Source: Candidatus Parcubacteria bacterium
GTDB taxonomy: Bacteria > Patescibacteriota > Minisyncoccia > Minisyncoccales > JAGLUP01
Direction: 5' to 3'
DNA: 64,000 nucleotides
NCBI GenBank assembly: GCA_023134715.1
Contig: JAGLUP010000002.1
Location: forward strand, 62,001 to 126,000
The translations under genes and the position numbers were made by a program. Positions 1 through 64,000 of this stretch are shown here, piece after piece. Position 1 is the stretch's first letter. Each line of letters starts with the position of its first letter. The notes under the pieces were generated by a model, which saw nothing but the letters and a program-made list of their open reading frames with translations, was not told the DNA's origin and did not search any database.

Positions 1-37
1 TTTTCTGGTGACGGCAGATATATATTGAGGTGAAAGA

Positions 38-457
38 ATGGATATTGGTCTTATTAGCAGTATGGCAATACTTTTTCTACTTGGAATGGTAGGATTGGCA
101 AATGCGACACTTGCAGAAGAAAAAAATAGACGAGCTGTGTCCGCTGGAATTGGAATGATTGCGTGGCTTGCCCTTGGTGCCACAGCTACGACTCAAGTAA
201 TGGATGCAGGTTCTCCAGCAGGGATTGATGAGCTAAAGATCGGTGGAGAATATCATGTCAATTATGTAGAGTATTCTTGCGCATCGATTGACTTGCTCCT
301 TCAGGCAGTAGAAGAGGATGAAGAGAAGACAGAACCAATACATGTAAGGATAGAAAGATCAAGGAGACAAGACTACTTGAATCAACATGATATGGTTATT
401 GTGACGAACGAGAAAAATCTAAAAATTACCCGTCGTCATGATAACGCAATGGGCTAA
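38..457 (+). CDS. Small membrane protein, unknown function
   Basis: I do not recognise this 139-aa protein. Residues about 5-25 form one hydrophobic helix, and a second hydrophobic stretch (about 34-52) follows a short charged loop. The rest is soluble and rich in Glu and Arg, so it is probably a two-helix membrane protein with a cytoplasmic or surface tail. The ATG is preceded at the usual distance by a GAGGTG ribosome site. It is followed by a structured AT-rich stretch and another small membrane protein gene that starts with the same ribosome-site type. No function is assigned. Confidence 0.6.
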   Translation: MDIGLISSMAILFLLGMVGLANATLAEEKNRRAVSAGIGMIAWLALGATATTQVMDAGSPAGIDELKIGGEYHVNYVEYSCASIDLLLQAVEEDEEKTEPIHVRIERSRRQDYLNQHDMVIVTNEKNLKITRRHDNAMG

Positions 458-460
458 ATT

Positions 461-540
461 TTTTCTTTCTTTTTTTCTTTTTTCGAGCTCAGAAAAATGT
501 ACAAGACCCGACCTCGTACATTTTGTGGGTTGGAAAAAAG
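461..540. repeat. Structured intergenic block, copy 1
   Basis: A pyrimidine-rich run ending in cttttttcgag and the string tttgtgggttggaaaaaag both recur after the next gene (about 888-937). In this copy a 9-bp perfect stem (aaaatgtac at 492-500 pairing with gtacatttt at 514-522) sits between them. It may be a small RNA, an attenuator or a terminator variant. I cannot tell which. Confidence 0.4.
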
Positions 541-711
541 CAAACAAAAATAAAAAAAACAGTTCTTTAAATAAAAAAACCCTCCTTCGTTAAAACTATG
601 GAGGGCAAAGAAAGAAAGAGAAAACAACAGAGAAGCCATCCCGGGGGACACCCCGGTGGATATGAATCTTACTCTTCCGGCAAAGATTGGAAGAAAAAAG
701 AGGTGAAAAAC

Positions 712-882
712 ATGGATAGAAAAAATATATTGATTGTTATGATATTCCTGATAGTGGGGAGTTTAACGACAATCATTGCGTCGCTAATAAGCACAGGCAC
801 AGTGAATAAAGAACTATTGGAAATTATATTTAATGTAGACGCGCTCATTCTCGTCTATGTTGGAATATTAAGCATTCATTAG
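712..882 (+). CDS. 56-aa membrane peptide
   Basis: The start is taken at the ATG at 712 because GAGGTG lies just upstream. The longer open frame from 598 runs through obviously structured untranslated sequence (a cccggggg/cccggg hairpin near 640-660). The peptide has two hydrophobic segments (about 5-25 and 37-55) joined by a short polar turn, so it is a likely small inner-membrane protein. It resembles no family I know. The flanking duplicated blocks suggest that this gene and the one before it share a regulatory layout. Confidence 0.5.
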   Translation: MDRKNILIVMIFLIVGSLTTIIASLISTGTVNKELLEIIFNVDALILVYVGILSIH

Positions 883-887
883 TTTCT

Positions 888-937
888 CTTTCTTTTTTTC
901 TTTTTTCGAGTCCATAAATATTTGTGGGTTGGAAAAA
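888..937. repeat. Structured intergenic block, copy 2
   Basis: This is the second copy of the block seen after the first gene: the same pyrimidine run with cttttttcgag, then tttgtgggttggaaaaaag. The 9-bp stem-loop of copy 1 is replaced here by a short AT spacer. Confidence 0.4.
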
Positions 938-939
938 AG

Positions 940-1012
940 AGGTTAGAGATGCTCTCGTCCTGCATCTTTGCTCTCTCCTAGACGTAGGATGGGAGCTTCT
1001 CTGACCTTTTTA
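940..1012 (+). terminator. Long stem-loop followed by T-run
   Basis: The arms aggttagaga (940-949) and tctctgacct (998-1007) pair with one wobble. Inner pairs (gagatgc/gcatc and similar) could also form, and five T residues follow. It could terminate the small-gene unit or form a small structured RNA. Confidence 0.4.
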
Positions 1013-1041
1013 AAACAGCCCCGCTAAGCGGGGCTGTTTTT
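1013..1041. terminator. Rho-independent terminator between convergent units
   Basis: A GC-rich hairpin with arms aacagccccgc and gcggggctgtt and a 2-nt loop, with A-tract and T-tract on the two sides. It can serve both the rightward small genes and the leftward dnaB-recR unit that ends at 1056. Confidence 0.8.
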
Positions 1042-1055
1042 CATTCTCTTGTTTT

Positions 1056-1640
1056 TCATTCTCTTCTTTGGAGAGCGCTTTTAAGGGTTTCCTTATCAGC
1101 ATATTCTAATTCCGCGCCAGTCGGCAAACCGCGGGCGAGGTGAGTAATTTTCCTGCCTAACGGCTTTAAAGCGCGCTCTAAATAAAGTATTGTCGCTTCA
1201 CCTTCTGTGGTCGGATTTAAAGCTAAAATTATTTCTTTGAAATTAGCTTTTTTTATTCTCTGAATCAACTCCTTTATTCTTAATTTTTCAATATCTTGCT
1301 TTTTAAGGGTTGAAACCGTGCCTCCTAAAACAAAATAAAAACCTTTATAAGTTTTTGTTTTTTCAATTGAGATTAAATCAGTTTCTTTTTCTACTATGCA
1401 AAGCAGGGTCTTATCTCTTCTCGGGTCTAAACAAATCTCACAAAATTTCTGGTCTCCCTCATAAGAATTAAAGCAAAACGTACAAATTTTTATCGCTTTT
1501 TTTAATTCTAAAATTGAATTAGTTAAATTCTCAACTTTCTCTACGGGAAGATGGATTAAATAAAAAACAAAGCGAGCTGCTGTGCGCGGTCCAATCGTGG
1601 GAAATTTACTAAATTCATCAATAAGTTTCTGCTTTTTCAT
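1056..1640 (-). CDS. recR: Recombination mediator RecR
   Basis: RecR works with RecO/RecF to load RecA at gaps and breaks. The protein shows the family order: an N-terminal helix-hairpin-helix (motif PTIGPRTAAR), a C4 zinc finger (Cys 53, 56, 67, 70), a Toprim domain, and the conserved C-terminal motif NPTTEGEATILYLERAL. I chose the ATG at 1640 (194 aa) because family members place the hairpin motif about 15 residues in. A TTG at 1679 would add 13 residues. Either start overlaps the 3' end of dnaB upstream, so the two are probably translationally coupled. Confidence 0.93.
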   Translation of the reverse strand: MKKQKLIDEFSKFPTIGPRTAARFVFYLIHLPVEKVENLTNSILELKKAIKICTFCFNSYEGDQKFCEICLDPRRDKTLLCIVEKETDLISIEKTKTYKGFYFVLGGTVSTLKKQDIEKLRIKELIQRIKKANFKEIILALNPTTEGEATILYLERALKPLGRKITHLARGLPTGAELEYADKETLKSALQRRE

Positions 1641-2994
1641 ATTTTTCAATAGTTCGGAAACAAGCTCTTTGTTCGTCAAAATATAATTTTATCATTCCTA
1701 TGGGTCCATTCCTATGCTTGGCAATAAGAATTTCAGCAACGTTTTTCTCGGCATCGTCTTTATATCTATCCGGCCGATGAATAAATAAAACCACATCCGC
1801 GTCCTGTTCCAATGCGCCGGATTCGCGAAGATCAGACAAGCGAGGAATTGGAGGAGTGCGCTGTTCCACTGCCCGAGAAAGCTGGGAAAGAGCTAAAACA
1901 GGTATATTAAGCTCGCGAGCCAGACCCTTCAAAGACCTTGAGATTTCAGTCATCTGCTGGACTGTGCTTAAATGCGGACTCCGAGATTCCATCAATTGCA
2001 AGTAATCAACAACAATCATGCCCAGCCCATGGCTGGCTTGAAGCCGCCTTGCCATTGCCCTCATTTGTAAAATACCAGAAGTAGCCGCATCATCAATAAA
2101 AATCGGCACTTCAGATAAAACACCGATTGCCTGGTTGATTCTGCTAAAATCATTATTTTCTCCTTCGCTGGAGAGACGGCCAGTTCTTAATCGCCATAAA
2201 TCAATATTAGCGTGAGAAGCAATCAATCTGTCCACTATTTGGTCTTTTGCCATCTCTAAGCTAAAAATTCCTACCGGCAATTTTTCCTTAGTGGCAATAT
2301 GGCGGGCAATATCAAGAGATAAAGAGGATTTTCCAAAACTTGGCCTTGAAGCAAGAATTATAAGGTCTGACTTTTGTAATCCGGCTAAAACATTATCAAG
2401 GTCTTTAAATCCAGTTGAAAGCCCTCTTAAATTCTGTCCGTGCTTTGAAAGCTCATCTATTCTTTCAAAGGCCTCTTCTAATGTGCTTTTTATCGGCACA
2501 AAGGCCTGGCTAAGAGATTTTTGAGCTATGCTGAAAACTTTTTTTTCCGCTTCGTCTAAAAGCAAATCAACATCTTCTGTTTCTTTATAGCCCATAGAGC
2601 CAATATCCTGGCCGACTTCAATTAAACTCCGCAAAATTCTCTTTCTTTGAACAATCTTAGCGTAATTTGAAACATTAGAAGCAGTGGGAACAGAGTTTAT
2701 TAAATCAGTTAAATAGCTTCTTCCCCCGATTTGTTCTAATTGATTTTTTTCTCTAAGTATATTAGTAACCGATACCAAATCAATTGGCTCACTTTTTTCA
2801 AAAAGCTCAAGTATTGTCTGAAAAATTTTCTGATGAATGTTTTTATAAAAATCGCGAACAGTTAAAAAATCAGCTACTTTAATAATAGCGTCTTTGTCTA
2901 ACATCAAAGACCCCAGCAAACATTGTTCTGCTTCAATATTCTGAGGCGGCAATCTATCAGGCAATTCAAGATTTTTTGGAGAATTATCGTTCAT
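1618..2994 (-). CDS. dnaB: Replicative DNA helicase DnaB
   Basis: This is the hexameric 5'-3' helicase of the replication fork. The N-terminal DnaB domain starts with the typical LPPQNIEAEQCLLGSLMLD region. The RecA-like core carries Walker A ASRPSFGKSS (about 215-224), Walker B ending in VVDYLQLM, and the C-terminal LRESGALEQDADVV motif. The length (458 aa) is normal and no intein is present. The start is ATG at 2994. It is the first gene of a leftward unit with recR. Confidence 0.96.
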   Translation of the reverse strand: MNDNSPKNLELPDRLPPQNIEAEQCLLGSLMLDKDAIIKVADFLTVRDFYKNIHQKIFQTILELFEKSEPIDLVSVTNILREKNQLEQIGGRSYLTDLINSVPTASNVSNYAKIVQRKRILRSLIEVGQDIGSMGYKETEDVDLLLDEAEKKVFSIAQKSLSQAFVPIKSTLEEAFERIDELSKHGQNLRGLSTGFKDLDNVLAGLQKSDLIILASRPSFGKSSLSLDIARHIATKEKLPVGIFSLEMAKDQIVDRLIASHANIDLWRLRTGRLSSEGENNDFSRINQAIGVLSEVPIFIDDAATSGILQMRAMARRLQASHGLGMIVVDYLQLMESRSPHLSTVQQMTEISRSLKGLARELNIPVLALSQLSRAVEQRTPPIPRLSDLRESGALEQDADVVLFIHRPDRYKDDAEKNVAEILIAKHRNGPIGMIKLYFDEQRACFRTIEKYEKAETY

Positions 2995-3038
2995 ATCTTT
3001 ATCTTTCAGTATATCTAATCTTTAAAAAATTTCAACCC

Positions 3039-3066
3039 TTTACAAAAACTTAAAATCAAGTATGCT
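3039..3066 (+). promoter_or_regulatory. sigma70-like promoter of the first TFB-like gene
   Basis: TTTACA (3039-3044), a 16-nt spacer and TATGCT (3061-3066) lie about 60 nt before the gene. The archaeal-type factor therefore appears to be transcribed from an ordinary bacterial promoter. Confidence 0.45.
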
Positions 3067-3128
3067 TAAATTAGTTCAATGAGAAGAGAATGCTCTTTAA
3101 GAACTGAAAATTAAAAGAGGTGATAAAA

Positions 3129-4400
3129 ATGATAGCTGAAGCTATAATGACTAAAAAATCTATAAATGAAAAACCTGCATGTCCGGACTGCGGAAGTAGG
3201 CAAACAATAACTGACTATAAACATGGTGAAATAATTTGTAAGTGTGGTTTGGTTTTAAATGATACATTATTTAATTTCGGACCCGAGACAAGAGCATACG
3301 ACCAGGAAAAAATGGATAAAGTAGCGAGAACTGGCAGTCCTTTAAAATTTGCCAAACAAAATTTAGGATTGACGACAGAAATAGATCATTATGATAGAGA
3401 TATTTTGGGAAGATCAATTCCAACTGAAAGAAAAGCTCAACTCTATCGTCTAAGGAAATGGCAAAGAAGAGCAAGAATGGGAACATCTGTTGACAGAAAT
3501 CTTTCTATAGCATTGCCAGAGCTTGATAGAATGTGCGGACATTTAAACATTCCCAATAATATCAAGGAAGAATGCGCTCAGCTTTATAGAAAATGCGTAA
3601 AAGAAAGAATAGTCAGAGGAAGATCAATAGAAAGCGTAGTCGCGGCAGTAATATATTTAATATCAAGACAGCGTAAGCTTCCAAAAATCCTTGATGAGTT
3701 GGAAAGTGTGTCTGGCGTCAAGAAAAAAGATATTGGAAGGAGTTATAGAATAATTTGCAGAAGAATGAAGATAAGAATGCCAGTGACTACGGCGGCAGAT
3801 TATATATCGAGATTAGCAAGCAAAGCAGGGGTCTCGGGAGAAACACAAGCAAAGGCGATAGAAATACTTGAGAAAGCAAGAAAAGACGGAACGATAAGCG
3901 GAAGAGTGCCTATAAGCATGGCGGCGGCAGGAATATATTTAGCCGCAGAAATGACGGGAGACGAGAATGCCAAACAAATTAAAGGAATTTCAGGTGTTTC
4001 TGAGATGGGAATAAAAAATAGATATAACGAACTAAAAAGATTTATTGACAGAGACAATGGAATAGAAGTATTGCTTGAAGAAGAGATAGAAACATTAGAT
4101 GATATGCTGGGGAAGGTAGAAAAGAAAAAGATTCTGCTAAAATTTGCCGATGAGTTAGAGTTGTCAGACGAAACAAAAAAAGAAGCAGTTGAGATTCTGG
4201 AAAAAGTTATGGAAAATGGCTTTAAGCTGGATCCAAGAAAAAATATCAATGGATACATAGAAGCGGCAATTTATCTTAGCGCCATGGACAATGAAAAAAT
4301 TTCTCTATGGAAGATAGAAAAGGTTACCAAAACTTCAAGCACAATAATCTGGGATAGGAAAGAAAAAATAAAAAAAGCGTTAATAGGAATAGAGCAATAA
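3129..4400 (+). CDS. TFIIB/TFB-like transcription factor, copy 1
   Basis: This protein strongly resembles archaeal TFB, which bridges TBP-bound promoters and RNA polymerase. It has an N-terminal zinc ribbon (Cys 18, 21, 37, 39), a B-reader/linker with GPETRAYD and GLTTEID, and two cyclin-like repeats (about 120-215 and 222-305). These contain near-verbatim TFB motifs such as RNLSIALPELDRM, RGRSIESV, KKDIGRSYR and the recognition-helix region GVSEMGIKNRYNEL. Archaeal TFBs end there at about 300-320 aa. This one runs to 423 aa and appears to add a third cyclin-like repeat (about 332-418). The second zinc knuckle is CKC, one residue short of the usual CxxC. The start is ATG at 3129 behind AGAGGTG. 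A GTG inside the ribosome site is rejected. Confidence 0.88.
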   Translation: MIAEAIMTKKSINEKPACPDCGSRQTITDYKHGEIICKCGLVLNDTLFNFGPETRAYDQEKMDKVARTGSPLKFAKQNLGLTTEIDHYDRDILGRSIPTERKAQLYRLRKWQRRARMGTSVDRNLSIALPELDRMCGHLNIPNNIKEECAQLYRKCVKERIVRGRSIESVVAAVIYLISRQRKLPKILDELESVSGVKKKDIGRSYRIICRRMKIRMPVTTAADYISRLASKAGVSGETQAKAIEILEKARKDGTISGRVPISMAAAGIYLAAEMTGDENAKQIKGISGVSEMGIKNRYNELKRFIDRDNGIEVLLEEEIETLDDMLGKVEKKKILLKFADELELSDETKKEAVEILEKVMENGFKLDPRKNINGYIEAAIYLSAMDNEKISLWKIEKVTKTSSTIIWDRKEKIKKALIGIEQ

Positions 4401-4416
4401 ATTGCTCTTTTTTTTT
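4391..4416 (+). terminator. Rho-independent terminator
   Basis: The arms agagcaa and ttgctct with a short loop are followed by nine T residues. It overlaps the last codons of the first TFB-like gene. Confidence 0.75.
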
Positions 4417-4446
4417 GATTTTAAATCACTCTATCTAAAATTTACC

Positions 4447-4475
4447 TTGCCAAACAAATGAGTCTGTGATAGTAT
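4447..4475 (+). promoter_or_regulatory. Possible sigma70 promoter of the second TFB-like gene
   Basis: TTGCCA (4447-4452), a 17-nt spacer and TAGTAT (4470-4475). A TTGACA at about 4488 followed by AT-rich sequence is an alternative. Confidence 0.35.
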
Positions 4476-4544
4476 TATTACAGTAATTTGACAATTATAT
4501 AATTAATAATTACTGATGAATGAAAAATAAAAGAGGTGATAATA

Positions 4545-5801
4545 ATGAATAAATGTAAAGGTTGCGGAGGTTCAGAAAAAATCACAGACTATAAACATGG
4601 TGAAATACTTTGCAAAAAGTGTGGTTTGGTTTTGAATGATGCGCTATTTGATACTGGACCCGAATGGAGAGCATTTGACAAAGAACAATCAGATAAACGA
4701 GCGAGAACAGGCGGCCCTTTAAAATTTGCCAAACTAAATTTAGGTTTAACAACAGAGATAGACAAATACGACAGAGACATTTTAGGAAAACCGGTTCCCA
4801 CTATAAGAAAAGCAAAACTCTACAGATTGAGATACTGGCAAAGAAGGTCAAGAATGGGAACATCTGTTGACAGGAATCTTTCTATAGCATTGCCTGAATT
4901 AGATAGGATGTGCGCGTATCTCAACATTCCCAACAATATTAAGGAGGAATGCGCCCAGCTTTACAGAAAATGCGTAAACAAGAAAATAATCAAGGGAAGG
5001 TCAATAGAAAGCGTAATTGCCGCAACAATATATCTGATTTCCCGAAATCATAAAATGCCAAAAACTCTTGAAGAGCTTGAAAATGTGGCAGGTGTAAAGA
5101 AGAGGGATATTGGAAAGAGTTATAGAACAATCTGCAGAAGATTGGGCATAAAAATGCCAGTGATTACAGCCGTGGATTATGTGCCAAGATTAGCAAGTGA
5201 AGCAGGAATTTCCGGGGAAACAACAGCCATAGCAATGAAAATGCTTGAAGACACAAGAGAATCTGGAGCGATAGCAGGCAAGGTGCCTATAAGCATGGCA
5301 GCTGCAGGCGTATATTTAGCCGCAAGAATAACAGGAGATAAAAAGTGTCAAAAGATTAAAAGTATTGCAGGTATTTCTGAATCTGCGATAAAAAGCAGAT
5401 ACGTCGAGCTTGAAAAAATTATTAATGGAGAAGTATTGCTTGAAGATATTGACACGGGGATTACAGAAAAAAGAAAACCTGAAGAAGAGCCGACATTAGA
5501 TGATATGTTATGGAAGATAGAAAAGAAAAAGATTCTGCTAAAATTTGCCGATGAGCTAAGATTATCAGACAAAACAAAAAAAGAAGCAGTTGAGATTCTG
5601 GGAAAAGTTATGGAAAATGACTTTAAGCTGGATCCAAGGGAAAATATCAATGGATATTTAGGAGCGGCAATTTATCTGGCAGACAAAAACAATGATAGAA
5701 AATGCAAGCAAAAGGGAATTGCGCTCATTGTCGGCGTATCAGTTCCGACAATTTCATACAAAGGAAAAATAATAGAGGGGAAACTCTCTTCTTTTTTTTG
5801 A
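4545..5801 (+). CDS. TFIIB/TFB-like transcription factor, copy 2
   Basis: This is a tandem paralogue of the preceding gene (418 aa). Its zinc ribbon is canonical (Cys 4, 7, 23, 26 as CxxC/CxxC) and the B-reader is the textbook GPEWRAFD followed by ARTGGPLKFAK. Two cyclin repeats follow, with RNLSIALPELDRM, KGRSIESVIAATIY, KKRDIGKSYR and ISESAIKSRYVELEK, then a third cyclin-like segment starting at KKKILLKFADEL. The third segment is much closer to that of copy 1 at the nucleotide level than the N-terminal half is. The start is ATG at 4545 behind AGAGGTG. No TBP homologue is visible in the window. Whether these act with bacterial RNA polymerase, or as DNA-binding proteins only, cannot be read from the sequence. 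Confidence 0.88.
   Translation: MNKCKGCGGSEKITDYKHGEILCKKCGLVLNDALFDTGPEWRAFDKEQSDKRARTGGPLKFAKLNLGLTTEIDKYDRDILGKPVPTIRKAKLYRLRYWQRRSRMGTSVDRNLSIALPELDRMCAYLNIPNNIKEECAQLYRKCVNKKIIKGRSIESVIAATIYLISRNHKMPKTLEELENVAGVKKRDIGKSYRTICRRLGIKMPVITAVDYVPRLASEAGISGETTAIAMKMLEDTRESGAIAGKVPISMAAAGVYLAARITGDKKCQKIKSIAGISESAIKSRYVELEKIINGEVLLEDIDTGITEKRKPEEEPTLDDMLWKIEKKKILLKFADELRLSDKTKKEAVEILGKVMENDFKLDPRENINGYLGAAIYLADKNNDRKCKQKGIALIVGVSVPTISYKGKIIEGKLSSFF
5771..5797 (+). terminator. Terminator overlapping end of second TFB-like gene
   Basis: agaggggaaactct forms a short 4-bp stem, with an interrupted T-run after it. It is weak but placed exactly at the end of the gene. Confidence 0.45.
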
Positions 5802-5854
5802 TTTTTGGAAAATATATGATATTATAAAATTATAATAAGCTTAAAAATAATTTT

Positions 5855-6454
5855 ATGAATATAAAAAAACAGGATATAATTGCGGCTTTTATAATCGGCG
5901 AAGCAGACGCTTTGCTTATGATTCTAATTGCTAAAAATATTGGCTGGGACTTTGATTTAATTAAATTCACGCCAATTATTTTGCCAGTTTTAGCTGTTTT
6001 AGGAATTATTTTCGCTAATTACTTAGGAAAAAAGATTTTAGCTATTTTCCAAGCAGCTAAATTTGCTTTAACCGGAACATTGAATACTTTTATTGATTTA
6101 GGCGTGTTAAACCTTTTAATGTTAGTTTTTGGTGTAAGCTCTGGAATGCTTTATTCGGTGTTTAAAGGAATGTCTTTTATCGCAGCCACAATTAATAGCT
6201 ATCTTTGGAATAAATTCTGGACCTTTGAAAAGAAAGAAACAGCAGTTTCCACAAAAGAATCTTCCCAATTTTTTGCTGTTGCCGGCATAGGCCTTATAAT
6301 AAATGTTGCTGTTGCTTCTTTTGTGGTAAATATTATAGGCCCTCAATTTGGAATCTTCCCAGAACTCTGGGCAAACATTGGCGGAGTTATTGCTACGCTT
6401 ACTGCTATGTTCTGGAATTTTGTTGGCTATAAATTCATTGTGTTTAAAAAATAA
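5855..6454 (+). CDS. GtrA-like membrane protein
   Basis: GtrA-family proteins are small four-helix membrane proteins, often thought to move lipid-linked sugars during cell-surface glycosylation. The C-terminal 130 residues carry the family landmarks: KFALTGTLNTFIDLGVLN, then NSYLWNKFWTF, and a final NFVGYKFIVF. An extra N-terminal pair of hydrophobic segments (about 8-25 and 38-57) precedes the domain. Two bases separate its stop from the dnaX start, so the two genes are probably cotranscribed. Confidence 0.8.
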   Translation: MNIKKQDIIAAFIIGEADALLMILIAKNIGWDFDLIKFTPIILPVLAVLGIIFANYLGKKILAIFQAAKFALTGTLNTFIDLGVLNLLMLVFGVSSGMLYSVFKGMSFIAATINSYLWNKFWTFEKKETAVSTKESSQFFAVAGIGLIINVAVASFVVNIIGPQFGIFPELWANIGGVIATLTAMFWNFVGYKFIVFKK

Positions 6455-6456
6455 TT

Positions 6457-7575
6457 ATGTCATTAGCTTTATATAGAAAATACAGGCCAAAAACCTTTGC
6501 CGAAATTATCGGGCAGGAGCATATTGTTAAAACTTTAACTAACGCGCTCTCTTCAGAAATGATTTCCCACGCTTATTTATTTACAGGCCCTCGCGGCTGC
6601 GGCAAAACCACAATAGCTCGTTTATTGGCTAAAGCGGCAAATTGTGAAACCCGAAAACCAAATGAATTTGAGCCCTGCAATAAATGCTCTTCCTGTATTG
6701 AAATTAATGAAAGCAGGTCAATTGACTTAATTGAAATTGACGCGGCTTCTCACAGGGGAATTGACGATATAAGAGAAATAAGACAGGGGATTAAGTTTGC
6801 TCCCACAAAATCAAAATACAAAATTTTTATTATTGACGAATGCCATCAGTTAAGCAAAGACGCGGCAAACGCTTTACTGAAAACATTGGAAGAGCCGCCA
6901 GCTCACGCTATTTTTATTTTAGCCACAACAGAAATTCAAAAAATGATTGCGACAATTCTTTCCAGATGCCAGCGATTTGATTTCTGGAACCTGACCATGC
7001 CGCAAATCATCCAACGATTAGAATTTCTTTCTGAAAAAGAAAAAATAAAAATTGAAAAGCCGGCTTTAGAGCTTATTGCTTTGCAGGCAAGGGGATCTAT
7101 CAGAGACGCTGAAAGCTTGCTTGACCAGGTTATTAGTTTTTCCAGCGCTTTAGACCAGAAAGCGGAAATAAAAACACAAGAAATTAAAGATTTATTGGGA
7201 ATTGTTGATTTAAGTTCAGTTTCGCAATTCGTTGATTTTCTTGTTGAAAAAAACATTTCTAAAACAATCAACTATTTGCAGGAAATTCTGGAAAAAGGCA
7301 AAGACCCGCAGGAATTTACTAAAACCTTGATTAGTTATTTAAGGCAGGGACTGCTTTTAAAAATCAGCCCTGATATGCAAAATCATCTAAGTATTGGCTT
7401 AACAAAAGAAGAACTACAAAAACTTCAAAATCAAGCAAATGGTTTTTCAGAGCAGGAATTGCAAAAACTTTTACAACTTTTTTTAAAAGCGGAAAACCAA
7501 ATAAAATATTCTTCAATCCCTCAACTGCCAATAGAATTGGCAATCGTTGAGGCGATTGGCTTGGAGAAAGAATAG
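6457..7575 (+). CDS. dnaX: DNA polymerase III gamma/tau subunit
   Basis: This is the clamp-loader ATPase of the replisome. It has Walker A GPRGCGKTTIARLLAKA, the zinc module with three closely spaced Cys (CNKCSSC after an earlier Cys), Walker B IDECHQL, and the sensor/arginine-finger motif SRCQRFDF. At 372 aa it covers domains I-III only. There is no tau-type extension, so only a gamma-like protein is expected unless a frameshift extends it. Confidence 0.93.
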   Translation: MSLALYRKYRPKTFAEIIGQEHIVKTLTNALSSEMISHAYLFTGPRGCGKTTIARLLAKAANCETRKPNEFEPCNKCSSCIEINESRSIDLIEIDAASHRGIDDIREIRQGIKFAPTKSKYKIFIIDECHQLSKDAANALLKTLEEPPAHAIFILATTEIQKMIATILSRCQRFDFWNLTMPQIIQRLEFLSEKEKIKIEKPALELIALQARGSIRDAESLLDQVISFSSALDQKAEIKTQEIKDLLGIVDLSSVSQFVDFLVEKNISKTINYLQEILEKGKDPQEFTKTLISYLRQGLLLKISPDMQNHLSIGLTKEELQKLQNQANGFSEQELQKLLQLFLKAENQIKYSSIPQLPIELAIVEAIGLEKE

Positions 7576-7587
7576 TGTTGTGTTTTT

Positions 7588-7628
7588 GAACCACGATGAT
7601 ATAATAAAGACAAGATAAAGCGTGGTTC
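7588..7628 (+). promoter_or_regulatory. Promoter flanked by 8-bp inverted repeats
   Basis: gaaccacg (7588-7595) and cgtggttc (7621-7628) are perfect inverted repeats around a TATAAT (7600-7605), just before the next ATG. The layout would suit an operator or an mRNA hairpin over the start. Confidence 0.45.
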
Positions 7629-7631
7629 ATT

Positions 7632-8315
7632 ATGGCTAAACTCAAAGAAAAAGAAAAAGCGATAAAACTTAGAAAAAAAGGGCGTTCCTATTCTGAAATT
7701 TTAAAACAAATTCCGGTAGCTAAATCTACCTTATCTTTATGGCTAAGAAGTGTTGGATTGGCTCAACCTCAAAAGCAAAGACTTACTGAAAAAAGAAAAC
7801 GGGCATTAGAAAGAGGAGTGAAAGTAATCCGAGAAAAAAGGATCCTGTTGGTAAAAAAAATTAAGGAAAACGCTAAACAAGAAGTCAATAAAATTACTAA
7901 AAGAGAGTTATGGCTTATTGGGATTGCTTTATATTGGGCAGAGGGCGCTAAACAAAAAGAAACTAATGTTTCAGAAGGGGTATCTTTCGGTAATTCTGAC
8001 CCAAAAATGATAACACTTTTCCTCAATTGGATTTATACGACTTGCGATCTCAGCCCTAATAATCTTAGTATAAGATTATATATTCACAAAACAGCCAATG
8101 CTGAAAAAGCAATAAAATTTTGGTCATCTGCTACCAAGATACCAATTTATAAATTTAAAAAAACTGTTTTTAAAAAGCATAAACCGAGAACGAATCGACG
8201 AATTAATAAAAATTATCAAGGTTTAGTAAAAATCACTATTAAGAAAAGCACAAATTTTAATAGAAAAATAACAGGCTGGATTGAAGGAATTTGTGAAAAT
8301 TGCGAGATCGTCTAA
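7632..8315 (+). CDS. HTH protein of a patescibacterial 'LYWAEG' family, function unknown
   Basis: The N-terminus (about 12-45) reads as a helix-turn-helix of the resolvase/transposase type (RSYSEILKQIPVAKSTLSLW). The middle carries a WLIGIALYWAEGAK motif followed by SFGNSDPKMI, a combination I recall from many uncharacterised patescibacterial proteins. It could be a LAGLIDADG-like or other DNA-acting protein, but I see no proof of nuclease activity. The last 15 nt overlap the start of tRNA-Gln, which is unusual and places the gene at the edge of the island. Confidence 0.6.
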   Translation: MAKLKEKEKAIKLRKKGRSYSEILKQIPVAKSTLSLWLRSVGLAQPQKQRLTEKRKRALERGVKVIREKRILLVKKIKENAKQEVNKITKRELWLIGIALYWAEGAKQKETNVSEGVSFGNSDPKMITLFLNWIYTTCDLSPNNLSIRLYIHKTANAEKAIKFWSSATKIPIYKFKKTVFKKHKPRTNRRINKNYQGLVKITIKKSTNFNRKITGWIEGICENCEIV

Positions 8316-8371
8316 TGGTAGGACACCACCCTTTGAAGGTGGTTATCTAGGTTCGAGTCCTAGTCTCGCAG
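8301..8371 (+). tRNA. tRNA-Gln (UUG)
   Basis: This is a complete cloverleaf: acceptor tgcgaga pairing with tctcgca (U1-A72, typical of bacterial tRNA-Gln), D stem gtct/ggac, anticodon stem ccacc/ggtgg with loop ctttgaa (anticodon TTG), four-base variable loop and T stem ctagg/cctag. The discriminator is G and CCA is not encoded. The gene overlaps the 3' end of the preceding CDS and, on the other strand, the 3' end of the recombinase gene. Confidence 0.95.
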
Positions 8372-9862
8372 CATTAAAGGATAATTCAATTTTTTAGGCC
8401 TGTCCTCGCCCTTTTGCTTTTTTCCGGCCCGGGCTTGATTATTGAATTTTAAGAGTATTTTCCATGCTTTGAGGGGAGTGAACAATATCTCCCGCTCTCG
8501 CAAAAGAGGGTTCGAGCCAATCTTTTTTAGGAAATTTTTCTTTTCTGAAAAATTTCCTCGCAAAGCAATAATTTGGGCTTGTTTTGCCTCTAAAATGAAT
8601 TTTTTGGCGGGTTTGAGCCAATGATTATCCTTTTGCTCAAAATTAGTTAATTTCTGTTCATTCTCAATTTTCTGATTGAGAATTTTTTCTTTTTTAGCGA
8701 GGTATTCATCTTTAGAAATTATACCTTCAAGATGAGCGTCTAAAAGTTTGTCTAATCTATTCTGACAATTCTCAATTTCATTTTTTAAATTTTGAGCAAA
8801 AGAGAATTTGGCTTGGGCATTTTCTTTTTCATCTGTATCAAGATTTTCAATCATTTCATCCGCCCAAGCCGAATTTAAAGAAACTTTTTGAATGATGTTT
8901 GAAATCTGCTCGGCCAAAAGTTCCTCGCGGATATATTTTTGAGAACAGGGGACACGCTTTTTTGTGCATCGGTAGTAGTTATGTCCTTTCTGCGTCTCAG
9001 AAGTAATAGAACAGCCGCATTCAGCGCATTTTAGCAATCCGCGAAAAGCGTATTCCTTTTGGCCTCGTTTGGTCTTGCGGGCTTTGGTTTTCATCACTTC
9101 TTGGCATTTGTCAAAAAGTTTCTTTGAAATCATTGGCTTATGGCTTCCTTGATAAAGCTCGTTATTGAAGATAAACGCGCCATAATAAAATGGCCTAGAT
9201 AAAATAGCTTGAATATTACTGACGCTTAATATTTTGTTGTTTCGGCTCAACAAGCCCAAATCAGTTATTTTATTTCTTAAATCTTTCAGAGAATAATTTT
9301 CTGTTGAATAAAGTTCAAAAAGTTTTTTGACGAGGTGAAATCTTTTAGGGTCTTTAACTATTTTATGATTGACCTTATCGTTTATGTAACCAGTAGGGGC
9401 AACGCCGGGTAATTCGCCTCGTCTTACTTTTTGACGCAAACCTCTTTTTACATTCTCTGAAAGATTGTCAATATAGTATTTTGATTGCCCAAAAGCAATG
9501 TTCAGCATAAACTTGCCCTGCGGAGTAGGATTAAACCAGAAAGTAGGGAATTTTAGCTTTTTAATTTTTTCAGTATCAACCAAATAGATTATTCGTCCGC
9601 CGTCTATTGAATTTCTCGCTAATCTGTCAGGGTGCCAAGCTAAAATTCCCGACGCTTTATTTTGTTCAATAAGCGAGAGCATTTCATTAAAAACAGGCCT
9701 GCCAGGATCTTTGGCTGTTTTGCATTCAATGAATGTCTGGATAATATCTAAACGCTCTCGCTTTGCAAATTCTTTCAGTTCCGTTATTTGGGCTTCAATG
9801 GAAAGAATTTGCCTGTCAGGTTCATCTGTTGATTTTCTCGCGTAGAGAAAGAATTTGTTCAT
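8360..9862 (-). CDS. Large serine recombinase
   Basis: This is a site-specific recombinase of the large serine family (500 aa). The N-terminal resolvase domain begins LYARKSTDE with the nucleophile Ser11, and the WHPDRLARN motif follows. After it come the recombinase domain, a zinc ribbon (CAECGCSI ... YRC ... CSQ) and a long coiled coil (about 345-420). Such enzymes integrate, excise or invert DNA at short att sites. The last residues (LMLRD, stop at 8360) are read from the antisense strand of tRNA-Gln, so the reading frame crosses the putative integration point. The 3' 155 bp lie inside an inverted repeat. Confidence 0.93.
   Translation of the reverse strand: MNKFFLYARKSTDEPDRQILSIEAQITELKEFAKRERLDIIQTFIECKTAKDPGRPVFNEMLSLIEQNKASGILAWHPDRLARNSIDGGRIIYLVDTEKIKKLKFPTFWFNPTPQGKFMLNIAFGQSKYYIDNLSENVKRGLRQKVRRGELPGVAPTGYINDKVNHKIVKDPKRFHLVKKLFELYSTENYSLKDLRNKITDLGLLSRNNKILSVSNIQAILSRPFYYGAFIFNNELYQGSHKPMISKKLFDKCQEVMKTKARKTKRGQKEYAFRGLLKCAECGCSITSETQKGHNYYRCTKKRVPCSQKYIREELLAEQISNIIQKVSLNSAWADEMIENLDTDEKENAQAKFSFAQNLKNEIENCQNRLDKLLDAHLEGIISKDEYLAKKEKILNQKIENEQKLTNFEQKDNHWLKPAKKFILEAKQAQIIALRGNFSEKKNFLKKIGSNPLLREREILFTPLKAWKILLKFNNQARAGKKQKGEDRPKKLNYPLMLRD
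8369..8384 (+). other. Putative attachment core at tRNA-Gln 3' end (attL-like)
   Basis: cagcattaaaggataa overlaps the last three bases of tRNA-Gln. It is found again in direct orientation at 24503-24518 and inverted at 10068-10083. Confidence 0.45.
8369..8528. repeat. Left arm of ~160-bp inverted repeat around the recombinase
   Basis: This arm starts at the last bases of tRNA-Gln with cagcattaaaggataa. It matches the reverse complement of 9916-10083 almost base for base, except for a short insertion and a few substitutions near the inner end. It contains the 3' end of the recombinase gene. Confidence 0.9.
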
Positions 9863-9915
9863 AATTGCTTTTGGGCGAATTAATTTATTGCTTTGCGTTT
9901 CTGCCCAAAGGGCAG

Positions 9916-10083
9916 AAAAAAGATTGGCTCAAACCCTCTTTTGCGAGAGTGGGGGATATTGTTCACCTTTTCTTTCCCCTCAAAGCATGGAAAATACTCT
10001 TAAAATTCAATAATCAAGCCCGGGCCGGAAAAAAGCAAAAGGGCGAGGACAGGCCTAAAAAATTGAATTATCCTTTAATGCTG
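9916..10083. repeat. Right arm of inverted repeat (second copy of recombinase 3' end)
   Basis: This is the inverted copy of 8369-8528. Read on the plus strand it encodes the same LKAWKILLKFNNQARAGKK segment as the recombinase C-terminus, but without the rest of the gene, so it is a duplicated end and not a functional CDS. It ends in the inverted core ttatcctttaatgctg (10068-10083). Confidence 0.9.
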
Positions 10084-10380
10084 GGATTTTTGAATGAAAT
10101 CCGAACTTTTTTTCGCGAAAATCCGGACGCGGATTTTTGAATCCCGACCCAACGTTTCCGCCCGCCTCCGCTTCGCTCCGGCGGGAAACAAAACAGAAAA
10201 ATTTTCCACATTTCATTTTCTCGCCAGCAATTTTTTAATTTTTAATTTAATGAAAAGAAAATTTTTTCTGTTTTGTGTTTCTACCCCAAACCCTGCTTCG
10301 CAGGGCAGGCGGGCAAAAATTCCTTCCTCCAAATATCTTTTCTTTTTGCCCGCCCGCTTTTTTGATATGGGGAAAAAATA
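10068..10380 (+). repeat. ~300-bp repeat unit, copy 1
   Basis: This unit runs from the core (10068-10083) through a conserved block with segments such as aaatccgaactttttttcgcg, a cccgcctccgcttcgctccggcggg stem, tttctcgccagcaatttttt, and ccctgcttcgcagggcaggcgggc. The unit recurs in opposite orientation at 17578-17876 and in part at 24250-24518. It fills the gap between the recombinase and the first xre gene, and I see no credible gene in it. Confidence 0.85.
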
Positions 10381-10390
10381 AGTCCTATAT

Positions 10391-10443
10391 GCTAACTATA
10401 GTATGTAGCAATAAAAATATCAAGTGGGTATACTATAGTTAGC
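10391..10443 (+). promoter_or_regulatory. Operator-like inverted repeat upstream of xre
   Basis: gctaactatagtat (10391-10404) and atactatagttagc (10430-10443) are 14-bp perfect inverted repeats, 25 nt apart. They end 2 nt before the xre ATG and contain TATAGT/TATACT elements. Controller proteins of restriction systems autoregulate from such paired boxes. Confidence 0.65.
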
Positions 10444-10445
10444 TT

Positions 10446-10664
10446 ATGAAAAAGAAGATTTTACTAAAATTCGGCGAAAAAGTTAGAGATGAAAGAATAA
10501 GACAAAATCTTTCACAGGAGAAGCTTGCTGAAAAAGCAGGTGTTCATCGTACTTATATTGGCATGATTGAAAGAGCTGAAAAAAATATAACATTAGAAAA
10601 TATAGAAAAAGTCGCAAAGGCTCTTGGTTTAAAATTGTCAGATTTTTTTAGTGACTTTCAATAA
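10446..10664 (+). CDS. Xre-family controller (C-protein-like) regulator
   Basis: This is a 72-aa single-domain helix-turn-helix protein with motifs SQEKLAEKAGVHRTYIGMIERA and NITLENIEKVAKALGL, which match restriction-modification controller proteins closely. It lies directly behind a symmetric operator and 4 nt before the putative restriction endonuclease. I infer that it times expression of the endonuclease after the methyltransferase, as known C proteins do. Confidence 0.8.
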   Translation: MKKKILLKFGEKVRDERIRQNLSQEKLAEKAGVHRTYIGMIERAEKNITLENIEKVAKALGLKLSDFFSDFQ

Positions 10665-10668
10665 AATT

Positions 10669-11499
10669 ATGCCAAACCAGTTCAATAAATTTTTAATAGA
10701 ATTCTCCAAAAGCTTTAAAGAAAAGGATCCTGTAATCCATAGCGTTATGGCTAATATTTTTTCTATGAGAATTATCGGGAATAAAACACATGGCGACCTT
10801 GCTGAAATTGCCTTAACAGAATATATCAACGAATTCGTTGGTGATTATTCAGCAAAGCATACAGGAAAAGAAACATTTCGAGCAAAGGTGAATGAAGAAG
10901 ATATAAGAGTGACAAATAAAAACACAAACGAGGAAATGCCGATAAGCATAAAGACTTATGGATTTGGTCCTCTACAATTGTCTACAAATAAGGACACTTC
11001 TATGTTTAGATATTTAACAGAGATTGTTGGAAAAAAACAAGTCATTGATTCCAATAAAATTCGCAAGATACTTAGCAATCCATGCTTTATTGATTTTAAT
11101 GATGTCAATGTTCTGCCTTTAATTTACAATGAAACAGAAATGACTTTCAAGGTGATCATATTTGATGTCAAAAAAGCGTATAAATCGGTTAGAAAAATAA
11201 AATTTTTCCCACCTAGAAAATTTGGGGAGAATAGGGAAACACATCCTATTTATAAATTCTTTGATAAAGATGACAACTATATTTTTGAAGTAAGATATGG
11301 TGATACGAAAGCTAATGCGTTGCAACGGGGAATGTGGACTCACACTGAAAATGCCAGACCATTTTTCAAAAAGATTCTGAAAGGTTCATATCAAATTAAC
11401 GAACCTTTACTTAAATTAATTTCAAAGACACTTGTTTGTCGGAAGAATAAACATGAAAAGATTCTAGAAAAATTTTTTCCTGCACATGGTATAGAATAG
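10669..11499 (+). CDS. Probable type II restriction endonuclease
   Basis: This 276-aa protein is flanked by a C-protein-like gene and an adenine methyltransferase, the classic place for the endonuclease. It has a possible PD-(D/E)xK core: an acidic helix HGDLAEIALTEYI (Glu46), then Asp78 and the strand PISIKTYG with Lys95. GFGPLQLSTNK follows, a pattern I associate with restriction enzymes. The specificity is not readable. The start is ATG at 10669; a GTG at 10651 would overlap xre. Confidence 0.65.
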   Translation: MPNQFNKFLIEFSKSFKEKDPVIHSVMANIFSMRIIGNKTHGDLAEIALTEYINEFVGDYSAKHTGKETFRAKVNEEDIRVTNKNTNEEMPISIKTYGFGPLQLSTNKDTSMFRYLTEIVGKKQVIDSNKIRKILSNPCFIDFNDVNVLPLIYNETEMTFKVIIFDVKKAYKSVRKIKFFPPRKFGENRETHPIYKFFDKDDNYIFEVRYGDTKANALQRGMWTHTENARPFFKKILKGSYQINEPLLKLISKTLVCRKNKHEKILEKFFPAHGIE

Positions 11500-11519
11500 A
11501 TGTAAAATATTTGTTATAA

Positions 11520-11552
11520 TACCATTAGATTACTAATCTAGTGGTATTTTTT
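11520..11552 (+). terminator. Terminator or attenuator just before the methyltransferase start
   Basis: A 12-bp stem (accattagatta pairing with taatctagtggt, one wobble) has a tiny loop and is followed by a T-run that ends right at the methyltransferase ATG (11553). It can terminate the endonuclease transcript or block ribosome entry. Confidence 0.65.
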
Positions 11553-12743
11553 ATGGAAACACAGGGAATAAAATATACTGGCTCTAAAAGGAAAATACTT
11601 CCTATTCTATTAGAATTGGTGCGGCCGTTAAATATCCGAACTGTCTTAGATGGTTTTTCCGGGACTACAAGGGTGGCACAAGCATTTAAGAAAAGTGGGC
11701 ATACCGTTTATACTAATGATGTAGCTGTGTGGTCTAAAATATTTGGAGAGTGTTATTTGCTAAATAAAAAACCAGCGAGTTATTATCAACCAATAGTAGA
11801 CCATTTGAATAAAATTCCCGGGAAGTATGGTTGGTTTTCAGAATCTTATGGCGGAAGGCCAAATAGTGGTAGTGCCGTTGAAAAAGATGGCAAAAAGAGA
11901 ATGTGGCAGTTACATAACACTAAAAAATTGGATGCAATCAGAGACGAAATAGACAATATCGCAAAAAATAAAATAGAGCGTTCAGTTTTATTAACCAGTC
12001 TTATTCTAGCGATGGATAAAGTGGATAGTTCAGTTGGTCATCAGGTTTCGTATCTAAGGAGGTGGGCTCCAAGGGCTTACAATACAATGAAGATGGAAGT
12101 TCCTCGTTTGATTATAGATAATAACAAGCATAAAGTTTATCAAAAAGATATTTTTGATTTAGTGGGGGATATTGAAGTTGATTTGGCTTATTATGATCCT
12201 CCTTATGGCTCCTCTAATGAGCTTATGCCTCCTTCAAGAGTGCGTTATGCTTCTTATTATCATATTTGGCAAAGTATATGTCTAAATGATAAGCCAAAGT
12301 TAGTAGGCGTAGCCAATAGGCGTGAGGATGTAGGAGACACAGTGTCGGGTTCCATTTTTGAGGAATACAAGAAAAATTTAGACGGACAATATATTGTTAT
12401 AGAGGCAATAAAAAAGTTAATAGAAAATACTAATGCGAAGTATATTGTTTTATCATATAACAATAATGGACGGGCTACTTTTGGAGCTATCTTAGATGTT
12501 CTGAAAAAACTAAGAATGAAATGCTCAATATTGGAAATGGATTATAAAAAAAATGTAATGGCGACTATGGCTTGGACTAATGAGTGGCTCAATAATACAA
12601 ATGGCAAGGATAGTAGAAACAAGGAATATTTGTTTTTGATTCAGAAAGCAAAAACAAATATAATAAATTCTAATTTTGAAATAAAAAAAATTAATACATT
12701 AGAATTAGCGGCTGTTCATCAACGAGAGTTGGGTTTTAAGTAA
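11553..12743 (+). CDS. D12-class N6-adenine DNA methyltransferase
   Basis: This modification enzyme (396 aa) has a D12 order: the N-terminal GIKYTGSKRKILPILLELV, the SAM-binding motif I DGFSGTTRVAQAFKKSG, and the catalytic motif IV YYDPPYGSS. The start is ATG at 11553; the GTG 12 nt earlier lies in the hairpin. Together with the preceding two genes it forms a compact C-R-M restriction-modification unit, inside the island. Confidence 0.85.
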   Translation: METQGIKYTGSKRKILPILLELVRPLNIRTVLDGFSGTTRVAQAFKKSGHTVYTNDVAVWSKIFGECYLLNKKPASYYQPIVDHLNKIPGKYGWFSESYGGRPNSGSAVEKDGKKRMWQLHNTKKLDAIRDEIDNIAKNKIERSVLLTSLILAMDKVDSSVGHQVSYLRRWAPRAYNTMKMEVPRLIIDNNKHKVYQKDIFDLVGDIEVDLAYYDPPYGSSNELMPPSRVRYASYYHIWQSICLNDKPKLVGVANRREDVGDTVSGSIFEEYKKNLDGQYIVIEAIKKLIENTNAKYIVLSYNNNGRATFGAILDVLKKLRMKCSILEMDYKKNVMATMAWTNEWLNNTNGKDSRNKEYLFLIQKAKTNIINSNFEIKKINTLELAAVHQRELGFK

Positions 12744-12853
12744 GGAATTTATTTAATAAATTTTTTATATAAAATAGAATGAAAAGTTTTTAGGACTTGA
12801 GAACATAACATAGGAAAAGGAATAGATGAGATTATGAGAAAGATAAGATGATT

Positions 12854-12915
12854 ATGAAAATAAAAAAATTAACAATTAGCAATTTTCGGGCATAAAAAAT
12901 CTTTTGGATTTTCGG
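12854..12915 (+). pseudogene. Remnant of an AAA/OLD-type ATPase N-terminus
   Basis: Translation from the ATG at 12854 gives MKIKKLTISNFRA and stops. One base later the other frame continues IKNLLDF. Joined, this is the signature start of RecF/OLD/SMC-like ATPases (MKIKKLxIxNFRxIKNLxxDF). Only this start survives; the ATP-binding site is absent. A direct repeat of about 15 bp (tttcgggcataaaa) lies at its end. Confidence 0.55.
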
Positions 12916-12934
12916 GCATAAAATCGTATAAAAA

Positions 12935-14497
12935 ATGACACAAGATGATTTTGTTTTTAATGAATACAAGCCACTAAGAAATCATCTAAGCAAATTGTCG
13001 CTTGATGATTCTTTTTTCGTCATCTGGTCATATATTCAACATTTACAATTCAATAATCTAATATCTAAAGAAATAGAAGTGATTTTAGAGTTTTTGAATA
13101 ACGATTACATGCAGAAAATAAGAATGTGTTCTGAGTGGGAATTAGAAACTCTAGCAAGAGAAATAATCATTAATGGACGAGAAAGCTCTTTCAACGATCA
13201 AACTCTTAAAAAATATGGCTATTTTGCTGGCGCTGTTAATAAACTAAAAAATTTAGAAAATAATATTGGTGGCGCCTATATAAACAAAGACAATATTCTT
13301 GTTGAATTATTTCGAATATCACATCGTCAATTTCCTTGGCAAACAAGACCAAATAGTGAATTTTTAACTCGCTATTACAAAATTTTTAATACCCCAAAAT
13401 TAGATGAAATTTTACAAAAATCCCTTGGATTAACAGCAAAAAATTTGTATCTCGTAGGAATGATATTTATAGGTGCCTATTTAAAACATCCTGCTGTTAA
13501 TTTACCAATTAAGATAGAGGTTAGGGGAATAAATCAGGAAAATATTGAAAAGTTTTTGAAAGTATTCTCTATCTCAATCAGTGAACTAAAAGAAAAGATA
13601 AAAAATGAACAAGAATTTAATAATAAATTTGTTTATTCTTTTTCGTCGTTAAGAGCTTTCCCGATTATTAAAATGATTTATTTCGGTCAAGAACGTTTAG
13701 TTTGTCCATTGCCAACTTTGTTATTTTGGCGTATAGCCAGTGGTGTCTATTATGAAATTTGTAATGAAAAAAATTTTGATAACTATTTCGGCATATCTTT
13801 CCAAAATTATGCTGGTGAAGTTATCGAGAAAGCTACGGCAACTAATGAAAAAATTAATTTTCAGGCAGAAGAACAATACTTTGTCGGAAAAGATAGAAAA
13901 GACAGTGTTGATTGGATTATTTACAATAATGACTCTGCTTTATTCGTAGAATGCAAAACCAAAAGATTAAGATTGCCGGCAAAGCTTAAGCTTAATGATG
14001 GCTCTTATGTTAATGAGGAATTAGAAAAAATGGCAAGTTTTGTTTTGCAAATCTACAAAACAATAAAAGATTATAAGGACAACAAATATCCTTCATTCAA
14101 ATTTGATAAAAATAAAAAGGTATTTCCTTTAGTATTAACCCTTGAGCAATGGTATTTATTTGGTAATCGATTTTTTAATGAATTAGACAAAATATTGATT
14201 GAAAAACTAAAACAAGAAAAGATTGACCCTTTATATTTAGAACAAATGCCTTATTCAATTTGTTCAGTTGATGAGTTTGAAAATATGATCCAAATAATAC
14301 AAAAAACGGGGATTTCAGATTTTATGCAGAAAAAGGTTTTCGACGATGATAAAAAGAAATGGGCATTTCAACCTTTTATGAGTAGCATATTTGCAGAATA
14401 TTATAAAAATACTAAATTCTTATTTAAGGAAGACTATCAAAATATTTTTAATTCCATTTTAAAAAATAATTCTGAACCCACCCACCACCCTTATTAA
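12935..14497 (+). CDS. PD-(D/E)xK nuclease-like protein, unknown
   Basis: I do not recognise the 520-aa family as a whole. Residues 326-341 form a clear PD-(D/E)xK-type motif (SVDWIIYN ... LFVECKTKR: Asp326, Glu339, Lys341), which suggests a metal-dependent nuclease or a nuclease fold. The N-terminal 300 residues are helical with no recognised motif. It follows a restriction-modification unit and a dead ATPase fragment, so a defence role is plausible. The missing ATPase may once have been its partner. Confidence 0.55.
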   Translation: MTQDDFVFNEYKPLRNHLSKLSLDDSFFVIWSYIQHLQFNNLISKEIEVILEFLNNDYMQKIRMCSEWELETLAREIIINGRESSFNDQTLKKYGYFAGAVNKLKNLENNIGGAYINKDNILVELFRISHRQFPWQTRPNSEFLTRYYKIFNTPKLDEILQKSLGLTAKNLYLVGMIFIGAYLKHPAVNLPIKIEVRGINQENIEKFLKVFSISISELKEKIKNEQEFNNKFVYSFSSLRAFPIIKMIYFGQERLVCPLPTLLFWRIASGVYYEICNEKNFDNYFGISFQNYAGEVIEKATATNEKINFQAEEQYFVGKDRKDSVDWIIYNNDSALFVECKTKRLRLPAKLKLNDGSYVNEELEKMASFVLQIYKTIKDYKDNKYPSFKFDKNKKVFPLVLTLEQWYLFGNRFFNELDKILIEKLKQEKIDPLYLEQMPYSICSVDEFENMIQIIQKTGISDFMQKKVFDDDKKKWAFQPFMSSIFAEYYKNTKFLFKEDYQNIFNSILKNNSEPTHHPY

Positions 14498-14512
14498 TTT
14501 TAAAATCCCGCT

Positions 14513-14587
14513 GAAAAAATCAGCTGGAAAATTATCAAAGTTTGGAAACATGATTTGAAAAATTATAAACTAAACAAATTGAAATAA
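14513..14587 (+). pseudogene. vsr 3'-end remnant
   Basis: In frame, this stretch encodes EKISWKIIKVWKHDL followed by KNYKLNKLK and a stop, which aligns with the C-terminal end of the Vsr-like protein at 20.2-20.5 kb (KIGWKIIRVWEHDL). The rest of the gene is missing and the fragment abuts the next start codon. Confidence 0.7.
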
Positions 14588-14590
14588 ATT

Positions 14591-15415
14591 ATGACTAAAA
14601 ACGAGAAAGATTATTCAAAAGAAGGAAGCGCTCCGAAAATAATACGGGGTGCTTTACAAGTTGTTGGTGGTACGGTTCCTTTTGCGGGCGGTTTATTTTC
14701 GGCGGCAGCGGGAGCGTGGTCGGAAAATGAACAAGAGCGAGTAAATAAGTTTTTTCGACACTGGATAAAAATGCTTGAGGACGAAATTCGCGAAAAAGAA
14801 AGAACTATTCTTGAAATAATGGCTCGGCTTGATGTTCACGACGAGGAAATTGCGAAAAGATTAGAAAGTAAAGAATATCAATCACTTTTGAAAAAAACAT
14901 TTCGAGAATGGTCTGGCGCAGAGAGCGAGGAAAAAAGAATGTATATCAGAAATATCCTTGCGAATGCCGCCGCCTCAAATATAACAAGTGATGATGTTGT
15001 GAGATTGTTTATTGATTGGCTCAAAAATTATTCGGAAATGCATTTTCATGTTATCGCAGCCGTTTATAATTCAAACGGAATAAGCAGAGGTGCGATATGG
15101 AAAAAAATCGATAAAGAGCCGGTGCGTGAAGATTCGCCAGAGGCCGGACTTTATAGATTACTTATTCGTGATTTAAATATTGGCGGGATTATTCGTCAAC
15201 ATAGAGAAAAAGATGCTCACGGAAATTTTTACGGCAAAACTCCGCAAAGAAGAACTACATCGCGGCGCACTGGCCCAAAAAAAATGGAGTCGGCGTTTGA
15301 TGAAGAAAATTTGTATGAACTTTCAGAACTTGGTCAGCAATTTGTCCACTATGCAATGACTGATTTACCACTTAAAATTGAATATAATCCTCAGGAAGAG
15401 GCAGGTCAGGAATAA
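14591..15415 (+). CDS. Unknown protein with glycine-rich hydrophobic segment
   Basis: This is a 274-aa protein. Residues about 20-43 (GALQVVGGTVPFAGGLFSAAAGAW) are a Gly/Ala-rich hydrophobic stretch that could insert in a membrane. A charged helix (about 45-95), a helical middle and a possible winged-helix C-terminal half (about 150-260) follow. I know no family name for it. In this defence-gene setting a membrane-acting effector is possible, but that is inference only. Confidence 0.5.
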   Translation: MTKNEKDYSKEGSAPKIIRGALQVVGGTVPFAGGLFSAAAGAWSENEQERVNKFFRHWIKMLEDEIREKERTILEIMARLDVHDEEIAKRLESKEYQSLLKKTFREWSGAESEEKRMYIRNILANAAASNITSDDVVRLFIDWLKNYSEMHFHVIAAVYNSNGISRGAIWKKIDKEPVREDSPEAGLYRLLIRDLNIGGIIRQHREKDAHGNFYGKTPQRRTTSRRTGPKKMESAFDEENLYELSELGQQFVHYAMTDLPLKIEYNPQEEAGQE

Positions 15416-15419
15416 GCCC

Positions 15420-15598
15420 ACCGAAAAAAAATCAAGTGAAGCACGAAAGCGGGACTAGCGTTTCTGCTTTCCTGCGATAGCCCCAGTAGCAAAGCGAAGC
15501 TTGCTATAGGGCGAGCAGGAAAGCGGAAACGCTTTCGCGGACGGGCAAAAATTGGGACGGATTTTTGTCCGCCTGTTTTTTTGACGAGTCGAAAAAAA
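15420..15598. repeat. Mosaic repeat with large cruciform
   Basis: agcgtttctgctttcctgc (from about 15468) and gcaggaaagcggaaacgct form a long stem around a nested stem (agcaaagcg/cttgct). The same module recurs at about 24184-24252. The right part (gggcaaaaattgggacgg to gacgagtcgaaaa, 15543-15598) is an inverted copy of 17580-17634, so the next two genes are framed by inverted repeats. Confidence 0.8.
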
Positions 15599-15636
15599 AT
15601 TTGAAAATTATGATTTTTGTGTTATCATTATAAGCA

Positions 15637-16674
15637 ATGAATATCCAAAAAGGATTTATCCAAATTCCAATTTTAATTCTTATTGTTGTCGGAATAATAG
15701 TTATAGGCGGAGCTATCTATTTTGGTATAAATCAATATCAAAACTATCAAGCTCAAAATCTTGAAAAAGAAAAACAAGCTCAAGATTTAATTTTGGCACA
15801 ACAAAAAGCAATAGAGAAAACTATTCAAGAAATTGAAGAATTAAGGACAGAAAGTCAAGAAAAAAAACAAGAAGAAGATTCAGAAATGGATAAGATGAAA
15901 GAGGAAATGGAAAGTTTGAAAGAACAACAAGCAGAAACCGCTAAAAAACAAGAAGAGATTCCTCAAAAAGAAGAAGAAACAAAGCAAGATGAATCTATAA
16001 TTACCGCTTCCGAAATAAACCCTTATTTAACGGGGGTGGGAGAAATATATTGTGCTGGAAGTAGTCCAGCGAGAGGAAGTGTATCTCTCTGGCATTTTAG
16101 TAATGAATTGGGATATACCGTATTAACGAATAAACATGTTATTACTACAAATAATTGTGATTTAGTTGTTTCTGATACTGCTGAGGATACAGAACATAGC
16201 GGTGTTTATAATTTAGGGATAGAAATATATAATTGGAACAATAAAACAGATGTTGCTGTTTTAAAGATAGAATCTTTGGGGCTTGATATTTCTGTACCTA
16301 TTTCAAGTTTAAATTATAAAATATCATCCTTGTCAAAATGTTCTTCAATAATGGCTATTGGTTCTCCTGTTATGGTGGTAGGATTTCCAGCTTTTGCAGA
16401 AGCTGAAAATGAGTATGGTTTGCAAACATTCTTGACAATGACAAATGGAATAATAAGCGCACAAGATATATCAGTAAAATGGGGAGAAGGGAAATTACCT
16501 TATTCCAATTATTTTGTTTCAGCGAAAATTGACAGCGGAAATTCTGGCGGCATTGCTTTTTCTAAGGATGAAAATGGATTATGTGTATTGGGCGTTCCAA
16601 CATGGCTTAGTATAGGTCATTATGAAACACAAGGAATAATACAAAATATCCATAATGTAATGTACCAGCAATAA
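15637..16674 (+). CDS. Membrane-anchored trypsin-like serine protease
   Basis: Residues 8-31 form a single N-terminal transmembrane helix and residues 40-118 a charged coiled coil. A chymotrypsin-fold protease domain (about 125-345) follows, with the catalytic triad visible as His167 (LTNKHVI), Asp205 (KTDVAVLKI) and Ser303 (DSGNSGG). It resembles DegP/HtrA-type proteases without a PDZ domain. It should act outside the membrane. It sits between inverted repeat segments in the island together with the next gene. Confidence 0.8.
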   Translation: MNIQKGFIQIPILILIVVGIIVIGGAIYFGINQYQNYQAQNLEKEKQAQDLILAQQKAIEKTIQEIEELRTESQEKKQEEDSEMDKMKEEMESLKEQQAETAKKQEEIPQKEEETKQDESIITASEINPYLTGVGEIYCAGSSPARGSVSLWHFSNELGYTVLTNKHVITTNNCDLVVSDTAEDTEHSGVYNLGIEIYNWNNKTDVAVLKIESLGLDISVPISSLNYKISSLSKCSSIMAIGSPVMVVGFPAFAEAENEYGLQTFLTMTNGIISAQDISVKWGEGKLPYSNYFVSAKIDSGNSGGIAFSKDENGLCVLGVPTWLSIGHYETQGIIQNIHNVMYQQ

Positions 16675-16839
16675 AAATTTATAAAAGAAAGAAAGAAATA
16701 AATTTCAGAAGCAATAATTGGATTTTTATTTTTGAAATTTTAATTACTTTCAAGTAGAAAAAGTAATAAAAGTAGGATTAGGATTAGGTCTATTGAAAAA
16801 GTTCGTCGTTGATTGATTTTTTTGATTTAAACCAAAGAT

Positions 16840-17577
16840 ATGGAAACAATTGATAAACAAAATTTAATGACAGGGGCAGGAAAAAACCTTGAGAATAAAA
16901 TCATTAGATCATTTAAAAAACATAATCTTCAATGTATAAAACTGGACAAAGTGAAAAGTGGAAAAAGACCAGACTGCTATGTTTATACGAATAATGATAG
17001 TAAGCAAGGATTTATTTGTGAAATAAAATCTATTATTAGCGGAGGAAGCATAGAGAATGGCAAGTATTTACTTAGCACAAAAGATCCTGAATTTAGGAAA
17101 TCCATTCGCCTTAATCCTAAGCTTCGTGATCACGATAAAGTTGAAAATGTATTGAAAAGGAAATTAAAGGACGTATTAAATTATGCAATTCAACAATATA
17201 ATAGTCTTATTGTAGATGAATCGAAATATAAGCAGCATCCTTTCGTCGTGGTAATTTGTGAAGATTTTTTTGCTGAGATTCTTCATTCGTGTAACTTCGG
17301 TGAGATCTTTAAGAACGGAAAAGAAATTAGCGCTATAATAAAGCTCGTAAAAAATTATGAAAAAGAACAAATTAACAAAAGACACCTAAAAGAACTCAAT
17401 GATTATTATCATTATCATTGGAAAGATAGAAATTACGAAAAACCAGGAAAAAAGTGGAATGAAGATTATGGGGGAATTCCTGACACAGTACGATTTAAGA
17501 TTTGGCTAAATGATAACGCAAGGATAAAATTTAAGGCCAATAAATTTTTCAGAAATCCAATCATAATTCATTCTTGA
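16840..17577 (+). CDS. PD-(D/E)xK nuclease-like protein, unknown
   Basis: The first 65 residues contain an N-terminal acidic helix (Glu18) and then GKRPDCYVY ... GFICEIKS, with Asp45, Glu61 and Lys63 in PD-(D/E)xK spacing. The rest (about 80-245) is helical and lysine-rich with no recognised domain. It could be an orphan restriction endonuclease or another defence nuclease. There is no methyltransferase next to it. The stop is immediately followed by the second ~300-bp repeat unit. Confidence 0.5.
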   Translation: METIDKQNLMTGAGKNLENKIIRSFKKHNLQCIKLDKVKSGKRPDCYVYTNNDSKQGFICEIKSIISGGSIENGKYLLSTKDPEFRKSIRLNPKLRDHDKVENVLKRKLKDVLNYAIQQYNSLIVDESKYKQHPFVVVICEDFFAEILHSCNFGEIFKNGKEISAIIKLVKNYEKEQINKRHLKELNDYYHYHWKDRNYEKPGKKWNEDYGGIPDTVRFKIWLNDNARIKFKANKFFRNPIIIHS

Positions 17578-17876
17578 ATTTTTCGACTCGTCAAAAAAAA
17601 CAGGCGGACAAAAATCCGTCCCAATTTTTGCCCGCCTGCCCTGCGAAGCAGGGTTTGGTGTAGGAATACAAAACAGAAAAAATTTTCTTTTCATTAAATT
17701 AAAAATTAAAAAATTGCTGGCGAGAAAATAAAATAAGGAAAATTTTTCTGTTTTGTTTCCCGCCGTAGCGGAGCGGAGGCGGGCGGAAACGTTGGGTCGG
17801 GATTCAAAAATCCGCGTCCGGATTTTCGCGAAAAAAAGTTCGGATTTCATTCAAAAATCCCAGCCACATAGGATAA
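17578..17876 (-). repeat. ~300-bp repeat unit, copy 2 (inverted)
   Basis: This is the reverse complement of most of the unit at 10068-10380, including the gcccgcctgccctgcgaagc stem, the attgctggcgagaaa segment and the cgcgaaaaaaagttcggattt end. It closes with a degenerate core, cagccacataggataa (17861-17876). The first 55 bp also pair with 15543-15598. Confidence 0.85.
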
Positions 17877-17927
17877 CTTAAAAAAAATCGCAAAACAAAT
17901 AATTTTTATGAAGTTAAGTAAAATAAT

Positions 17928-18071
17928 ATGCCTTATTTTTTTACTTCGATAACTCAATTTATAATACGTAGAATCTATGGAATCAAAGAACCCAAAACTA
18001 ATTGGAAATATCTTCTGATTGTAATAGTTTTAGCCGCGATAGTCGGCCTAATATCCTTATTTTACAAATAA
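17928..18071 (+). CDS. 47-aa single-pass membrane peptide
   Basis: An ATG-started frame of 48 codons encodes a basic N-terminus (RRIYGIKEPKTNWK) and a strongly hydrophobic stretch (YLLIVIVLAAIVGLISLFY) before the stop. The positive-inside charge layout is convincing for a real small membrane protein, but no homology is known to me and no clear ribosome site is present. Confidence 0.4.
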   Translation: MPYFFTSITQFIIRRIYGIKEPKTNWKYLLIVIVLAAIVGLISLFYK

Positions 18072-18100
18072 AATTAAAAAAAAGAAAATCAAATAAATCT

Positions 18101-18406
18101 ATGAAAGAAAAAATTAAAGAAATTTTTACTAAAGAGGTAGGAAAACCCAAGGAAGGGTATAGTGAAAAACAGCTTGAGCATTTTTCAAGGGTAGCTTTTC
18201 AAGGATCAATAATCGGATTTTTTTTAGCATGGATAGGATTTATTATTCAAATACTTGTTTTTACTTACGCAAACCGTGCTTTAAAAAGTTCTAACACAGA
18301 TACGATAAAAAGAGCAAAGAGTGCAAAAAAAATTGCTGGTGTATATTTGTTATTTTTTGTATTAGTTAATATCTATCTATCTTTTCTTGTTTTATTCTCT
18401 AATTAA
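18101..18406 (+). CDS. Two-helix membrane protein, unknown
   Basis: From the ATG at 18101 the product is 101 aa with two hydrophobic helices (about 38-60 and 76-99) and a basic loop between them. The open frame upstream to 18002 is an unlikely extension because it overlaps the preceding small membrane peptide. The function is unknown; the gene lies between the repeat unit and a restriction-modification unit. Confidence 0.5.
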   Translation: MKEKIKEIFTKEVGKPKEGYSEKQLEHFSRVAFQGSIIGFFLAWIGFIIQILVFTYANRALKSSNTDTIKRAKSAKKIAGVYLLFFVLVNIYLSFLVLFSN

Positions 18407-18426
18407 CGAATCTAAATAAAAATTAG

Positions 18427-18498
18427 AATCCAACGCTTAAGATTCTTAAGAAAATAGCAAAAGCGCTTGAGGTAAGTATTGACGATTTAATAAAATAA
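18427..18498 (+). pseudogene. xre C-terminal remnant
   Basis: In frame, this encodes NPTLKILKKIAKALEVSIDDLIK and a stop, the standard last helices of an Xre/C-protein regulator. A stop codon precedes it and the DNA-binding half is gone. It sits directly before a methyltransferase gene, as the intact controller does at 10.4 kb. Confidence 0.65.
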
Positions 18499-18503
18499 TT
18501 TTT

Positions 18504-19442
18504 ATGACTAAGCAAGTTGATATTTCAAAACAAAAAAAAGAGTTGCTTCAAAAGTTAAAAAGTCCCTCAATATCTGATGGCTATAAAAGATATTTAGGCA
18601 CTCCTTTGCGCTATGCGGGTGGAAAAACTTTGGCGGTCGGACATATTGTCAATTTACTGCCAGACAAAATAGGCAGAGTCGTGTCTCCTTTTCTCGGTGG
18701 GGCATCTGTCGAAATTGCATTATCAAAAGAACTCGGCATAAAAGTTATTGGATATGACATTTTTGATATTCTTATAAATTATTGGCACTATCAGATAACT
18801 AAGCCGAAAGAGTTGGCAAAAAAACTAGAGAAATTTAAGCCAACCAAAGAAGAATATGCGAGGGTTAGGGAGATAATGAAAAAACACTGGAAAGGAATAA
18901 AAAAACTAGAAGGGCTTGATTTAGCTGCTGTTTATTATTTTAATCATAATTATTCTTATGGCCCTCATTTTCTCGGCTCTCAATCAAGTGTTTATCTCCA
19001 ACCAGAAAGACACAAAACAACAGTAGAAAAAGTAAAAAACTTCGATACAAAAAACCTAAAGGTTTTTTGTAATAGTTTTGAAAAAATAATTCCGAAATAT
19101 AAAAACGATTTTCTATATTGTGACCCGCCTTATTATCTTGATGGAGATAGTAAAATGTTTATCGGAATGTATCCTCACAGAAACTTCCCAATACACCACA
19201 AGGGTTTTAAGCACGACGAACTTAGAGATCTTCTAATGGCACACAAGGGCGGGTTTATTCTCTCCTACAATGATTGTTCCACAATTAGAGAGTGGTATAA
19301 GGGCTTCAATATGATAGCCCCGTCTTGGCAATATACCTTTAGTCAGGGTGATACACGAATCGGCAAAAATAGAAATGAGAGGAATAATGGCTCTCACATT
19401 AAAAAATCACACGAAATAATAATATGGAAACTCCCAAAATAA
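18504..19442 (+). CDS. D12-class N6-adenine DNA methyltransferase
   Basis: This Dam-like enzyme (312 aa) has the typical start TPLRYAGGKTLAVGHIVNLLP, motif I VSPFLGGASVEIALSKEL, and catalytic motif IV YCDPPYY. The late FILSYNDCSTIREWY segment is typical for the class. Its 3' end overlaps the next gene by 19 nt, which points to translational coupling with the likely cognate endonuclease. Confidence 0.87.
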   Translation: MTKQVDISKQKKELLQKLKSPSISDGYKRYLGTPLRYAGGKTLAVGHIVNLLPDKIGRVVSPFLGGASVEIALSKELGIKVIGYDIFDILINYWHYQITKPKELAKKLEKFKPTKEEYARVREIMKKHWKGIKKLEGLDLAAVYYFNHNYSYGPHFLGSQSSVYLQPERHKTTVEKVKNFDTKNLKVFCNSFEKIIPKYKNDFLYCDPPYYLDGDSKMFIGMYPHRNFPIHHKGFKHDELRDLLMAHKGGFILSYNDCSTIREWYKGFNMIAPSWQYTFSQGDTRIGKNRNERNNGSHIKKSHEIIIWKLPK

Positions 19443-20209
19443 GAAAAACAAGAGCTTCTTCGTCAGACGAAGCAAGACGATATCGACAACAGGGGCATGA
19501 CGATGCACTATTATTTGCGCTTGCCATAGGTCTAAATGAAGATTATAAAAATGACGCAAAGGCGAAAAAAGATGTGATTGATCCGTCTGGTGATTCCCAT
19601 TCGGTAAAGAGTGGAGAGAAAAAATGGCAAATATTCTTATACGGTTTAACTCGTTTTGAAAACGATGCCTTTTTTCGTGTAATGAACGGAATAGGACAAC
19701 TTTTGAGTAACTGCATCAAGTCTTTTCCAGAAACATATCAGGAATATGAACAAAATAAGGCAGAGGCAAAAGAGAAGTTACGCCCACATATGGTTGCACT
19801 TGCCGATAAATTGCAAGATAAGCACAGGTTGAGAGCTTTCATTGGCAAATCAATGTTCAATGGTGGAGAAGTAAATTATTTAACTGTATATCAAGACAAT
19901 AAATTTCATATTTTTTGGGGAAAGGAAGTAGAGCAAATAATGGCAGGCAATCTTGAAGTCGCTAATTCACAAGCAAGACAAGCTGGTCAATTTCCTGAAC
20001 AAAAAGTTATATTTAGATTCGAAGGTACAAATCTTGCTGAACTTGAAATGCGGAACGATAGCCCTACGCACTATAGAGAAATAAGGTTTAATATGTATAA
20101 ACCAAAAGCCATGAAATTACTTTTTTCAAAAATTACATTCAAACAAAATTATAATGAAAAAGTAATTTTGTATGGAGAAGCTACGAGGCATTTTGGTCGC
20201 TGGACTTAG
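19424..20209 (+). CDS. Probable type II restriction endonuclease
   Basis: This 261-aa protein overlaps the methyltransferase before it and the vsr-like frame after it. The segment DPSGDSHSVKSGEKKWQIF (about 53-71) has the acidic/lysine spacing common in restriction endonuclease active sites. The C-terminal half contains short beta-like strands (YLTVYQDNKFHIFWG). I do not recognise a specificity. The assignment rests mainly on position in the unit. Confidence 0.55.
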   Translation: METPKIRKTRASSSDEARRYRQQGHDDALLFALAIGLNEDYKNDAKAKKDVIDPSGDSHSVKSGEKKWQIFLYGLTRFENDAFFRVMNGIGQLLSNCIKSFPETYQEYEQNKAEAKEKLRPHMVALADKLQDKHRLRAFIGKSMFNGGEVNYLTVYQDNKFHIFWGKEVEQIMAGNLEVANSQARQAGQFPEQKVIFRFEGTNLAELEMRNDSPTHYREIRFNMYKPKAMKLLFSKITFKQNYNEKVILYGEATRHFGRWT

Positions 20210-20519
20210 ATACAGAAAAAATCCGAAAGGATATTTTGGAAAACCGAATTTGGTTTTGAAAAAGTATAAAACAGTTATTTTCATTGATTCTTGTTTTTGG
20301 CATAGCTGTAAAAAACATTGTCGTTTACCGGCGATAAGAAGAAAATATTGGACCGAAAAAATAGAAAGAAACAAAAAGCGAGACAAAGAGGTTAATCGTT
20401 ATTATAAAAAAATCGGCTGGAAAATTATCAGAGTTTGGGAACATGATTTGCAGAAAAATTACAGGAATACATTAAAGAGCAAAATAAAAAAGGTAAAAAA
20501 CTTTTCGGTAGTATTGTAA
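20172..20519 (+). CDS. vsr: Vsr-like mismatch endonuclease, truncated and probably inactive
   Basis: Vsr nicks T:G mismatches left by deaminated 5-methylcytosine. The 115 residues match the family from the GLRYRKN segment on: GKPNLVLKKYKTVIFIDSCFWHSC, then YWTEKIERNKKRD and GWKIIRVWEHDL. Two things are wrong. The first ~40 residues, with the conserved Glu region, are missing, and the metal-binding Asp of the GKPD motif is Asn26. A stop lies 9 nt upstream of the ATG, so no longer start exists. It is likely a decaying gene. Confidence 0.8.
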   Translation: MEKLRGILVAGLRYRKNPKGYFGKPNLVLKKYKTVIFIDSCFWHSCKKHCRLPAIRRKYWTEKIERNKKRDKEVNRYYKKIGWKIIRVWEHDLQKNYRNTLKSKIKKVKNFSVVL

Positions 20520-20639
20520 TAGAAAAAACAACAGGTGGATGATAAATCAAAATGTGAAATACGACTGGACCAAATGTGCAAAAAACGATTGGAGCGACTA
20601 GGATAAATTACTTATTTAGAAAGTTTTTACTATAGAATT

Positions 20640-20744
20640 ATGAACACCTACAAAATGCTTTATATAAAACAAGAGGATTGGGAAGCCCAACAACAAAAGC
20701 CGAGAAACTTTCGGAAAGTCATTAGAACGTTCAGTAAAGAATAA
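20640..20744 (+). CDS. Possible 34-aa peptide
   Basis: This is a basic, soluble short frame from ATG to TAA that ends 5 nt before the large gene. It has no recognised motif and no strong ribosome site, and may be a leader peptide or chance. Confidence 0.2.
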   Translation: MNTYKMLYIKQEDWEAQQQKPRNFRKVIRTFSKE

Positions 20745-20749
20745 ACCTT

Positions 20750-23700
20750 ATGAGTATTCCATCCCCAAAAGATTTTATGAAAAAAAGAAAACCTTACAGG
20801 TTTTCTGATTCAAAAATTGTAACGGAAAGTAAGTTAAATCGTACCATTCTTGAATATCAGTTAGATACCTTGGGAAGCAAAAAACAGGAGCAAGACTTTG
20901 AAGAGTTTGCAAGGAAACTTTGCCAATATGAAATTTGCCCTAACCTTCGACCTCAAACAGGCTCTACTGGTGGAGGCGATAGTAAGGTAGATTCAGCAAC
21001 CATTCCCGTTGCTTCCCAAATACGGCTTTCTTTTTTTCAGGGACAAGATAACCAAAACAAAGAAGAATTTGCTTTTGCTTTTAGTACTCAAAAAGATTGG
21101 TCTGGTAAAGTTAGAAGCGATACTGAAGAAATACATAAAACTGGAAGAACCTACGCAAAAGTCTTTTGTGTTACAAGTAAATTTGCGCGAGATAAAACAA
21201 GGGCAACTTTAGAAGATGGGCTATCTAAGAAACATAGTTTCCAAGTCGTTATTCTCGATAGAAATTGGATTCTCGATAAGGTATTCGCAAACAAAAGGCA
21301 AAAACTTGCTATAGAAGAATTAAAACTTGGAGATGGACTTGAAGAGAAAAAAGAAGTTGGTCCTTTGGATCACCAACGGAAAAAACAATTTGATGAGTTG
21401 AATACATCCATTATAGAGGATGTTAGTAAAAATCACGTCACTATAAAAACTGTAGATAATAGTCTAGATGTGGCACTGCTAGCTGCAGAACTTGAGGAGC
21501 CAAGGCAAGATGTTGAGGGTTTATTTGAGCGTGCAATTAGGTTCGCTAAGGAGCACGGGACTGCTAACCAATACTTTACTGCTTTATATCAAAGAACGTG
21601 GACTACTTTTTTTTGGTTTGAGGATTTTGCAATTTTTTTAAAACTTTATAATGAGGTTGAAAACCTAGCGCTTGCTTCCAAGAATATATTTTCTACTGAA
21701 CGTTTAAATAATTTATGGGGTCTTCTCTCTACACTAGCTTTAACATCAGATTTGGTCTCGGACAAACTTCTTAAAGAAAAGACAAAGAGTCTTCAGGACA
21801 AACTCAATTCTCATAAAAATAACGAAGCAAATCTAAGTGCTTCAGTACATGCCGAGGCGATGCTGTGCTTCACAAATCTTTTGCAACATAGGGGTGACCC
21901 GACCGAAGTAGCAAAGACCTTTCGGCAACTCAAGGCTGTAATAGATAAGGCAAGTAATCTTATTGGTTTTCCATTTGAGATAACTTTCCAACTCTTAAAC
22001 GAGATGGATGATGTGTTTAGTGGCGAAAGTGCCTACGAGGAACTACAAGAGCATTTGGTTGAGGTGGTTACAGAAAGAGAGGGAGATCTGTCGGCTGGCG
22101 AGTTACTTCTCAATCGTGGGATACAGCATCTTAAAGGGAAGCGAATATATAAAGCAATTGATTTTTTAGGGAGAGCCTTGAGACGTTTCTATAAAAAAGA
22201 AAGTAAGGATCAGCTCGTTCATGCCCTTTTCTTTCTCTCAATAGCCTACGAAGATGCTGGACTTCTCTGGGCGACTCGCGGTGTATTATTAAACGCCGCA
22301 TCTCATGCAACCAGTGATTTTTGGTTATACAGCAAAATAAATACGATGCAGCTCTCTTGCTATAAAAGGCTAAAAACTATTGAGCTTCTGTTGGGGCGAA
22401 TAGGCTATGCATTGGAATGGCATCAATTACACCTTATTCTCGCCTCTCAACTCATAAAAACCGATGAAGAAAGGAATAAGCTCTTAGAAAAAAACCTCTA
22501 CTTCGGTTCATTGATGGGATTGCTTTTAATTAAAACTCCTGACAGGGAACTGAAAATGTTAGAGAAACTGCCCGATACTCTAATGGAAATGGATTTAGAC
22601 TTTACTGCATTTGGTTTAATTTATCGTCTTGGCGGCAAGGACTTACTACCCCCGTCATTTTTAGACAAAATGAAATCTGAAGAAGTTGAGGACTTTTTCA
22701 ATTCATATCTTGCGCAACCTGCACAAGAATCTCTGCCAGACGTACCTGCATACTACGTTGAAGATACCGTTGAATTAAAGTCTAGAATTCTTGGATGCGA
22801 ATATATTGTAAAAGTGCCGAATAGTAGTCCCGAAATAGAAATTGGTGAGTATATACTCGCAGCTCTTGAAAGCTTTTTGTCTACGGCAATAGATATGAAA
22901 GCAGCTTCTAGAGACAGCAGTGTGATTGTTGCAATCTCACGAGATTCTGCACAAGGAGAAGAATTAAAATATGAGATAAAAAAGGACGGTAAATTTGGCA
23001 TAGCAATAACTTGCGGTTCTTTTAACCCACACTCTCTCTTAAAGGAAAGTCAGGAAAAGATTTCTAAGAGTATTTCAGAGATTGTTTTACAATTAGTTGG
23101 GAATACGATTATCTTTAATGACTCTGAAACTGATTTGCTCAAGCTTTTTAAAGATGAAGAGGTTAGTTCGAGGGCTTTTAGTTTCTCTACACCAATGGTC
23201 ACGCTAGGCAATGTCCTTGGGTACAATCCAAAAAGGTCAATTACTGAATGGATTAAACCTAAAGCGAAGTCCTATCCCTATATTCCGGAGAAGAGTGGGA
23301 GGCCAGTTAAAAATAAAGAATTCAAAAAGGAAGATACTGCTAAATCATCGGATATACCTATACGTCACGATGAAATAAAAAATGTTTCTATAATACGGCA
23401 ACATCTTTGGGATAAGGCAGGTTGGAGCGGTGTACTTTATATAACTGTACCCGCTCATCTGCCTGTAATGGCTTTCCTGTTTAAAAATGAAGAAAAAGCA
23501 AGAGCTATATTCAAAGATTGGAAGGAAACATTTGGCGATGAAGATAAAGACGAAACAATAAGAATTTCTATGGTGAGAGGGGTTTCAGAAAAAGATCCTG
23601 CTTGGTATAGAGCTGTTGTTACAACAAACATCGACCTTGCCACGAAAAACCCAGAACATAATCGTCTTATAATTGTCTCAAGAATACACACTCTTACTCC

Positions 23701-23980
23701 AGATACTACAGTAAACCTCGACAGATTTTCTGAAAGTTTCAAAAAGTTTGGTATTTACCTGTTAGCCCCAGCAATTATTGACGATACTAAGTCGTATCCG
23801 AGAGTTCTTACTGATATAGGAATTGTAAAAAGGAATTTTAATGATAGGCAGGCTTGGGAAATCGGTCCAAATGATTTAGACATATCGAGCATCAACGATG
23901 AGACTAAACCTATAATTCCTAAAGATATGAAAAACGCGCCGTTGCTTGAGCTCTTTAAGCAAAAAGATAAACTGAAATAA
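20750..23980 (+). CDS. Large nuclease-like protein with helical repeats, probable defence gene
   Basis: This is a 1076-aa protein. The N-terminal ~200 residues resemble a restriction-endonuclease-like domain that I associate with the front of large antiphage proteins: FEEFARKLCQYEICPNLRPQTGSTGGGDSKVDS, then FAFAFSTQKDW and VVILDRNWILDKVF. The middle (about 240-650) is all-helical and reads like degenerate TPR repeats. The C-terminal 400 residues are mixed alpha/beta without a known motif. I see no Walker motif, so it is not an obvious NTPase. It could sense a phage product through the repeats and cut nucleic acid, but that is inference. Confidence 0.6.
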   Translation: MSIPSPKDFMKKRKPYRFSDSKIVTESKLNRTILEYQLDTLGSKKQEQDFEEFARKLCQYEICPNLRPQTGSTGGGDSKVDSATIPVASQIRLSFFQGQDNQNKEEFAFAFSTQKDWSGKVRSDTEEIHKTGRTYAKVFCVTSKFARDKTRATLEDGLSKKHSFQVVILDRNWILDKVFANKRQKLAIEELKLGDGLEEKKEVGPLDHQRKKQFDELNTSIIEDVSKNHVTIKTVDNSLDVALLAAELEEPRQDVEGLFERAIRFAKEHGTANQYFTALYQRTWTTFFWFEDFAIFLKLYNEVENLALASKNIFSTERLNNLWGLLSTLALTSDLVSDKLLKEKTKSLQDKLNSHKNNEANLSASVHAEAMLCFTNLLQHRGDPTEVAKTFRQLKAVIDKASNLIGFPFEITFQLLNEMDDVFSGESAYEELQEHLVEVVTEREGDLSAGELLLNRGIQHLKGKRIYKAIDFLGRALRRFYKKESKDQLVHALFFLSIAYEDAGLLWATRGVLLNAASHATSDFWLYSKINTMQLSCYKRLKTIELLLGRIGYALEWHQLHLILASQLIKTDEERNKLLEKNLYFGSLMGLLLIKTPDRELKMLEKLPDTLMEMDLDFTAFGLIYRLGGKDLLPPSFLDKMKSEEVEDFFNSYLAQPAQESLPDVPAYYVEDTVELKSRILGCEYIVKVPNSSPEIEIGEYILAALESFLSTAIDMKAASRDSSVIVAISRDSAQGEELKYEIKKDGKFGIAITCGSFNPHSLLKESQEKISKSISEIVLQLVGNTIIFNDSETDLLKLFKDEEVSSRAFSFSTPMVTLGNVLGYNPKRSITEWIKPKAKSYPYIPEKSGRPVKNKEFKKEDTAKSSDIPIRHDEIKNVSIIRQHLWDKAGWSGVLYITVPAHLPVMAFLFKNEEKARAIFKDWKETFGDEDKDETIRISMVRGVSEKDPAWYRAVVTTNIDLATKNPEHNRLIIVSRIHTLTPDTTVNLDRFSESFKKFGIYLLAPAIIDDTKSYPRVLTDIGIVKRNFNDRQAWEIGPNDLDISSINDETKPIIPKDMKNAPLLELFKQKDKLK

Positions 23981-24005
23981 TTTTGGACGTAGGAAATTAG
24001 GGAGT

Positions 24006-24036
24006 TTGCCGATCTCTGAAATCGGCAAAAGTTTTT
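24006..24036 (+). terminator. Rho-independent terminator
   Basis: The arms ttgccgat and atcggcaa are separated by a 7-nt loop, with AAG then five T residues. It ends the 1076-aa gene's transcript. Confidence 0.75.
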
Positions 24037-24059
24037 AATTGCGAATATAAAACAGCCTG

Positions 24060-24249
24060 CCGCAAAAAATCGGGTAAAGCACGAAAGCTTAGCAGGCAAA
24101 AGGAAGGGGGTCCCGCCTACGCTAAAGCTTCGGACGGGCAGGATGGGGGATCCCGCCACGGCGGGATTGCCTACTAAGCTGTCCCGCGAAGCGGGACTAG
24201 CGTTTCCGCTTTCCTGCGATAGCCCCAGTAGCAGAGCGAAGCTTGCTAC
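24060..24249. repeat. GC-rich mosaic of small palindromes
   Basis: Several short hairpins are packed together (gcctgccgc, gggatcccgccacggcggga, cccgcgaagcggg). They lead into the agcgtttccgctttcctgcgatagcc module shared with 15468-15530. No gene is present in the 940 bp between 23981 and 24920. Confidence 0.7.
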
Positions 24250-24518
24250 GGGGCGAGCAGGAACACAAAACAGAAAAAATTTTCTTTTCATTAAATTAAA
24301 AATTAAAAAATTGCTGGCGAGAAAATAAAATGTGGAAAATTTTTCTGTTTTGTTTCCCGCCGTAGCGGAGCGGAGGCGGTTGCGGAAATGCTTGCCCGAG
24401 CGGAGTCCCCGATTTATCGGGGACGGAGCGAGGATAAAATACCAATCAAAATTCCGCGTCCGGATTTTCGCGAAAAAAAGTTCGGATTTCATTCAAAAGT
24501 CCCAGCATTAAAGGATAA
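24250..24518 (-). repeat. ~300-bp repeat unit, copy 3 (inverted, partial)
   Basis: It shares the attgctggcgagaaa, tttttctgttttgtttcccg, cggagcggaggcgg and cgcgaaaaaaagttcggattt segments with copies 1 and 2. It differs in the middle (a tccccgatttatcgggga palindrome is inserted). It ends with the exact core cagcattaaaggataa at 24503-24518. Confidence 0.8.
24503..24518 (+). other. Putative attachment core, far end (attR-like)
   Basis: This is an exact 16-bp direct repeat of 8369-8384. The 16-kb interval between the two copies holds the recombinase and most accessory genes. Confidence 0.45.
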
Positions 24519-24523
24519 CTTAA

Positions 24524-24550
24524 AAAAATCGCCAAGAAGGCGGTTTTTAA
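24524..24550 (+). terminator. Small terminator
   Basis: aaaaatcgcc, a 5-nt loop and ggcggttttt form a simple hairpin of the type used throughout this genome. Confidence 0.5.
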
Positions 24551-24551
24551 A

Positions 24552-24740
24552 TTTATTATTTTCTCGCCAGTAATTTTTTAATTTTTAATTGGATAACCAG
24601 TCGCTTCGCTCCTTGTAATTGCTTCGCAATTAAGAATAAAAAGAAAATTTTTTCTGTTTTGTGTTCCTGTCCCAAAATCTGCTTCGCAGGGCAGTCGGGC
24701 AAAAATTCCTTCTCCTAGATATCTTTTCTTTTAATAGGAA
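24552..24740 (+). repeat. Partial repeat in the orientation of copy 1
   Basis: tttctcgccagtaatttttt, aaaattttttctgttttgtg, tctgcttcgcagggcag and gggcaaaaattcctt match the second half of 10068-10380 in the same orientation. Together with 24250-24330 this makes a large imperfect palindrome. Confidence 0.7.
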
Positions 24741-24762
24741 TAAATTTTTTCTGGATTTGACA

Positions 24763-24801
24763 AAACCGAAGCACATAAAGATTATATGCTTCGGTTTTTT
24801 T
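24763..24801. terminator. Strong terminator
   Basis: aaaccgaagc and gcttcggttt are perfect 10-bp arms with a 15-nt loop and a T-run. It marks the right edge of the accessory region. Confidence 0.8.
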
Positions 24802-24920
24802 AGAGCCGATCATAGCACTTTTACTCTATCTTATGGCAACTATTAGCAACCATTAGATCAATGCATCTATGCAACAATAGAAATTTTCGTGGCTTCCTAA
24901 AAACTTTCTGTCCTAAAATG

Positions 24921-26759
24921 CTACCAAGCCAAGAAATTCCACCAAGGTTTTTTAACAGCCAAAACCTTGCCAGTTTCAGCATCAATCTTAGATTCAACTT
25001 TCATAGAAACAGGTATCAAGAAAAACAATTTTGCTTTTTTTGTCCCTTGGATTAAATAAATCGGTTTTTTTGCTTCTTCTTTGATCTCAATTTCTTTAAT
25101 TGCTTTTTGGTCGGGAGTGCCCGAAACTGCCACTGCATCTGCTGGGGAAATATTAATTGGCTTTTTGCCATCAGAGGTTTTCATTAACAATTTAGATTCC
25201 TCGATGACTAATTCTTGAGAACATTTCACTTGAACTGAAATATTAGGTGTTTCTAATATCACTCTCCCTCCTCCAGTATGAAGAACAACATCTTGGGATT
25301 GAAATTCACCAGCTCTGAAAAACTCAATCTTACCAGTTGAGGTATCGTAGGCAATCCCTCCTTTTTTGTCGTCTTCTTCCTCGGACTTAGCGCTACAGAT
25401 GACTTGGCCAGGATATGAAGCAGTTACTTCACATTCAGCGCCTTCGGGACATTCATAATAACTGCAGGGATTTTTCTTAGCGCATCTAAGTCCCAAACCG
25501 GGAAATCTGTAACAGTTCAAATCCATGTTTTTAGGGCAAGGATTTAACGCATCACAAGTAATATTAGTTATATCAACGCCCCACTTACATTCGCCATCAT
25601 ATTTTTTAACTGCATCAGCTTCCATTAAAAAACAATTATTCATGTAAGTAATTCCATCACAGCCACAAACAGGTTTATAATAATCTGGACAAGGGCTTTG
25701 CCTTACTTCGCAAGTTCCACTGATACCCTCGCAACATCCTTTAGAAGCAATTGCGTCCTCACACTTTTCATGCAGAAAACAATCATATTCAACATAATCT
25801 GTTGATCCACATTCATTATCAGATAAACACTCCTTTCTGCAAACTATCTGCATTGGAAATGTGAGCTGAACCAAACCTTCAAATCCCTCTGGGCAAGGAT
25901 AGTAACTAAATGGGTTATCTGCCGCACACTTTGTACCAATTCCTGGAAATTCATAACAGCCTCCAATAAATGCGCACGTTGATTTTCCATAATCACTGAT
26001 ATCACAGCTTACATTTGATATTTCTTTAATACACGGTCCATCATAATTCTTGAAAACTCGGTTTCTCTTTCTAAGGCAGTCATTATCATAGGTCACACTA
26101 TCGCATCCACAAACAGGTGAAATAATAGAAGAACAGATTGTCGGAATCTCTGTACATGTTCCAGCTTCAAGATCGCAAGGAAAATAATCACAGAATTCGC
26201 TATCTGCGCAATCATTGTCTAAACGGCAGTTCCCCGCACATACTACTTCTTTTGGAATCGTGAAAAAACCTTCTTTGACAATACAGGCAGAATTTTCAGA
26301 TATTATCGAACAATTAAAGTAATTGCAGGGATCTGATTCAGCGCATCTCGTGCCAATATTCGGAAACTTAATACATTCCAAGTCGCCAGGACAACTTGCT
26401 TGAGGGTCACAATAATGGCTAGATATTTGTTCAATACATTCTCCTCTGTAGTTCCCTGAAATTCCTGAAGCTTGTCTGTGGCAATCACTTTGGTAAACTT
26501 GTCCATCGCATCCACATACAGGCCCGACAATTTCACATTGACTAGAATCAGGCTTTCTTACGCATATACCCTCATCTTCATTACAATTTTGGAATTCACA
26601 GAATTCTGTTATATCACAATCAGAATCTAAATAACATTGGGTTGATGCTTTAGTAAAGAAAATGCCAATAAAAGAAAAAAGCACTAAAAGAAAAACTAAT
26701 AGTCCTAAAAGAAAGATATTTTTTGTTTTTAGCACAATGGCTAAATTTTTTATATTCAT
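24921..26759 (-). CDS. Membrane-anchored Kazal-repeat cysteine-rich surface protein
   Basis: This is a 612-aa protein with an N-terminal transmembrane anchor (about 15-36). It has at least three Kazal-type protease-inhibitor domains (about 75-108, 212-243 and 361-391), each with VCGCDG/S, a Tyr and a final Y(R/D)GxC. Other Cys-rich segments lie between them. The C-terminal 120 residues form a beta-rich domain that ends in VKKPWWNFLAW, a tail like that of the protein at 57.2-58.1 kb. It is probably exposed on the cell surface and may block proteases of a host or neighbour. Confidence 0.75.
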   Translation of the reverse strand: MNIKNLAIVLKTKNIFLLGLLVFLLVLFSFIGIFFTKASTQCYLDSDCDITEFCEFQNCNEDEGICVRKPDSSQCEIVGPVCGCDGQVYQSDCHRQASGISGNYRGECIEQISSHYCDPQASCPGDLECIKFPNIGTRCAESDPCNYFNCSIISENSACIVKEGFFTIPKEVVCAGNCRLDNDCADSEFCDYFPCDLEAGTCTEIPTICSSIISPVCGCDSVTYDNDCLRKRNRVFKNYDGPCIKEISNVSCDISDYGKSTCAFIGGCYEFPGIGTKCAADNPFSYYPCPEGFEGLVQLTFPMQIVCRKECLSDNECGSTDYVEYDCFLHEKCEDAIASKGCCEGISGTCEVRQSPCPDYYKPVCGCDGITYMNNCFLMEADAVKKYDGECKWGVDITNITCDALNPCPKNMDLNCYRFPGLGLRCAKKNPCSYYECPEGAECEVTASYPGQVICSAKSEEEDDKKGGIAYDTSTGKIEFFRAGEFQSQDVVLHTGGGRVILETPNISVQVKCSQELVIEESKLLMKTSDGKKPINISPADAVAVSGTPDQKAIKEIEIKEEAKKPIYLIQGTKKAKLFFLIPVSMKVESKIDAETGKVLAVKKPWWNFLAW

Positions 26760-26937
26760 TTATTTAATCTTTGCGCTTAATTCTAATCTTTATTTCGACC
26801 TTTATCTCATTATATAAAAATTCTACTTTAATTTCAACTCTATTACTTAATGTCTTCACTACCTTAAACAGATAGATATACTTTTCTGCCAGTCTGTCCG
26901 AAAGATGGAAGCGAAATAGGAAGGAAATGGCTTGGAA

Positions 26938-27000
26938 AAGAAAAAAATTGCGTTTGCAATTTTTTGTCAAATCCAGAAAAAATTTTCTTTTCATTAAATT
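26938..27000. repeat. Short dispersed repeat piece
   Basis: tttgtcaaatccagaaaaaa followed by ttttcttttcattaaatt repeats, in inverted form, sequence found at about 24742-24765 and inside the ~300-bp units. It lies in the promoter region between the Kazal gene and rarA. Confidence 0.55.
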
Positions 27001-27020
27001 AAAATAAAAATCGTCTTATT

Positions 27021-27039
27021 GGCGGTTTTTTGGTATAAT
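27021..27039 (+). promoter_or_regulatory. Terminator T-tract fused to an extended -10 promoter for rarA
   Basis: ggcggttttttggtataat: the T-run of a small hairpin leads straight into TGG-TATAAT (-10 at 27034-27039), and the ATG lies 9 nt further on, so the mRNA should have almost no leader. Confidence 0.6.
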
Positions 27040-27048
27040 GGAATAATT

Positions 27049-28197
27049 ATGGAACCTTTAGCGTCAAAAATCAGGCCGAAGAGATTAAGGGAATTTGTTG
27101 GTCAGGAACATTTAACAGGGGAAAGGAAACCCCTGAATATTGCTATTAAAAATAAGCACTTGTTTTCGTTTGTCTTTTGGGGACCTCCTGGAGTGGGGAA
27201 GACGACTTTGGCGAAAATATACGCTAATGCTTTAGACGCCTCTATTTATGAGCTTTCCGCTGTTTCCGCAGGCAAGAATGATATTAGAAAAATAATTGCT
27301 GAAGATACACAAGGAAAATCTAAGATATTAGTTCTTGATGAAATTCATCGCTTTAATAAAGCTCAACAGGATTTTCTTTTGCCTTTTGTGGAAACTGGCA
27401 AAATTACTTTAATCGGCGCGACTACAGAGAATCCAAGTTTTGAGATTATTCCTGCTCTGCTTTCGCGATGCCGCATCTTTGTGATGGATGAGCTCACAGA
27501 TAAAGAAATGGCTAAAATTATAAAAAGAACTAAGTTTAAATTAGATAAAAAAGCGAAAGATTGGTTGATTGCTATGGCGAACGGCGATGCGCGGCAAGCG
27601 ATTACAATGATAGAAAACACGAATAATTTATACGGAGAAATTACAATAGAAACATTAAAAGATACTCTCCAGTCAAAAGTTTTGCGATATGATAAAAAAG
27701 GAGAAGAACATTACACTGTTATCAGCGCTTTTATTAAAAGTATGAGAGCTGGCCAGCCAGACGCGGCTCTGTATTATTTAGCGAGGATGATAACTTCCGG
27801 CGAAGACCCTAAATTCATTGCCAGAAGAATGGTTATTTTTGCCAGCGAAGATATCGGACTGGCGCAGCCAACTGCTTTAGTGGTAGCTAATGAAATTTTT
27901 CGGGCAGTGGAAACTATTGGACTTCCGGAATGCGGAATAAATTTAGCTGCCGGAACAGTTTATTTATGTCTTTGTAAAAAAGACAGAAGCGCTTATGAGG
28001 GTTATTTGGCGGCGATGAAAGACGCAGAGCAATATGGGAATCTACCTGTGCCTTTGGAAATAAGAAACGCTTCAACAAAGCTAATGGAAAATTTGGGTTA
28101 TGGCGAGGGATACGAAGCGTATTCAAAAAAAGATTTATTGCCTGAAAAAATAAGAGGAAAGAAATATTTTTCCCGCAAAAAGCCGGAAAATAATTAA
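27049..28197 (+). CDS. rarA: Replication-associated recombination protein A (RarA/MgsA)
   Basis: This AAA+ ATPase of stalled forks (382 aa) resembles bacterial RarA and eukaryotic WRNIP1. It has the N-terminal [22 protein letters not shown], Walker [18 protein letters not shown], Walker [15 protein letters not shown], sensor [10 protein letters not shown], and the C-terminal family motif [16 protein letters not shown]. The start is ATG at 27049 because the -10 element lies just before it, and the open frame further upstream is promoter sequence. Confidence 0.93.
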
Positions 28198-28204
28198 AAC
28201 AAAA

Positions 28205-28501
28205 ATGAAAAATGAAAAGAAAAAATATTGGTCGGATAAGGTAACAAAATACAGCAATGCTCTTGATTTAGAGCAAAAAGTTTTTACTTTTAAAAACCCG
28301 AAAAAAATTGCTTTATCTCTTAAGAAATCAGCCGAAGAAAGCGAAAGGAGAAAAGCGAAGCCGTTTCAATCTGCAATGTCTATGTTAAATTTTTACATTA
28401 ACCGCGCTGGCAAAAATTTGCCAGAAGAACAAAAAGAAATTTTAGAACAAGCCAAAATTGAATTAAGAAAAGTATTTGAAAAGAAAAATAAATTTAGTTA
28501 A
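28205..28501 (+). CDS. DUF3175-family protein
   Basis: This is a 98-aa basic protein that matches the DUF3175 pattern throughout: YWSDKVTKYSNALDLE, VFTFKNPKKIALSLKKSAE, PFQSAMSMLNFYINRAGKNL. The function of the family is unknown. It lies 7 nt after rarA in the same direction. Confidence 0.8.
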   Translation: MKNEKKKYWSDKVTKYSNALDLEQKVFTFKNPKKIALSLKKSAEESERRKAKPFQSAMSMLNFYINRAGKNLPEEQKEILEQAKIELRKVFEKKNKFS

Positions 28502-28561
28502 AGTAGGTTGGAGAAAAGGTCGGATATTAAAAATTTAATTAAAAATAAAAAATGTAAACTT

Positions 28562-29635
28562 ATGAAAAAAATATTTGGTTTAATAATAATTTGTTCTGTT
28601 TTGGTTTTACCAGTTTTTGCTGCCACACCAGTTAATTTTGATAATTCAGGGAATCATCCTTTATCTGCTACCGATATACATTTAGTTAAAAAGGTGCCGC
28701 TTCCACCAGTAATTGGAGAAGTAAAAGGTAATCCTCATGGTGGTCCTCCTGGGAAGAATGGAGAAAGCGGCTCCAAAGAACAAGCGGCAACTGGAACTTT
28801 AGGCAATACAGAGGTAGGCAATAAATACGCTATTATAATTGGAATTTGTGATTATCCTGATGGAAAGAGAAATTATGATCTTTGCATATCAGATGGGGAT
28901 TCCTTGCGTATGCACCAAACCCTAACTCAACTTTACGGATATGCTACTAGTAATATTGCTTTATTTAAAGACGGAGGGAATAGCAGTACAGCTTGGTTTG
29001 CTCAAATTCCTACTAAAGATAATATTTTAAGAGCCATTAATGATTTAAGAGCGAAGGTAACCAGTTCAGATGAAGTAGTGTTCTTTTTTAGCGGTCATGG
29101 GGCAGATGGATTAGTTAATGATGGGGACAAAGAGAGAAGAGATGAAGGAATCGTTGTGCATGATAGCGATGATGGTGAGGTTGATGGTAATTCGCAGATA
29201 GATATTATATGGGACGGAGAGTTGAAAACAGCATTCAGCGGTTTTGCTACTGATAGGATTGTTTTCGTATTTGATAGCTGTTTAGCTGGTGGAATGAATG
29301 ATGTAGCCAGTGAGGGAAGAGTTATCTCAATGGGAACCAGTGAAACCAGTGTATCTTATGTATATTCAAGTGATCTACTAAATGTAAGAGAAGATGAAAT
29401 GGAAGATGTGGATGAAAACGGACAACTAGACGGCGAAGGAGTATTCACTCGTTATTTTGTTAATAAAGGAATGTTGCAAGGTAATGCAAATGTCCACAAT
29501 TATGTTAAAGTAGAAGGAGATGAGCCAGCAACGATAGAAGAGGCCTTTGATTATGCTAAGGAAATAATCCCTTCTATTTGGAAGAGGCAGAAGCCGACAA
29601 TAAGTGATGATTTTATTGACGATTTGCTTTTATAA
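28562..29635 (+). CDS. Secreted caspase-like (C14 clan CD) protease
   Basis: From the ATG at 28562 the protein (357 aa) starts with a signal peptide (KKIFGLIIICSVLVLPVFA). A linker rich in Gly and Pro follows, then a caspase-like fold: YAIIIGICDYPD, then FFFSGHGAD with catalytic His179, and VFVFDSCLAGGM with catalytic Cys240. An Asp/Glu-rich loop (about 190-220) may bind calcium. It is likely secreted or tethered outside, unlike most bacterial metacaspases of regulatory type. The longer TTG start at 28508 is unlikely because it would bury the signal peptide. Confidence 0.82.
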   Translation: MKKIFGLIIICSVLVLPVFAATPVNFDNSGNHPLSATDIHLVKKVPLPPVIGEVKGNPHGGPPGKNGESGSKEQAATGTLGNTEVGNKYAIIIGICDYPDGKRNYDLCISDGDSLRMHQTLTQLYGYATSNIALFKDGGNSSTAWFAQIPTKDNILRAINDLRAKVTSSDEVVFFFSGHGADGLVNDGDKERRDEGIVVHDSDDGEVDGNSQIDIIWDGELKTAFSGFATDRIVFVFDSCLAGGMNDVASEGRVISMGTSETSVSYVYSSDLLNVREDEMEDVDENGQLDGEGVFTRYFVNKGMLQGNANVHNYVKVEGDEPATIEEAFDYAKEIIPSIWKRQKPTISDDFIDDLLL

Positions 29636-29661
29636 TCCTTTCTGAAAAAGGAATTAAAAAA

Positions 29662-29698
29662 AACAAAGCCCTGATTTTATAATGGGCTTTGTTTTTTT
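29662..29698 (+). terminator. Rho-independent terminator
   Basis: aacaaagccc and gggctttgtt are perfect 10-bp arms with a 12-nt loop and a T-run behind the caspase-like gene. Confidence 0.85.
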
Positions 29699-29758
29699 GT
29701 TTACAAACAAACATTGAAAAAACCCGAAAAAGAGGGTAGAGTAGAAGAAGATAAAGTA

Positions 29759-30169
29759 ATGAAAAATGTTGTAAAAGTAATAATGTACACATACAGAGAA
29801 AATAATGGAAAGAAAGAGTTTTTTGTTTTGCATAGAAAAAGGGGGGACTGTGTTGTTTTAACCGGCCATGTCAGGGACAGAGAAGAAATAAAAAATGAAT
29901 CTTTAGAAGACGCGGCAAGAAGAGAAACAATTGAAGAATTAGGAGTTGAGCCGATGAATATTATTGACCTTAAAACGAAAATTTATGTTGAAATAGAAAA
30001 AAATAACGCGGCAGGATATGAACACGCTTTCTTAATCCAAATTCCAAATAAAGATGTTCATTTTTTGGAAGGAGATGAAAAGCACAATTGGCATTCATTA
30101 GAAGAATTAGACGCCATTTTAACATATCCAAATCAAAGGGAGTCATTAAATAAAATAAAATTAAGTTAA
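29759..30169 (+). CDS. Nudix hydrolase
   Basis: This 136-aa protein has a Nudix box (REEIKNESLEDAARRETIEELGVEP) whose REtxEELG core is intact. The segment before it is longer than the canonical GX5E spacing. It should hydrolyse a nucleoside-diphosphate-linked substrate, which cannot be named from sequence. The start is ATG at 29759; a TTG at 29714 would add 15 charged residues without a ribosome site. Confidence 0.75.
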   Translation: MKNVVKVIMYTYRENNGKKEFFVLHRKRGDCVVLTGHVRDREEIKNESLEDAARRETIEELGVEPMNIIDLKTKIYVEIEKNNAAGYEHAFLIQIPNKDVHFLEGDEKHNWHSLEELDAILTYPNQRESLNKIKLS

Positions 30170-30170
30170 T

Positions 30171-30452
30171 ATGAAACAAAAGGGATTTGCTTTAATTTCA
30201 TTATTGATAGCGCTCGCCATTATTTTAATAATTGTTTTTGGACGCGGTTATTTTGATAATACTCCCTTAAAAGATTACAAAACCGACAAAGAGAGAGGGG
30301 AAGAAGCAATCAAAAAAGCTGAAATGTTAAAACAAAAAATTGAGTGCAAAGAGAAATGCTTGTATATAAATGAAAAACAATGGCAATATATAGGTGGAAG
30401 CCATTTTGAAACTAAAGAACAATGTATTGATTATTGCTTAAGCGATAAATAA
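30171..30452 (+). CDS. Pilin-like membrane peptide with cysteine-rich tail
   Basis: This is a 93-aa protein. MKQKGFALISLLIALAIILI resembles a type IV prepilin N-terminus (a Gly before Phe, then a long hydrophobic helix), although the usual Glu at +5 is absent. The soluble tail has four Cys (ECKEKC ... EQCIDYC), probably two disulfides. It starts 2 nt after the Nudix stop. Confidence 0.5.
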   Translation: MKQKGFALISLLIALAIILIIVFGRGYFDNTPLKDYKTDKERGEEAIKKAEMLKQKIECKEKCLYINEKQWQYIGGSHFETKEQCIDYCLSDK

Positions 30453-30471
30453 GTTTTTGTACAAATAGACA

Positions 30472-30499
30472 TTGACAAATTTTTACTTTATGATATAAT
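30472..30499 (+). promoter_or_regulatory. Consensus sigma70 promoter
   Basis: TTGACA (30472-30477), 16-nt spacer, TATAAT (30494-30499), followed by an AGGAGGTG ribosome site. It is the best canonical promoter in the window. Confidence 0.8.
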
Positions 30500-30526
30500 T
30501 AAAATTGTTAATAGGAGGTGCTATAA

Positions 30527-30793
30527 ATGGAAAAAGAAGAAGAGGAGGAGGAGAAGGAACAATATTATCTGACGGCAAGAATTATGATAGGTGGAGGGGA
30601 GAGTTGCATGTCTCTACAAGGAGGATTTGATACTCCCGATGAAGTTATAAGTAAGGCAAATCAACTACTTGAAGGTGATCATCTTGGTTGCCCTGAACTT
30701 TCTAAACCAGTGCAAATTTCTATGATAAAAGGCGTGATAGCTCCACTTGAAATAACAAAAACTGCTTCTATTAAAAAAGAAAATGCCCCTTAA
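30527..30793 (+). CDS. Small acidic protein, unknown
   Basis: This is an 88-aa protein with a Glu-rich start (EKEEEEEEKE), then YYLTARIMIGGGESCMSLQGGFDTPDE. A perfect promoter and an AGGAGGTG ribosome site suggest strong expression. I recognise no family. Confidence 0.55.
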   Translation: MEKEEEEEEKEQYYLTARIMIGGGESCMSLQGGFDTPDEVISKANQLLEGDHLGCPELSKPVQISMIKGVIAPLEITKTASIKKENAP

Positions 30794-30797
30794 AATG

Positions 30798-30827
30798 GAA
30801 GTTCCAAAAGGTCCTTCCTTTTTTATT
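30798..30827 (+). terminator. Terminator after the small acidic gene
   Basis: ggaag and cttcc arms with inner ttcc/ggtcc pairing are followed by six T residues. Confidence 0.5.
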
Positions 30828-30844
30828 TTCGTTGCTTAATCGTG

Positions 30845-30881
30845 AATCCGCCTTTTCGTAGAGGCGGATTTTTGGTATAAT
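30845..30881 (+). promoter_or_regulatory. Terminator hairpin fused to extended -10 promoter
   Basis: aatccgcc/ggcggatt arms and TTT lead directly into TGG-TATAAT (30876-30881). The next ATG is at 30890, 8 nt beyond. Confidence 0.65.
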
Positions 30882-30889
30882 GAAATAAT

Positions 30890-31177
30890 ATGAAAAGAAA
30901 ATTAAATTTGATTATAAACATTATTTCTTTTTTCGTTTTTTTGTTTTCAGCATTTTCGGGACTTATTTTGTGGAAGATTTTTCCGTCTGGCAGCGGATTT
31001 CGCGGAGGCAGGGGAATCACAGAAGATAATATTTTCTTAGGTTTATTTCGCCGCGAATGGAGCGATATTCATATATATACCAGTTTAATTTTTGCTGCAT
31101 TGGTCATTATTCATTTGATTCTTCACTGGTCCTGGATTAAAAATATTCCTAAAATAATAAGGCAAAAAAATGGCTGA
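30890..31177 (+). CDS. DUF4405-like small membrane protein
   Basis: This is a 95-aa protein with two or three hydrophobic helices and conserved His residues in DIHIYTSLIF and IIHLILHWSWI, as in DUF4405/cytochrome b-like proteins that may bind heme. The last 8 nt overlap the next gene. The heme role is inference. Confidence 0.65.
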   Translation: MKRKLNLIINIISFFVFLFSAFSGLILWKIFPSGSGFRGGRGITEDNIFLGLFRREWSDIHIYTSLIFAALVIIHLILHWSWIKNIPKIIRQKNG

Positions 31178-31784
31178 AATAAATAAAAAAAATTTGGAAG
31201 AATTAAAAAAAATTAAACAAGAAATTTTGGAAGGCAAGAATTGCCCCCTTTATGAATATAGAATTGAAAATGGATTTTATCCTGTCATCGGACAAGGAAA
31301 TCATCAAGCGAAGATAATGTTCATCGGAGAAGCGCCAGGACTTAATGAAGCAAAAACTGGCTATCCGTTTTGCGGAAGAGCGGGAAAAATTTTAGATGAA
31401 CTTTTAGATTTTGTAGATATTAAAAGAAAAGAGATCTATATTACCAATATCTTAAAAGACCGACCTCCGGGAAATCGTAATCCGAGCAGAGAAGAAATTG
31501 AGGATTATACGCCATATTTAGAAAGACAAATAAAAGTTATAAAGCCAAAAGTAATTTGCACCTTAGGAAATTATTCTACCGCTTATATTATGGAAAAATA
31601 TGGATTAAAAGATGAAATTCAGGGAATAAGCAAAATTCGTGGAAAAATTTTTGAAACAGGCGACACATTCCAAAATATAAGAATTATTCCTCTTTATCAT
31701 CCCGCGGTAGTGGCCTATAATCCTAATATGATGGGAGCCCTTAAAAAGGATTTTGAGATATTGACAGGATTAAAATTTTCATGA
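31170..31784 (+). CDS. Uracil-DNA glycosylase, family 4-like
   Basis: This removes uracil from DNA. The protein (204 aa) has IGEAPGLNEAKTGYPFCGRAG, the RPPGNRNPS loop and a C-terminal LYHPAVV motif, all typical of family 4. It lacks three of the four Cys that hold the family's iron-sulfur cluster: only the NCPL Cys remains, and the KC and AAC positions are Asp and non-Cys. It is likely a cluster-free variant. It overlaps both neighbours by a few bases. Confidence 0.85.
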   Translation: MAEINKKNLEELKKIKQEILEGKNCPLYEYRIENGFYPVIGQGNHQAKIMFIGEAPGLNEAKTGYPFCGRAGKILDELLDFVDIKRKEIYITNILKDRPPGNRNPSREEIEDYTPYLERQIKVIKPKVICTLGNYSTAYIMEKYGLKDEIQGISKIRGKIFETGDTFQNIRIIPLYHPAVVAYNPNMMGALKKDFEILTGLKFS

Positions 31785-32008
31785 AAACAATAAAGATATA
31801 TTGTCAAAATTGCAGAACGGTTCTATATAAATACCACAAAGATAAACCAGGTCATTTGATTAAATGTTATAAAGATAGAATTTTCAAGGATTATACAGCT
31901 GGAGATTTAAAATGTCCTCAGTGTAAGCAACAATTTGCCAGAGAAACGATGATTTATAAAAAACCAGCCAATAAAATTATTCAAGGAAAAGTTTTTGTAA
32001 AAAAATAA
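31781..32008 (+). CDS. Zinc-ribbon protein typical of Patescibacteria
   Basis: This is a 75-aa protein with two CxxC pairs (YCQNCRT and KCPQCKQ) and the pattern RETMIYKKPANKIIQGKVFVKK. I recall this family next to UDG genes in CPR genomes. It overlaps the UDG stop by 4 nt. The role is unknown; it probably binds zinc. Confidence 0.65.
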   Translation: MKTIKIYCQNCRTVLYKYHKDKPGHLIKCYKDRIFKDYTAGDLKCPQCKQQFARETMIYKKPANKIIQGKVFVKK

Positions 32009-32056
32009 TTTGCCTGAGAGCTTTTTTTTGGTTTTTGAATGTTGTATAATATAATA

Positions 32057-32302
32057 ATGGAAAAACCAAAAGAAAAATTTAATCAAGAAGATTATTTTGT
32101 TAGACCTCTTTATTGTGACAAGGTTTTAGAAATTTTGAAGAAAGAATTAGAAAAGATTGAAAAATCGGGAAAAAAGAGTTTGTGGGCTTTCAGCGCCGAG
32201 AAGACCTTGAAACATTTAGAAAAAGAAAAGGGTCTTAATTTAAGCCCTCACGATGTAGAAAATATTATCTGCGCCTTATTAAAATATATTGATAATCAAT
32301 AA
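32057..32302 (+). CDS. Small helical protein, unknown
   Basis: This 81-aa charged helical protein starts at the ATG at 32057, only 6 nt after a TATAAT (32045-32050), so the mRNA is probably leaderless. The longer frame from 32039 would start inside the promoter. No family is recognised. Confidence 0.55.
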   Translation: MEKPKEKFNQEDYFVRPLYCDKVLEILKKELEKIEKSGKKSLWAFSAEKTLKHLEKEKGLNLSPHDVENIICALLKYIDNQ

Positions 32303-32306
32303 AAAA

Positions 32307-32328
32307 ATCGCCAAATGGGCGGTTTTTT
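32307..32328 (+). terminator. Small terminator
   Basis: atcgcc, aaat, gggcggt and six T residues directly after the stop codon. Confidence 0.65.
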
Positions 32329-32371
32329 AGCATATCCCTGCAGCTAAGCTACAGGGATTGCTTAGCAAAAT

Positions 32372-32400
32372 TTGACGCGGTTTTGGTTTTATGATATGAT
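32372..32400 (+). promoter_or_regulatory. Promoter of dapB
   Basis: TTGACG (32372-32377), 17-nt spacer, TATGAT (32395-32400). A dyad atccctg/cagggat lies just upstream (about 32335-32359), and a ~100-nt leader follows with AAGAGGTG before the ATG. Confidence 0.55.
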
Positions 32401-32500
32401 TTTAGTATAAATTAGTATAGAAATTGCTCTTTACAATAAATATTGGATTGAATTGGTAAAGAGAAAGAATGAAAATATAAATAAAAAAGAGGTGATTTAA

Positions 32501-33331
32501 ATGGGAAAAAATAAAATAATGTTGGCGGGACCAGGTAATATGGGAACTATGATAGGGCGTAGGATATTGACTGAAAATGGTTTGGAGCTATCTAAGACAG
32601 CGTTGGCTGAAGATAATGGAGGAAAAATGAGATTGGGCCCAGAAGCGAATTTTTTGACTATAAAATTAGCTGGCATGGACTTTCAAAGAAGAGCGATTAT
32701 AGATGAAAACCCAGATGTTATTATTGATTTTACGCATCCTGATAGTGTGAACAGAAACGCAGAGCTTTATTGCGAGCTGGGAATACCATTTATTATGGGA
32801 ACAACTGGAGGAGAACGCGGACATCTGAAAGAAACTGTTGAAGAGTCAGACATCTGCGCTGTGATTGCTCCAAATATGGCGCCGCAAATTGTGGCTTTTC
32901 AGGCAATGATGGAATATGCGGCGAATACTTTCCCAAACGCTTTTAAAGGTTATGGTCTCGTGACAAGAGAAAGTCATCAGGAGCCCAAAAAAGATACCAG
33001 TGGAACAGCGAAAGCTATGGCGGGTTACTATAATAAGCTTGGGATATCCTTTGAAATAGAGGATATTATAAAGGTGAGGGATCCGGTTGTTCAGAGAATA
33101 GAGCTTGGAGTTCCTGAAGAACATTTAGACGGACATGGGTGGCATAGCTATTATCTTCTTTCTGCCGATGGAAATGTGCGTTTTGAATTTAAGCACAATG
33201 TAAATGGAAGAGAGATTTATGTAGACGGAGTAATGCTGGCTATTTCTTTTCTGCTATCTAAAATAGAGAAAAATTGCAAGGGAAAGGTTTTCTCTATGAT
33301 AGATGTATTGAAAGTAGGACAAAGCCAGTAA
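32501..33331 (+). CDS. dapB: 4-hydroxy-tetrahydrodipicolinate reductase
   Basis: DapB makes tetrahydrodipicolinate for lysine and diaminopimelate. The protein (276 aa) has the N-terminal dinucleotide fold start (MLAGPGNMGTMIGR), IMGTTGGERG, IAPNMAPQIVAFQ and the substrate/catalytic loop ESHQEPKKDTSGTAKAM. The ESHQ..K.DTSGTA form is that of plant-type DapB; typical bacterial enzymes have HHxxK.DAPSGTA. No other lysine-pathway gene is nearby. The ribosome site is AAGAGGTG. Confidence 0.88.
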   Translation: MGKNKIMLAGPGNMGTMIGRRILTENGLELSKTALAEDNGGKMRLGPEANFLTIKLAGMDFQRRAIIDENPDVIIDFTHPDSVNRNAELYCELGIPFIMGTTGGERGHLKETVEESDICAVIAPNMAPQIVAFQAMMEYAANTFPNAFKGYGLVTRESHQEPKKDTSGTAKAMAGYYNKLGISFEIEDIIKVRDPVVQRIELGVPEEHLDGHGWHSYYLLSADGNVRFEFKHNVNGREIYVDGVMLAISFLLSKIEKNCKGKVFSMIDVLKVGQSQ

Positions 33332-33344
33332 TGGCAACAAATTT

Positions 33345-33375
33345 ATCTATTGACAGAAGTCAATAGATTTTTTTT
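33345..33375. terminator. Bidirectional terminator between dapB and purL
   Basis: atctattgac and gtcaatagat are perfect 10-bp arms around a 4-nt loop, with a T-run. It lies between convergent genes. Confidence 0.85.
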
Positions 33376-33391
33376 ACTTAAATTTTTTATT

Positions 33392-36300
33392 TTAATTTTG
33401 GTCGCACCATTTTCTGGCGTTTTGGAACATTTTTAGCCAAGGGGACGCCTGTAATTCTTTTTTTACCCCGTGAAATTGCTCCGCACCTCCCGGTTTACGG
33501 GAGGATTTCACAGGGTGAATTCTCTCCGGCATCCATGGCCACTGCCATTTGAGAAAAGTTCGTTCCGGGTGCGGCATCATAGCTAAATGCCTTCCGTCTT
33601 CAGAGCAAAGCGCTGTAATTCCTTGCGCTGACCCGTTTGGATTAAACGGATATTTTTCAGTAGAATCTCCATTATCGTCTACATACGAAATCGGGGTTAA
33701 TTTTTGAGCAATAGCATTTTCTAATAATTGATTGTCTGGAAACAATAATCTGCCTTCGCCGTGAGCAATCCAAACGCCTAATACAGAGTCCTGCATATCT
33801 TTTAACATAATAGCAGGGCTTTGAGAAATTTTTACGGTTGTCCATCGCGATTCAAAGCGTTCAGAATGATTTTTTACAAATTTAGCGGGCACCCATCCCA
33901 AAAGGCCCATTAGCTGACAGCCGTTGCATACGCCTAATGAAAAAGTATTTTTGCGATTATGAAAAGCCGCAAAAATATCTCTAAGTTTGTCATTAAAGCG
34001 AATCGCGCTTGCCCAACCCTTTGCCGAACCAAGCACATCAGCGTAGGAAAATCCGCCGACAAACGCAATGCCGCGGAAATCATCAAGATTAATCTTGTCA
34101 TTTAATAAATCCAACATTGCTACATCCCAGGGCTCAAAACCAGCCATATAAAAAGCGCTGGTCATTTCTCTGTCGCCGTTGCTGCCTTCTTCTCTGATAA
34201 TAGCAATTTTAATTTTTTCGGTTTTCTCTAAAATTTCCTGCGGCGTCTGCTCGGGAGTAAAAGCAATCTTGTATTCAGGATTTTTTCTTTCATATATATT
34301 CTTTTTTTCTTCCATTGCCTGATTTTCTTTTGTTTGCAGTTTATTTAACTGATGACTGGTTTCCTCCCAGACCTGGCGAAGTTCCAGCATACTTTCGTCT
34401 AAAATTACATTATCTTCAGAAACAATTTTAATCTTTTGGTTTATAGTTGTCTGTCCGATTAAACAAGTTATGTTTTCCAAATTATATTTTTTAATAATTT
34501 CTGTAAATTTTTCCTGAAGAGCCAAATCAACTTCCACAACAAGACCTAACTCCTCATTGAAATAATAGGGGAGTATATTGTCTGAAGACAATTTAACAGA
34601 AAGAGCTGCTCCGCAGTTTCCGGAAAATGCCATCTCAAGAATGGTTGTGATTAAGCCGCCGTCAGACCTGTCATGGCCTGAAAGAATAATTTTTTCATCA
34701 ATCATTTGCTGAATAGCGTAAAATGATTTTTTAAGAACATCTGAATCGTCAACATCAGGAGATTCATTTCCTATTTGTCCTAAACTATGGGCAAGAGCTG
34801 AACCTCCAAGCCGATTTTTATTGTTTCCAATATCAATCAGCCATAGCGCGCTTTTGCCGGGTCTTTTAATATCAGGGGTTATAACTTTATTAATATCAGG
34901 CACATCAGCATAGGCCGATATAGTTAATTCTATGGGCGATTTTACTATTTCATCGCTTACTTTAGCGGCCATAGATAAGCTGTCTTTGCCGCCATCAACG
35001 GCAATGCCTAAATCAATCATTATTTTTCTCATAGCGTCAGCGGCATAATATAAATTTGCTCCTTCGCCAGGTAGTTTTGCCGCCAACATCCAATTAGCCG
35101 AACATTTTATATTGTCCAATTTCTCTATTTTTGCCCAGACAATATTAGTTAAGGCCTCTCCAACAGACATACGAGCGCCTGCTTTAGGATTTACAAGTAT
35201 TTTTATTGGCTGTTCTCCAATGGCTATTGCCGCGCCAGTATTGTGAAAATGGCTTTGCGCTATAACCGCCACATCAGAAACAGTTAGCTGTAAAGGACCG
35301 CAGCATTGCTGTCTTGCGATAAGTCCTGTTACGCTTCTGTCAACCTTACTTGTAAGAAACCGCTTTGAACCCACAGAAACAAGGCGCAAAACATTTTCCA
35401 GCGCTTGTTTGAAGTTTAATTTTTCCAGCAATTTTAAGCTCTCTAAATTTAAAGTTTGCGTTTGGTCTTTAAATGTTTTTTGCGGCATTTTGCCTAAAAT
35501 TTTAGATAATTCAAGGTTTACTGGAAAAGAATTATCTTTTCTGTCGCGCACAATTATGCGGCCGTCTTCCGTAATCTCTCCTAATTGCTCATACTTTACT
35601 CTTTCTCTTTTACACATTTGAGCAAATTCTTGTATTCTGGAGGGCTTAATAAGCAACCCGTTTCGTTCCTGATATTCAGCGCCCCAAATTTCTAAAACAG
35701 ACAATGTTTCATCTCCAATGTTAATATTTCTTATCTCTATTCTTCCGCCGACCGGCTCAACTAATTCTGTAAGCACATTGCACGGACCGCCAGCCCCTTG
35801 GTCGTGAATGCTTATAATCGGATTATTTGCGCCAAGTTCAACACATGCCCTTACTACTCTGTTCATTTTTTGCTCCATTTCAGCGTCGCCTCGCTGTACC
35901 GCGTTAAAATCAAGCTCTGCTAAATTTTCTCCCTGAATCATACTGGACGCGGCGCTTCCTCCCATGCCTATTCTATAAGCCGGACCGCCAATCTGAATAA
36001 TGAGCATACCTTTTTCAGCCGGTTGTTTTTCTCTATGACATTCATTAATTTGACCAACTCCTCCGGTAAACATTATTGGTTTTAGCCATTCTCTTCTTTC
36101 TTTGTTTGGCAGTTTCATCCCAAAAGAACGGGTAAATCCCTGAATAAGCGGTTCGCCAAATTTGTTTCCATAATCTGAAGCGCCATTGCTCGCTTGTATT
36201 TCTATGTTTAAAGGGCTTGCCAGATTATCTGGATAAATAAAGTTTTTATCTTCCCACGGCAAATCATATCCCGGAATATTTAAATTGCCCACGCAATATC

Positions 36301-37213
36301 CCGCGGTTCCGGCTACGATTAAAGAGCCCCTGCCTGTCGCTTGTCCATCTCTTATTCTTCCGCCGGTGCCTGTTTCAGCTCCGGGAAAAGGCGCCACGCC
36401 TGAAGGGAAATTATGGGTTTCTGCCGTAAAAGTGATGTCATAATTTAGCTTTTCTTTTTTGAAACCAGACGACTTCCCCGGAATTTTAGGAATAATAGTT
36501 ATAATTTCATTTCCCTTAATAGCGCTTGAATTATCTTTAAAAGCGATAATACTATTTTCCTTATTCGCTTTAATGGGAGCGCGCACTATGTCAAATAACG
36601 TTTCAGGCATTTCCTTTTTATCTATAATCAGCTTGCCGTTAAAAAACCAATGCCGGGAATGTTCGCTGTTTGCTTGTCCAAGCTGAAAACATTCAACATT
36701 GGTCGGGTTTCTTTTTAAATCTTTTGTAAATAAATCATAATAAAATTTTTCATCCCATTCGTCCATCCCTAAACCCATTTCTTTGTTAATCTTTTTAATC
36801 GCGGAAATGCCGTCTTTTAGCAAAGGTATTGTGTGAACTTGCTCTGGCTTAAGAGCTGTTTTAAAACTTTCAAGAGGTTTCGGATAATGGCACTCGGTCA
36901 TTCTGTCATGTTCGCAAGAGGTTGCGTATCTTCTGGATTTTTCAATCCTCAAAACATTTTTTAATCCTGCGGCGCGGCAAATAGAAACAGCATTGGTTGA
37001 GAATGCTGTCGCAAAATTTAGACGCGGACCTATTTCAATTATCTTTTTATTTTCAATGTCAAAAAACGATTTGGTTTTTATGCTGTCTGCCAAAAATCCA
37101 TCCGCTAAAATTTGTTTTAAAATAAGCTCCTGGCTCTGCGTAAGCTTTTCTGAAACTTCAACATTAAAACAATATTCTAATTCGTCTGAAATTTTATGAT
37201 AAAAATGATACAT
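33392..37213 (-). CDS. purL: Phosphoribosylformylglycinamidine synthase, single chain
   Basis: This purine-pathway enzyme converts FGAR to FGAM. At 1273 aa it is the large one-chain type: N-terminal PurS-like domain, two ATP-binding halves with GGRIRDGQATGRGS and GSAASSMIQGENLAELDFNAV, and a C-terminal glutaminase domain with Cys in GVCNGCQLMG and the HPER motif (MPHPER). Close to the C-terminus about 20 extra residues (HPVKSSRKPGGAEQFHGVKK) interrupt the usual PWMPE...SPWLKMF region. They are encoded by an inserted palindrome. The start, ATG at 37213, overlaps purM by 20 nt. Confidence 0.95.
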   Translation of the reverse strand: MYHFYHKISDELEYCFNVEVSEKLTQSQELILKQILADGFLADSIKTKSFFDIENKKIIEIGPRLNFATAFSTNAVSICRAAGLKNVLRIEKSRRYATSCEHDRMTECHYPKPLESFKTALKPEQVHTIPLLKDGISAIKKINKEMGLGMDEWDEKFYYDLFTKDLKRNPTNVECFQLGQANSEHSRHWFFNGKLIIDKKEMPETLFDIVRAPIKANKENSIIAFKDNSSAIKGNEIITIIPKIPGKSSGFKKEKLNYDITFTAETHNFPSGVAPFPGAETGTGGRIRDGQATGRGSLIVAGTAGYCVGNLNIPGYDLPWEDKNFIYPDNLASPLNIEIQASNGASDYGNKFGEPLIQGFTRSFGMKLPNKERREWLKPIMFTGGVGQINECHREKQPAEKGMLIIQIGGPAYRIGMGGSAASSMIQGENLAELDFNAVQRGDAEMEQKMNRVVRACVELGANNPIISIHDQGAGGPCNVLTELVEPVGGRIEIRNINIGDETLSVLEIWGAEYQERNGLLIKPSRIQEFAQMCKRERVKYEQLGEITEDGRIIVRDRKDNSFPVNLELSKILGKMPQKTFKDQTQTLNLESLKLLEKLNFKQALENVLRLVSVGSKRFLTSKVDRSVTGLIARQQCCGPLQLTVSDVAVIAQSHFHNTGAAIAIGEQPIKILVNPKAGARMSVGEALTNIVWAKIEKLDNIKCSANWMLAAKLPGEGANLYYAADAMRKIMIDLGIAVDGGKDSLSMAAKVSDEIVKSPIELTISAYADVPDINKVITPDIKRPGKSALWLIDIGNNKNRLGGSALAHSLGQIGNESPDVDDSDVLKKSFYAIQQMIDEKIILSGHDRSDGGLITTILEMAFSGNCGAALSVKLSSDNILPYYFNEELGLVVEVDLALQEKFTEIIKKYNLENITCLIGQTTINQKIKIVSEDNVILDESMLELRQVWEETSHQLNKLQTKENQAMEEKKNIYERKNPEYKIAFTPEQTPQEILEKTEKIKIAIIREEGSNGDREMTSAFYMAGFEPWDVAMLDLLNDKINLDDFRGIAFVGGFSYADVLGSAKGWASAIRFNDKLRDIFAAFHNRKNTFSLGVCNGCQLMGLLGWVPAKFVKNHSERFESRWTTVKISQSPAIMLKDMQDSVLGVWIAHGEGRLLFPDNQLLENAIAQKLTPISYVDDNGDSTEKYPFNPNGSAQGITALCSEDGRHLAMMPHPERTFLKWQWPWMPERIHPVKSSRKPGGAEQFHGVKKELQASPWLKMFQNARKWCDQN
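33465..33518. repeat. Palindromic element inserted in frame in purL
   Basis: The outer arms accccgtgaaat and atttcacagggt (one mismatch) enclose a perfect inner hairpin cctcccg/cgggagg. AATTCT occurs on both sides. It adds about 20 codons to purL without breaking the frame. Confidence 0.7.
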
Positions 37214-38222
37214 ACTTATTACCTTTAATTACTTCTCCTATGAGAATCGCTTCCTTTATGTCATCGCTTGAAATAACCATTAAGCCGATACCGCAATTAA
37301 ATGTTTTTAACATTTCCTGAATGGAAATATTTCCTTTTTCTTGAATATATTTAAATATCGGATTAACAGGCCACGAACCGAGCTTGATATTTATAGCGCA
37401 GCCTTCCGGCAATACGCGGGGAGGGTTTTCAATAATGCCGCCGCCAGTTATATGTACCATTCCGGCAATTTCATACTTTGAAAGCAAAGATTTAATTTGC
37501 TTAACATATATAGTAGTCGGCTCAAGCAGTTCTTGTCCCAAGGTTTTTCCCAAGAAAGAATGTTCTTCATCAAGTATTTTCCTTGCTTTCTCAGGGTCGT
37601 TAATATCTATGCCAAATACTTTTCTAACCAAGCTATAGCCGTTGGAATGAACTCCGGAAGAGGGGAGTCCAAACACTTTCATTCCCGGCTTGATGTTTTT
37701 TCCTAAAATAAGAGCTTGTTTTGAATCCGCAAATCCAACCGCGAATCCAGCAAGGTCGTAATCATTGTCTTTGTACATTCCCGGCATTTCAGCCATTTCG
37801 CCGCCGAGAAGGGCTGTTTCAGCTCTTTCGCAGCCCTCTATGATGCCATTTACTATTAATGACGTTCTTTCAGGGATTTGTCTGCCCATAGCGATATAAT
37901 CTAAAAAAATAGCAGGCGTTATCCCTGCTACAATAAGGTCGTTGACGCACATCGCGACCAAATCAATGCCTACTGTATCGTGTTTCTCCATAATAATAGA
38001 GAGCATAAGCTTTGTGCCGACTCCGTCTGTGCTTGTTCCCATAACTCTTTTGTCAGGAAGCTCAACCACACCGCTAAATCCGCCTATTCCGGAAAGGATT
38101 TTTCCATTATAATGTCTGAAGGTTTTTTGAGCTCTGTCTTTTATAAGCTCAACCGCTTTATTTCCCGCTTCTATGTCCACTCCACTATCGGAATAAGTTG
38201 TTTGTTTTTTGTTGTTAGCCAT
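37194..38222 (-). CDS. purM: Phosphoribosylformylglycinamidine cyclo-ligase (AIR synthetase)
   Basis: PurM catalyses the step after PurL. The 342 aa show the family start YSDSGVDIEAGNKAVELIK, the GTSTDGVGTKL metal/ATP motif, AMCVNDLIVAGITPAIFLDY, LLGGEMAEMPGMY, GLPSSGVHSNGYSLVRKV and HITGGGIIENPPRVLP. It starts with ATG at 38222 and its end overlaps purL, so the two-step block is one operon. No other pur gene is in the window. Confidence 0.95.
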   Translation of the reverse strand: MANNKKQTTYSDSGVDIEAGNKAVELIKDRAQKTFRHYNGKILSGIGGFSGVVELPDKRVMGTSTDGVGTKLMLSIIMEKHDTVGIDLVAMCVNDLIVAGITPAIFLDYIAMGRQIPERTSLIVNGIIEGCERAETALLGGEMAEMPGMYKDNDYDLAGFAVGFADSKQALILGKNIKPGMKVFGLPSSGVHSNGYSLVRKVFGIDINDPEKARKILDEEHSFLGKTLGQELLEPTTIYVKQIKSLLSKYEIAGMVHITGGGIIENPPRVLPEGCAINIKLGSWPVNPIFKYIQEKGNISIQEMLKTFNCGIGLMVISSDDIKEAILIGEVIKGNKYVSFLS

Positions 38223-38312
38223 ATATTTATTTTTTCTATGTATTTATTTTAACAAAATAAAGCAGTTTATCAAAATCTGCTTCTCAAACTGGCAAAAAAC
38301 CTTGTTTTTTGA

Positions 38313-38318
38313 TATAAT
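38313..38318 (+). promoter_or_regulatory. -10 element just before a start codon
   Basis: TATAAT ends 6 nt before the ATG at 38325, again pointing to a nearly leaderless mRNA. Confidence 0.55.
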
Positions 38319-38324
38319 AAAATA

Positions 38325-38929
38325 ATGATTAATGAAAATTTCGTTATATTGGGAGTAGTTATCGGTTTTATCGGGAGTTTGAGTTACCTTCTTTCCACGA
38401 TTAAGGGCAAGACAAAGCCAAATAGAGTTACCTGGTTTTTGTGGGCAATTGCGCCTCTTATTGCGTTTGCTGCTGAAATTAAAGAAGGAGTTGGCATTCA
38501 ATCATTGATGACTTTTAGTGTCGGTTTTGGCCCCCTTCTTATTTTTTGGCATCTTTCGTAAATAAAAAATCAGTATGGAAATTAAGAAGATTCGATTTTA
38601 TCTGCGGCGCTTTAGCCTTGTTTGGCCTTTTATCTTGGTATATAACAAAAAACGGAAATTTTGCCATCTTCTTTTGTATTCTCGCCGATGTAGCGGCAGC
38701 GGCTCCAACGCTTCTGAAATCATATCATTTTCCAGAGACTGAAAATTACCATGTATATCTGGCAGCCGCAATAAATGCGGCAATTACACTTCTAACTATT
38801 AATACCTGGAATTTTGCCCACTTCGGTTTTCCTTTATATATTTTAACTCTTTGCACCGCTCTCGTTCTTCTTATCAAGTTCCGAATGGGTAAAAATATTG
38901 CTAGCCCTTTTAATCGCGCTAAACCTTAA
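38325..38929 (+). pseudogene. Polytopic membrane protein split by a frameshift
   Basis: Two frames together read as one protein of about 200 aa. The first (38325-38561) ends FGPLLIFWHLS, and the second (38546-38929) continues ASFVNKKSVWKLRRFDF with the same style of transmembrane helices. The switch is at a T6 run (about 38538-38545), which fits a one-base change by slippage, a sequencing error, or a recoding site. The protein has about six hydrophobic helices, with motifs such as RVTWFLWAIAPLI that remind me of PQ-loop-like CPR proteins. Confidence 0.6.
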
Positions 38930-38945
38930 AATGAGACACTAAAAG

Positions 38946-38970
38946 ATGTTTAATCCCGCGGATTAAACAT
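38946..38970. terminator. 10-bp inverted repeat after the split gene
   Basis: atgtttaatc and gattaaacat flank a 5-nt GC loop. There is no long T-run, so it may be a weak terminator or an operator. Confidence 0.4.
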
Positions 38971-39017
38971 TATATGATATTGGAAATTCTGTTGTAGTTT
39001 GTTATTATAATAATAGA

Positions 39018-39074
39018 AGTATTAACTAAAATTGCAAAAATATTAGCCACTGATGCTTATAAGTTGATAAAAAA
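39018..39074 (+). pseudogene. Possible xre C-terminal remnant
   Basis: One frame reads EVLTKIAKILATDAYKLIKK, which resembles the last helices of an Xre regulator, directly before a methyltransferase, as at 18.4 kb. The similarity is short. Confidence 0.3.
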
Positions 39075-39080
39075 ACAGCT

Positions 39081-39863
39081 ATGCCAATTTTTAATGATTT
39101 AAATTTAAATAATTGGAAAGAATCAGAAGTTTGGACCGACAGTCTTTGGATTATTCCCGAAAGAGATAAAACCGGAAAACATAGTGGTTTTTATCACGGC
39201 AATTTTATCCCGCAAATACCGCGCCAATTTATTTTGAGATATACAAAGAAAAACGAAATTGTTTTTGATCCATTTTTGGGAAGCGGCACAACTGTTTATG
39301 AAGCAGAAAATTTGAACAGAAATTTTATCGGCATAGATATTCAAAAAAAACTTATTGATCATGTGGGTAAAAATATTGAACCAAAAAATAATTTTTCTGA
39401 TTTAATTATTGGCGACAGTACAAAAACTGAAACCCTTGAAAAGGTAAAAGAATATTTAAAAAATCATAAAAAGAAAAATGTTCAATTGGCAATTTTGCAT
39501 CCGCCTTATGCTAATATAATTAAATTTAGCGATTTAAAAGATGATTTATCAAACGCTAAATCGCTGAAAGATTTTTTAGAAAAATTTTCGCTTGTAGTTA
39601 AAAATACGGCAGACATTCTTGAAAAAGGACGTTATTTAGTAATTGTTATTGGTGATAAATATACGGCTGGACAATGGATACCTTTAGGGTTTTATTGTCT
39701 GAATGAAGCTCAAAAATTAGGGTTAATCTTGAAAAGTATTATAATTAAGAATATGGCGGGTAATCGCGCTAAACAAAACAAGGAAAGTATTTGGCGCTAT
39801 CGGGCGTTATCAAGCGATTATTATATTTTTAAGCATGAGTATATCTTAGTTTTTAAAAATTAA
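39081..39863 (+). CDS. DNA methyltransferase (N6-adenine or N4-cytosine type)
   Basis: This 260-aa enzyme has an N-terminal region like the X motif (YHGNFIPQIPRQFILRYT), the SAM-binding motif I FDPFLGSGTTVYEAENL and a catalytic tetrapeptide HPPY in AILHPPYAN where DPPY/SPPY is usual. The final part is EYILVFKN. The target base cannot be told. It pairs with the HNH endonuclease that begins 4 nt later. Confidence 0.8.
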   Translation: MPIFNDLNLNNWKESEVWTDSLWIIPERDKTGKHSGFYHGNFIPQIPRQFILRYTKKNEIVFDPFLGSGTTVYEAENLNRNFIGIDIQKKLIDHVGKNIEPKNNFSDLIIGDSTKTETLEKVKEYLKNHKKKNVQLAILHPPYANIIKFSDLKDDLSNAKSLKDFLEKFSLVVKNTADILEKGRYLVIVIGDKYTAGQWIPLGFYCLNEAQKLGLILKSIIIKNMAGNRAKQNKESIWRYRALSSDYYIFKHEYILVFKN

Positions 39864-39867
39864 AATT

Positions 39868-40542
39868 ATGACAAAGAGAAATCCATTCAAAGAAAAAACA
39901 ACGAGTTATGAAGATTTTAAAACGATGAGTGATTTAAAATGGCATTGCGTTAAATGTCAATTAAAATCTGGTCAAGCAAAAACTTGGCAAGTTTGGCGGC
40001 AAAGCGGTATTCAGTTAGACACAGATGAAAAAGGTAATTTTTATAAAACTATTTTTTGCGCAAAATGTAAAAATAAAACAGTTCACAGAAAGTTAAAATC
40101 ATTAAAAATTTTAGAAGACACGAAAATAAGATCTGGATTACCTCAAAAATTAGCTAAAAAAATCAAAGAAGTTTTAAAATTTCAAGAAGCATTATTTTTA
40201 AGAAAAATGATACCGAGAGAATTGGAAATAGATCATAAATTTCCGCAAGTAAGGTGGAATAAAAATGAAGACGAAAATAAATCAGATATGCCAGAAAAAG
40301 AAATTAAGGATAAATTTATTCTTTTAACAAGAAGCAATAATCTTTTAAAATCTAGATATTGTGAAAAATGTTATAGAACTGCTAAAAGGGGAAATTTTCC
40401 GGGAATTTATTTTTGGTTTAAAGGAGATGAAAAATGGGACAAAAAAATTGACAAGCATGACAAAAAAGGATGCGAAGGTTGTTTTTGGTTTAATCCTTAC
40501 AAGTGGAGAGAGGAGTTAAATAAAATTGTAAAGAATAAGTAG
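39868..40542 (+). CDS. HNH-type restriction endonuclease
   Basis: This 224-aa protein has two zinc-knuckle pairs near the N-terminus (HCVKC, FCAKC) and an HNH core: ELEIDHKFPQVRW, then FILLTRSNNLLKSRYCEKC. Its Cys pair CEKC with a later CEGC may hold a second zinc. HNH-type type II endonucleases have this layout. The adjacent methyltransferase would protect the host. Confidence 0.72.
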   Translation: MTKRNPFKEKTTSYEDFKTMSDLKWHCVKCQLKSGQAKTWQVWRQSGIQLDTDEKGNFYKTIFCAKCKNKTVHRKLKSLKILEDTKIRSGLPQKLAKKIKEVLKFQEALFLRKMIPRELEIDHKFPQVRWNKNEDENKSDMPEKEIKDKFILLTRSNNLLKSRYCEKCYRTAKRGNFPGIYFWFKGDEKWDKKIDKHDKKGCEGCFWFNPYKWREELNKIVKNK

Positions 40543-40587
40543 TTAATAAAAAGCTTGTATAAAGTTAATTTCTATGATAAAATAAGC

Positions 40588-40803
40588 ATGAAGATAAATA
40601 GATTTAAAATTAAAGAACTTATGGCCAAAAAGAAAATTGACAATTTTTCTGAACTTGCTCGCATGCTTGGTATTTCCAAAAACCAGCTTTCAAATATTTT
40701 ATCAGAAAAATATAATCCAATAAAAAGCAATGTCATTGAATTGGCTGAGTTTTTTGATGTTAACCCTGTTGATTTATTAGAGGAGGATAAAAAAGATAAA
40801 TAA
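40588..40803 (+). CDS. Xre-family regulator
   Basis: This 71-aa helix-turn-helix protein has NFSELARMLGISKNQLSNILSEKYNPIKSNVIELAEFF. It lies between the HNH unit and the AIPR operon and could regulate either. The start is the ATG at 40588; the TTG start at 40555 falls in a promoter-like sequence (TTGTAT ... TATGAT). Confidence 0.72.
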   Translation: MKINRFKIKELMAKKKIDNFSELARMLGISKNQLSNILSEKYNPIKSNVIELAEFFDVNPVDLLEEDKKDK

Positions 40804-40826
40804 TATTCAATTTTTAATTATAATTT

Positions 40827-42515
40827 ATGAAAAACAGCACACCGCAAAAGTCTGCTATAAATTCAAAAATAGAAGACTTAATCCAAGATAAATATACTTA
40901 TTTGAATGAAAGGTTAAGAAGGGGAATGGCTTTTGTTGACTTAGCAACATCCATTATTTGTGATTATGCCACCCAAAGTGAAGACATCACAGATGGCAAT
41001 GACGATAAGGGTATTGATTCAATTTTTATAGTATCTAATGAACAGGGGAAATTCATTAATATATTTAATTGCAAATCATCAGAATCAGATGATTTTTCCG
41101 AAAAAGATTTAAGTGATTTTAAGGAAGGTCTACAATATTTATTCGAAAAAAACAAAGAAGAGTATATTGAATTAGAAAATAAAAATTTACTAACCAAAAT
41201 AGAAAATATTAGGGAAGATAAAGAAAGCATACAAGAAGTTAATTGTTTTTATTGTGTTTTTCAGGGAGATGATAAAACAGATAAAAAAATAGTCAGAAAA
41301 ATAAAAGAAGTAGAAAATTACTTTGTTGCTTATTTTAAATCAATTTACCCTTATTCTCAATTTTCATTAAAATTAATTTCTTCGGAAGATTTGTATTCAA
41401 TTGATATAAAAAGAAAGCAGAATTTAAAAGATGAAACTATTGAATTAGCTTATTTTGGTGATAAAACTATATCCAGTGAAATAGAAATTGAAAAAATAAA
41501 AGGGCGCTTAGCAACTGCGAGAGGTCAAGATATCGCAAATTTAGTGAAAAAATATGGCGACGCATTATTTGAAAAAAATGTAAGAGGTTGGATGAGTTTT
41601 AGAAAATATAATAAAGATATTTTAGAATCATGCTCTTCTGAAGACGATTCAGAATTATTTTGGTTTTTAAATAATGGTTTAACTATCGTTTGTGAGTCAT
41701 GCATCCCAGATCCCGATAAAAAAATGCTAAAAATCAAAAATCTGCAAATAATAAATGGGCAACAAACATCAATAGTATTAGAAAAAGCTTCTAATAACAA
41801 TAAATTAAAAAGAGCAACTAAGATATTGCTAAAAATTTATGAAACAACTGACTCAGAAATAATAATAAAAGTTGCCAAAGCAACCAACAGTCAATTAGTA
41901 GTTAAATCAAGAGATTTGGTTTCAAATAATTCTGAACAAATTGCCTTGCAAAATGAATTTTTAAGAAAATCATATTTTTATGAAAGACAGAGAGGCGAAA
42001 AAAAACCTTCAAAAAAGAAAAACGTCAAAATATTTTTTAATAATTTTTTCGTAGCTCAATCTGTTTTGGCTACTGTAATTGCAAAACCTAGTTTAGCAAA
42101 AAAGAAACAAGAAGATAAAATATTCGGGGAGCCGATCTATTCAAAAATATTTAAAAAAAGAAGCTCTATCGAAATATTAGCCGCTACATTATTATGCGAT
42201 TTTTGTTTTAAAAAAGGAACAAAAATAGAAAGAAAAAATGAAATAGATGAAATTAAATATTTTGCATATTTTCACATTGCTAGAATTATTTGGTTTTATG
42301 TTAAGAGTGAAAAAAATGCATTAGATAATAAAGAGATTATAAAAAGTATTGAAAATAATGAAACAAAAATAATAGAGGTAATGTATAAAAAATCAGTAAT
42401 AGTATTAAAAAAAATATTTGACGAATATAATAAAAAGGAGAAAATTTTTAGTATCGGGCATCTTTTCTCTAGATTAGATATTGAGAATGATATTAATAAA
42501 AAAATAAATCCATGA
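40827..42515 (+). CDS. AIPR-family protein (abortive infection type)
   Basis: This 562-aa protein has the AIPR core: LFEKNVRGWMSFRKYN, FWFLNNGLTIVCE and LQIINGQQTSIVLEKA. AIPR proteins are linked to phage resistance and to restriction-like systems. The N-terminal part has a possible nuclease motif (DDKGIDSIFIV ... INIFNCKSS) in PD-(D/E)xK style. The stop overlaps the next ATG by 4 nt (ATGA), which argues for strict co-production with the methyltransferase. Confidence 0.8.
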   Translation: MKNSTPQKSAINSKIEDLIQDKYTYLNERLRRGMAFVDLATSIICDYATQSEDITDGNDDKGIDSIFIVSNEQGKFINIFNCKSSESDDFSEKDLSDFKEGLQYLFEKNKEEYIELENKNLLTKIENIREDKESIQEVNCFYCVFQGDDKTDKKIVRKIKEVENYFVAYFKSIYPYSQFSLKLISSEDLYSIDIKRKQNLKDETIELAYFGDKTISSEIEIEKIKGRLATARGQDIANLVKKYGDALFEKNVRGWMSFRKYNKDILESCSSEDDSELFWFLNNGLTIVCESCIPDPDKKMLKIKNLQIINGQQTSIVLEKASNNNKLKRATKILLKIYETTDSEIIIKVAKATNSQLVVKSRDLVSNNSEQIALQNEFLRKSYFYERQRGEKKPSKKKNVKIFFNNFFVAQSVLATVIAKPSLAKKKQEDKIFGEPIYSKIFKKRSSIEILAATLLCDFCFKKGTKIERKNEIDEIKYFAYFHIARIIWFYVKSEKNALDNKEIIKSIENNETKIIEVMYKKSVIVLKKIFDEYNKKEKIFSIGHLFSRLDIENDINKKINP

Positions 42516-43585
42516 ATTACATCGGCTCAAAATTATCGTTATTGGAATTTTTAGAAAATTCAATTGATAAAGTAGTTGATAAAGACTGCCGTGTTTTTTG
42601 TGATTTGTTTGCGGGAACTGGAATTGTTGGAAGTTATTTTAAGAAAAAGGGCTATAAAATAATAGCAAATGATATTCAATATTATAGTTATGTTTTAAAT
42701 AGACATTATATTGGCAACCATAAAGAATTAACTTTTTCTAAATTATCAAAAGAAATTTCAAAATTGAAAAAAATTAAAACAAAAGATCGGAAAGATTTTG
42801 TTTGCGGCTATTTGTCAAATTTGAAAGGTAAAAAAGGATTTGTCTATAAAAATTATTGTCTTGGTGGAACTAAAAATAAGAAAATACAAAGGCAATATTT
42901 CTTAGACGCAAACGGAATGAGATGCGATGCGATAAGGCAAAAAATTGAAGAATGGAAAAAAGAAAAATTGATAAATAATAATGAATATTATTTTTTACTG
43001 GCAAGTTTAATTAAATCAATTGATAAATACGCGAATACCGCTTCTGTCTATGGCGCTTTTTTAAAAAAATTAAAAAAGTCCGCGCAGAAAAATTTAATCT
43101 TACAGCCAGCTGAATTAACTATTAATGATCAAGAACATAAAGTTTATAATAAAGATATAAATATTTTAACCAAAAAAATAAAAGGCGATATTCTATATTT
43201 AGATCCGCCTTATAATCATCGCCAATATGCAACGAATTATCATGTATTAGAAACAATTGCCAAATATGACAATCCAAAAATTTATGGAAAAACAGGTTTG
43301 CGAGATTATCAAAATCAGAAATCGCTTTATTGCTCAAGATCGCAAGTGAAAAAAGCTTTTAAGGATTTAGTTTTGAAAGCAAAAACAAAATATATTTTTT
43401 TGAGCTACAATAATGAGGGGTTAATGACTTTGAAAGATATTAAAGCAATAATGAGCTTGCGGGGTAAATATGGTTATTTTACAAAAAAATATAACCGTTT
43501 TAAGGCGGACAAATCGGAGAATAGGAGTTTTAAAGCAAATAAAACTGTTGAATATTTACATTATGTAATTTGTAAAAATATATGA
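42512..43585 (+). CDS. D12-class N6-adenine DNA methyltransferase
   Basis: This 357-aa enzyme starts MNYIGSKLSLLEFL and has motif I FCDLFAGTGIVGSYFKKKG, motif IV LYLDPPYNHRQYATNYHVLE and a late FLSYNNEG segment. It is the middle gene of a coupled trio, with 4-nt overlaps on both sides. Marking self DNA so that the flanking AIPR and DGQHR/nuclease proteins spare it is the likely role (inference). Confidence 0.87.
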   Translation: MNYIGSKLSLLEFLENSIDKVVDKDCRVFCDLFAGTGIVGSYFKKKGYKIIANDIQYYSYVLNRHYIGNHKELTFSKLSKEISKLKKIKTKDRKDFVCGYLSNLKGKKGFVYKNYCLGGTKNKKIQRQYFLDANGMRCDAIRQKIEEWKKEKLINNNEYYFLLASLIKSIDKYANTASVYGAFLKKLKKSAQKNLILQPAELTINDQEHKVYNKDINILTKKIKGDILYLDPPYNHRQYATNYHVLETIAKYDNPKIYGKTGLRDYQNQKSLYCSRSQVKKAFKDLVLKAKTKYIFLSYNNEGLMTLKDIKAIMSLRGKYGYFTKKYNRFKADKSENRSFKANKTVEYLHYVICKNI

Positions 43586-45882
43586 ATAAATTCAAAACAT
43601 CCGCTATTGAAATATTAAAAAATGTAAAAAAGCCCTTGCACTATAAAGAGATTACTCGACTGGCATTAAAGAGTGGGATCTTAGAGACCGAAGGTGCGAC
43701 ACCTGAAGCGTCAATGAATTCACAGATTGTTATGGATATCAAAAAAAGAGGATTATTTTCTGATTTCGTTAAGATTGCATCCGGTATTTTTGCGCTTAAC
43801 CCTCAGAGAAAGGTTTTAAAACAAAGTCAGAAAATTAAACGGAATGGCGAGGAATCGAATAAGAAAGTGGCCACAAACTTTGAAGAAAAGATAAAACAAT
43901 TTCTTGAGAATTTGGAATTTTGTGATGTTGATGGCGCAAGAGACAATTTCTTGATTAATAATATTCAAGTTGATGTTTGTGGCGGTTGGGATAATGCGTT
44001 GTTAGTTATAGAATGCAAAACAAAACAGAAGTTAGGCAAAAAAAATTTAAGAGCTGCTATAAGTGAATTTCGAGGCAAGATATTGTTATTGCAAAAAGGG
44101 CTTAAAAATCATCCGGTGTATTCTAAATATACATATTTTAAATACATTATTGTTACAAAAAATATAAGAGTTAGGAAATGCGACTATGATTTTGCCAATC
44201 AGTATCCGAGTATATACATCTGGAATGATGATTTTTTAGAATATTACTCAAGTCTATATAATTTTATCAAACCCTATGCGAAATATGATCTTTTGGGCGA
44301 AATGAGAATCAAACCTATCCAGAAGCAACCCATTACTGTTCCTGCGTTTCAAGTTAAACTTGGGAATGTTAATGTTTATAATTTTGTCATGAATCCCAAA
44401 GATCTTCTTGAAGTTGCGTTTGTCGCTCGAAGAGAAGTCGGTATAGAGAGATATTACCAAAGAATCATAGAGAAAGAAAGATTATCTAAAATAGCAAAAT
44501 ATATTGAAGGCGGAGGAACTTTTCCGAACAACATCATCATATCTTTTAAAAAAGATTTAGATGTAAAATTTCACCTAAATAAGGGCCCCGATTATAGCAG
44601 TACAAACTGGCCATATAAAGGGATATCTTATGGGATATTAGAGTTTCCAAAAGATTATAGAAATTGTTGGATTATTGACGGACAGCATAGGCTATATGCT
44701 TTTGTAAACGTAAAAAAAGATTTTTATTTTAACATGCCTATCACTGCGTTTGAACATTTAGACATAAAAGAGCAGTGCAAATTTTTTTTAGACATTAATA
44801 AAAACCAAAAACCTGTTAGCTCTGATTTGCTTTGGGATTTAAACGGTGAAACGATTGCATCAGAGGAAGATGGTATTATATCAAATACAGTCAAGTTTCT
44901 TAACCTTGAAGACAGGGGTCCATTATTCTTTAAAATTTATTATCCTTCTACTGGCGTGAAAAAGAAATTGGATATGATAAAAATTTCTGCTTTGTGTATT
45001 GCTATAAAAAAAAGAAAGCTGGTTGGCACAGTAACATTACAGAATATAAAAAATCCTCTTTATCACAATGACCCAGCCGAGCATATTAAAAAGTTAGGAA
45101 AATGCTTTTCAAAATATTTTAGCGTTTTAAAAAATACTTTTCCAGACAATTGGGAGCTTGCATCAAAGGGATTTATTCTTACAAATGGGGGAATTAGTGT
45201 TATGATCGGTCTTTTTGAAAAAATATTATCTAGAATTATGCAACAAAGATCTCAAGAACCAACAAAAGAAGATTTCGATCTTTATGTGCAACCGCTTAAA
45301 AAACAATTAGAATCAGAAAATCTTGATGATCTAAAAAAATTGAGATTAAGATGTACGAGCGAAGCCGGAAAGACAGATTTGCTGACCGAGTTCATTCTTA
45401 AGATAAGATCTGAAACGGATGATGATCAGTTTGGGGGAGAGATTCAGGTTTATAAATTAAAAGGATCATTTTTATTATTGGAAAAAAGATTGAAAAAATT
45501 AATTAAGAAAAAATTATATGATCCTAAAAATAAAGATTGGTTCAGAAATGCTACTGATGAAGATATGTATGGTCGTGCACTTAAAATAATGAAGAAAAAT
45601 GGAATTGCTGATATGAATAAAATCCATCTTCAGATAGGTTTAGGGGATTGTTTTAGCCTAATGAGAAAAAATAGCAAATTGTTCTATCCTATTTTTATAG
45701 GAGAGAATAAGCCTTTTGCAAACAAGACAATCTTTGAAGGAGCAATTAGTGTCATTAGCACAATGAGGGCTAAATTAGGAGCACATCACACAGGCACAGA
45801 GATAAGGGATAGAGAAGAGGATATATTGATAATTCATTTAGAACAAATCAATGCTTGTTTAGACAAAACATTAAATTTTTAA
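43582..45882 (+). CDS. HARE-HTH / nuclease / DGQHR fusion protein
   Basis: This 766-aa fusion begins with a HARE-type winged helix (about 8-75; KKPLHYKEITRLALKSGIL). A PD-(D/E)xK-like domain follows (about 97-215) with Asp131, Glu144 and Lys146 in VIECKTK. A DGQHR domain (about 250-560; WIIDGQHRLYAF at 363-374) resembles DndB of DNA phosphorothioation systems. The C-terminal 75 residues (STMRAKLGAHHTGTEIRD) could be a HEPN-like helical domain. HARE-HTH domains are thought to read modified DNA. The whole suggests a modification-aware effector of the operon. Confidence 0.75.
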   Translation: MNKFKTSAIEILKNVKKPLHYKEITRLALKSGILETEGATPEASMNSQIVMDIKKRGLFSDFVKIASGIFALNPQRKVLKQSQKIKRNGEESNKKVATNFEEKIKQFLENLEFCDVDGARDNFLINNIQVDVCGGWDNALLVIECKTKQKLGKKNLRAAISEFRGKILLLQKGLKNHPVYSKYTYFKYIIVTKNIRVRKCDYDFANQYPSIYIWNDDFLEYYSSLYNFIKPYAKYDLLGEMRIKPIQKQPITVPAFQVKLGNVNVYNFVMNPKDLLEVAFVARREVGIERYYQRIIEKERLSKIAKYIEGGGTFPNNIIISFKKDLDVKFHLNKGPDYSSTNWPYKGISYGILEFPKDYRNCWIIDGQHRLYAFVNVKKDFYFNMPITAFEHLDIKEQCKFFLDINKNQKPVSSDLLWDLNGETIASEEDGIISNTVKFLNLEDRGPLFFKIYYPSTGVKKKLDMIKISALCIAIKKRKLVGTVTLQNIKNPLYHNDPAEHIKKLGKCFSKYFSVLKNTFPDNWELASKGFILTNGGISVMIGLFEKILSRIMQQRSQEPTKEDFDLYVQPLKKQLESENLDDLKKLRLRCTSEAGKTDLLTEFILKIRSETDDDQFGGEIQVYKLKGSFLLLEKRLKKLIKKKLYDPKNKDWFRNATDEDMYGRALKIMKKNGIADMNKIHLQIGLGDCFSLMRKNSKLFYPIFIGENKPFANKTIFEGAISVISTMRAKLGAHHTGTEIRDREEDILIIHLEQINACLDKTLNF

Positions 45883-46178
45883 TATTTCTAACTTAGCGTT
45901 CTAGAACGCCAACCCAACGCCAACTTTTCCAACCAATTTTCTTTCATTTTTTCTCTTTCTTTCTTTTTCCTGTTTCCCCTTTTAACCCCTATTTTACACT
46001 ATAAATACACTTACCACTCCCGAGGGGCGAGGATGCGAACGGAGAGATAACGGAGTGAGCGTCCGAGCCCGAGGATACAATAAGTCAGGGGAAATTTAGT
46101 GGATAGCTATAAATACTAAATTAAATAAAATTAAACCAAGTAAAAAATTGAAGAAAAATTGATTGAGGAATAAAATTT
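45883..46178. other. Gene-free gap with palindrome and GC-rich repeat
   Basis: A 14-bp perfect palindrome gcgttctagaacgc (45896-45909) follows the DGQHR gene. A pyrimidine-rich tract (about 45925-45980) comes next. A GC-rich stretch (about 46018-46080, cgaggggcgaggatgcg and similar) resembles the dispersed GC-rich palindromes near 24.4 kb. I see no gene here. Confidence 0.5.
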
Positions 46179-46820
46179 ATGCAGAAAGAAAATTTTTTAC
46201 CATGTTTTTATGACCCAGAATTAAGAGAAAGATTGTGGTATTTATTTAATTACGCAGAAAAGGAAGCGCAAAAATTCGCAGAAGTTAATAATAATTGGGT
46301 TGGTATTAAATGTGTTATGGCCGGGTGTGCGGAAAAATGGAATCTTGTAAAAGATAATACTATTTACGCAGAAATTCAAATAGTAGTGAACGAGAATAAT
46401 ATGGCTGTTTTATTTCACGAAATTTTTCATTCAGCATTTCATAAATCTTTTCTTTGGCATAAAGATGGTATGTGGGGCGATGCATTTTGTGATAGTTTCA
46501 GGTATTTTATGGAAGAAAAATTATTGAAAGAAGGTGAAAGAAGTAAATTTTTTAGAGAAATGTGCGAATGTTTAAATTTAAACTCACAAGGAATCCAAGA
46601 TAAATTTTCTGATGATAAATGTCATAATTTAAAATACAAAATTCCTACATCAATCATAATTAAAAAAGTGAATAGAGATTATGACAAATTTAAAAATCTA
46701 TGGAACGAATTAAAAAAAGAATACGACAGAAAACAGAGTGCTTTTCTCGAAGATTATTTTGAATTTGAGATGAAAAAGAATTTAGCGAATTTTGGGCAAG
46801 CGAGCGATCTAATCATTTAA
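46179..46820 (+). CDS. Zincin-like metalloprotease with foreign 3' end
   Basis: This 213-aa protein carries HEIFH in VLFHEIFHSAFHKSF, the HExxH zinc site of metallopeptidases, within a mostly helical protein. No signal peptide is seen. The last ~15 codons lie over an HsdR remnant in another frame, so the natural C-terminus may be lost. Context (end of a defence region) fits an effector or a toxin such as those of ImmA/IrrE type, but the family is not certain. Confidence 0.6.
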   Translation: MQKENFLPCFYDPELRERLWYLFNYAEKEAQKFAEVNNNWVGIKCVMAGCAEKWNLVKDNTIYAEIQIVVNENNMAVLFHEIFHSAFHKSFLWHKDGMWGDAFCDSFRYFMEEKLLKEGERSKFFREMCECLNLNSQGIQDKFSDDKCHNLKYKIPTSIIIKKVNRDYDKFKNLWNELKKEYDRKQSAFLEDYFEFEMKKNLANFGQASDLII

Positions 46821-47020
46821 AAAAGATTGCTCAAGCCGAGAATATCTCATTAGATAAATTTGAGCAATTAATTGGCGAGTATTTATATACCCAAAAATTA
46901 CCTCGCGGACAAGCTATCGCAGACTTATTGCCAGAACAACCAAGAATTTTAGAACGAAAAGGCATCATCAATCGCATCAAGGGCGCAATTGAGAACATTG
47001 TTGATATGTTTGAATGGTAA
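46769..47020 (+). pseudogene. hsdR 3'-end remnant (type I restriction subunit R)
   Basis: In a frame different from the upstream gene, translation gives DEKEFSEFWASERSNHL, then SLDKFEQLIGEYLYTQKLP and QPRILERKGIINRIKG, ending ENIVDMFEW and a stop. This is the typical C-terminal tail of HsdR. Nothing upstream of 46769 continues it (TGA at 46766). Confidence 0.65.
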
Positions 47021-47056
47021 TGATAGTCTTTTTCAGAAAAATAAATAAAAATTATT

Positions 47057-47761
47057 ATGATTGATTTTAATAAATATGAAATTTTAACCTTTGATTGTTA
47101 TGGAACACTCATTGATTGGGAGGGCGGTATTTTAACAGCGCTAAAACCAGTTTTTGTGAATCATAATATAAATCTTAACGATAATCAGATTCTCGAGCTT
47201 TATGCCGAATTTGAATCAGAAATAGAAAAAGGCGAATTTATAAAATATAAAGAAGTCCTCAGAGAAATAATGCAAAAATTCGGCAACAGGCTTGGATTTA
47301 CACCCTCATCTTTTGAAAAGGATTGCTTGGTTAATTCGTTAGGGGATTGGAAGCCATTTCCCGATACAGTTGAAGCATTACAAGCCCTGAAGAAAAAATT
47401 TAAGTTAGCTATTATTTCCAATATAGATGATGACTTGTTCGCTCTTTCTGCAAAACATCTTATTGTTAAATTCGATTATGTTATAACCGCAGAGCAGGTA
47501 AAAAGCTATAAACCATCATTAGAAAATTTCAAATTTGCTATTGATAAAATGGGCATTGCTCCTGAAAAAATTTTACATATCGCGCAAAGTATTTATCATG
47601 ATATTATCCCGGCAAAAGCATTAGGTTTATCAAGTGTTTGGGTCAACAGAAAAAAAGACAAAGAAGGTTCTGGAGCAACGCCTTCAGCTACCAGTCAGCC
47701 CGATTTTGAAGTGCCGAACTTAAAAACATTGGTTCATATTATGAACTTAGATTTAAAATAA
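47057..47761 (+). CDS. Haloacid dehalogenase-type HAD hydrolase
   Basis: This 234-aa protein is of the type II dehalogenase form: FDCYGTLIDWEGGI with the nucleophile Asp, the cap, ISNIDDDLF (motif II), EQVKSYKPS (motif III Lys) and HIAQSIYHDIIPAKALG (motif IV). The substrate could be a phosphate ester or a haloacid; sequence does not decide. The next gene starts 4 nt later. Confidence 0.82.
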   Translation: MIDFNKYEILTFDCYGTLIDWEGGILTALKPVFVNHNINLNDNQILELYAEFESEIEKGEFIKYKEVLREIMQKFGNRLGFTPSSFEKDCLVNSLGDWKPFPDTVEALQALKKKFKLAIISNIDDDLFALSAKHLIVKFDYVITAEQVKSYKPSLENFKFAIDKMGIAPEKILHIAQSIYHDIIPAKALGLSSVWVNRKKDKEGSGATPSATSQPDFEVPNLKTLVHIMNLDLK

Positions 47762-47765
47762 GATT

Positions 47766-48494
47766 ATGCTCAAAAATGGGAGAAATTTATTAAAGATTGT
47801 TTTGGGAGGATTGGTGGTTTTGTTTTCTTTGTTGTTTGGGTTTGATATTTATCAAAATCAATCTGAGCTTTCTGATATTGTGGAGGTTGAAGAAGTTGAG
47901 GCGGAAGTGGAGGAGGTGATTGACGGGGACACTATCAGGGTGAAAGATATTAAAACCGGAGAGGTTTTTAATGTTCGCTATCTGGGAATTGATACTCCGG
48001 AGCTTAATGGTCCAGGTTATGAAACTTGCTTTTCTTCTCAGGCAAAAGAAAGAAATGAGGAACTGGTTTTAGACAGAAAAGTGATTTTAGAATTTGATAT
48101 TGATAAATATGATAGATTTGGCAGAACCTTGGCCTATGTCTATGTTTTGGACGAAGATGGAGAAAAAGAAACATTTATTAACCTGGAACTTTTACAAGAG
48201 GGCTATGCCCGATTTTACCTTGATAAGCAGAATGTTTTTTATCAGGATGAATTTGTTCAAGCGGCTCTTTCTGCTCAGGAAGGTTTTTTAGGGATTTGGG
48301 GTTCTTGCGGAGAATCTCAATTTGATGGAGAATGCGTAATTAAAGGTAATATAAACGACGCGGGTAAAAAATATTATCATCTTCCCGGAGATAAATATTA
48401 TTCTAAAACTAAAGTCAATTTACTTAAAGAGGATAAATGGCTTTGCTCTATTGAAGAAGCAGAAGCTAAAAACTTTCACAGAGCCAACCAGTGA
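47766..48494 (+). CDS. Membrane-anchored or secreted thermonuclease (SNase-like)
   Basis: This is a 242-aa protein. Residues 8-27 form an N-terminal hydrophobic helix, and residues about 45-180 the staphylococcal-nuclease fold with VIDGDTIRV, RYLGIDTPE (Arg and Glu of the site) and YDRFGRTLAYVY (second catalytic Arg). A C-terminal ~50 residues with CVIKGNI, HLPGDKYY and WLCSIEEAEAKNFHRA is a module often seen at the end of such nucleases. It probably degrades extracellular DNA or RNA for nucleotides. Confidence 0.85.
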   Translation: MLKNGRNLLKIVLGGLVVLFSLLFGFDIYQNQSELSDIVEVEEVEAEVEEVIDGDTIRVKDIKTGEVFNVRYLGIDTPELNGPGYETCFSSQAKERNEELVLDRKVILEFDIDKYDRFGRTLAYVYVLDEDGEKETFINLELLQEGYARFYLDKQNVFYQDEFVQAALSAQEGFLGIWGSCGESQFDGECVIKGNINDAGKKYYHLPGDKYYSKTKVNLLKEDKWLCSIEEAEAKNFHRANQ

Positions 48495-48749
48495 AGATTG
48501 AAAATGTCATGATTACGATTTTGAAATGTCATGATTATTTGTTAAACCATTAATATGAAAACAATTTGAGTTTGCCGTGGAAAATTATTTTAAATAATAA
48601 AATAAAAAATTATGATGAGTTAAATGGCGCTACTGCGGCGGTTGGCAGTCAGTTGTCCGCGGAGATTAGCTCCGTGAAAAAAATTAATGTTCGAAAAATC
48701 GCCGAGGGGGCGGTTTTATTTGTAATGTCAAGTATTCTTACTTATCCAC

Positions 48750-48779
48750 TTGACAAGGTTTCTTTACATAGTATATAAT
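48750..48779 (+). promoter_or_regulatory. Promoter of the Panacea pair
   Basis: TTGACA (48750-48755), 18-nt spacer, TATAAT (48774-48779). The ATG is 8 nt after the -10. AT-rich dyads (tatata) around it may be the antitoxin's operator. Confidence 0.7.
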
Positions 48780-48787
48780 GAGTATAT

Positions 48788-49573
48788 ATGGCTAAAGACC
48801 TATTTAAAAAAATTAAAGCATTGCGCGAAAGAAATAATTTTTCGCAAGGGTATTTGGCGGGGGAGCTTGGCATGTCCCGCCCAACCTACACGCAAATTGA
48901 AAAAGGCGAACGTGAACTCACCATAACCGAAGCAAAAAAGCTTGCGGGGATTTTTAGCATGTCTCTTAATGATTTTTTGCAGGACAAATTAACAGAACGC
49001 GAAGTTGTTTTGGAAAAAGAAAAAAAAGGCGGCGAAGCGCCAAAACCGGAAATGAGAATTATCATGCCGCGGGCGAATGTAAAAAAATTTAAAGAAGTCC
49101 TGCTTTATGTTTTGGAGAAAATTGGCGCTCGGCCAAACATTGGCGAAACAGCGATTTATAAACTGCTCTATTTTATTGATTTTGATTATTACGAAAAATT
49201 TGAGGAGCAGTTGATTGGCGCCAAATACATTAAAAATCACTTTGGTCCGACGCCGATTGAGTTTAAAAAAATAACTGAGCAGATGATAGAAAAAGGCGAG
49301 ATAGAAAAAATCAAAAGCAAATATTTCCAACACGAACAAAAGAAATATTTGCCGAGAAGAGCTGCCGACTTAAAAATTTTGTCAGCCCAAGAAATTCAGC
49401 ATATAGACGAGGTCTTGTCGCGTTTAGCTTGGAAAAACGCCTCAGAATTAAGCAATTATTCACATTCCGACACTCCATGGAGAGTTCATCAGATTGGCGA
49501 AGAAATCAGTTATGAAACTGTTTTTTACCGCGATGACGACCATTCAGTAAGAAACTATGAAGATGAACTTTAG
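48788..49573 (+). CDS. Panacea (DUF4065) antitoxin with Xre N-terminus
   Basis: This 261-aa protein starts with an Xre helix-turn-helix (about 5-62; SQGYLAGELGMSRPTYTQIEKGE). A Panacea domain follows (about 95-250; GETAIYKLLYFIDFDYYEKF, KNHFGPTPIEFKK). Panacea proteins are antitoxins that pair with varied toxins. The last 17 nt overlap the next gene, the likely toxin. The Xre part should repress the pair's own promoter. Confidence 0.85.
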   Translation: MAKDLFKKIKALRERNNFSQGYLAGELGMSRPTYTQIEKGERELTITEAKKLAGIFSMSLNDFLQDKLTEREVVLEKEKKGGEAPKPEMRIIMPRANVKKFKEVLLYVLEKIGARPNIGETAIYKLLYFIDFDYYEKFEEQLIGAKYIKNHFGPTPIEFKKITEQMIEKGEIEKIKSKYFQHEQKKYLPRRAADLKILSAQEIQHIDEVLSRLAWKNASELSNYSHSDTPWRVHQIGEEISYETVFYRDDDHSVRNYEDEL

Positions 49574-49916
49574 AAATACCCAAGAATTTCAAAAAGATTT
49601 TAAAAAATTATCCAAAAAATTCAAAACTTTGGACAGCGATTTGGCGGAGTTTAAGAAAGTTTTAAACGAGGCGCCATTGGGCATCGGTAAGCATTTTAAT
49701 ATTGTTACGAAGACCGACTCCATATCTATTGTTAAGGCCAGACTTTTTTGCAGAAGTTTGAGAAAAAAAGATTTAAGAATTATTTATACCTACATTGAAA
49801 ACCATCAAACAGTGGAACTGATCGGCATTGAATTTATTGAAATGTATTTTAAGGGAAATAAAGAGAACGAGGATAGAAAGAGAATAAAAGATTATTTGAA
49901 ATTTTTTGATTTTTAA
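49557..49916 (+). CDS. RelE/ParE-like toxin partner
   Basis: This 119-aa basic protein has FRNTQEFQKDFKKLSKKFKTL and a beta-strand core (IVKARLFCRSLRKKDLRIIYTY ... VELIGIEFIEMYFKGNK) typical of the RelE/ParE fold. RelE-type toxins cleave mRNA at the ribosome and ParE types act on gyrase. The sequence does not decide which. ATG codons at 49557 and 49563 are both possible. Confidence 0.72.
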   Translation: MKMNFRNTQEFQKDFKKLSKKFKTLDSDLAEFKKVLNEAPLGIGKHFNIVTKTDSISIVKARLFCRSLRKKDLRIIYTYIENHQTVELIGIEFIEMYFKGNKENEDRKRIKDYLKFFDF

Positions 49917-50110
49917 ACCCCAGCAAATTAAATTTAAAAATCGTGGATGCGGCTTTTGGTAGAGGCGGTTTTTTTGTTTTCAGGGGAGTAAAAAATTTGA
50001 CAGAGGTTAGAAAGTTTGCTTGAATAAAAATACTCAAAACAATGATCTTTTAAAATTACATATGGAGAGTTTTGAAGAATTGAAAAGTTATTGAAAATAA
50101 AACTTGAAAA

Positions 50111-51034
50111 ATGAAAATGAATGAATTTGGATGGAAAAGGATTAAAAGAAATAAAAGGATACTAAGTTGGAAAATACGAAACGCTGTTTGGCAGAAATAT
50201 AACAAAGCTACTTTTGAGCCGGAAGGAAAACTGAAAGCTCGTTTCTGGAAATGGATATATGATTGCTTAAGAGGACATTTTAGCATAAGAACTAAGCATG
50301 GAGTTTTCGGAATTTTCTGGCATGGATTTGCAAATTTTGATATAGAATTAGGGCACTTTTTTAGGACAACAGTAGATTACAGGCATAAAAAGATTTTGAT
50401 TAGTTTTGTCAGGGATTATTATAAAAATAATTTTCTTGTGGGAGGTAAAGGTCAGGCATATCATCGGTGGCTGTTTGGTCACACCTTAGGAATGGAATAT
50501 GGAAATGACAAAGCTAATCGCTACAGTGAATGGCACTGTGGAAGATATACTCCTTATGCCTCAGGAATAAATACAAAAAAGACAGGAAAACTTTTTGGCT
50601 TGATCGGCTATGGAAATGAGAAAAAGAAAGAACCAATTTTCAGTTTTGAACAACCTATTTTTCCATGGATAACCTCTGAATATGCGGAAAAAAATGGATG
50701 GTATGTTTGTTCTTGCAGTAAAGAAAATAAATGCCCAGGAGGAGAATGTGAATTTGCTATCAGTGATGATAGAGTAATACCTTGTTTACCAAGACATCTT
50801 TTAAGGCCAGGAGATGTAGTGATATTTTTTGACTACATTGAAGAAGGGGACAGATATTATCTTTTGAATAAGGAAGACATAAGAGAATGGAAAGAGGGGT
50901 CGTTCAGCTTGCTGCCATATGGAATAGTGGTGCGAGCGCCAGAAAAACCTCCAGCCAGTTTGTCAGAAAATTTTATTAATATTCTGAAAACGAAATTAGT
51001 AGAATTAAAAATGATTAAATCATTTTTAATTTGA
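50111..51034 (+). CDS. Unknown protein with a cysteine cluster
   Basis: I do not recognise this 307-aa protein. It is basic and aromatic at the N-terminus (KWIYDCLRGHFSIRTKHGVFGIFWHGF). It contains a Cys-rich motif CSCSKENKCPGGEC near 200-215 and a beta-rich C-terminal third with RPGDVVIFFDYI. Zinc binding is possible. Confidence 0.5.
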   Translation: MKMNEFGWKRIKRNKRILSWKIRNAVWQKYNKATFEPEGKLKARFWKWIYDCLRGHFSIRTKHGVFGIFWHGFANFDIELGHFFRTTVDYRHKKILISFVRDYYKNNFLVGGKGQAYHRWLFGHTLGMEYGNDKANRYSEWHCGRYTPYASGINTKKTGKLFGLIGYGNEKKKEPIFSFEQPIFPWITSEYAEKNGWYVCSCSKENKCPGGECEFAISDDRVIPCLPRHLLRPGDVVIFFDYIEEGDRYYLLNKEDIREWKEGSFSLLPYGIVVRAPEKPPASLSENFINILKTKLVELKMIKSFLI

Positions 51035-51091
51035 GGACAACTGTCCTCAAACAATAATTAAGTTGTAAAATTAAAAAGTAAATAACGGAAA

Positions 51092-51286
51092 ATGAAAAAA
51101 ATATCTAATTGGATACATGGATTTGACGACAAAGGAAAAGATTTATCGAAATGTGTTAAAGATTTTCTACATTGCCATACTTTATGGTACGGAAATGGAG
51201 GACCATGCTCAAATTGCACTGGTCGTGAAATATGCTTAAAATTGAAAGAGGAAGGTTCTCTTGACCAACCATTTAATATGGATTAA
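51092..51286 (+). CDS. Small cysteine-rich protein, unknown
   Basis: This 64-aa protein has Cys at SKCVKDFLHCH and CSNCTGREIC, so it may bind a metal. It is followed by a good terminator. No family is recognised. Confidence 0.45.
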   Translation: MKKISNWIHGFDDKGKDLSKCVKDFLHCHTLWYGNGGPCSNCTGREICLKLKEEGSLDQPFNMD

Positions 51287-51297
51287 AAAATGCAAAC

Positions 51298-51325
51298 AGA
51301 GCTTTTGATTAAGCTCTTTTTTTTT
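51298..51325 (+). terminator. Rho-independent terminator
   Basis: agagctt and aagctct arms with a short loop and nine T residues. Confidence 0.8.
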
Positions 51326-51469
51326 GTTTTGGCTAGAAAATTGGATAAAAAAGCGGTTTTTTGGTATAATGAAAATAATGAAAAAATTTTCACCAACAAA
51401 GAAGACAAAGCCGTTTAAGACCCGACATTAAACAATAAACAATTAATATTTTCTTAGCATATAATTAAA

Positions 51470-52315
51470 ATGGAACTCTGGATATTATTAGGAATATTAA
51501 GTTATTTATCATACGCGATTTCTACATCTATAGACAAATGCCTAATGAATCATGGATGGAATCCTTTAGTGACTAATACAGTTAAGATGTTTTTTGACGG
51601 ACTGATATTGCTGATTATAGGTTTAATATTTTTTAATTTAAGCTTTACTTCTGAGCTATTAATTTACTCCCTTTTACTCGGATTTTTGTACGCGTTTTCT
51701 GGGATTTTATATTTTAAATGTTTAAAATACAAAGATGTGGGAGAAGTCGTTCCATATCTTCAATCTTTTACAATCCTATTGGTTTTTATAGGTTCAATTT
51801 TTCTATTTTCTGAATCGGTGAACTCTTATAATTATATTGGAATTTTATTAATCATAATCGGGGTATATTTAGTTCTGTTAAAAGATGGGTTGAAGATTCC
51901 AAAAATAGATAAAATCTTATTTTTTATCTTCTTAATTGTTATTCTAAACACTGGCTACATATTAGTAGTAAAAAGCTCGCTTCATAATATTGAACCGATA
52001 AATATTGCTATAATGATGTATTTTTCAACTACGCTTGTTTTATTAGGTTTCTCTATCTTTCACAGTAAACAAAAAGAAATATTTAAGGTTAAAAATCTGA
52101 AAATAATTCCTGCCGCATTCTTCGGCGCATTGGGCACATTATTTTTATATTCAGCGCTATCTATTGGAAATGCATCAAAGGTATATCCTTTGGCGGGATT
52201 AGAATCAGTTTTTGTCTTCATAATTGCAACTATTTTTTTAAAAGAAAAATTCTTTTTGTACAGATTTATCGGCACAATTATTGTTTTTGCCGGAATATAT
52301 TTAATTTGTATATGA
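51470..52315 (+). CDS. EamA/DMT-family transporter
   Basis: This 281-aa integral membrane protein has about ten hydrophobic helices arranged as two EamA halves (about 5-135 and 150-281). The pairs GILYFKCLKYKDVGEVVPYLQS and GTLFLYSALSIGNASKVYPLAG occupy equivalent positions in the halves. The substrate is unknown. Confidence 0.85.
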   Translation: MELWILLGILSYLSYAISTSIDKCLMNHGWNPLVTNTVKMFFDGLILLIIGLIFFNLSFTSELLIYSLLLGFLYAFSGILYFKCLKYKDVGEVVPYLQSFTILLVFIGSIFLFSESVNSYNYIGILLIIIGVYLVLLKDGLKIPKIDKILFFIFLIVILNTGYILVVKSSLHNIEPINIAIMMYFSTTLVLLGFSIFHSKQKEIFKVKNLKIIPAAFFGALGTLFLYSALSIGNASKVYPLAGLESVFVFIIATIFLKEKFFLYRFIGTIIVFAGIYLICI

Positions 52316-52348
52316 AAAAATCCTTATTAACAAAAAAATAAAAAAAAT

Positions 52349-53347
52349 ATGTCGGATTTATTGGAAAATTTCAAATTGCCATTAGTTAACGCGCACTGCC
52401 ATGCCGCAATGATTGCTTTTAAAGGATTAGCAGAAGACAAGCCGCTCAAAGAATGGTTGGAAAAATACATTTGGCCATTGGAAAGAAAAATGGTAAATAA
52501 AGAAATGGTAAAAACAGAAACGAAAAAAGCGATTAAAGAAATGAAGAGAAATAAAATCGCTTTTTTCGCTGATATGTATTTTTTTGAAGACCAGGTTGCT
52601 GAAGCCGCAATAGAGGAGAATATGCCGGTTCTTATCGGAGAGGTCTTGCTGGACTTTCCAACGCCGAGTTATAAAAATTTTAATGAAGGACTGCTTATTA
52701 CTGAAAAATTATTAGATAAATATAAAAATCATTGTTTAATAAAAACCTCGGTGGCTCCTCATTCAATTTATACTGTAAGCTCTGAACATCTTGTTGAAGC
52801 CAAAAAATTAGCTAAAAAATATAATGTAATTTATCATATTCATTGTTCTGAAACCAAACAAGAATTTGATGATTGTTTAAAAAAATACAACAAAACGCCG
52901 GTTCAATATTTAGAAAAATTAGGAGTATTAGACGAAAAAACTCTTTTAGCCCATTGCGTCTGGTTAGATGATAAAGATATAAAAATATTATCAAAAAGAA
53001 AAGTTAAAGTGGCTCACTGCCCTTTAAGTAATTCTAAACTTGGTTCTGGTATTGCTCCAATTGTTAAATTACTAAAAAACAATGTTTTAGTATGCCTTGG
53101 AACTGACGGAGCTGGCAGTTCTAATAGATTAGACATCTGGGAGGCCGGCAAATACGCCGCTTTATCGCAAAAAGCAATTAATTTAGACCCGACTGTTTTA
53201 CCAATTAAAGAAGTTATTAAAATGCTCACGATTAATGGAATGAAAGCTTTGGGATTAGAAATTCTAAACGGAAAGAATATAAAACAATGGGAAAAAGAAC
53301 TACAAAAAAATAATTACTCTTTTTTATATAGTTCAAACTTTTCATAA
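52349..53347 (+). CDS. Amidohydrolase of the chlorohydrolase/SAH-deaminase group
   Basis: This 332-aa metal-dependent deaminase-like enzyme has the NAHCHAAM metal His pair, APHSIYT, HIHCSET, LLAHCVWL and LGTDGAGSSN with the final Asp. Family members are usually about 420 aa with a small beta-sandwich domain formed by both ends. Here that domain is missing and the protein starts at the barrel. It may deaminate a nucleoside or purine-like compound. It is possibly followed in operon by the next gene. Confidence 0.8.
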   Translation: MSDLLENFKLPLVNAHCHAAMIAFKGLAEDKPLKEWLEKYIWPLERKMVNKEMVKTETKKAIKEMKRNKIAFFADMYFFEDQVAEAAIEENMPVLIGEVLLDFPTPSYKNFNEGLLITEKLLDKYKNHCLIKTSVAPHSIYTVSSEHLVEAKKLAKKYNVIYHIHCSETKQEFDDCLKKYNKTPVQYLEKLGVLDEKTLLAHCVWLDDKDIKILSKRKVKVAHCPLSNSKLGSGIAPIVKLLKNNVLVCLGTDGAGSSNRLDIWEAGKYAALSQKAINLDPTVLPIKEVIKMLTINGMKALGLEILNGKNIKQWEKELQKNNYSFLYSSNFS

Positions 53348-53365
53348 TAAAATTAGCTTAAAATT

Positions 53366-54211
53366 ATGGATTCATCATATGTTATTAATTTAAGCGGGGA
53401 GAAGGAGCAATTTTCTTTTCAGAAAGTATATAGGTCGGCTAAGCGAGCCGGAGCTTCTGCGCAATTGGCTCAAAAAATCGCTGAAATAATTGAAAAACAG
53501 GCATATCCTGGAATTAAAACTTCTGAAATTTTCAAAAAAGTAAAACAATTACTTGGTCAAGAAAGCCCAAAGGCGGCTTTGAAATTTAATTTAAAAAAAG
53601 CTATGCAAAAATTAGGGCCCACTGGTTTTATTTTTGAAAAATTTGTCGGTGAAATTTTTGAAAAATTGGGCTATAAAGTAAAAATTAATCAATTTCTGCC
53701 TGGTGGCTGTATCCGGGATTATGAAATAGATTTTATAGCCCAAAAAAATAAATTATTATATGTAGGGGAGTGTAAATACCGAAATTTGCCCGGCGAAAGA
53801 GTGGGGTCCAAAGACGCTTTGGCTAATTTTGCACGATTTTCAGATATTTTAAATGGGCCATATTTTAAATCAAATCAGTATAAAAATTTCAAAATAAAAA
53901 CAATAATGGTCGCTAATACAAAATTCACTAAAAGAGCCATAGATTATTCTGCCTGCGTGGGCGCTGAACTTTTGGGATGGAGATATCCAAAAAACAAAGG
54001 ATTAGAATATTTAATTGAAAGCCAAAAACTTTATCCAATTACAATCCTGCCTTCTTTAAATAATTATTTGGCTGACTATTTAGTTTCAAAAAAAATAATG
54101 CTGGCTCAAGATGTTTTAAAAATTAACGCGGAAAATCTGGCAAGTAAATTAAAAATACCAAAAAACAAAATTCAACGCCTCATACAAGAAGCAAAAACTT
54201 TATTAAAATGA
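53366..54211 (+). CDS. ATP-cone / Mrr-like endonuclease fusion
   Basis: This 281-aa protein starts with an ATP-cone domain (about 1-85; GEKEQFSFQKVYRSAKRAGAS), the nucleotide-sensing module of ribonucleotide reductases and NrdR. It continues into a PD-(D/E)xK Mrr-like nuclease (about 88-205) with GCIRDYEIDFIA and YVGECKYR. The C-terminus has a helical segment. An ATP/dATP-gated endonuclease is a reasonable reading but not proven. The stop overlaps the next ATG. Confidence 0.75.
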   Translation: MDSSYVINLSGEKEQFSFQKVYRSAKRAGASAQLAQKIAEIIEKQAYPGIKTSEIFKKVKQLLGQESPKAALKFNLKKAMQKLGPTGFIFEKFVGEIFEKLGYKVKINQFLPGGCIRDYEIDFIAQKNKLLYVGECKYRNLPGERVGSKDALANFARFSDILNGPYFKSNQYKNFKIKTIMVANTKFTKRAIDYSACVGAELLGWRYPKNKGLEYLIESQKLYPITILPSLNNYLADYLVSKKIMLAQDVLKINAENLASKLKIPKNKIQRLIQEAKTLLK

Positions 54212-55503
54212 AAAAAGCAAATTTAATTTTAATGGTAATAGTGTTGAGCAGTTTGGCTGTTTTTATTTTATGGCTTGAAGCCAATGATAATAAAAAAATA
54301 ATTGAAAAAAATGATGATGAGATAGAGATAGTAAATGAAATAAAGGCAGAAAATGAAATAGGTGATGAAGAAAAAAATAAAGATAAAGATGAGGCAAGCG
54401 AGATTATTGCTCTTGAACCTCTGACTTCAGAAGAAATAAATGAAATTATTGAAGCAGGCGTGAATTGGCTCAAACAGTCGCAAGAGCCAAACGGGCATTT
54501 TTATTATGAATACTCGCCAATAGCAGATAGTTATTCAAAGCAAGACCTTATGGTAAGGCAAACAGGCGCTCTTTATATCTTGGGAGAAATTTTAAAAAAA
54601 GACAAAGAAAATAAATACAATCTTAAAGATGCTGTTGTCAAAGCAATTGATTATTTTGAGAAAAACTCAAAATCAGGAGAAATAAACGGCTATGAATTCC
54701 GCTGTGTTTTGAGAAATACTCATATGTGTTCGCTGGGAGGAACAAGTTTAACTCTTATAGGAATAATAGATTTAATAGAAACATATCCTGAACTGAAAAA
54801 TGAATACAAGGAGCTTATGACTGATTATTTAAACCATATTTTGGCAATGAAAAAGCCGGAGCAAGGTTTTAGAGGATTTTATTACTTAAACGGACATCCG
54901 TCAGAAACAGAATCGCATTTTTCTAACGGAGAAGCATTTTTAGCTTTAGCTAAATATTATAAATATAATCCTACTGCTGAAGTTAAAAAAGTAATAGATG
55001 ATTCCTTTGATTATTTTGAGGCAAAATATAACGAGGTTTATGATTGTAATTTTTACCTCTGGGGAATGGGAGCGATAAAAGATTTATCTATTGCTGAACC
55101 AACAGATAAGTATTATGATTTTGTAAAAGCATATACTGATTGGCGTGTCTCGGCGTATAAAAACAGAAGAGCGTCTCTGGGAAATAAATGCGCTTATATT
55201 GAAGGCGTTATCAGCGCTTATTCAGTCATAGAGCCAAATCTTACTGAAGAAGAAGAAAAATATTATCTGGAAGAAATAAATTTCTGGCTGGCAAAAAGCA
55301 GGGAACTGCAGGCCGACGATTCTGGATTTCTTAATTTAAAATATGGCAATCAAACTTATGACTTAAAAGTTTTAAAGCCGGAAAAAGCTCATGGCGGTTT
55401 TCTTACTGGATTAAATAATCCATACCAAAGAATTGATTTCACTCAGCACTGCCTAAGCAGTTATCTTCAAAAACTAACAGACATTGATAACAAAGGTTTA
55501 TAA
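54208..55503 (+). CDS. Membrane-anchored alpha/alpha-toroid protein
   Basis: This 431-aa protein has an N-terminal anchor (about 5-23), a long acidic linker (about 30-72) and a helical domain built from repeats such as GVNWLKQSQEPNGHFYYEY and GHPSETESHFSNGEAFLALAKYY. This is the style of alpha/alpha-barrel enzymes acting on polysaccharides or terpenes. The domain faces outside. The activity is not known. Confidence 0.6.
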   Translation: MKKANLILMVIVLSSLAVFILWLEANDNKKIIEKNDDEIEIVNEIKAENEIGDEEKNKDKDEASEIIALEPLTSEEINEIIEAGVNWLKQSQEPNGHFYYEYSPIADSYSKQDLMVRQTGALYILGEILKKDKENKYNLKDAVVKAIDYFEKNSKSGEINGYEFRCVLRNTHMCSLGGTSLTLIGIIDLIETYPELKNEYKELMTDYLNHILAMKKPEQGFRGFYYLNGHPSETESHFSNGEAFLALAKYYKYNPTAEVKKVIDDSFDYFEAKYNEVYDCNFYLWGMGAIKDLSIAEPTDKYYDFVKAYTDWRVSAYKNRRASLGNKCAYIEGVISAYSVIEPNLTEEEEKYYLEEINFWLAKSRELQADDSGFLNLKYGNQTYDLKVLKPEKAHGGFLTGLNNPYQRIDFTQHCLSSYLQKLTDIDNKGL

Positions 55504-55532
55504 ATATAAATAAATATGAATAGAAAATACCA

Positions 55533-56993
55533 ATGGATAAAATGATAAACTTAAGAATACATCACTTTTATGATATCCTTCGTAGTTTTGGACAGAATAA
55601 AAAAATAAAACCTCATCCTCATTTACATTCATTTCATAAGGTGGCGGAATTAGTTCGTCATAATCCTAATTTAAAAATAAAAATCACTATAAGTTGCGAT
55701 AGCATTTGCGAAAACTGTATACATTATAAAAATGGAACTTGTGATGATTTGATAACTCATAGAAAAGATTTTAGCTCAAAAGAAGCATTAAATAATTATA
55801 TTGACAAACGAATAATGAAAAAATGTTTATTAAAAAAAGGCGATATATTAACAGTCCGTCAATTATGTGAGAAAGCAGAATTATATTTAGATAACATAGA
55901 ATTTATTTATTCAGGCAATGACTTAGGGCATACAAAAAAACGAAAAAATAATGTCATTGATGGATTGAAATATTACAATAAAATTATGGTTAAAAATAAA
56001 AAGAAAGAAAAATTGAATAAAGGGGAAATAATTATTTATAAAACTTCTCAAAAAGAGATTGAACTAAGGGTGCGGTTGGAAAAAGAGACAATATGGCTTG
56101 ATGCGCATCAAATGGCACAGGTTTTTAATATTGACAGAACTGTTATAGTCAAGCATATAGGAAATATTTACAAATCAAAAGAATTAAGAAAAAAATCAAC
56201 CTGTGTAAAAATTGCACAGGTTGCTGCGGACGGTAAAATCCGGCAAATGAATTTGTATAATCTAGATATGGTAATTTCTGTTGGCTACCGTATAAATTCG
56301 CAAAGAGCAACGCAATTTAGAATTTGGGCAACCAGAATTTTAAAACAGCATATTTTACAGGGCTATACTATAAATGAAAAAAGATTATTGGAAGCGCGAA
56401 ATAAATTTAATCAATTACGGGAAATAATTAATTTTTTACAGCAAAAATCAAAAGCAAAATTATTGCATGGACAGGAAAAAGAGATTTTAAATTTACTCGC
56501 TAATTATTCAAAAACACTTACTCTTTTAGAACAATACGATAAAAGCAAACTTGAAACCGTTCGCGGTAAAAAATCAAAATTTATTTTAGAATATGATAAA
56601 TGCTTAGAAATTATTGTCAAAATTAAAAAAGAATTGGTTGATAAAAAAGAAGCTGGAGAACTCTTTGGCAGCGAGGTCTCCCATAAACTTGAAAGTGTGG
56701 CTAAAAACCTCTATCAAACCTTTGATAGTAAAGAACTTTATAAAACAATTGAAGAAAAAGCAGCGAATTTACTTTACCTAATTATCAAAGACCATCCTTT
56801 TGTTGACGGCAATAAACGGATTGGTTCATTTTTGTTTGTTTATTTCTTAGATAAAAATAATTATTTATATCGCGAGACAGGAGAAAAGAAAATAAATGAC
56901 AACGCTCTGACAGCTTTGGCTCTTTTGATAGCTCAAAGCGAACCAAGAGAAAAAGATCAAATGATCGCGCTGATTACCCAATTATTAAAATAA
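55533..56993 (+). CDS. DUF1284 - RhuM - Fic fusion protein
   Basis: This is a 486-aa protein in three parts. Residues 1-135 match DUF1284, a probable iron-sulfur protein (IRIHHF, SCDSICENCIHYKNGTC with Cys 55, 59, 62, 70). Residues about 165-290 are the RhuM virulence-type domain (EIELRVRLEKETIWLDAHQMAQVF, ATQFRIWATRILKQHI). Residues about 350-486 are a Fic/Doc domain with HPFVDGNKRIG (His421) near complete. RhuM-Fic fusions are known. The attached DUF1284 is unusual to me. Fic domains attach AMP or phosphate to target proteins. Confidence 0.8.
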   Translation: MDKMINLRIHHFYDILRSFGQNKKIKPHPHLHSFHKVAELVRHNPNLKIKITISCDSICENCIHYKNGTCDDLITHRKDFSSKEALNNYIDKRIMKKCLLKKGDILTVRQLCEKAELYLDNIEFIYSGNDLGHTKKRKNNVIDGLKYYNKIMVKNKKKEKLNKGEIIIYKTSQKEIELRVRLEKETIWLDAHQMAQVFNIDRTVIVKHIGNIYKSKELRKKSTCVKIAQVAADGKIRQMNLYNLDMVISVGYRINSQRATQFRIWATRILKQHILQGYTINEKRLLEARNKFNQLREIINFLQQKSKAKLLHGQEKEILNLLANYSKTLTLLEQYDKSKLETVRGKKSKFILEYDKCLEIIVKIKKELVDKKEAGELFGSEVSHKLESVAKNLYQTFDSKELYKTIEEKAANLLYLIIKDHPFVDGNKRIGSFLFVYFLDKNNYLYRETGEKKINDNALTALALLIAQSEPREKDQMIALITQLLK

Positions 56994-57096
56994 CCTTTGT
57001 AATTATATGACAAAATTTCAAAAAAGGGTATAATAAATTAAACTTAAAGGTCGTTAATGTAATAAATAATCAATTAACCCCCCTCTTTTAGGATTT

Positions 57097-57147
57097 ATGT
57101 TCTATGTCTATGTATTGAAAAGTAAGAAAGAGGGGGGGGTAAAATAA
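57097..57147 (+). pseudogene. Possible GIY-YIG endonuclease N-terminal remnant
   Basis: The frame reads MFYVYVLKSKK and then runs into a poly-G tract and a stop. This is the start of GIY-YIG proteins, cut before the catalytic part. The same bases form a long hairpin (cccccctctt pairing with aagaggggggg), so it could also be a regulatory element. Confidence 0.3.
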
Positions 57148-57152
57148 AAAAT

Positions 57153-58145
57153 ATGAAATATTTAAAATTTTTGCTAATTATATCATTGCTTTGTGTGGCT
57201 GTAAGCTCTGACGCAGTAGTTTCCTTAGATGGAAAACAGCTAAGCCCGCAGAATATTGATTCATCTATGGATTTAAAAGTAAGCGCGCCGAAAGTAAACG
57301 TCTATATTGAAACTGAAAAAATAGCCCCGAAAGAAATAAAAGTTTATCTTCCTACTGTAAAAGATGTGGCAGTTGAAGTCAAAAAAGAAATAGACAACTT
57401 GAGTATTCATCCAGATATAATATTTAATCCTGATTTTTCTGAGATTACTAATTTAAAAATTAATCCTGTGGTTGAGAAAGAAAAAGTAATTTACAAACTT
57501 GAATTGCCGACTGATACTGCTATCTATAAAGAAAAAAATATTATTCAACCGATATTTGACTTAAGGATAGACAAACCTGTTGAATTTAGAATAAAAAGCC
57601 AGCAAATTGAAATAGGCAATGAACAAATAATAGATTATAAAAAAGTCATATCTAAAATTGAAGGCGAAAAAGCTTTTTCCGGGATTAACATAGAAGTTCA
57701 ATCAATGGCAAGAAAAGAAATGCACAACATAGAGGTTGTTCCAAAAGTAAATTCTGCTGTTTTTAAATTTACACACCGAGAACAAACGGTCTCAATGCCT
57801 GTATATTCTGATTTTAAAGTAGAAAATAAAAAACTGTATTTGATTGAAAACAAAAAAATACATAATTTGAAAGTTTTGCCAACAGAAATTTATTCATCAG
57901 TTCATAGTATCGCGGAGAAAAATCCAAAAGTAATAATAAACTTAATTGATTTGAAAGTTGAAAACGATAAACCAGTTTATGACTTAAGAGTGGAAGAACC
58001 ATTCAAACTTCTCTGGCTTATACCAATGAAAATACAAACTAAATATCTTATTAACCCTGCAGATGGAAGCGTGAACGAAAAAGAAAAACCATGGTATTCA
58101 TTTTTAGGCAGCAGCATTAAGCTGTTTGAAAATCTGTCTTTCTAA
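57153..58145 (+). CDS. Exported beta-rich protein with shared C-terminal tail
   Basis: This 330-aa protein has a signal peptide (KFLLIISLLCVAVSSDA). A series of short beta repeats follow, each with Lys/Val/Ile patterns like KVNVYIETEKIAPKEIKVYLP. The C-terminus has LLWLIPMKIQTKYLINPADGSV followed by EKPWYSFLG, the same style of end as the Kazal protein (KKPWWNFLAW). It is probably a surface or envelope protein. The stop overlaps the next ATG by one base. Confidence 0.6.
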   Translation: MKYLKFLLIISLLCVAVSSDAVVSLDGKQLSPQNIDSSMDLKVSAPKVNVYIETEKIAPKEIKVYLPTVKDVAVEVKKEIDNLSIHPDIIFNPDFSEITNLKINPVVEKEKVIYKLELPTDTAIYKEKNIIQPIFDLRIDKPVEFRIKSQQIEIGNEQIIDYKKVISKIEGEKAFSGINIEVQSMARKEMHNIEVVPKVNSAVFKFTHREQTVSMPVYSDFKVENKKLYLIENKKIHNLKVLPTEIYSSVHSIAEKNPKVIINLIDLKVENDKPVYDLRVEEPFKLLWLIPMKIQTKYLINPADGSVNEKEKPWYSFLGSSIKLFENLSF

Positions 58146-59500
58146 TGGACGCAAAATTAAAATATCAAATAATTCCAATAACGCTTATTTTTATTGGGGT
58201 TTTATTATTTGGCGGATATAAATTTTACCAAATAAATCAAAATTTGGAAGTTCTTAAATTAGAAAAAATTAGGCAGGAAAAAATTGCTGAAGAAAAAATA
58301 ACCGCTCTTAAAGAAAAATTGGCTGAACAAGAAATTCAAAACGCATTTTTGGAAAAAGAAAAGCCCGACCCCATTGAAATAGCTAAAAGATTTAATAAAG
58401 AATATGCTGCCAGAAAAAAAGTTTTAGAACTCTCAAATAATACCAAGGGAGTTTATATGACCAAGCTTATTGCTAACTCCAGACCTCAAGATTTAACAGC
58501 CAGAAAAATTTTACAAGATATTAAAAAACTTTTAGACGAAACCGAGCTTAACGCTGTAGTAATAGATGTAAAAGAAGTAGATGGATTTGAATTATCAGAT
58601 TCTCTGAAAAAATTGATTAAAGAGCTGCATAAAAAAGATATTTGGGTTATTGCGCGCTTTGTGGCTTTTCGCGATTCTGCTTTAATTAAAGAAAGACCAG
58701 AGCTTTATCTTAAAAAACAAGACGGCGCTCTTTGGCAGGATGAAAAAGGATATTTTTGGCTTGACCCTGCCAGCTCCCAGGTTCAAAAATATCTTCTTGA
58801 TTTATGCTATGAAGTAATTGATTTTGAATTTGATGAAATTCAATTTGATTATATTCGTTTTCCAGCCAAAGATAGGGGAGCGGTTTATCCGATTTATAAT
58901 AAAAATGATGAAAAACGCGAAGCTATCAGAAATTTCTTTTTAAAAATACGAAACAACCTGCGAGCTTATAAACCAGACATCATTCTTTCTGTTGACCTTT
59001 TTGGAGAAACAGCCACTCGTTTTGTTTCTTCGGAAATAGGCCAGGACTTGGCTGACGCTGTTGATATCTTTGATTATGTGTCTTTTATGCTTTATCCCAG
59101 TCATTTCTTCCAAGGATTTCAAGTAGGGGGTGTTTATTTTCCTTATGAAAATGAAGATATTACCAAGGTGGTTTCCAGCAATCCATATCAGGTAATTTTA
59201 AGATCAATTTTTTCCGGCTCTGATTATCTTTCTTTGTCTTATTCTGAAAACAAGCTGCAGCCGCAATGCCCCGGCAAAGGTTTTTCTTTTTTGTTCTGTC
59301 CTCAGGCAAAAATTCGTCCCTGGCTTCAGGATTTTGATTTAAAATCTGACACATCAAGAGGGATTTTTTATGACGCTGAAAAAATAAAAGCCCAAATTAA
59401 AGCGGCAGAGGACTCGGACGCTTCTGGCTGGCTCATCTGGGACCCTTCAAATATTTATACAAGCACCAAAAAAGCGCTAAAAGATGAAATAATAAAGTAA
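58145..59500 (+). CDS. Putative glycoside hydrolase (DUF4015-type), membrane anchored
   Basis: This 451-aa protein has an N-terminal transmembrane helix (about 8-28), a coiled coil (about 35-75) and a TIM-barrel-like domain with KGVYMTKLIANSR, NAVVIDVKEVDGFE, WVIARFVAFRD, FDEIQFDYIRFPA and SGWLIWDPSNIY. These are the marks of the DUF4015 putative glycoside hydrolases common in CPR. It acts outside, on cell-wall or host sugars. Confidence 0.85.
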   Translation: MDAKLKYQIIPITLIFIGVLLFGGYKFYQINQNLEVLKLEKIRQEKIAEEKITALKEKLAEQEIQNAFLEKEKPDPIEIAKRFNKEYAARKKVLELSNNTKGVYMTKLIANSRPQDLTARKILQDIKKLLDETELNAVVIDVKEVDGFELSDSLKKLIKELHKKDIWVIARFVAFRDSALIKERPELYLKKQDGALWQDEKGYFWLDPASSQVQKYLLDLCYEVIDFEFDEIQFDYIRFPAKDRGAVYPIYNKNDEKREAIRNFFLKIRNNLRAYKPDIILSVDLFGETATRFVSSEIGQDLADAVDIFDYVSFMLYPSHFFQGFQVGGVYFPYENEDITKVVSSNPYQVILRSIFSGSDYLSLSYSENKLQPQCPGKGFSFLFCPQAKIRPWLQDFDLKSDTSRGIFYDAEKIKAQIKAAEDSDASGWLIWDPSNIYTSTKKALKDEIIK

Positions 59501-59504
59501 AAAT

Positions 59505-59792
59505 ATGAAAATTTATATAGAAAAAAATAAATTTAATGAAAGTTTATACAGCTTTATGAGAGATTGCGGATATATGCCTTTTCATGACAGCTATATAAGG
59601 CCTTTAATTCCAAGCGGCTATCCTCGCTTCCATATTTACACAAGCGAAACAGATGAACAATATATTCTCAATCTGCATATTGACCAAAAAAAACCAAGCT
59701 ATGGAAAGCAAGCCGCGCACAGCGCGGAATATGACGGGCAAATTGTAGAACAAGAAGCAAGAAGAATACAAAACAACATTGACCAGCTTTAA
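59505..59792 (+). CDS. Small conserved protein, unknown
   Basis: This 95-aa protein has YPRFHIYTSE, NLHIDQKKPSYG and HSAEYDGQIVEQEARRIQ, a pattern I recall in several CPR genomes. The function is unknown. It lies 4 nt after the hydrolase and ends before a terminator. Confidence 0.6.
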   Translation: MKIYIEKNKFNESLYSFMRDCGYMPFHDSYIRPLIPSGYPRFHIYTSETDEQYILNLHIDQKKPSYGKQAAHSAEYDGQIVEQEARRIQNNIDQL

Positions 59793-59806
59793 AAACCAAG
59801 TAAAAG

Positions 59807-59830
59807 ACAGAGATGGCTTCTCTGTTTTTT
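59807..59830 (+). terminator. Rho-independent terminator
   Basis: acagaga and tctctgt with a 5-nt loop and a T-run. Confidence 0.75.
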
Positions 59831-59866
59831 ATTGCTTAGAATTAGACAATAAAAAAATAGAAAAAC

Positions 59867-61390
59867 ATGAATAAAACAACAAAAATTAAAAATCCAGTAT
59901 TTGTTTTGCGAAATGCTTCAAAATCCTATGGCAACCAGGACTTGTTTTCAGATGCCAATTTAACAGTAAATTTTAATCATCGGATTGCGATTGTCGGGCC
60001 GAATGGCATAGGCAAAAGCGCTCTCTTAAAAACAATTATTGGATTAGAAGAATTAGACGATGGGAATATAATAAAAAATAAAGATTTGAAAATTGGTTAT
60101 CTGTCTCAGGAAACTCACTGGAAATCGCTTGAGAATACTCTTTCGCAAGAAATTAATTCTGAAAATTTAAAAGAGAATAAATTAAATAACAATTATCGTT
60201 ATAAGGGACTGGTTGAGAAGTTCTTGGATGGTTTTGGTTTTTCCAAAGAAAGTTTTCAAAGAAAAATTAAAACATTGAGCGGCGGAGAAAGAACAAAGTT
60301 AGCATTAGCTAAAATTTTAGCTTTTGAGCCAAATTTATTGGTTTTAGACGAACCCACGAATCACCTTGATTTAGAAACAATAGAGTGGCTGGAAGAACTT
60401 TTATTAAAATGGAAACAAGCGATAATTTGCGTATCCCATGATAGATATTTCTTAGATAAAATATGCGACAAGACATTTGAGCTGACTAAGAAAGGATTAG
60501 ATAAGTATTATTGCGCTTATTCTGAACATCTTAAAGAAAAAGATAAACGTTTTGAGAGAAAAGAAAGAGAGTATAAAAATCAGCAGAAATATTTTAAGAA
60601 GCAGCAGATTTTTATTGATCGTTTTAGGGCAAAAGCATGCGCGGCAAAGGCTGTCCGGAGCAGGATTAAACAATTAGGAAAATTAGAGCAGGCTGAAAAA
60701 CCTGAAACGTTCAGAGATATAAAAATTGGTTTTGATATTGGAATAAAAACCTGTACAAAAGTTTTGGAAATAAACAATTTAATAGTTGGCAGAAAACAAG
60801 CGCCTTTGTTTAAAACATCTGGCAGAATAGAAGTAAATTGGGGAGATAAGATTGGAATTATAGGTAAAAATGGCGCTGGAAAGTCTACTTTATTAAAAAG
60901 TATTTTGAATATGAACGAGCTTGTAAAAGGAAAAATTAATACTGGGCAAGGGATAGAAATAGGTTATTACGCTCAGGCGCATGAGGAGCTGGACCCTAAA
61001 AAAACCATAATGGAAGAGATTGCGTCTAAAACTACAGCTCAAGAAGAAAAAATCAGGAGTGTTCTGGGATGCCTTTTGTTTACTCAAAATCAAGTTTCAA
61101 AAAAGATTGACAGTTTAAGCGGAGGCGAGCGCGCAAGAGTTGCTTTGGCTGAACTGATATTAGAGAAATCAAACTTTCTCTTGTTAGACGAGCCAACTAA
61201 TCATTTAGATTTGCCAAGCAAAGAAGTTGTAACCAATATGTTAAAAGAATTTAAGGGCGCAATTCTTTTGGTTTCTCATGATAGATATATTTTGAATAAT
61301 GTATGTAATATGATTTGGGAGATAAGTGATGGAAAATTAAAGAGATATATAGGAAATTACGAAGATTATCGCTACAATCTCAATCTTTAG
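59867..61390 (+). CDS. ABC-F family ATPase
   Basis: This 507-aa protein has two ABC domains in one chain and no membrane segment. Walker A motifs are GPNGIGKSALL and GKNGAGKSTLL, both LSGGE signatures are present, and LLDEPTNHLDL occurs twice. The charged linker between the domains (about 230-300) reaches the ribosome in ABC-F proteins. Such factors rescue or tune ribosomes and some give antibiotic resistance; the subclass is not readable by eye. Confidence 0.92.
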   Translation: MNKTTKIKNPVFVLRNASKSYGNQDLFSDANLTVNFNHRIAIVGPNGIGKSALLKTIIGLEELDDGNIIKNKDLKIGYLSQETHWKSLENTLSQEINSENLKENKLNNNYRYKGLVEKFLDGFGFSKESFQRKIKTLSGGERTKLALAKILAFEPNLLVLDEPTNHLDLETIEWLEELLLKWKQAIICVSHDRYFLDKICDKTFELTKKGLDKYYCAYSEHLKEKDKRFERKEREYKNQQKYFKKQQIFIDRFRAKACAAKAVRSRIKQLGKLEQAEKPETFRDIKIGFDIGIKTCTKVLEINNLIVGRKQAPLFKTSGRIEVNWGDKIGIIGKNGAGKSTLLKSILNMNELVKGKINTGQGIEIGYYAQAHEELDPKKTIMEEIASKTTAQEEKIRSVLGCLLFTQNQVSKKIDSLSGGERARVALAELILEKSNFLLLDEPTNHLDLPSKEVVTNMLKEFKGAILLVSHDRYILNNVCNMIWEISDGKLKRYIGNYEDYRYNLNL

Positions 61391-61477
61391 TTTTTTAAAA
61401 AATCTTAATCTTAATTCCGCGCAGTGGTATTTGGGTCTGTTTTGTAGGTCTAAGGTCGGGTCTTAAACTATCTAAAT

Positions 61478-61506
61478 TTGACAAAATTGCGCTGATACGG
61501 TATATT
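61478..61506 (+). promoter_or_regulatory. Promoter of the GlcG-like gene
   Basis: TTGACA (61478-61483), 17-nt spacer, TATATT (61501-61506). The leader then has a hairpin (aaaagttgaa/ttcaactttt, about 61527-61548) and AAGAGGTG before the ATG. Confidence 0.6.
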
Positions 61507-61599
61507 TAAAATAACAATGGAGGATAAAAAGTTGAATTTTCAACTTTTAAAAATAAGTTCATTGTAAATAAAATAATGAAATGAAAAAGAGGTGTAAAA

Positions 61600-62097
61600 A
61601 TGGATGAAAATGAAATAAAAAACGAAATAGAAACGGATGTTTCTGATATTCCTTCAGGAGCAGCATTGAAAGCAATTAAATATTTTACGGATGATTATTT
61701 AACGCAGGGCGAATTACAAGAAAAAACAAGAGACGACCAAAAACCTGTTGCTATAGCAATAGTGAATAAAAGCGGTAATTTAATAGCTTTTATTGGTATG
61801 GATAAGGTGAATCCGATTGATGTAGAATTGAGTATTGCTAAGGCCTGCGCAGCTCAGAAGTTTGAAGCAGATACTATTGACCTAAGAGATCTGAGGCGTT
61901 TAACATCTAATCGACCTTACCTCTATGGGGGAGGAATTACCATAAGAAACATGGAAGGAAAAGTCATCGGAGCAATAGGCGTAAGCGGTAGAGATACTGG
62001 AGAAGAAAACCATAAAATAGTAGTTGATGAGGCTCTGTATCATTTAAAAACAGTTTTGATCTCGCAAAAAAAAATGAGGGACCATATTAAGAGATGA
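61600..62097 (+). CDS. GlcG/HbpS-like (DUF336) protein
   Basis: This 165-aa protein has the family plan VAIAIVNKSGNLIAFIGMDKV, the helix with IAKACAAQKFEA, then YLYGGGITIRNMEGKVIGAIGVSG and a final helix. GlcG/HbpS proteins bind heme, cobalamin or small aldehydes. The role is not fixed by the sequence. Confidence 0.8.
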   Translation: MDENEIKNEIETDVSDIPSGAALKAIKYFTDDYLTQGELQEKTRDDQKPVAIAIVNKSGNLIAFIGMDKVNPIDVELSIAKACAAQKFEADTIDLRDLRRLTSNRPYLYGGGITIRNMEGKVIGAIGVSGRDTGEENHKIVVDEALYHLKTVLISQKKMRDHIKR

Positions 62098-62099
62098 TA

Positions 62100-62137
62100 A
62101 GAGGAGAAATCAAAAATAAATTTTCCTCTTTTTTTTA
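62100..62137 (+). terminator. Rho-independent terminator
   Basis: agaggagaaat and attttcctct pair with a single bulge, and eight T residues follow. Confidence 0.7.
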
Positions 62138-62156
62138 TTGTATGTTTAAACTCAAA

Positions 62157-62184
62157 TACTTTACCTGCGGCCGCAGGTAAAGTA
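62157..62184. promoter_or_regulatory. 28-bp perfect palindrome
   Basis: tactttacctgcgg is followed at once by its reverse complement, with no loop base. TATAAT (62183-62188) overlaps its right end, so it can be an operator for a dimeric regulator over a promoter, or an element of the genome's palindrome family. Confidence 0.7.
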
Positions 62185-62232
62185 TAATAATTTTAAAAAC
62201 TTCGAATATCAGCAATATTTTTATATTCTGTT

Positions 62233-62270
62233 AGGTCGGCTTTTAGTAAAGCCGGTTTTTTGGTAGAATA
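62233..62270 (+). promoter_or_regulatory. Terminator hairpin fused to extended -10
   Basis: gtcggcttt, loop, aaagccggt and T-run go straight into TGG-TAGAAT. A short frame begins at 62277. Confidence 0.5.
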
Positions 62271-62276
62271 AAGTAT

Positions 62277-62333
62277 ATGGATTATATGAATAATTTAAAA
62301 AATAAACTTGAATACAAAAAAGAAGGGCATTAA
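62277..62333 (+). CDS. Possible 18-aa leader peptide
   Basis: A frame from ATG at 62277 to TAA at 62333 starts just after the promoter. It is followed by a hairpin (gaaggg ... cccttc, 62322-62364) and a small catc/gatg stem with T-run, about 50 nt before the alkD-like gene. This could be an attenuation leader. The 320 bp from 62098 to 62416 hold nothing else. Confidence 0.3.
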   Translation: MDYMNNLKNKLEYKKEGH

Positions 62334-62416
62334 CCTTCGGACGAACCTTAGGTGTGTCCCTTCATCGTGATGTTTTTATTATATTAAATTACAAGACATA
62401 TTGTCAATAGCTATCA

Positions 62417-63166
62417 ATGAAATCTGTTATTCAATTAAAAAAAGAGTTAAAAAAAATATCCAGTCCTGAGCAGGCGAAAATTTCTGAACGGTTTTGTAAA
62501 ACTGGAAAAGGCGAATATGCTGAAGGAGAAATTTTCCTGGGAATTAAGGTTCCAGACCAAAGAAAAATTTCCAGCAATTATCAAAATCTTTCTTTAAAAG
62601 AAATAGGCCGGCTGCTTGATAGTAAAATCCATGAATATCGCCTTACTGCTTTATTTATTCTGATTAAAAAATATGAAAAAGCAGATGCTCAAGAAAAAAA
62701 GAAAATCTTTGATTTTTATTTAAAACAAACTAAAAATATAAATAACTGGGGTTTAGTGGATATTTCCGCTCCAAAAATTGTCGGAGATTATCTTTTAGAT
62801 AATCCTCGCGATGTTTTATATAAACTCGCAAAATCCCCGCCCAAGGCGGGTCCCCGACGAGTCGGGGAAAAAAATCTGTGGGAGAAAAGAATCGCGATAA
62901 TAGCGTGTTTTACTTTTATAAAAAATAATGATTTTAAGGACGCATTAAAAATCTCTAAAATACTTATTAAAGATGAACACGATTTAATTCATAAAGCAGT
63001 TGGCTGGATGCTGAGGGAAGTTGGAAAAAGAAACCAACAAATAGAAGAAGAATTTTTAAAAAAACACTGCAAGCAAATGCCGAGAGTTATGTTGAGATAC
63101 TCTATTGAAAAATTTGATGAAGACAAAAGAAAATTTTATATGAAGTTTTCCACTGGTAAATTATAA
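62417..63166 (+). CDS. AlkD-like DNA alkylation repair protein
   Basis: This 249-aa HEAT-repeat glycosylase type protein has ISERFCKTGKGEYAEGE, FLGIKVPDQRKI, NNWGLVDISAPKIVG, LWEKRIAIIACFTFI and KAVGWMLREVGKR, all typical of AlkD, which removes alkylated purines. In the middle, about 11 residues (PPKAGPRRVGE) come from an inserted GC-rich palindrome between LAKS and KNLWEKR. Confidence 0.9.
   Translation: MKSVIQLKKELKKISSPEQAKISERFCKTGKGEYAEGEIFLGIKVPDQRKISSNYQNLSLKEIGRLLDSKIHEYRLTALFILIKKYEKADAQEKKKIFDFYLKQTKNINNWGLVDISAPKIVGDYLLDNPRDVLYKLAKSPPKAGPRRVGEKNLWEKRIAIIACFTFIKNNDFKDALKISKILIKDEHDLIHKAVGWMLREVGKRNQQIEEEFLKKHCKQMPRVMLRYSIEKFDEDKRKFYMKFSTGKL
62835..62868. repeat. Double palindrome inserted in frame in the alkD-like gene
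   Basis: cccgcc/ggcggg and tccccgac/gtcgggga stand side by side. They keep the reading frame and are much richer in GC than the gene around them. Confidence 0.7.
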
Positions 63167-63187
63167 AAAAAGTGTTAATCTAAATAA

Positions 63188-64000
63188 ATGTACGAGCAAT
63201 TCTCTAATCTTGATCAACCCGAAAAAATATCGCGCTCTAAAAAATCAAAGATTTTTGCTTTGATTGCAATAGCCGCTTTGATAATTGGCGGTTTTTATTT
63301 TTGGAGTAAAAAACAAGAAACAGCTAAACCATATATCCAGGGCTATCGTCTGGTTAATGAAAAAATTTCGCAATCAGCCGCAATCGCAATTTACCTGCCA
63401 GACGGTCTTGAAAAATCAAACACTGAAAAAAATATTGAATTCTTTCCAGAGATTGAAGGCAATTGGCTAAAATCTGACCAAGGAAGAGAGATTATTTTCA
63501 AACCAAAAGAAAAACTGGAGCTAAACAGGTATTATTCGGTAGAACTAACATTAAGTCAATTAGATGAAATCTCTGCCCAATCCATCCAATTTGTCTCAGC
63601 TCAATCAGAAGCAGGGGAAAGCATTATTAAAGCTGATTTTCTGGTAGTTGAAAATCCAGAGATAATTGCTATTTTTCCCAAAGAAAATTCAGAAGCGCCG
63701 GAAAATTCAGAAATTACCATTGTTTTTAACCGACCAATGGTGCCTTTAACTACTCTTGGCTATTTGGAAGAAAAAGATATCCCTGTGGAGATTACTCCGG
63801 CAACCGAAGGAAGATTTAAATGGATTACTACAAGAAATTTACAATTTATTCCCAAAGAACGACTAAAAAGAGCTTCTAATTATAAAGTTAAAATAAAATC
63901 AGGAATGGTCTCAATGGACAATTTAGAAGTAAGAGGGCAAGAAATTGAATTTTTTACGAGAAAACTAAGATATCTTAATTTGACACAAGGCAGAATCATT
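63188..64000 (+). CDS. Alpha-2-macroglobulin-like protein, 5' part
   Basis: This open frame starts at the ATG at 63188 and continues to the window edge without a stop, so only the first 271 residues are seen. It has an N-terminal anchor (KIFALIAIAALIIGGFYFW), then beta domains with IIAIFPKENSEAPENSEITIVFNRPM and LQFIPKERLKRASNYKVKI. These are like the first MG/Ig-like domains of bacterial alpha-2-macroglobulins. Those proteins trap proteases in the envelope. The thioester motif, if any, lies outside the window. Confidence 0.75.
   Translation, partial: MYEQFSNLDQPEKISRSKKSKIFALIAIAALIIGGFYFWSKKQETAKPYIQGYRLVNEKISQSAAIAIYLPDGLEKSNTEKNIEFFPEIEGNWLKSDQGREIIFKPKEKLELNRYYSVELTLSQLDEISAQSIQFVSAQSEAGESIIKADFLVVENPEIIAIFPKENSEAPENSEITIVFNRPMVPLTTLGYLEEKDIPVEITPATEGRFKWITTRNLQFIPKERLKRASNYKVKIKSGMVSMDNLEVRGQEIEFFTRKLRYLNLTQGRII

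What the first reader, a model, noticed from the sequence alone, without database searches (positions are those of the whole stretch)
3129..5801. Two TFIIB/TFB-like factors with a third cyclin-like repeat in a bacterial genome
Both proteins carry archaeal TFB motifs from the zinc ribbon through the two cyclin folds, at near word-for-word level. They lie between dnaB/recR and dnaX, all plainly bacterial. Each then continues about 110 residues beyond a normal TFB, and this extra part (starting KKKILLKFADEL) has the same helix pattern as the other repeats: LSDETKKEAVEIL, then AAIYL, then a recognition-like segment. A three-repeat TFB would be new to me. They may drive a special promoter set, replace a sigma factor on some genes, or have become plain DNA-binding proteins.
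Basis: partly seen in the sequence, partly recalled or inferred. Interest (0 to 1): 0.92.

Follow-up and report, generated by a model that had tools for sequence, protein, structure and literature searches.

The report
Archaeal transcription factors inside CPR bacteria
A tiny, probably parasitic bacterium carries two intact copies of the factor that archaea use to start transcription, taken from one archaeal group and extended by an extra DNA-binding unit, although it has none of the archaeal machinery the factor works with, so they may be meant for an archaeal partner cell.

Summary
Window 3129-4400 and 4545-5801 encode two full TFB/TFIIB proteins: zinc ribbon, B-reader, B-linker and three cyclin repeats, each repeat over the Pfam cut-off. 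It is not a chimera: the genes sit in bacterial synteny, use the bacterium's codons, and 25 of 147 genomes of the same order carry TFB repeats (0 of 372 Patescibacteria outside the order). One carrier is a single-contig genome.

New here: (1) the pair is nested in one Altiarchaeota TFB paralogue clade (up to 74% identity); a single origin with the other CPR TFBs is rejected. (2) It lies in the same dnaB-dnaX interval as unrelated CPR TFBs. (3) The third repeat is absent from Altiarchaeota and arose at least three times in CPR, always from repeat 2. (4) TBP and an archaeal RNA polymerase subunit are missing, yet the polymerase- and TBP-facing parts are under purifying selection. In 17 other CPR TFBs the best-conserved stretch is the archaeal promoter-recognition helix.

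Most likely these are TFBs made by a bacterial partner of archaea for use on the archaeal transcription machinery. Export and host are not shown. The main rival is a domesticated DNA-binding regulator inside the bacterium. No report was found in the held literature.

The parts
3129..4400 (+). TFB1, 423 aa TFB/TFIIB with three cyclin repeats
   Evidence: Pfam PF08271 + 3x PF00382; up to 74% identical to Altiarchaeota TFB
4545..5801 (+). TFB2, 418 aa TFB/TFIIB with three cyclin repeats, 67-68% identical to TFB1
3180..3296 (+). TFB1 zinc ribbon (residues 18-56), including B-reader motif GPETRAYD at its end
   Evidence: PF08271 match; alignment
4551..4676 (+). TFB2 zinc ribbon (residues 3-44), including B-reader motif GPEWRAFD at its end
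   Evidence: PF08271 match; alignment
3500..3754 (+). TFB1 cyclin repeat 1
   Evidence: PF00382 69.4 bits
3776..4039 (+). TFB1 cyclin repeat 2 (BRE-type helix-turn-helix)
   Evidence: PF00382 55.8 bits
3993..4028 (+). TFB1 recognition helix of repeat 2, GVSEMGIKNRYN: archaeal EVTIR changed to EMGIK
   Evidence: alignment; human numbering V283/R286 placed by the human TFIIB alignment
4127..4354 (+). TFB1 third cyclin repeat, not found in Altiarchaeota TFBs
   Evidence: PF00382 26.0 bits; phmmer to 1ais_B E 2.2e-6; cyclin fold in full model
4877..5131 (+). TFB2 cyclin repeat 1
   Evidence: PF00382 69.3 bits
5150..5416 (+). TFB2 cyclin repeat 2
   Evidence: PF00382 48.7 bits
5370..5405 (+). TFB2 recognition helix of repeat 2, GISESAIKSRYV, same change as the Altiarchaeota source paralogue (PESAIKSRY)
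5528..5755 (+). TFB2 third cyclin repeat; first half nearly identical to TFB1, last ~39 residues hardly alike
   Evidence: PF00382 29.9 bits
3116..3123 (+). Shine-Dalgarno AGAGGTGA of TFB1 (same at 4532-4539 for TFB2)
   Evidence: pattern search
4391..4408 (+). Intrinsic terminator-like hairpin plus T-run after TFB1
   Evidence: consensus match
5774..5792 (+). Intrinsic terminator-like hairpin plus T-run after TFB2
   Evidence: consensus match
1056..2994 (-). recR and dnaB, left border of the shared TFB interval
   Evidence: Pfam and synteny
5855..7575 (+). gtrA and dnaX, right border of the shared TFB interval
   Evidence: Pfam and synteny

Best explanation
These are bona fide TFBs that a CPR bacterium took from an Altiarchaeota lineage, duplicated and extended with a third cyclin repeat. 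They most likely act on an archaeal partner's transcription machinery and not on the bacterium's own. Shown: TFB identity, Altiarchaeota origin, duplication, third repeat, lack of TBP and of an archaeal polymerase subunit, and purifying selection strongest on the polymerase/TBP side. Inferred: the protein reaches an archaeal cell (by pili, lysis or contact; no export route was tested), where the zinc ribbon and B-reader bind archaeal RNA polymerase, repeats 1-2 bind the host's TBP-DNA, and the changed repeat-2 helix plus repeat 3 choose or block particular host promoters. Archaeal rod-shaped viruses that encode their own TFB are a precedent for parasite-encoded TFBs.
For: No TBP in the own genome or in 13 other TFB-bearing genomes. 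No Rpb5/RpoH, but three sigma-70 proteins. TFB1 against TFB2, whose split postdates the third repeat: dS about 1 over the first four regions (0.68 in repeat 3), dN 0.12 in repeat 1, 0.15 in the zinc ribbon, 0.17 in reader/linker, 0.30 in repeat 2 and 0.29 in repeat 3, so the machinery side is kept and the DNA-reading side diverges. In 17 other CPR TFBs the best-kept 12 residues relative to canonical archaeal TFB are the BRE-recognition helix AGVTEVTIRNRY (76% against 42% on average), with the zinc ribbon and GPEWRAF also among the best. The window pair is nested in Altiarchaeota with strong support (99/97, 100/95); one origin of all CPR TFBs is rejected, p-AU 5e-5. A second CPR genome's TFB also falls with Altiarchaeota (97/97). 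TFB repeats are confined to one order (25/147 against 0/372). The known archaea-parasitising Patescibacteria all lie in the class Minisyncoccia/Paceibacteria (PMC13293708; PMC10936435). Archaeal viruses carry TFB.
Against: No export signal or secretion system was shown or tested. The archaeal partner is unknown, and no association of CPR with Altiarchaeota was found in the papers read. Related genomes hold cyclin-only proteins without a zinc ribbon in the same interval, which would suit a DNA-binding role inside the bacterium. TFB1 has GPETRAYD where the archaeal reader has GPEWRAFD, and a shortened second zinc knuckle (CKC). The TFB1/TFB2 split could have happened in an unsampled archaeon.
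Confidence: 0.45

Rival explanations
1. Domesticated regulator: the TFBs work inside the bacterium as promoter- or operator-binding proteins (cyclin repeats on BRE-like DNA), perhaps touching the bacterial polymerase or competing with sigma.
For: Stable place between dnaB and dnaX in about a dozen genomes; cyclin-only derivatives without zinc ribbon in related genomes; third DNA-binding repeat gained repeatedly; own Shine-Dalgarno and terminator-like signals.
Against: Zinc ribbon, B-reader and repeat 1 are under the strongest constraint although their partners (archaeal polymerase, TBP) are absent; repeated acquisition from archaea is not needed for this role.
Confidence: 0.33
2. Passenger genes: DNA taken up from archaeal neighbours, kept for a while by chance, with little or no function.
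For: Patchy distribution (25/147) and some short or incomplete copies in relatives, such as L051 and L037.
Against: Intact 418-440 aa frames in genomes of 0.5-0.8 Mb, dN/dS about 0.12-0.43 after duplication, codon usage adapted to the bacterium (r 0.85-0.89), conserved recognition helix over long divergence.
Confidence: 0.13
3. Part of a mobile element or virus that moves between archaea and CPR and carries its own TFB.
For: Archaeal viruses and plasmids carry TFB; a large serine recombinase lies about 2.5 kb downstream next to a tRNA gene.
Against: The TFBs lie outside that presumed island, among recR-dnaB-gtrA-dnaX; no TFB relative was found in viral contigs with this query; the interval is shared by many families.
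Confidence: 0.06
4. Artefact: archaeal contamination or chimeric contig.
For: The genome is a 12-contig draft and read coverage could not be checked.
Against: Both flanks bacterial and syntenic with relatives, TFBs in many independent genomes including a single-contig one (G065, L039), GC and codons fit the bacterium, third repeat not seen in archaea.
Confidence: 0.03

Closest known systems
Altiarchaeota TFB paralogue (L054:9992-10924, L055:3430-4362)
   Same: Up to 74% identity over zinc ribbon to repeat 2; same altered recognition helix (ESAIKSRY in TFB2); window pair nested in its clade.
   Different: Two repeats, 310 aa, in an archaeon; none of the 27 Altiarchaeota genomes with a match shows a third repeat.
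Archaeal/eukaryotic general factor TFB/TFIIB (P. woesei 1ais/1d3u, human TFIIB)
   Same: Zinc ribbon, reader, linker, two-repeat core; core superposes with Z 23, 2.0 A over 187 residues.
   Different: Third repeat; encoded by a bacterium without TBP.
TFB encoded by archaeal rod-shaped viruses (Acidianus, Metallosphaera, Saccharolobus) and haloarchaeal plasmids
   Same: TFB encoded by a genetic entity that exploits or rides on an archaeon.
   Different: Rod-shaped-virus ones match only about 70% of the query at 22-25% identity; the carrier here is a cellular bacterium.
Host-reprogramming transcription effectors of bacteria, such as TAL effectors (from general knowledge)
   Same: Proposed way of working: a bacterial protein that reads host promoters.
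   Different: No sequence relation; here the effector would be a general initiation factor, the host an archaeon, and export is unproven.

Membership tests
TFB/TFIIB | N-terminal zinc ribbon with four metal ligands | tested here: met
   PF08271 over cut-off in both proteins; Cys 18, 21, 37, 39 aligned; TFB1 lacks one residue between C37 and C39 (CKC against CxxC elsewhere), so metal binding by TFB1 is probable, not proven
TFB/TFIIB | Two cyclin repeats forming the core | tested here: met
   PF00382; model against 1ais_B Z 23.0, 2.0 A, 187 residues
TFB/TFIIB | B-reader and B-linker motifs | tested here: met
   TFB2 7/7 reader and 17/18 linker positions that are near-invariant in the archaeal set; TFB1 4/7 and 18/18
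TFB/TFIIB | Works with TBP and an archaeal/eukaryotic-type RNA polymerase in the same cell | tested here: not met
   No TBP, no Rpb5/RpoH; this concerns the cell, not the protein family. The genome is 90% complete, so a missed gene is possible for one genome but not for 14
TFB/TFIIB | Canonical BRE-recognition residues (human V283, R286) | tested here: not met
   M/K in TFB1, S/K in TFB2, as in the Altiarchaeota source paralogue; met in most other CPR TFBs. Alternative TFBs of archaea vary here too, so this does not exclude membership
Cyclin/TFIIB repeat (third repeat) | Sequence match and five-helix cyclin fold | tested here: met
   26.0 and 29.9 bits against cut-off 23.6; E 2.2e-6 to TFB repeat 2; full model 324-421 against cyclin A Z 13.7. 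The isolated two-sequence model was inconclusive
Host-directed effector | Export into a partner cell | not testable with these tools
   No export assay; secretion genes were not searched
Host-directed effector | Acts on host promoters | not testable with these tools
   Only inferred from conservation
Bacterial sigma factor | Sigma-70 region 2/4 domains | tested here: not met
   No sigma domains in P0001 or P0002; three true sigma-70 proteins elsewhere in the genome

The most novel reading that the evidence does not exclude
A lineage of CPR bacteria uses general transcription initiation factors, copied repeatedly from archaea and rebuilt with an extra DNA-reading repeat, as effectors that reprogram or shut down transcription in archaeal host cells: a cross-domain takeover of the basal transcription machinery by a cellular parasite.
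Probability: 0.4. Interest if true: 0.95.

Novelty: new variant of a known kind. Interest (0 to 1): 0.87.

Why it matters
TFIIB/TFB is a hallmark of archaea and eukaryotes; a family of intact TFBs maintained by selection in bacteria without TBP breaks that rule. It gives a direct, testable handle on an open question, namely how CPR bacteria act on archaeal partners, and offers a possible sequence tag for which CPR lineages live with which archaea. Three-repeat TFBs that arose more than once also show how a general factor can gain new promoter specificity.

Tried and rejected
Chimera or contamination: rejected by synteny in a dozen genomes, codon usage, a single-contig carrier and the third repeat. 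Viral origin: a viral-contig scan with the window-type query found no relative; phage records show only distant archaeal-virus and halovirus TFBs. One origin of CPR TFBs: rejected; the remaining CPR TFBs as one clade are not rejected (p 0.20), so the least number of acquisitions shown is two. Whether L042 is a separate event from the window's is unresolved (p 0.185). Isolated third-repeat model: its helix pattern fits but the tertiary match is weak; the full-length model is what supports the cyclin fold. Genome-wide search for the shared Shine-Dalgarno: eight sites, all on contig C5, in front of mostly small unknown proteins and dapB; no clear regulon (one search used a wrong spacing). Literature: no paper held describes TFB in CPR; subscription journals and preprints are not covered. 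Archaeal lineages other than Altiarchaeota, Halobacteria and Pyrococcus could not be sampled, so the donors of the other CPR TFBs remain open.

Full report
OBSERVATION. Two ORFs with good Shine-Dalgarno sequences (AGAGGTGA) and terminator-like hairpins encode TFB1 (3129-4400) and TFB2 (4545-5801). Both score over Pfam cut-offs for the TFIIB zinc ribbon and for three TFIIB repeats. The first two repeats superpose on P. woesei TFB (Z 23.0, 2.0 A over 187 residues). The third repeat, residues 324-421 of the full model, matches cyclin A (Z 13.7, 2.1 A over 96 residues) and by sequence matches repeat 2 of P. woesei TFB (E 2.2e-6). A model of repeat 3 alone, from two sequences, was too poor to decide.

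NOT AN ARTEFACT. The window is part of a 224 kb contig of a 0.76 Mb genome (90% complete, 0.9% contamination). GC and codon usage of the TFB genes follow the bacterium (r 0.89 and 0.85) more than the Altiarchaeota contigs L054 and L055 (0.69 and 0.61). The genome has no TBP, no archaeal Rpo5/RpoH subunit and three sigma-70 proteins. Twenty-five of 147 genomes of the same order have TFIIB repeats, one of them a single-contig genome (G065), against none of the 372 Patescibacteria genomes outside the order in an even draw over the phylum (379 drawn, seven of the same order). Fourteen TFB-bearing genomes, the own one included, have no TBP.

A SHARED PLACE WITH DIFFERENT OCCUPANTS. In about a dozen genomes, full or degenerate TFBs lie in the interval between recR-dnaB and gtrA-dnaX, often directly upstream of gtrA. 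Many relatives without TFB keep the same block without it. Yet the occupants are not one family. A scan of 84,980 species genomes with the window-type query returned only Altiarchaeota, up to 74% identity. In a careful tree the window pair is nested inside one Altiarchaeota paralogue clade (ultrafast bootstrap/SH-aLRT 99/97 and 100/95). Forcing all CPR TFBs into one clade is rejected (p-AU 5e-5), and so is joining the window pair with the other TFBs of the interval (5e-38). One further CPR TFB (L042) also falls with Altiarchaeota (97/97). So TFBs entered this order at least twice, and the same chromosomal interval ended up with TFBs of different archaeal descent. Whether the newcomer replaced an older TFB or the interval is an insertion hot spot is not settled.

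THE THIRD REPEAT. None of the Altiarchaeota TFBs matched shows it (the matches end by window residue 343). In CPR it is present in four proteins, and the repeat tree needs at least three separate gains, each from a repeat-2-like unit: the window pair; L034, where it pairs with the protein's own repeat 2; and L038, where it pairs with a stand-alone protein of the same genome (few columns, so the finer placing is unsure). Between TFB1 and TFB2 the first half of repeat 3 is 89% identical in DNA, while the last 39 residues, which hold the would-be recognition helix, are only 18% identical in protein. This looks like a conserved or recently converted scaffold with a diversified DNA-reading end.

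SELECTION. TFB1 and TFB2 share the third repeat and therefore most likely split in the bacterium (inference; an unsampled archaeon is possible). Since then synonymous divergence is about 1 (0.68 in repeat 3), and dN is 0.12 in repeat 1, 0.15 in the zinc ribbon, 0.17 in reader/linker, 0.30 in repeat 2 and 0.29 in repeat 3. In the window pair the helix reads EMGIK and ESAIK, the second as in the Altiarchaeota source paralogue. The V283/R286 contacts of human TFIIB with the BRE are taken from general knowledge; their positions were mapped with the alignment.

HOW IT MOST LIKELY WORKS. What selection keeps is what touches archaeal polymerase, TBP-DNA and the BRE, and the cell has neither TBP nor the archaeal polymerase subunit sought. 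The simplest reading is that the protein meets these partners elsewhere, in an archaeal cell. Patescibacteria known to parasitise archaea belong to Minisyncoccia/Paceibacteria (PMC13293708), and for Paceibacterales MAGs of such parasites pili, ComEC and secretion genes are reported as highly expressed (PMC10936435); that this window's order is theirs is my inference. Archaeal rod-shaped viruses already encode TFBs. A paper on Patescibacteria gene exchange raised, for SWIB/MDM2 proteins, the idea of acting on an archaeal or eukaryotic host's DNA (PMC12455944). The steps of export, host identity and promoter choice are not shown. The main rival, a domesticated regulator in the bacterium, is kept at about one third because degenerate, zinc-ribbon-less cyclin proteins occur in the same interval in related genomes.

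NOVELTY. Protein family: TFB, without doubt. New are the bacterial carriers as a whole group without TBP, the three-repeat architecture, the shared interval with occupants of different descent, and the conserved promoter-reading helix. No paper in the held library reports TFB in CPR, which does not exclude reports elsewhere.

Noticed in passing
L026, L027, L028, L029, L033, L051 (families f5/f13): A second conserved TFB neighbourhood: two-repeat TFBs beside a LigT-type 2'-5' RNA ligase, with Memo-like (LigB) and radical SAM genes of the AmmeMemoRadiSam kind close by in several; an AMMECR1-like gene (named from memory) also lies near TFB in Altiarchaeota loci L056, L060, L062.
   Followed up: partly
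L040:9059-9760 and 10043-11041, L043:1105-2181, L049:5765-6445, L046:9573-10271, L047:4764-5579, L052:6268-7014: Proteins with one to three TFIIB-type cyclin repeats and no zinc ribbon found, several in the same dnaB-dnaX interval: a degenerating or repurposed TFB-derived family.
   Followed up: partly
window 8301-9862: tRNA-Gln followed by a large serine recombinase on the opposite strand; beyond it lie two D12 adenine methyltransferases, a trypsin-like protease and unknown genes: probably an integrated island that does not include the TFBs.
   Followed up: no
window 522-540 and 921-939: Identical 19-base element TTTGTGGGTTGGAAAAAAG after two small ORFs upstream of recR, the first with a possible membrane segment, the second a 56-aa hydrophobic protein with the same AGAGGTGA Shine-Dalgarno as the TFBs.
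   Followed up: partly
G000:C5 (eight sites, four inside the window): All eight AGAGGTGA-N5-ATG sites of the genome lie on contig C5, in front of both TFBs, dapB and mostly small unknown proteins.
   Followed up: partly
window 24921-26759: 612-aa protein with two Kazal-type protease inhibitor domains; a possible surface or secreted protein.
   Followed up: no
window 43582-45882: 766-aa protein joining a HARE-HTH domain to a DndB-like domain (DNA sulfur modification associated).
   Followed up: no
L112 (LC711081.1 10140-17000): Circular 84 kb plasmid of an uncultured archaeon carries two divergent TFB genes next to PCNA and Orc/Cdc6.
   Followed up: no
L105-L108 (four Altiarchaeota-phylum genomes): TFB-like frames of about 500 aa with a long extra segment and a recognition helix of a different type (STLHSR).
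   Followed up: no
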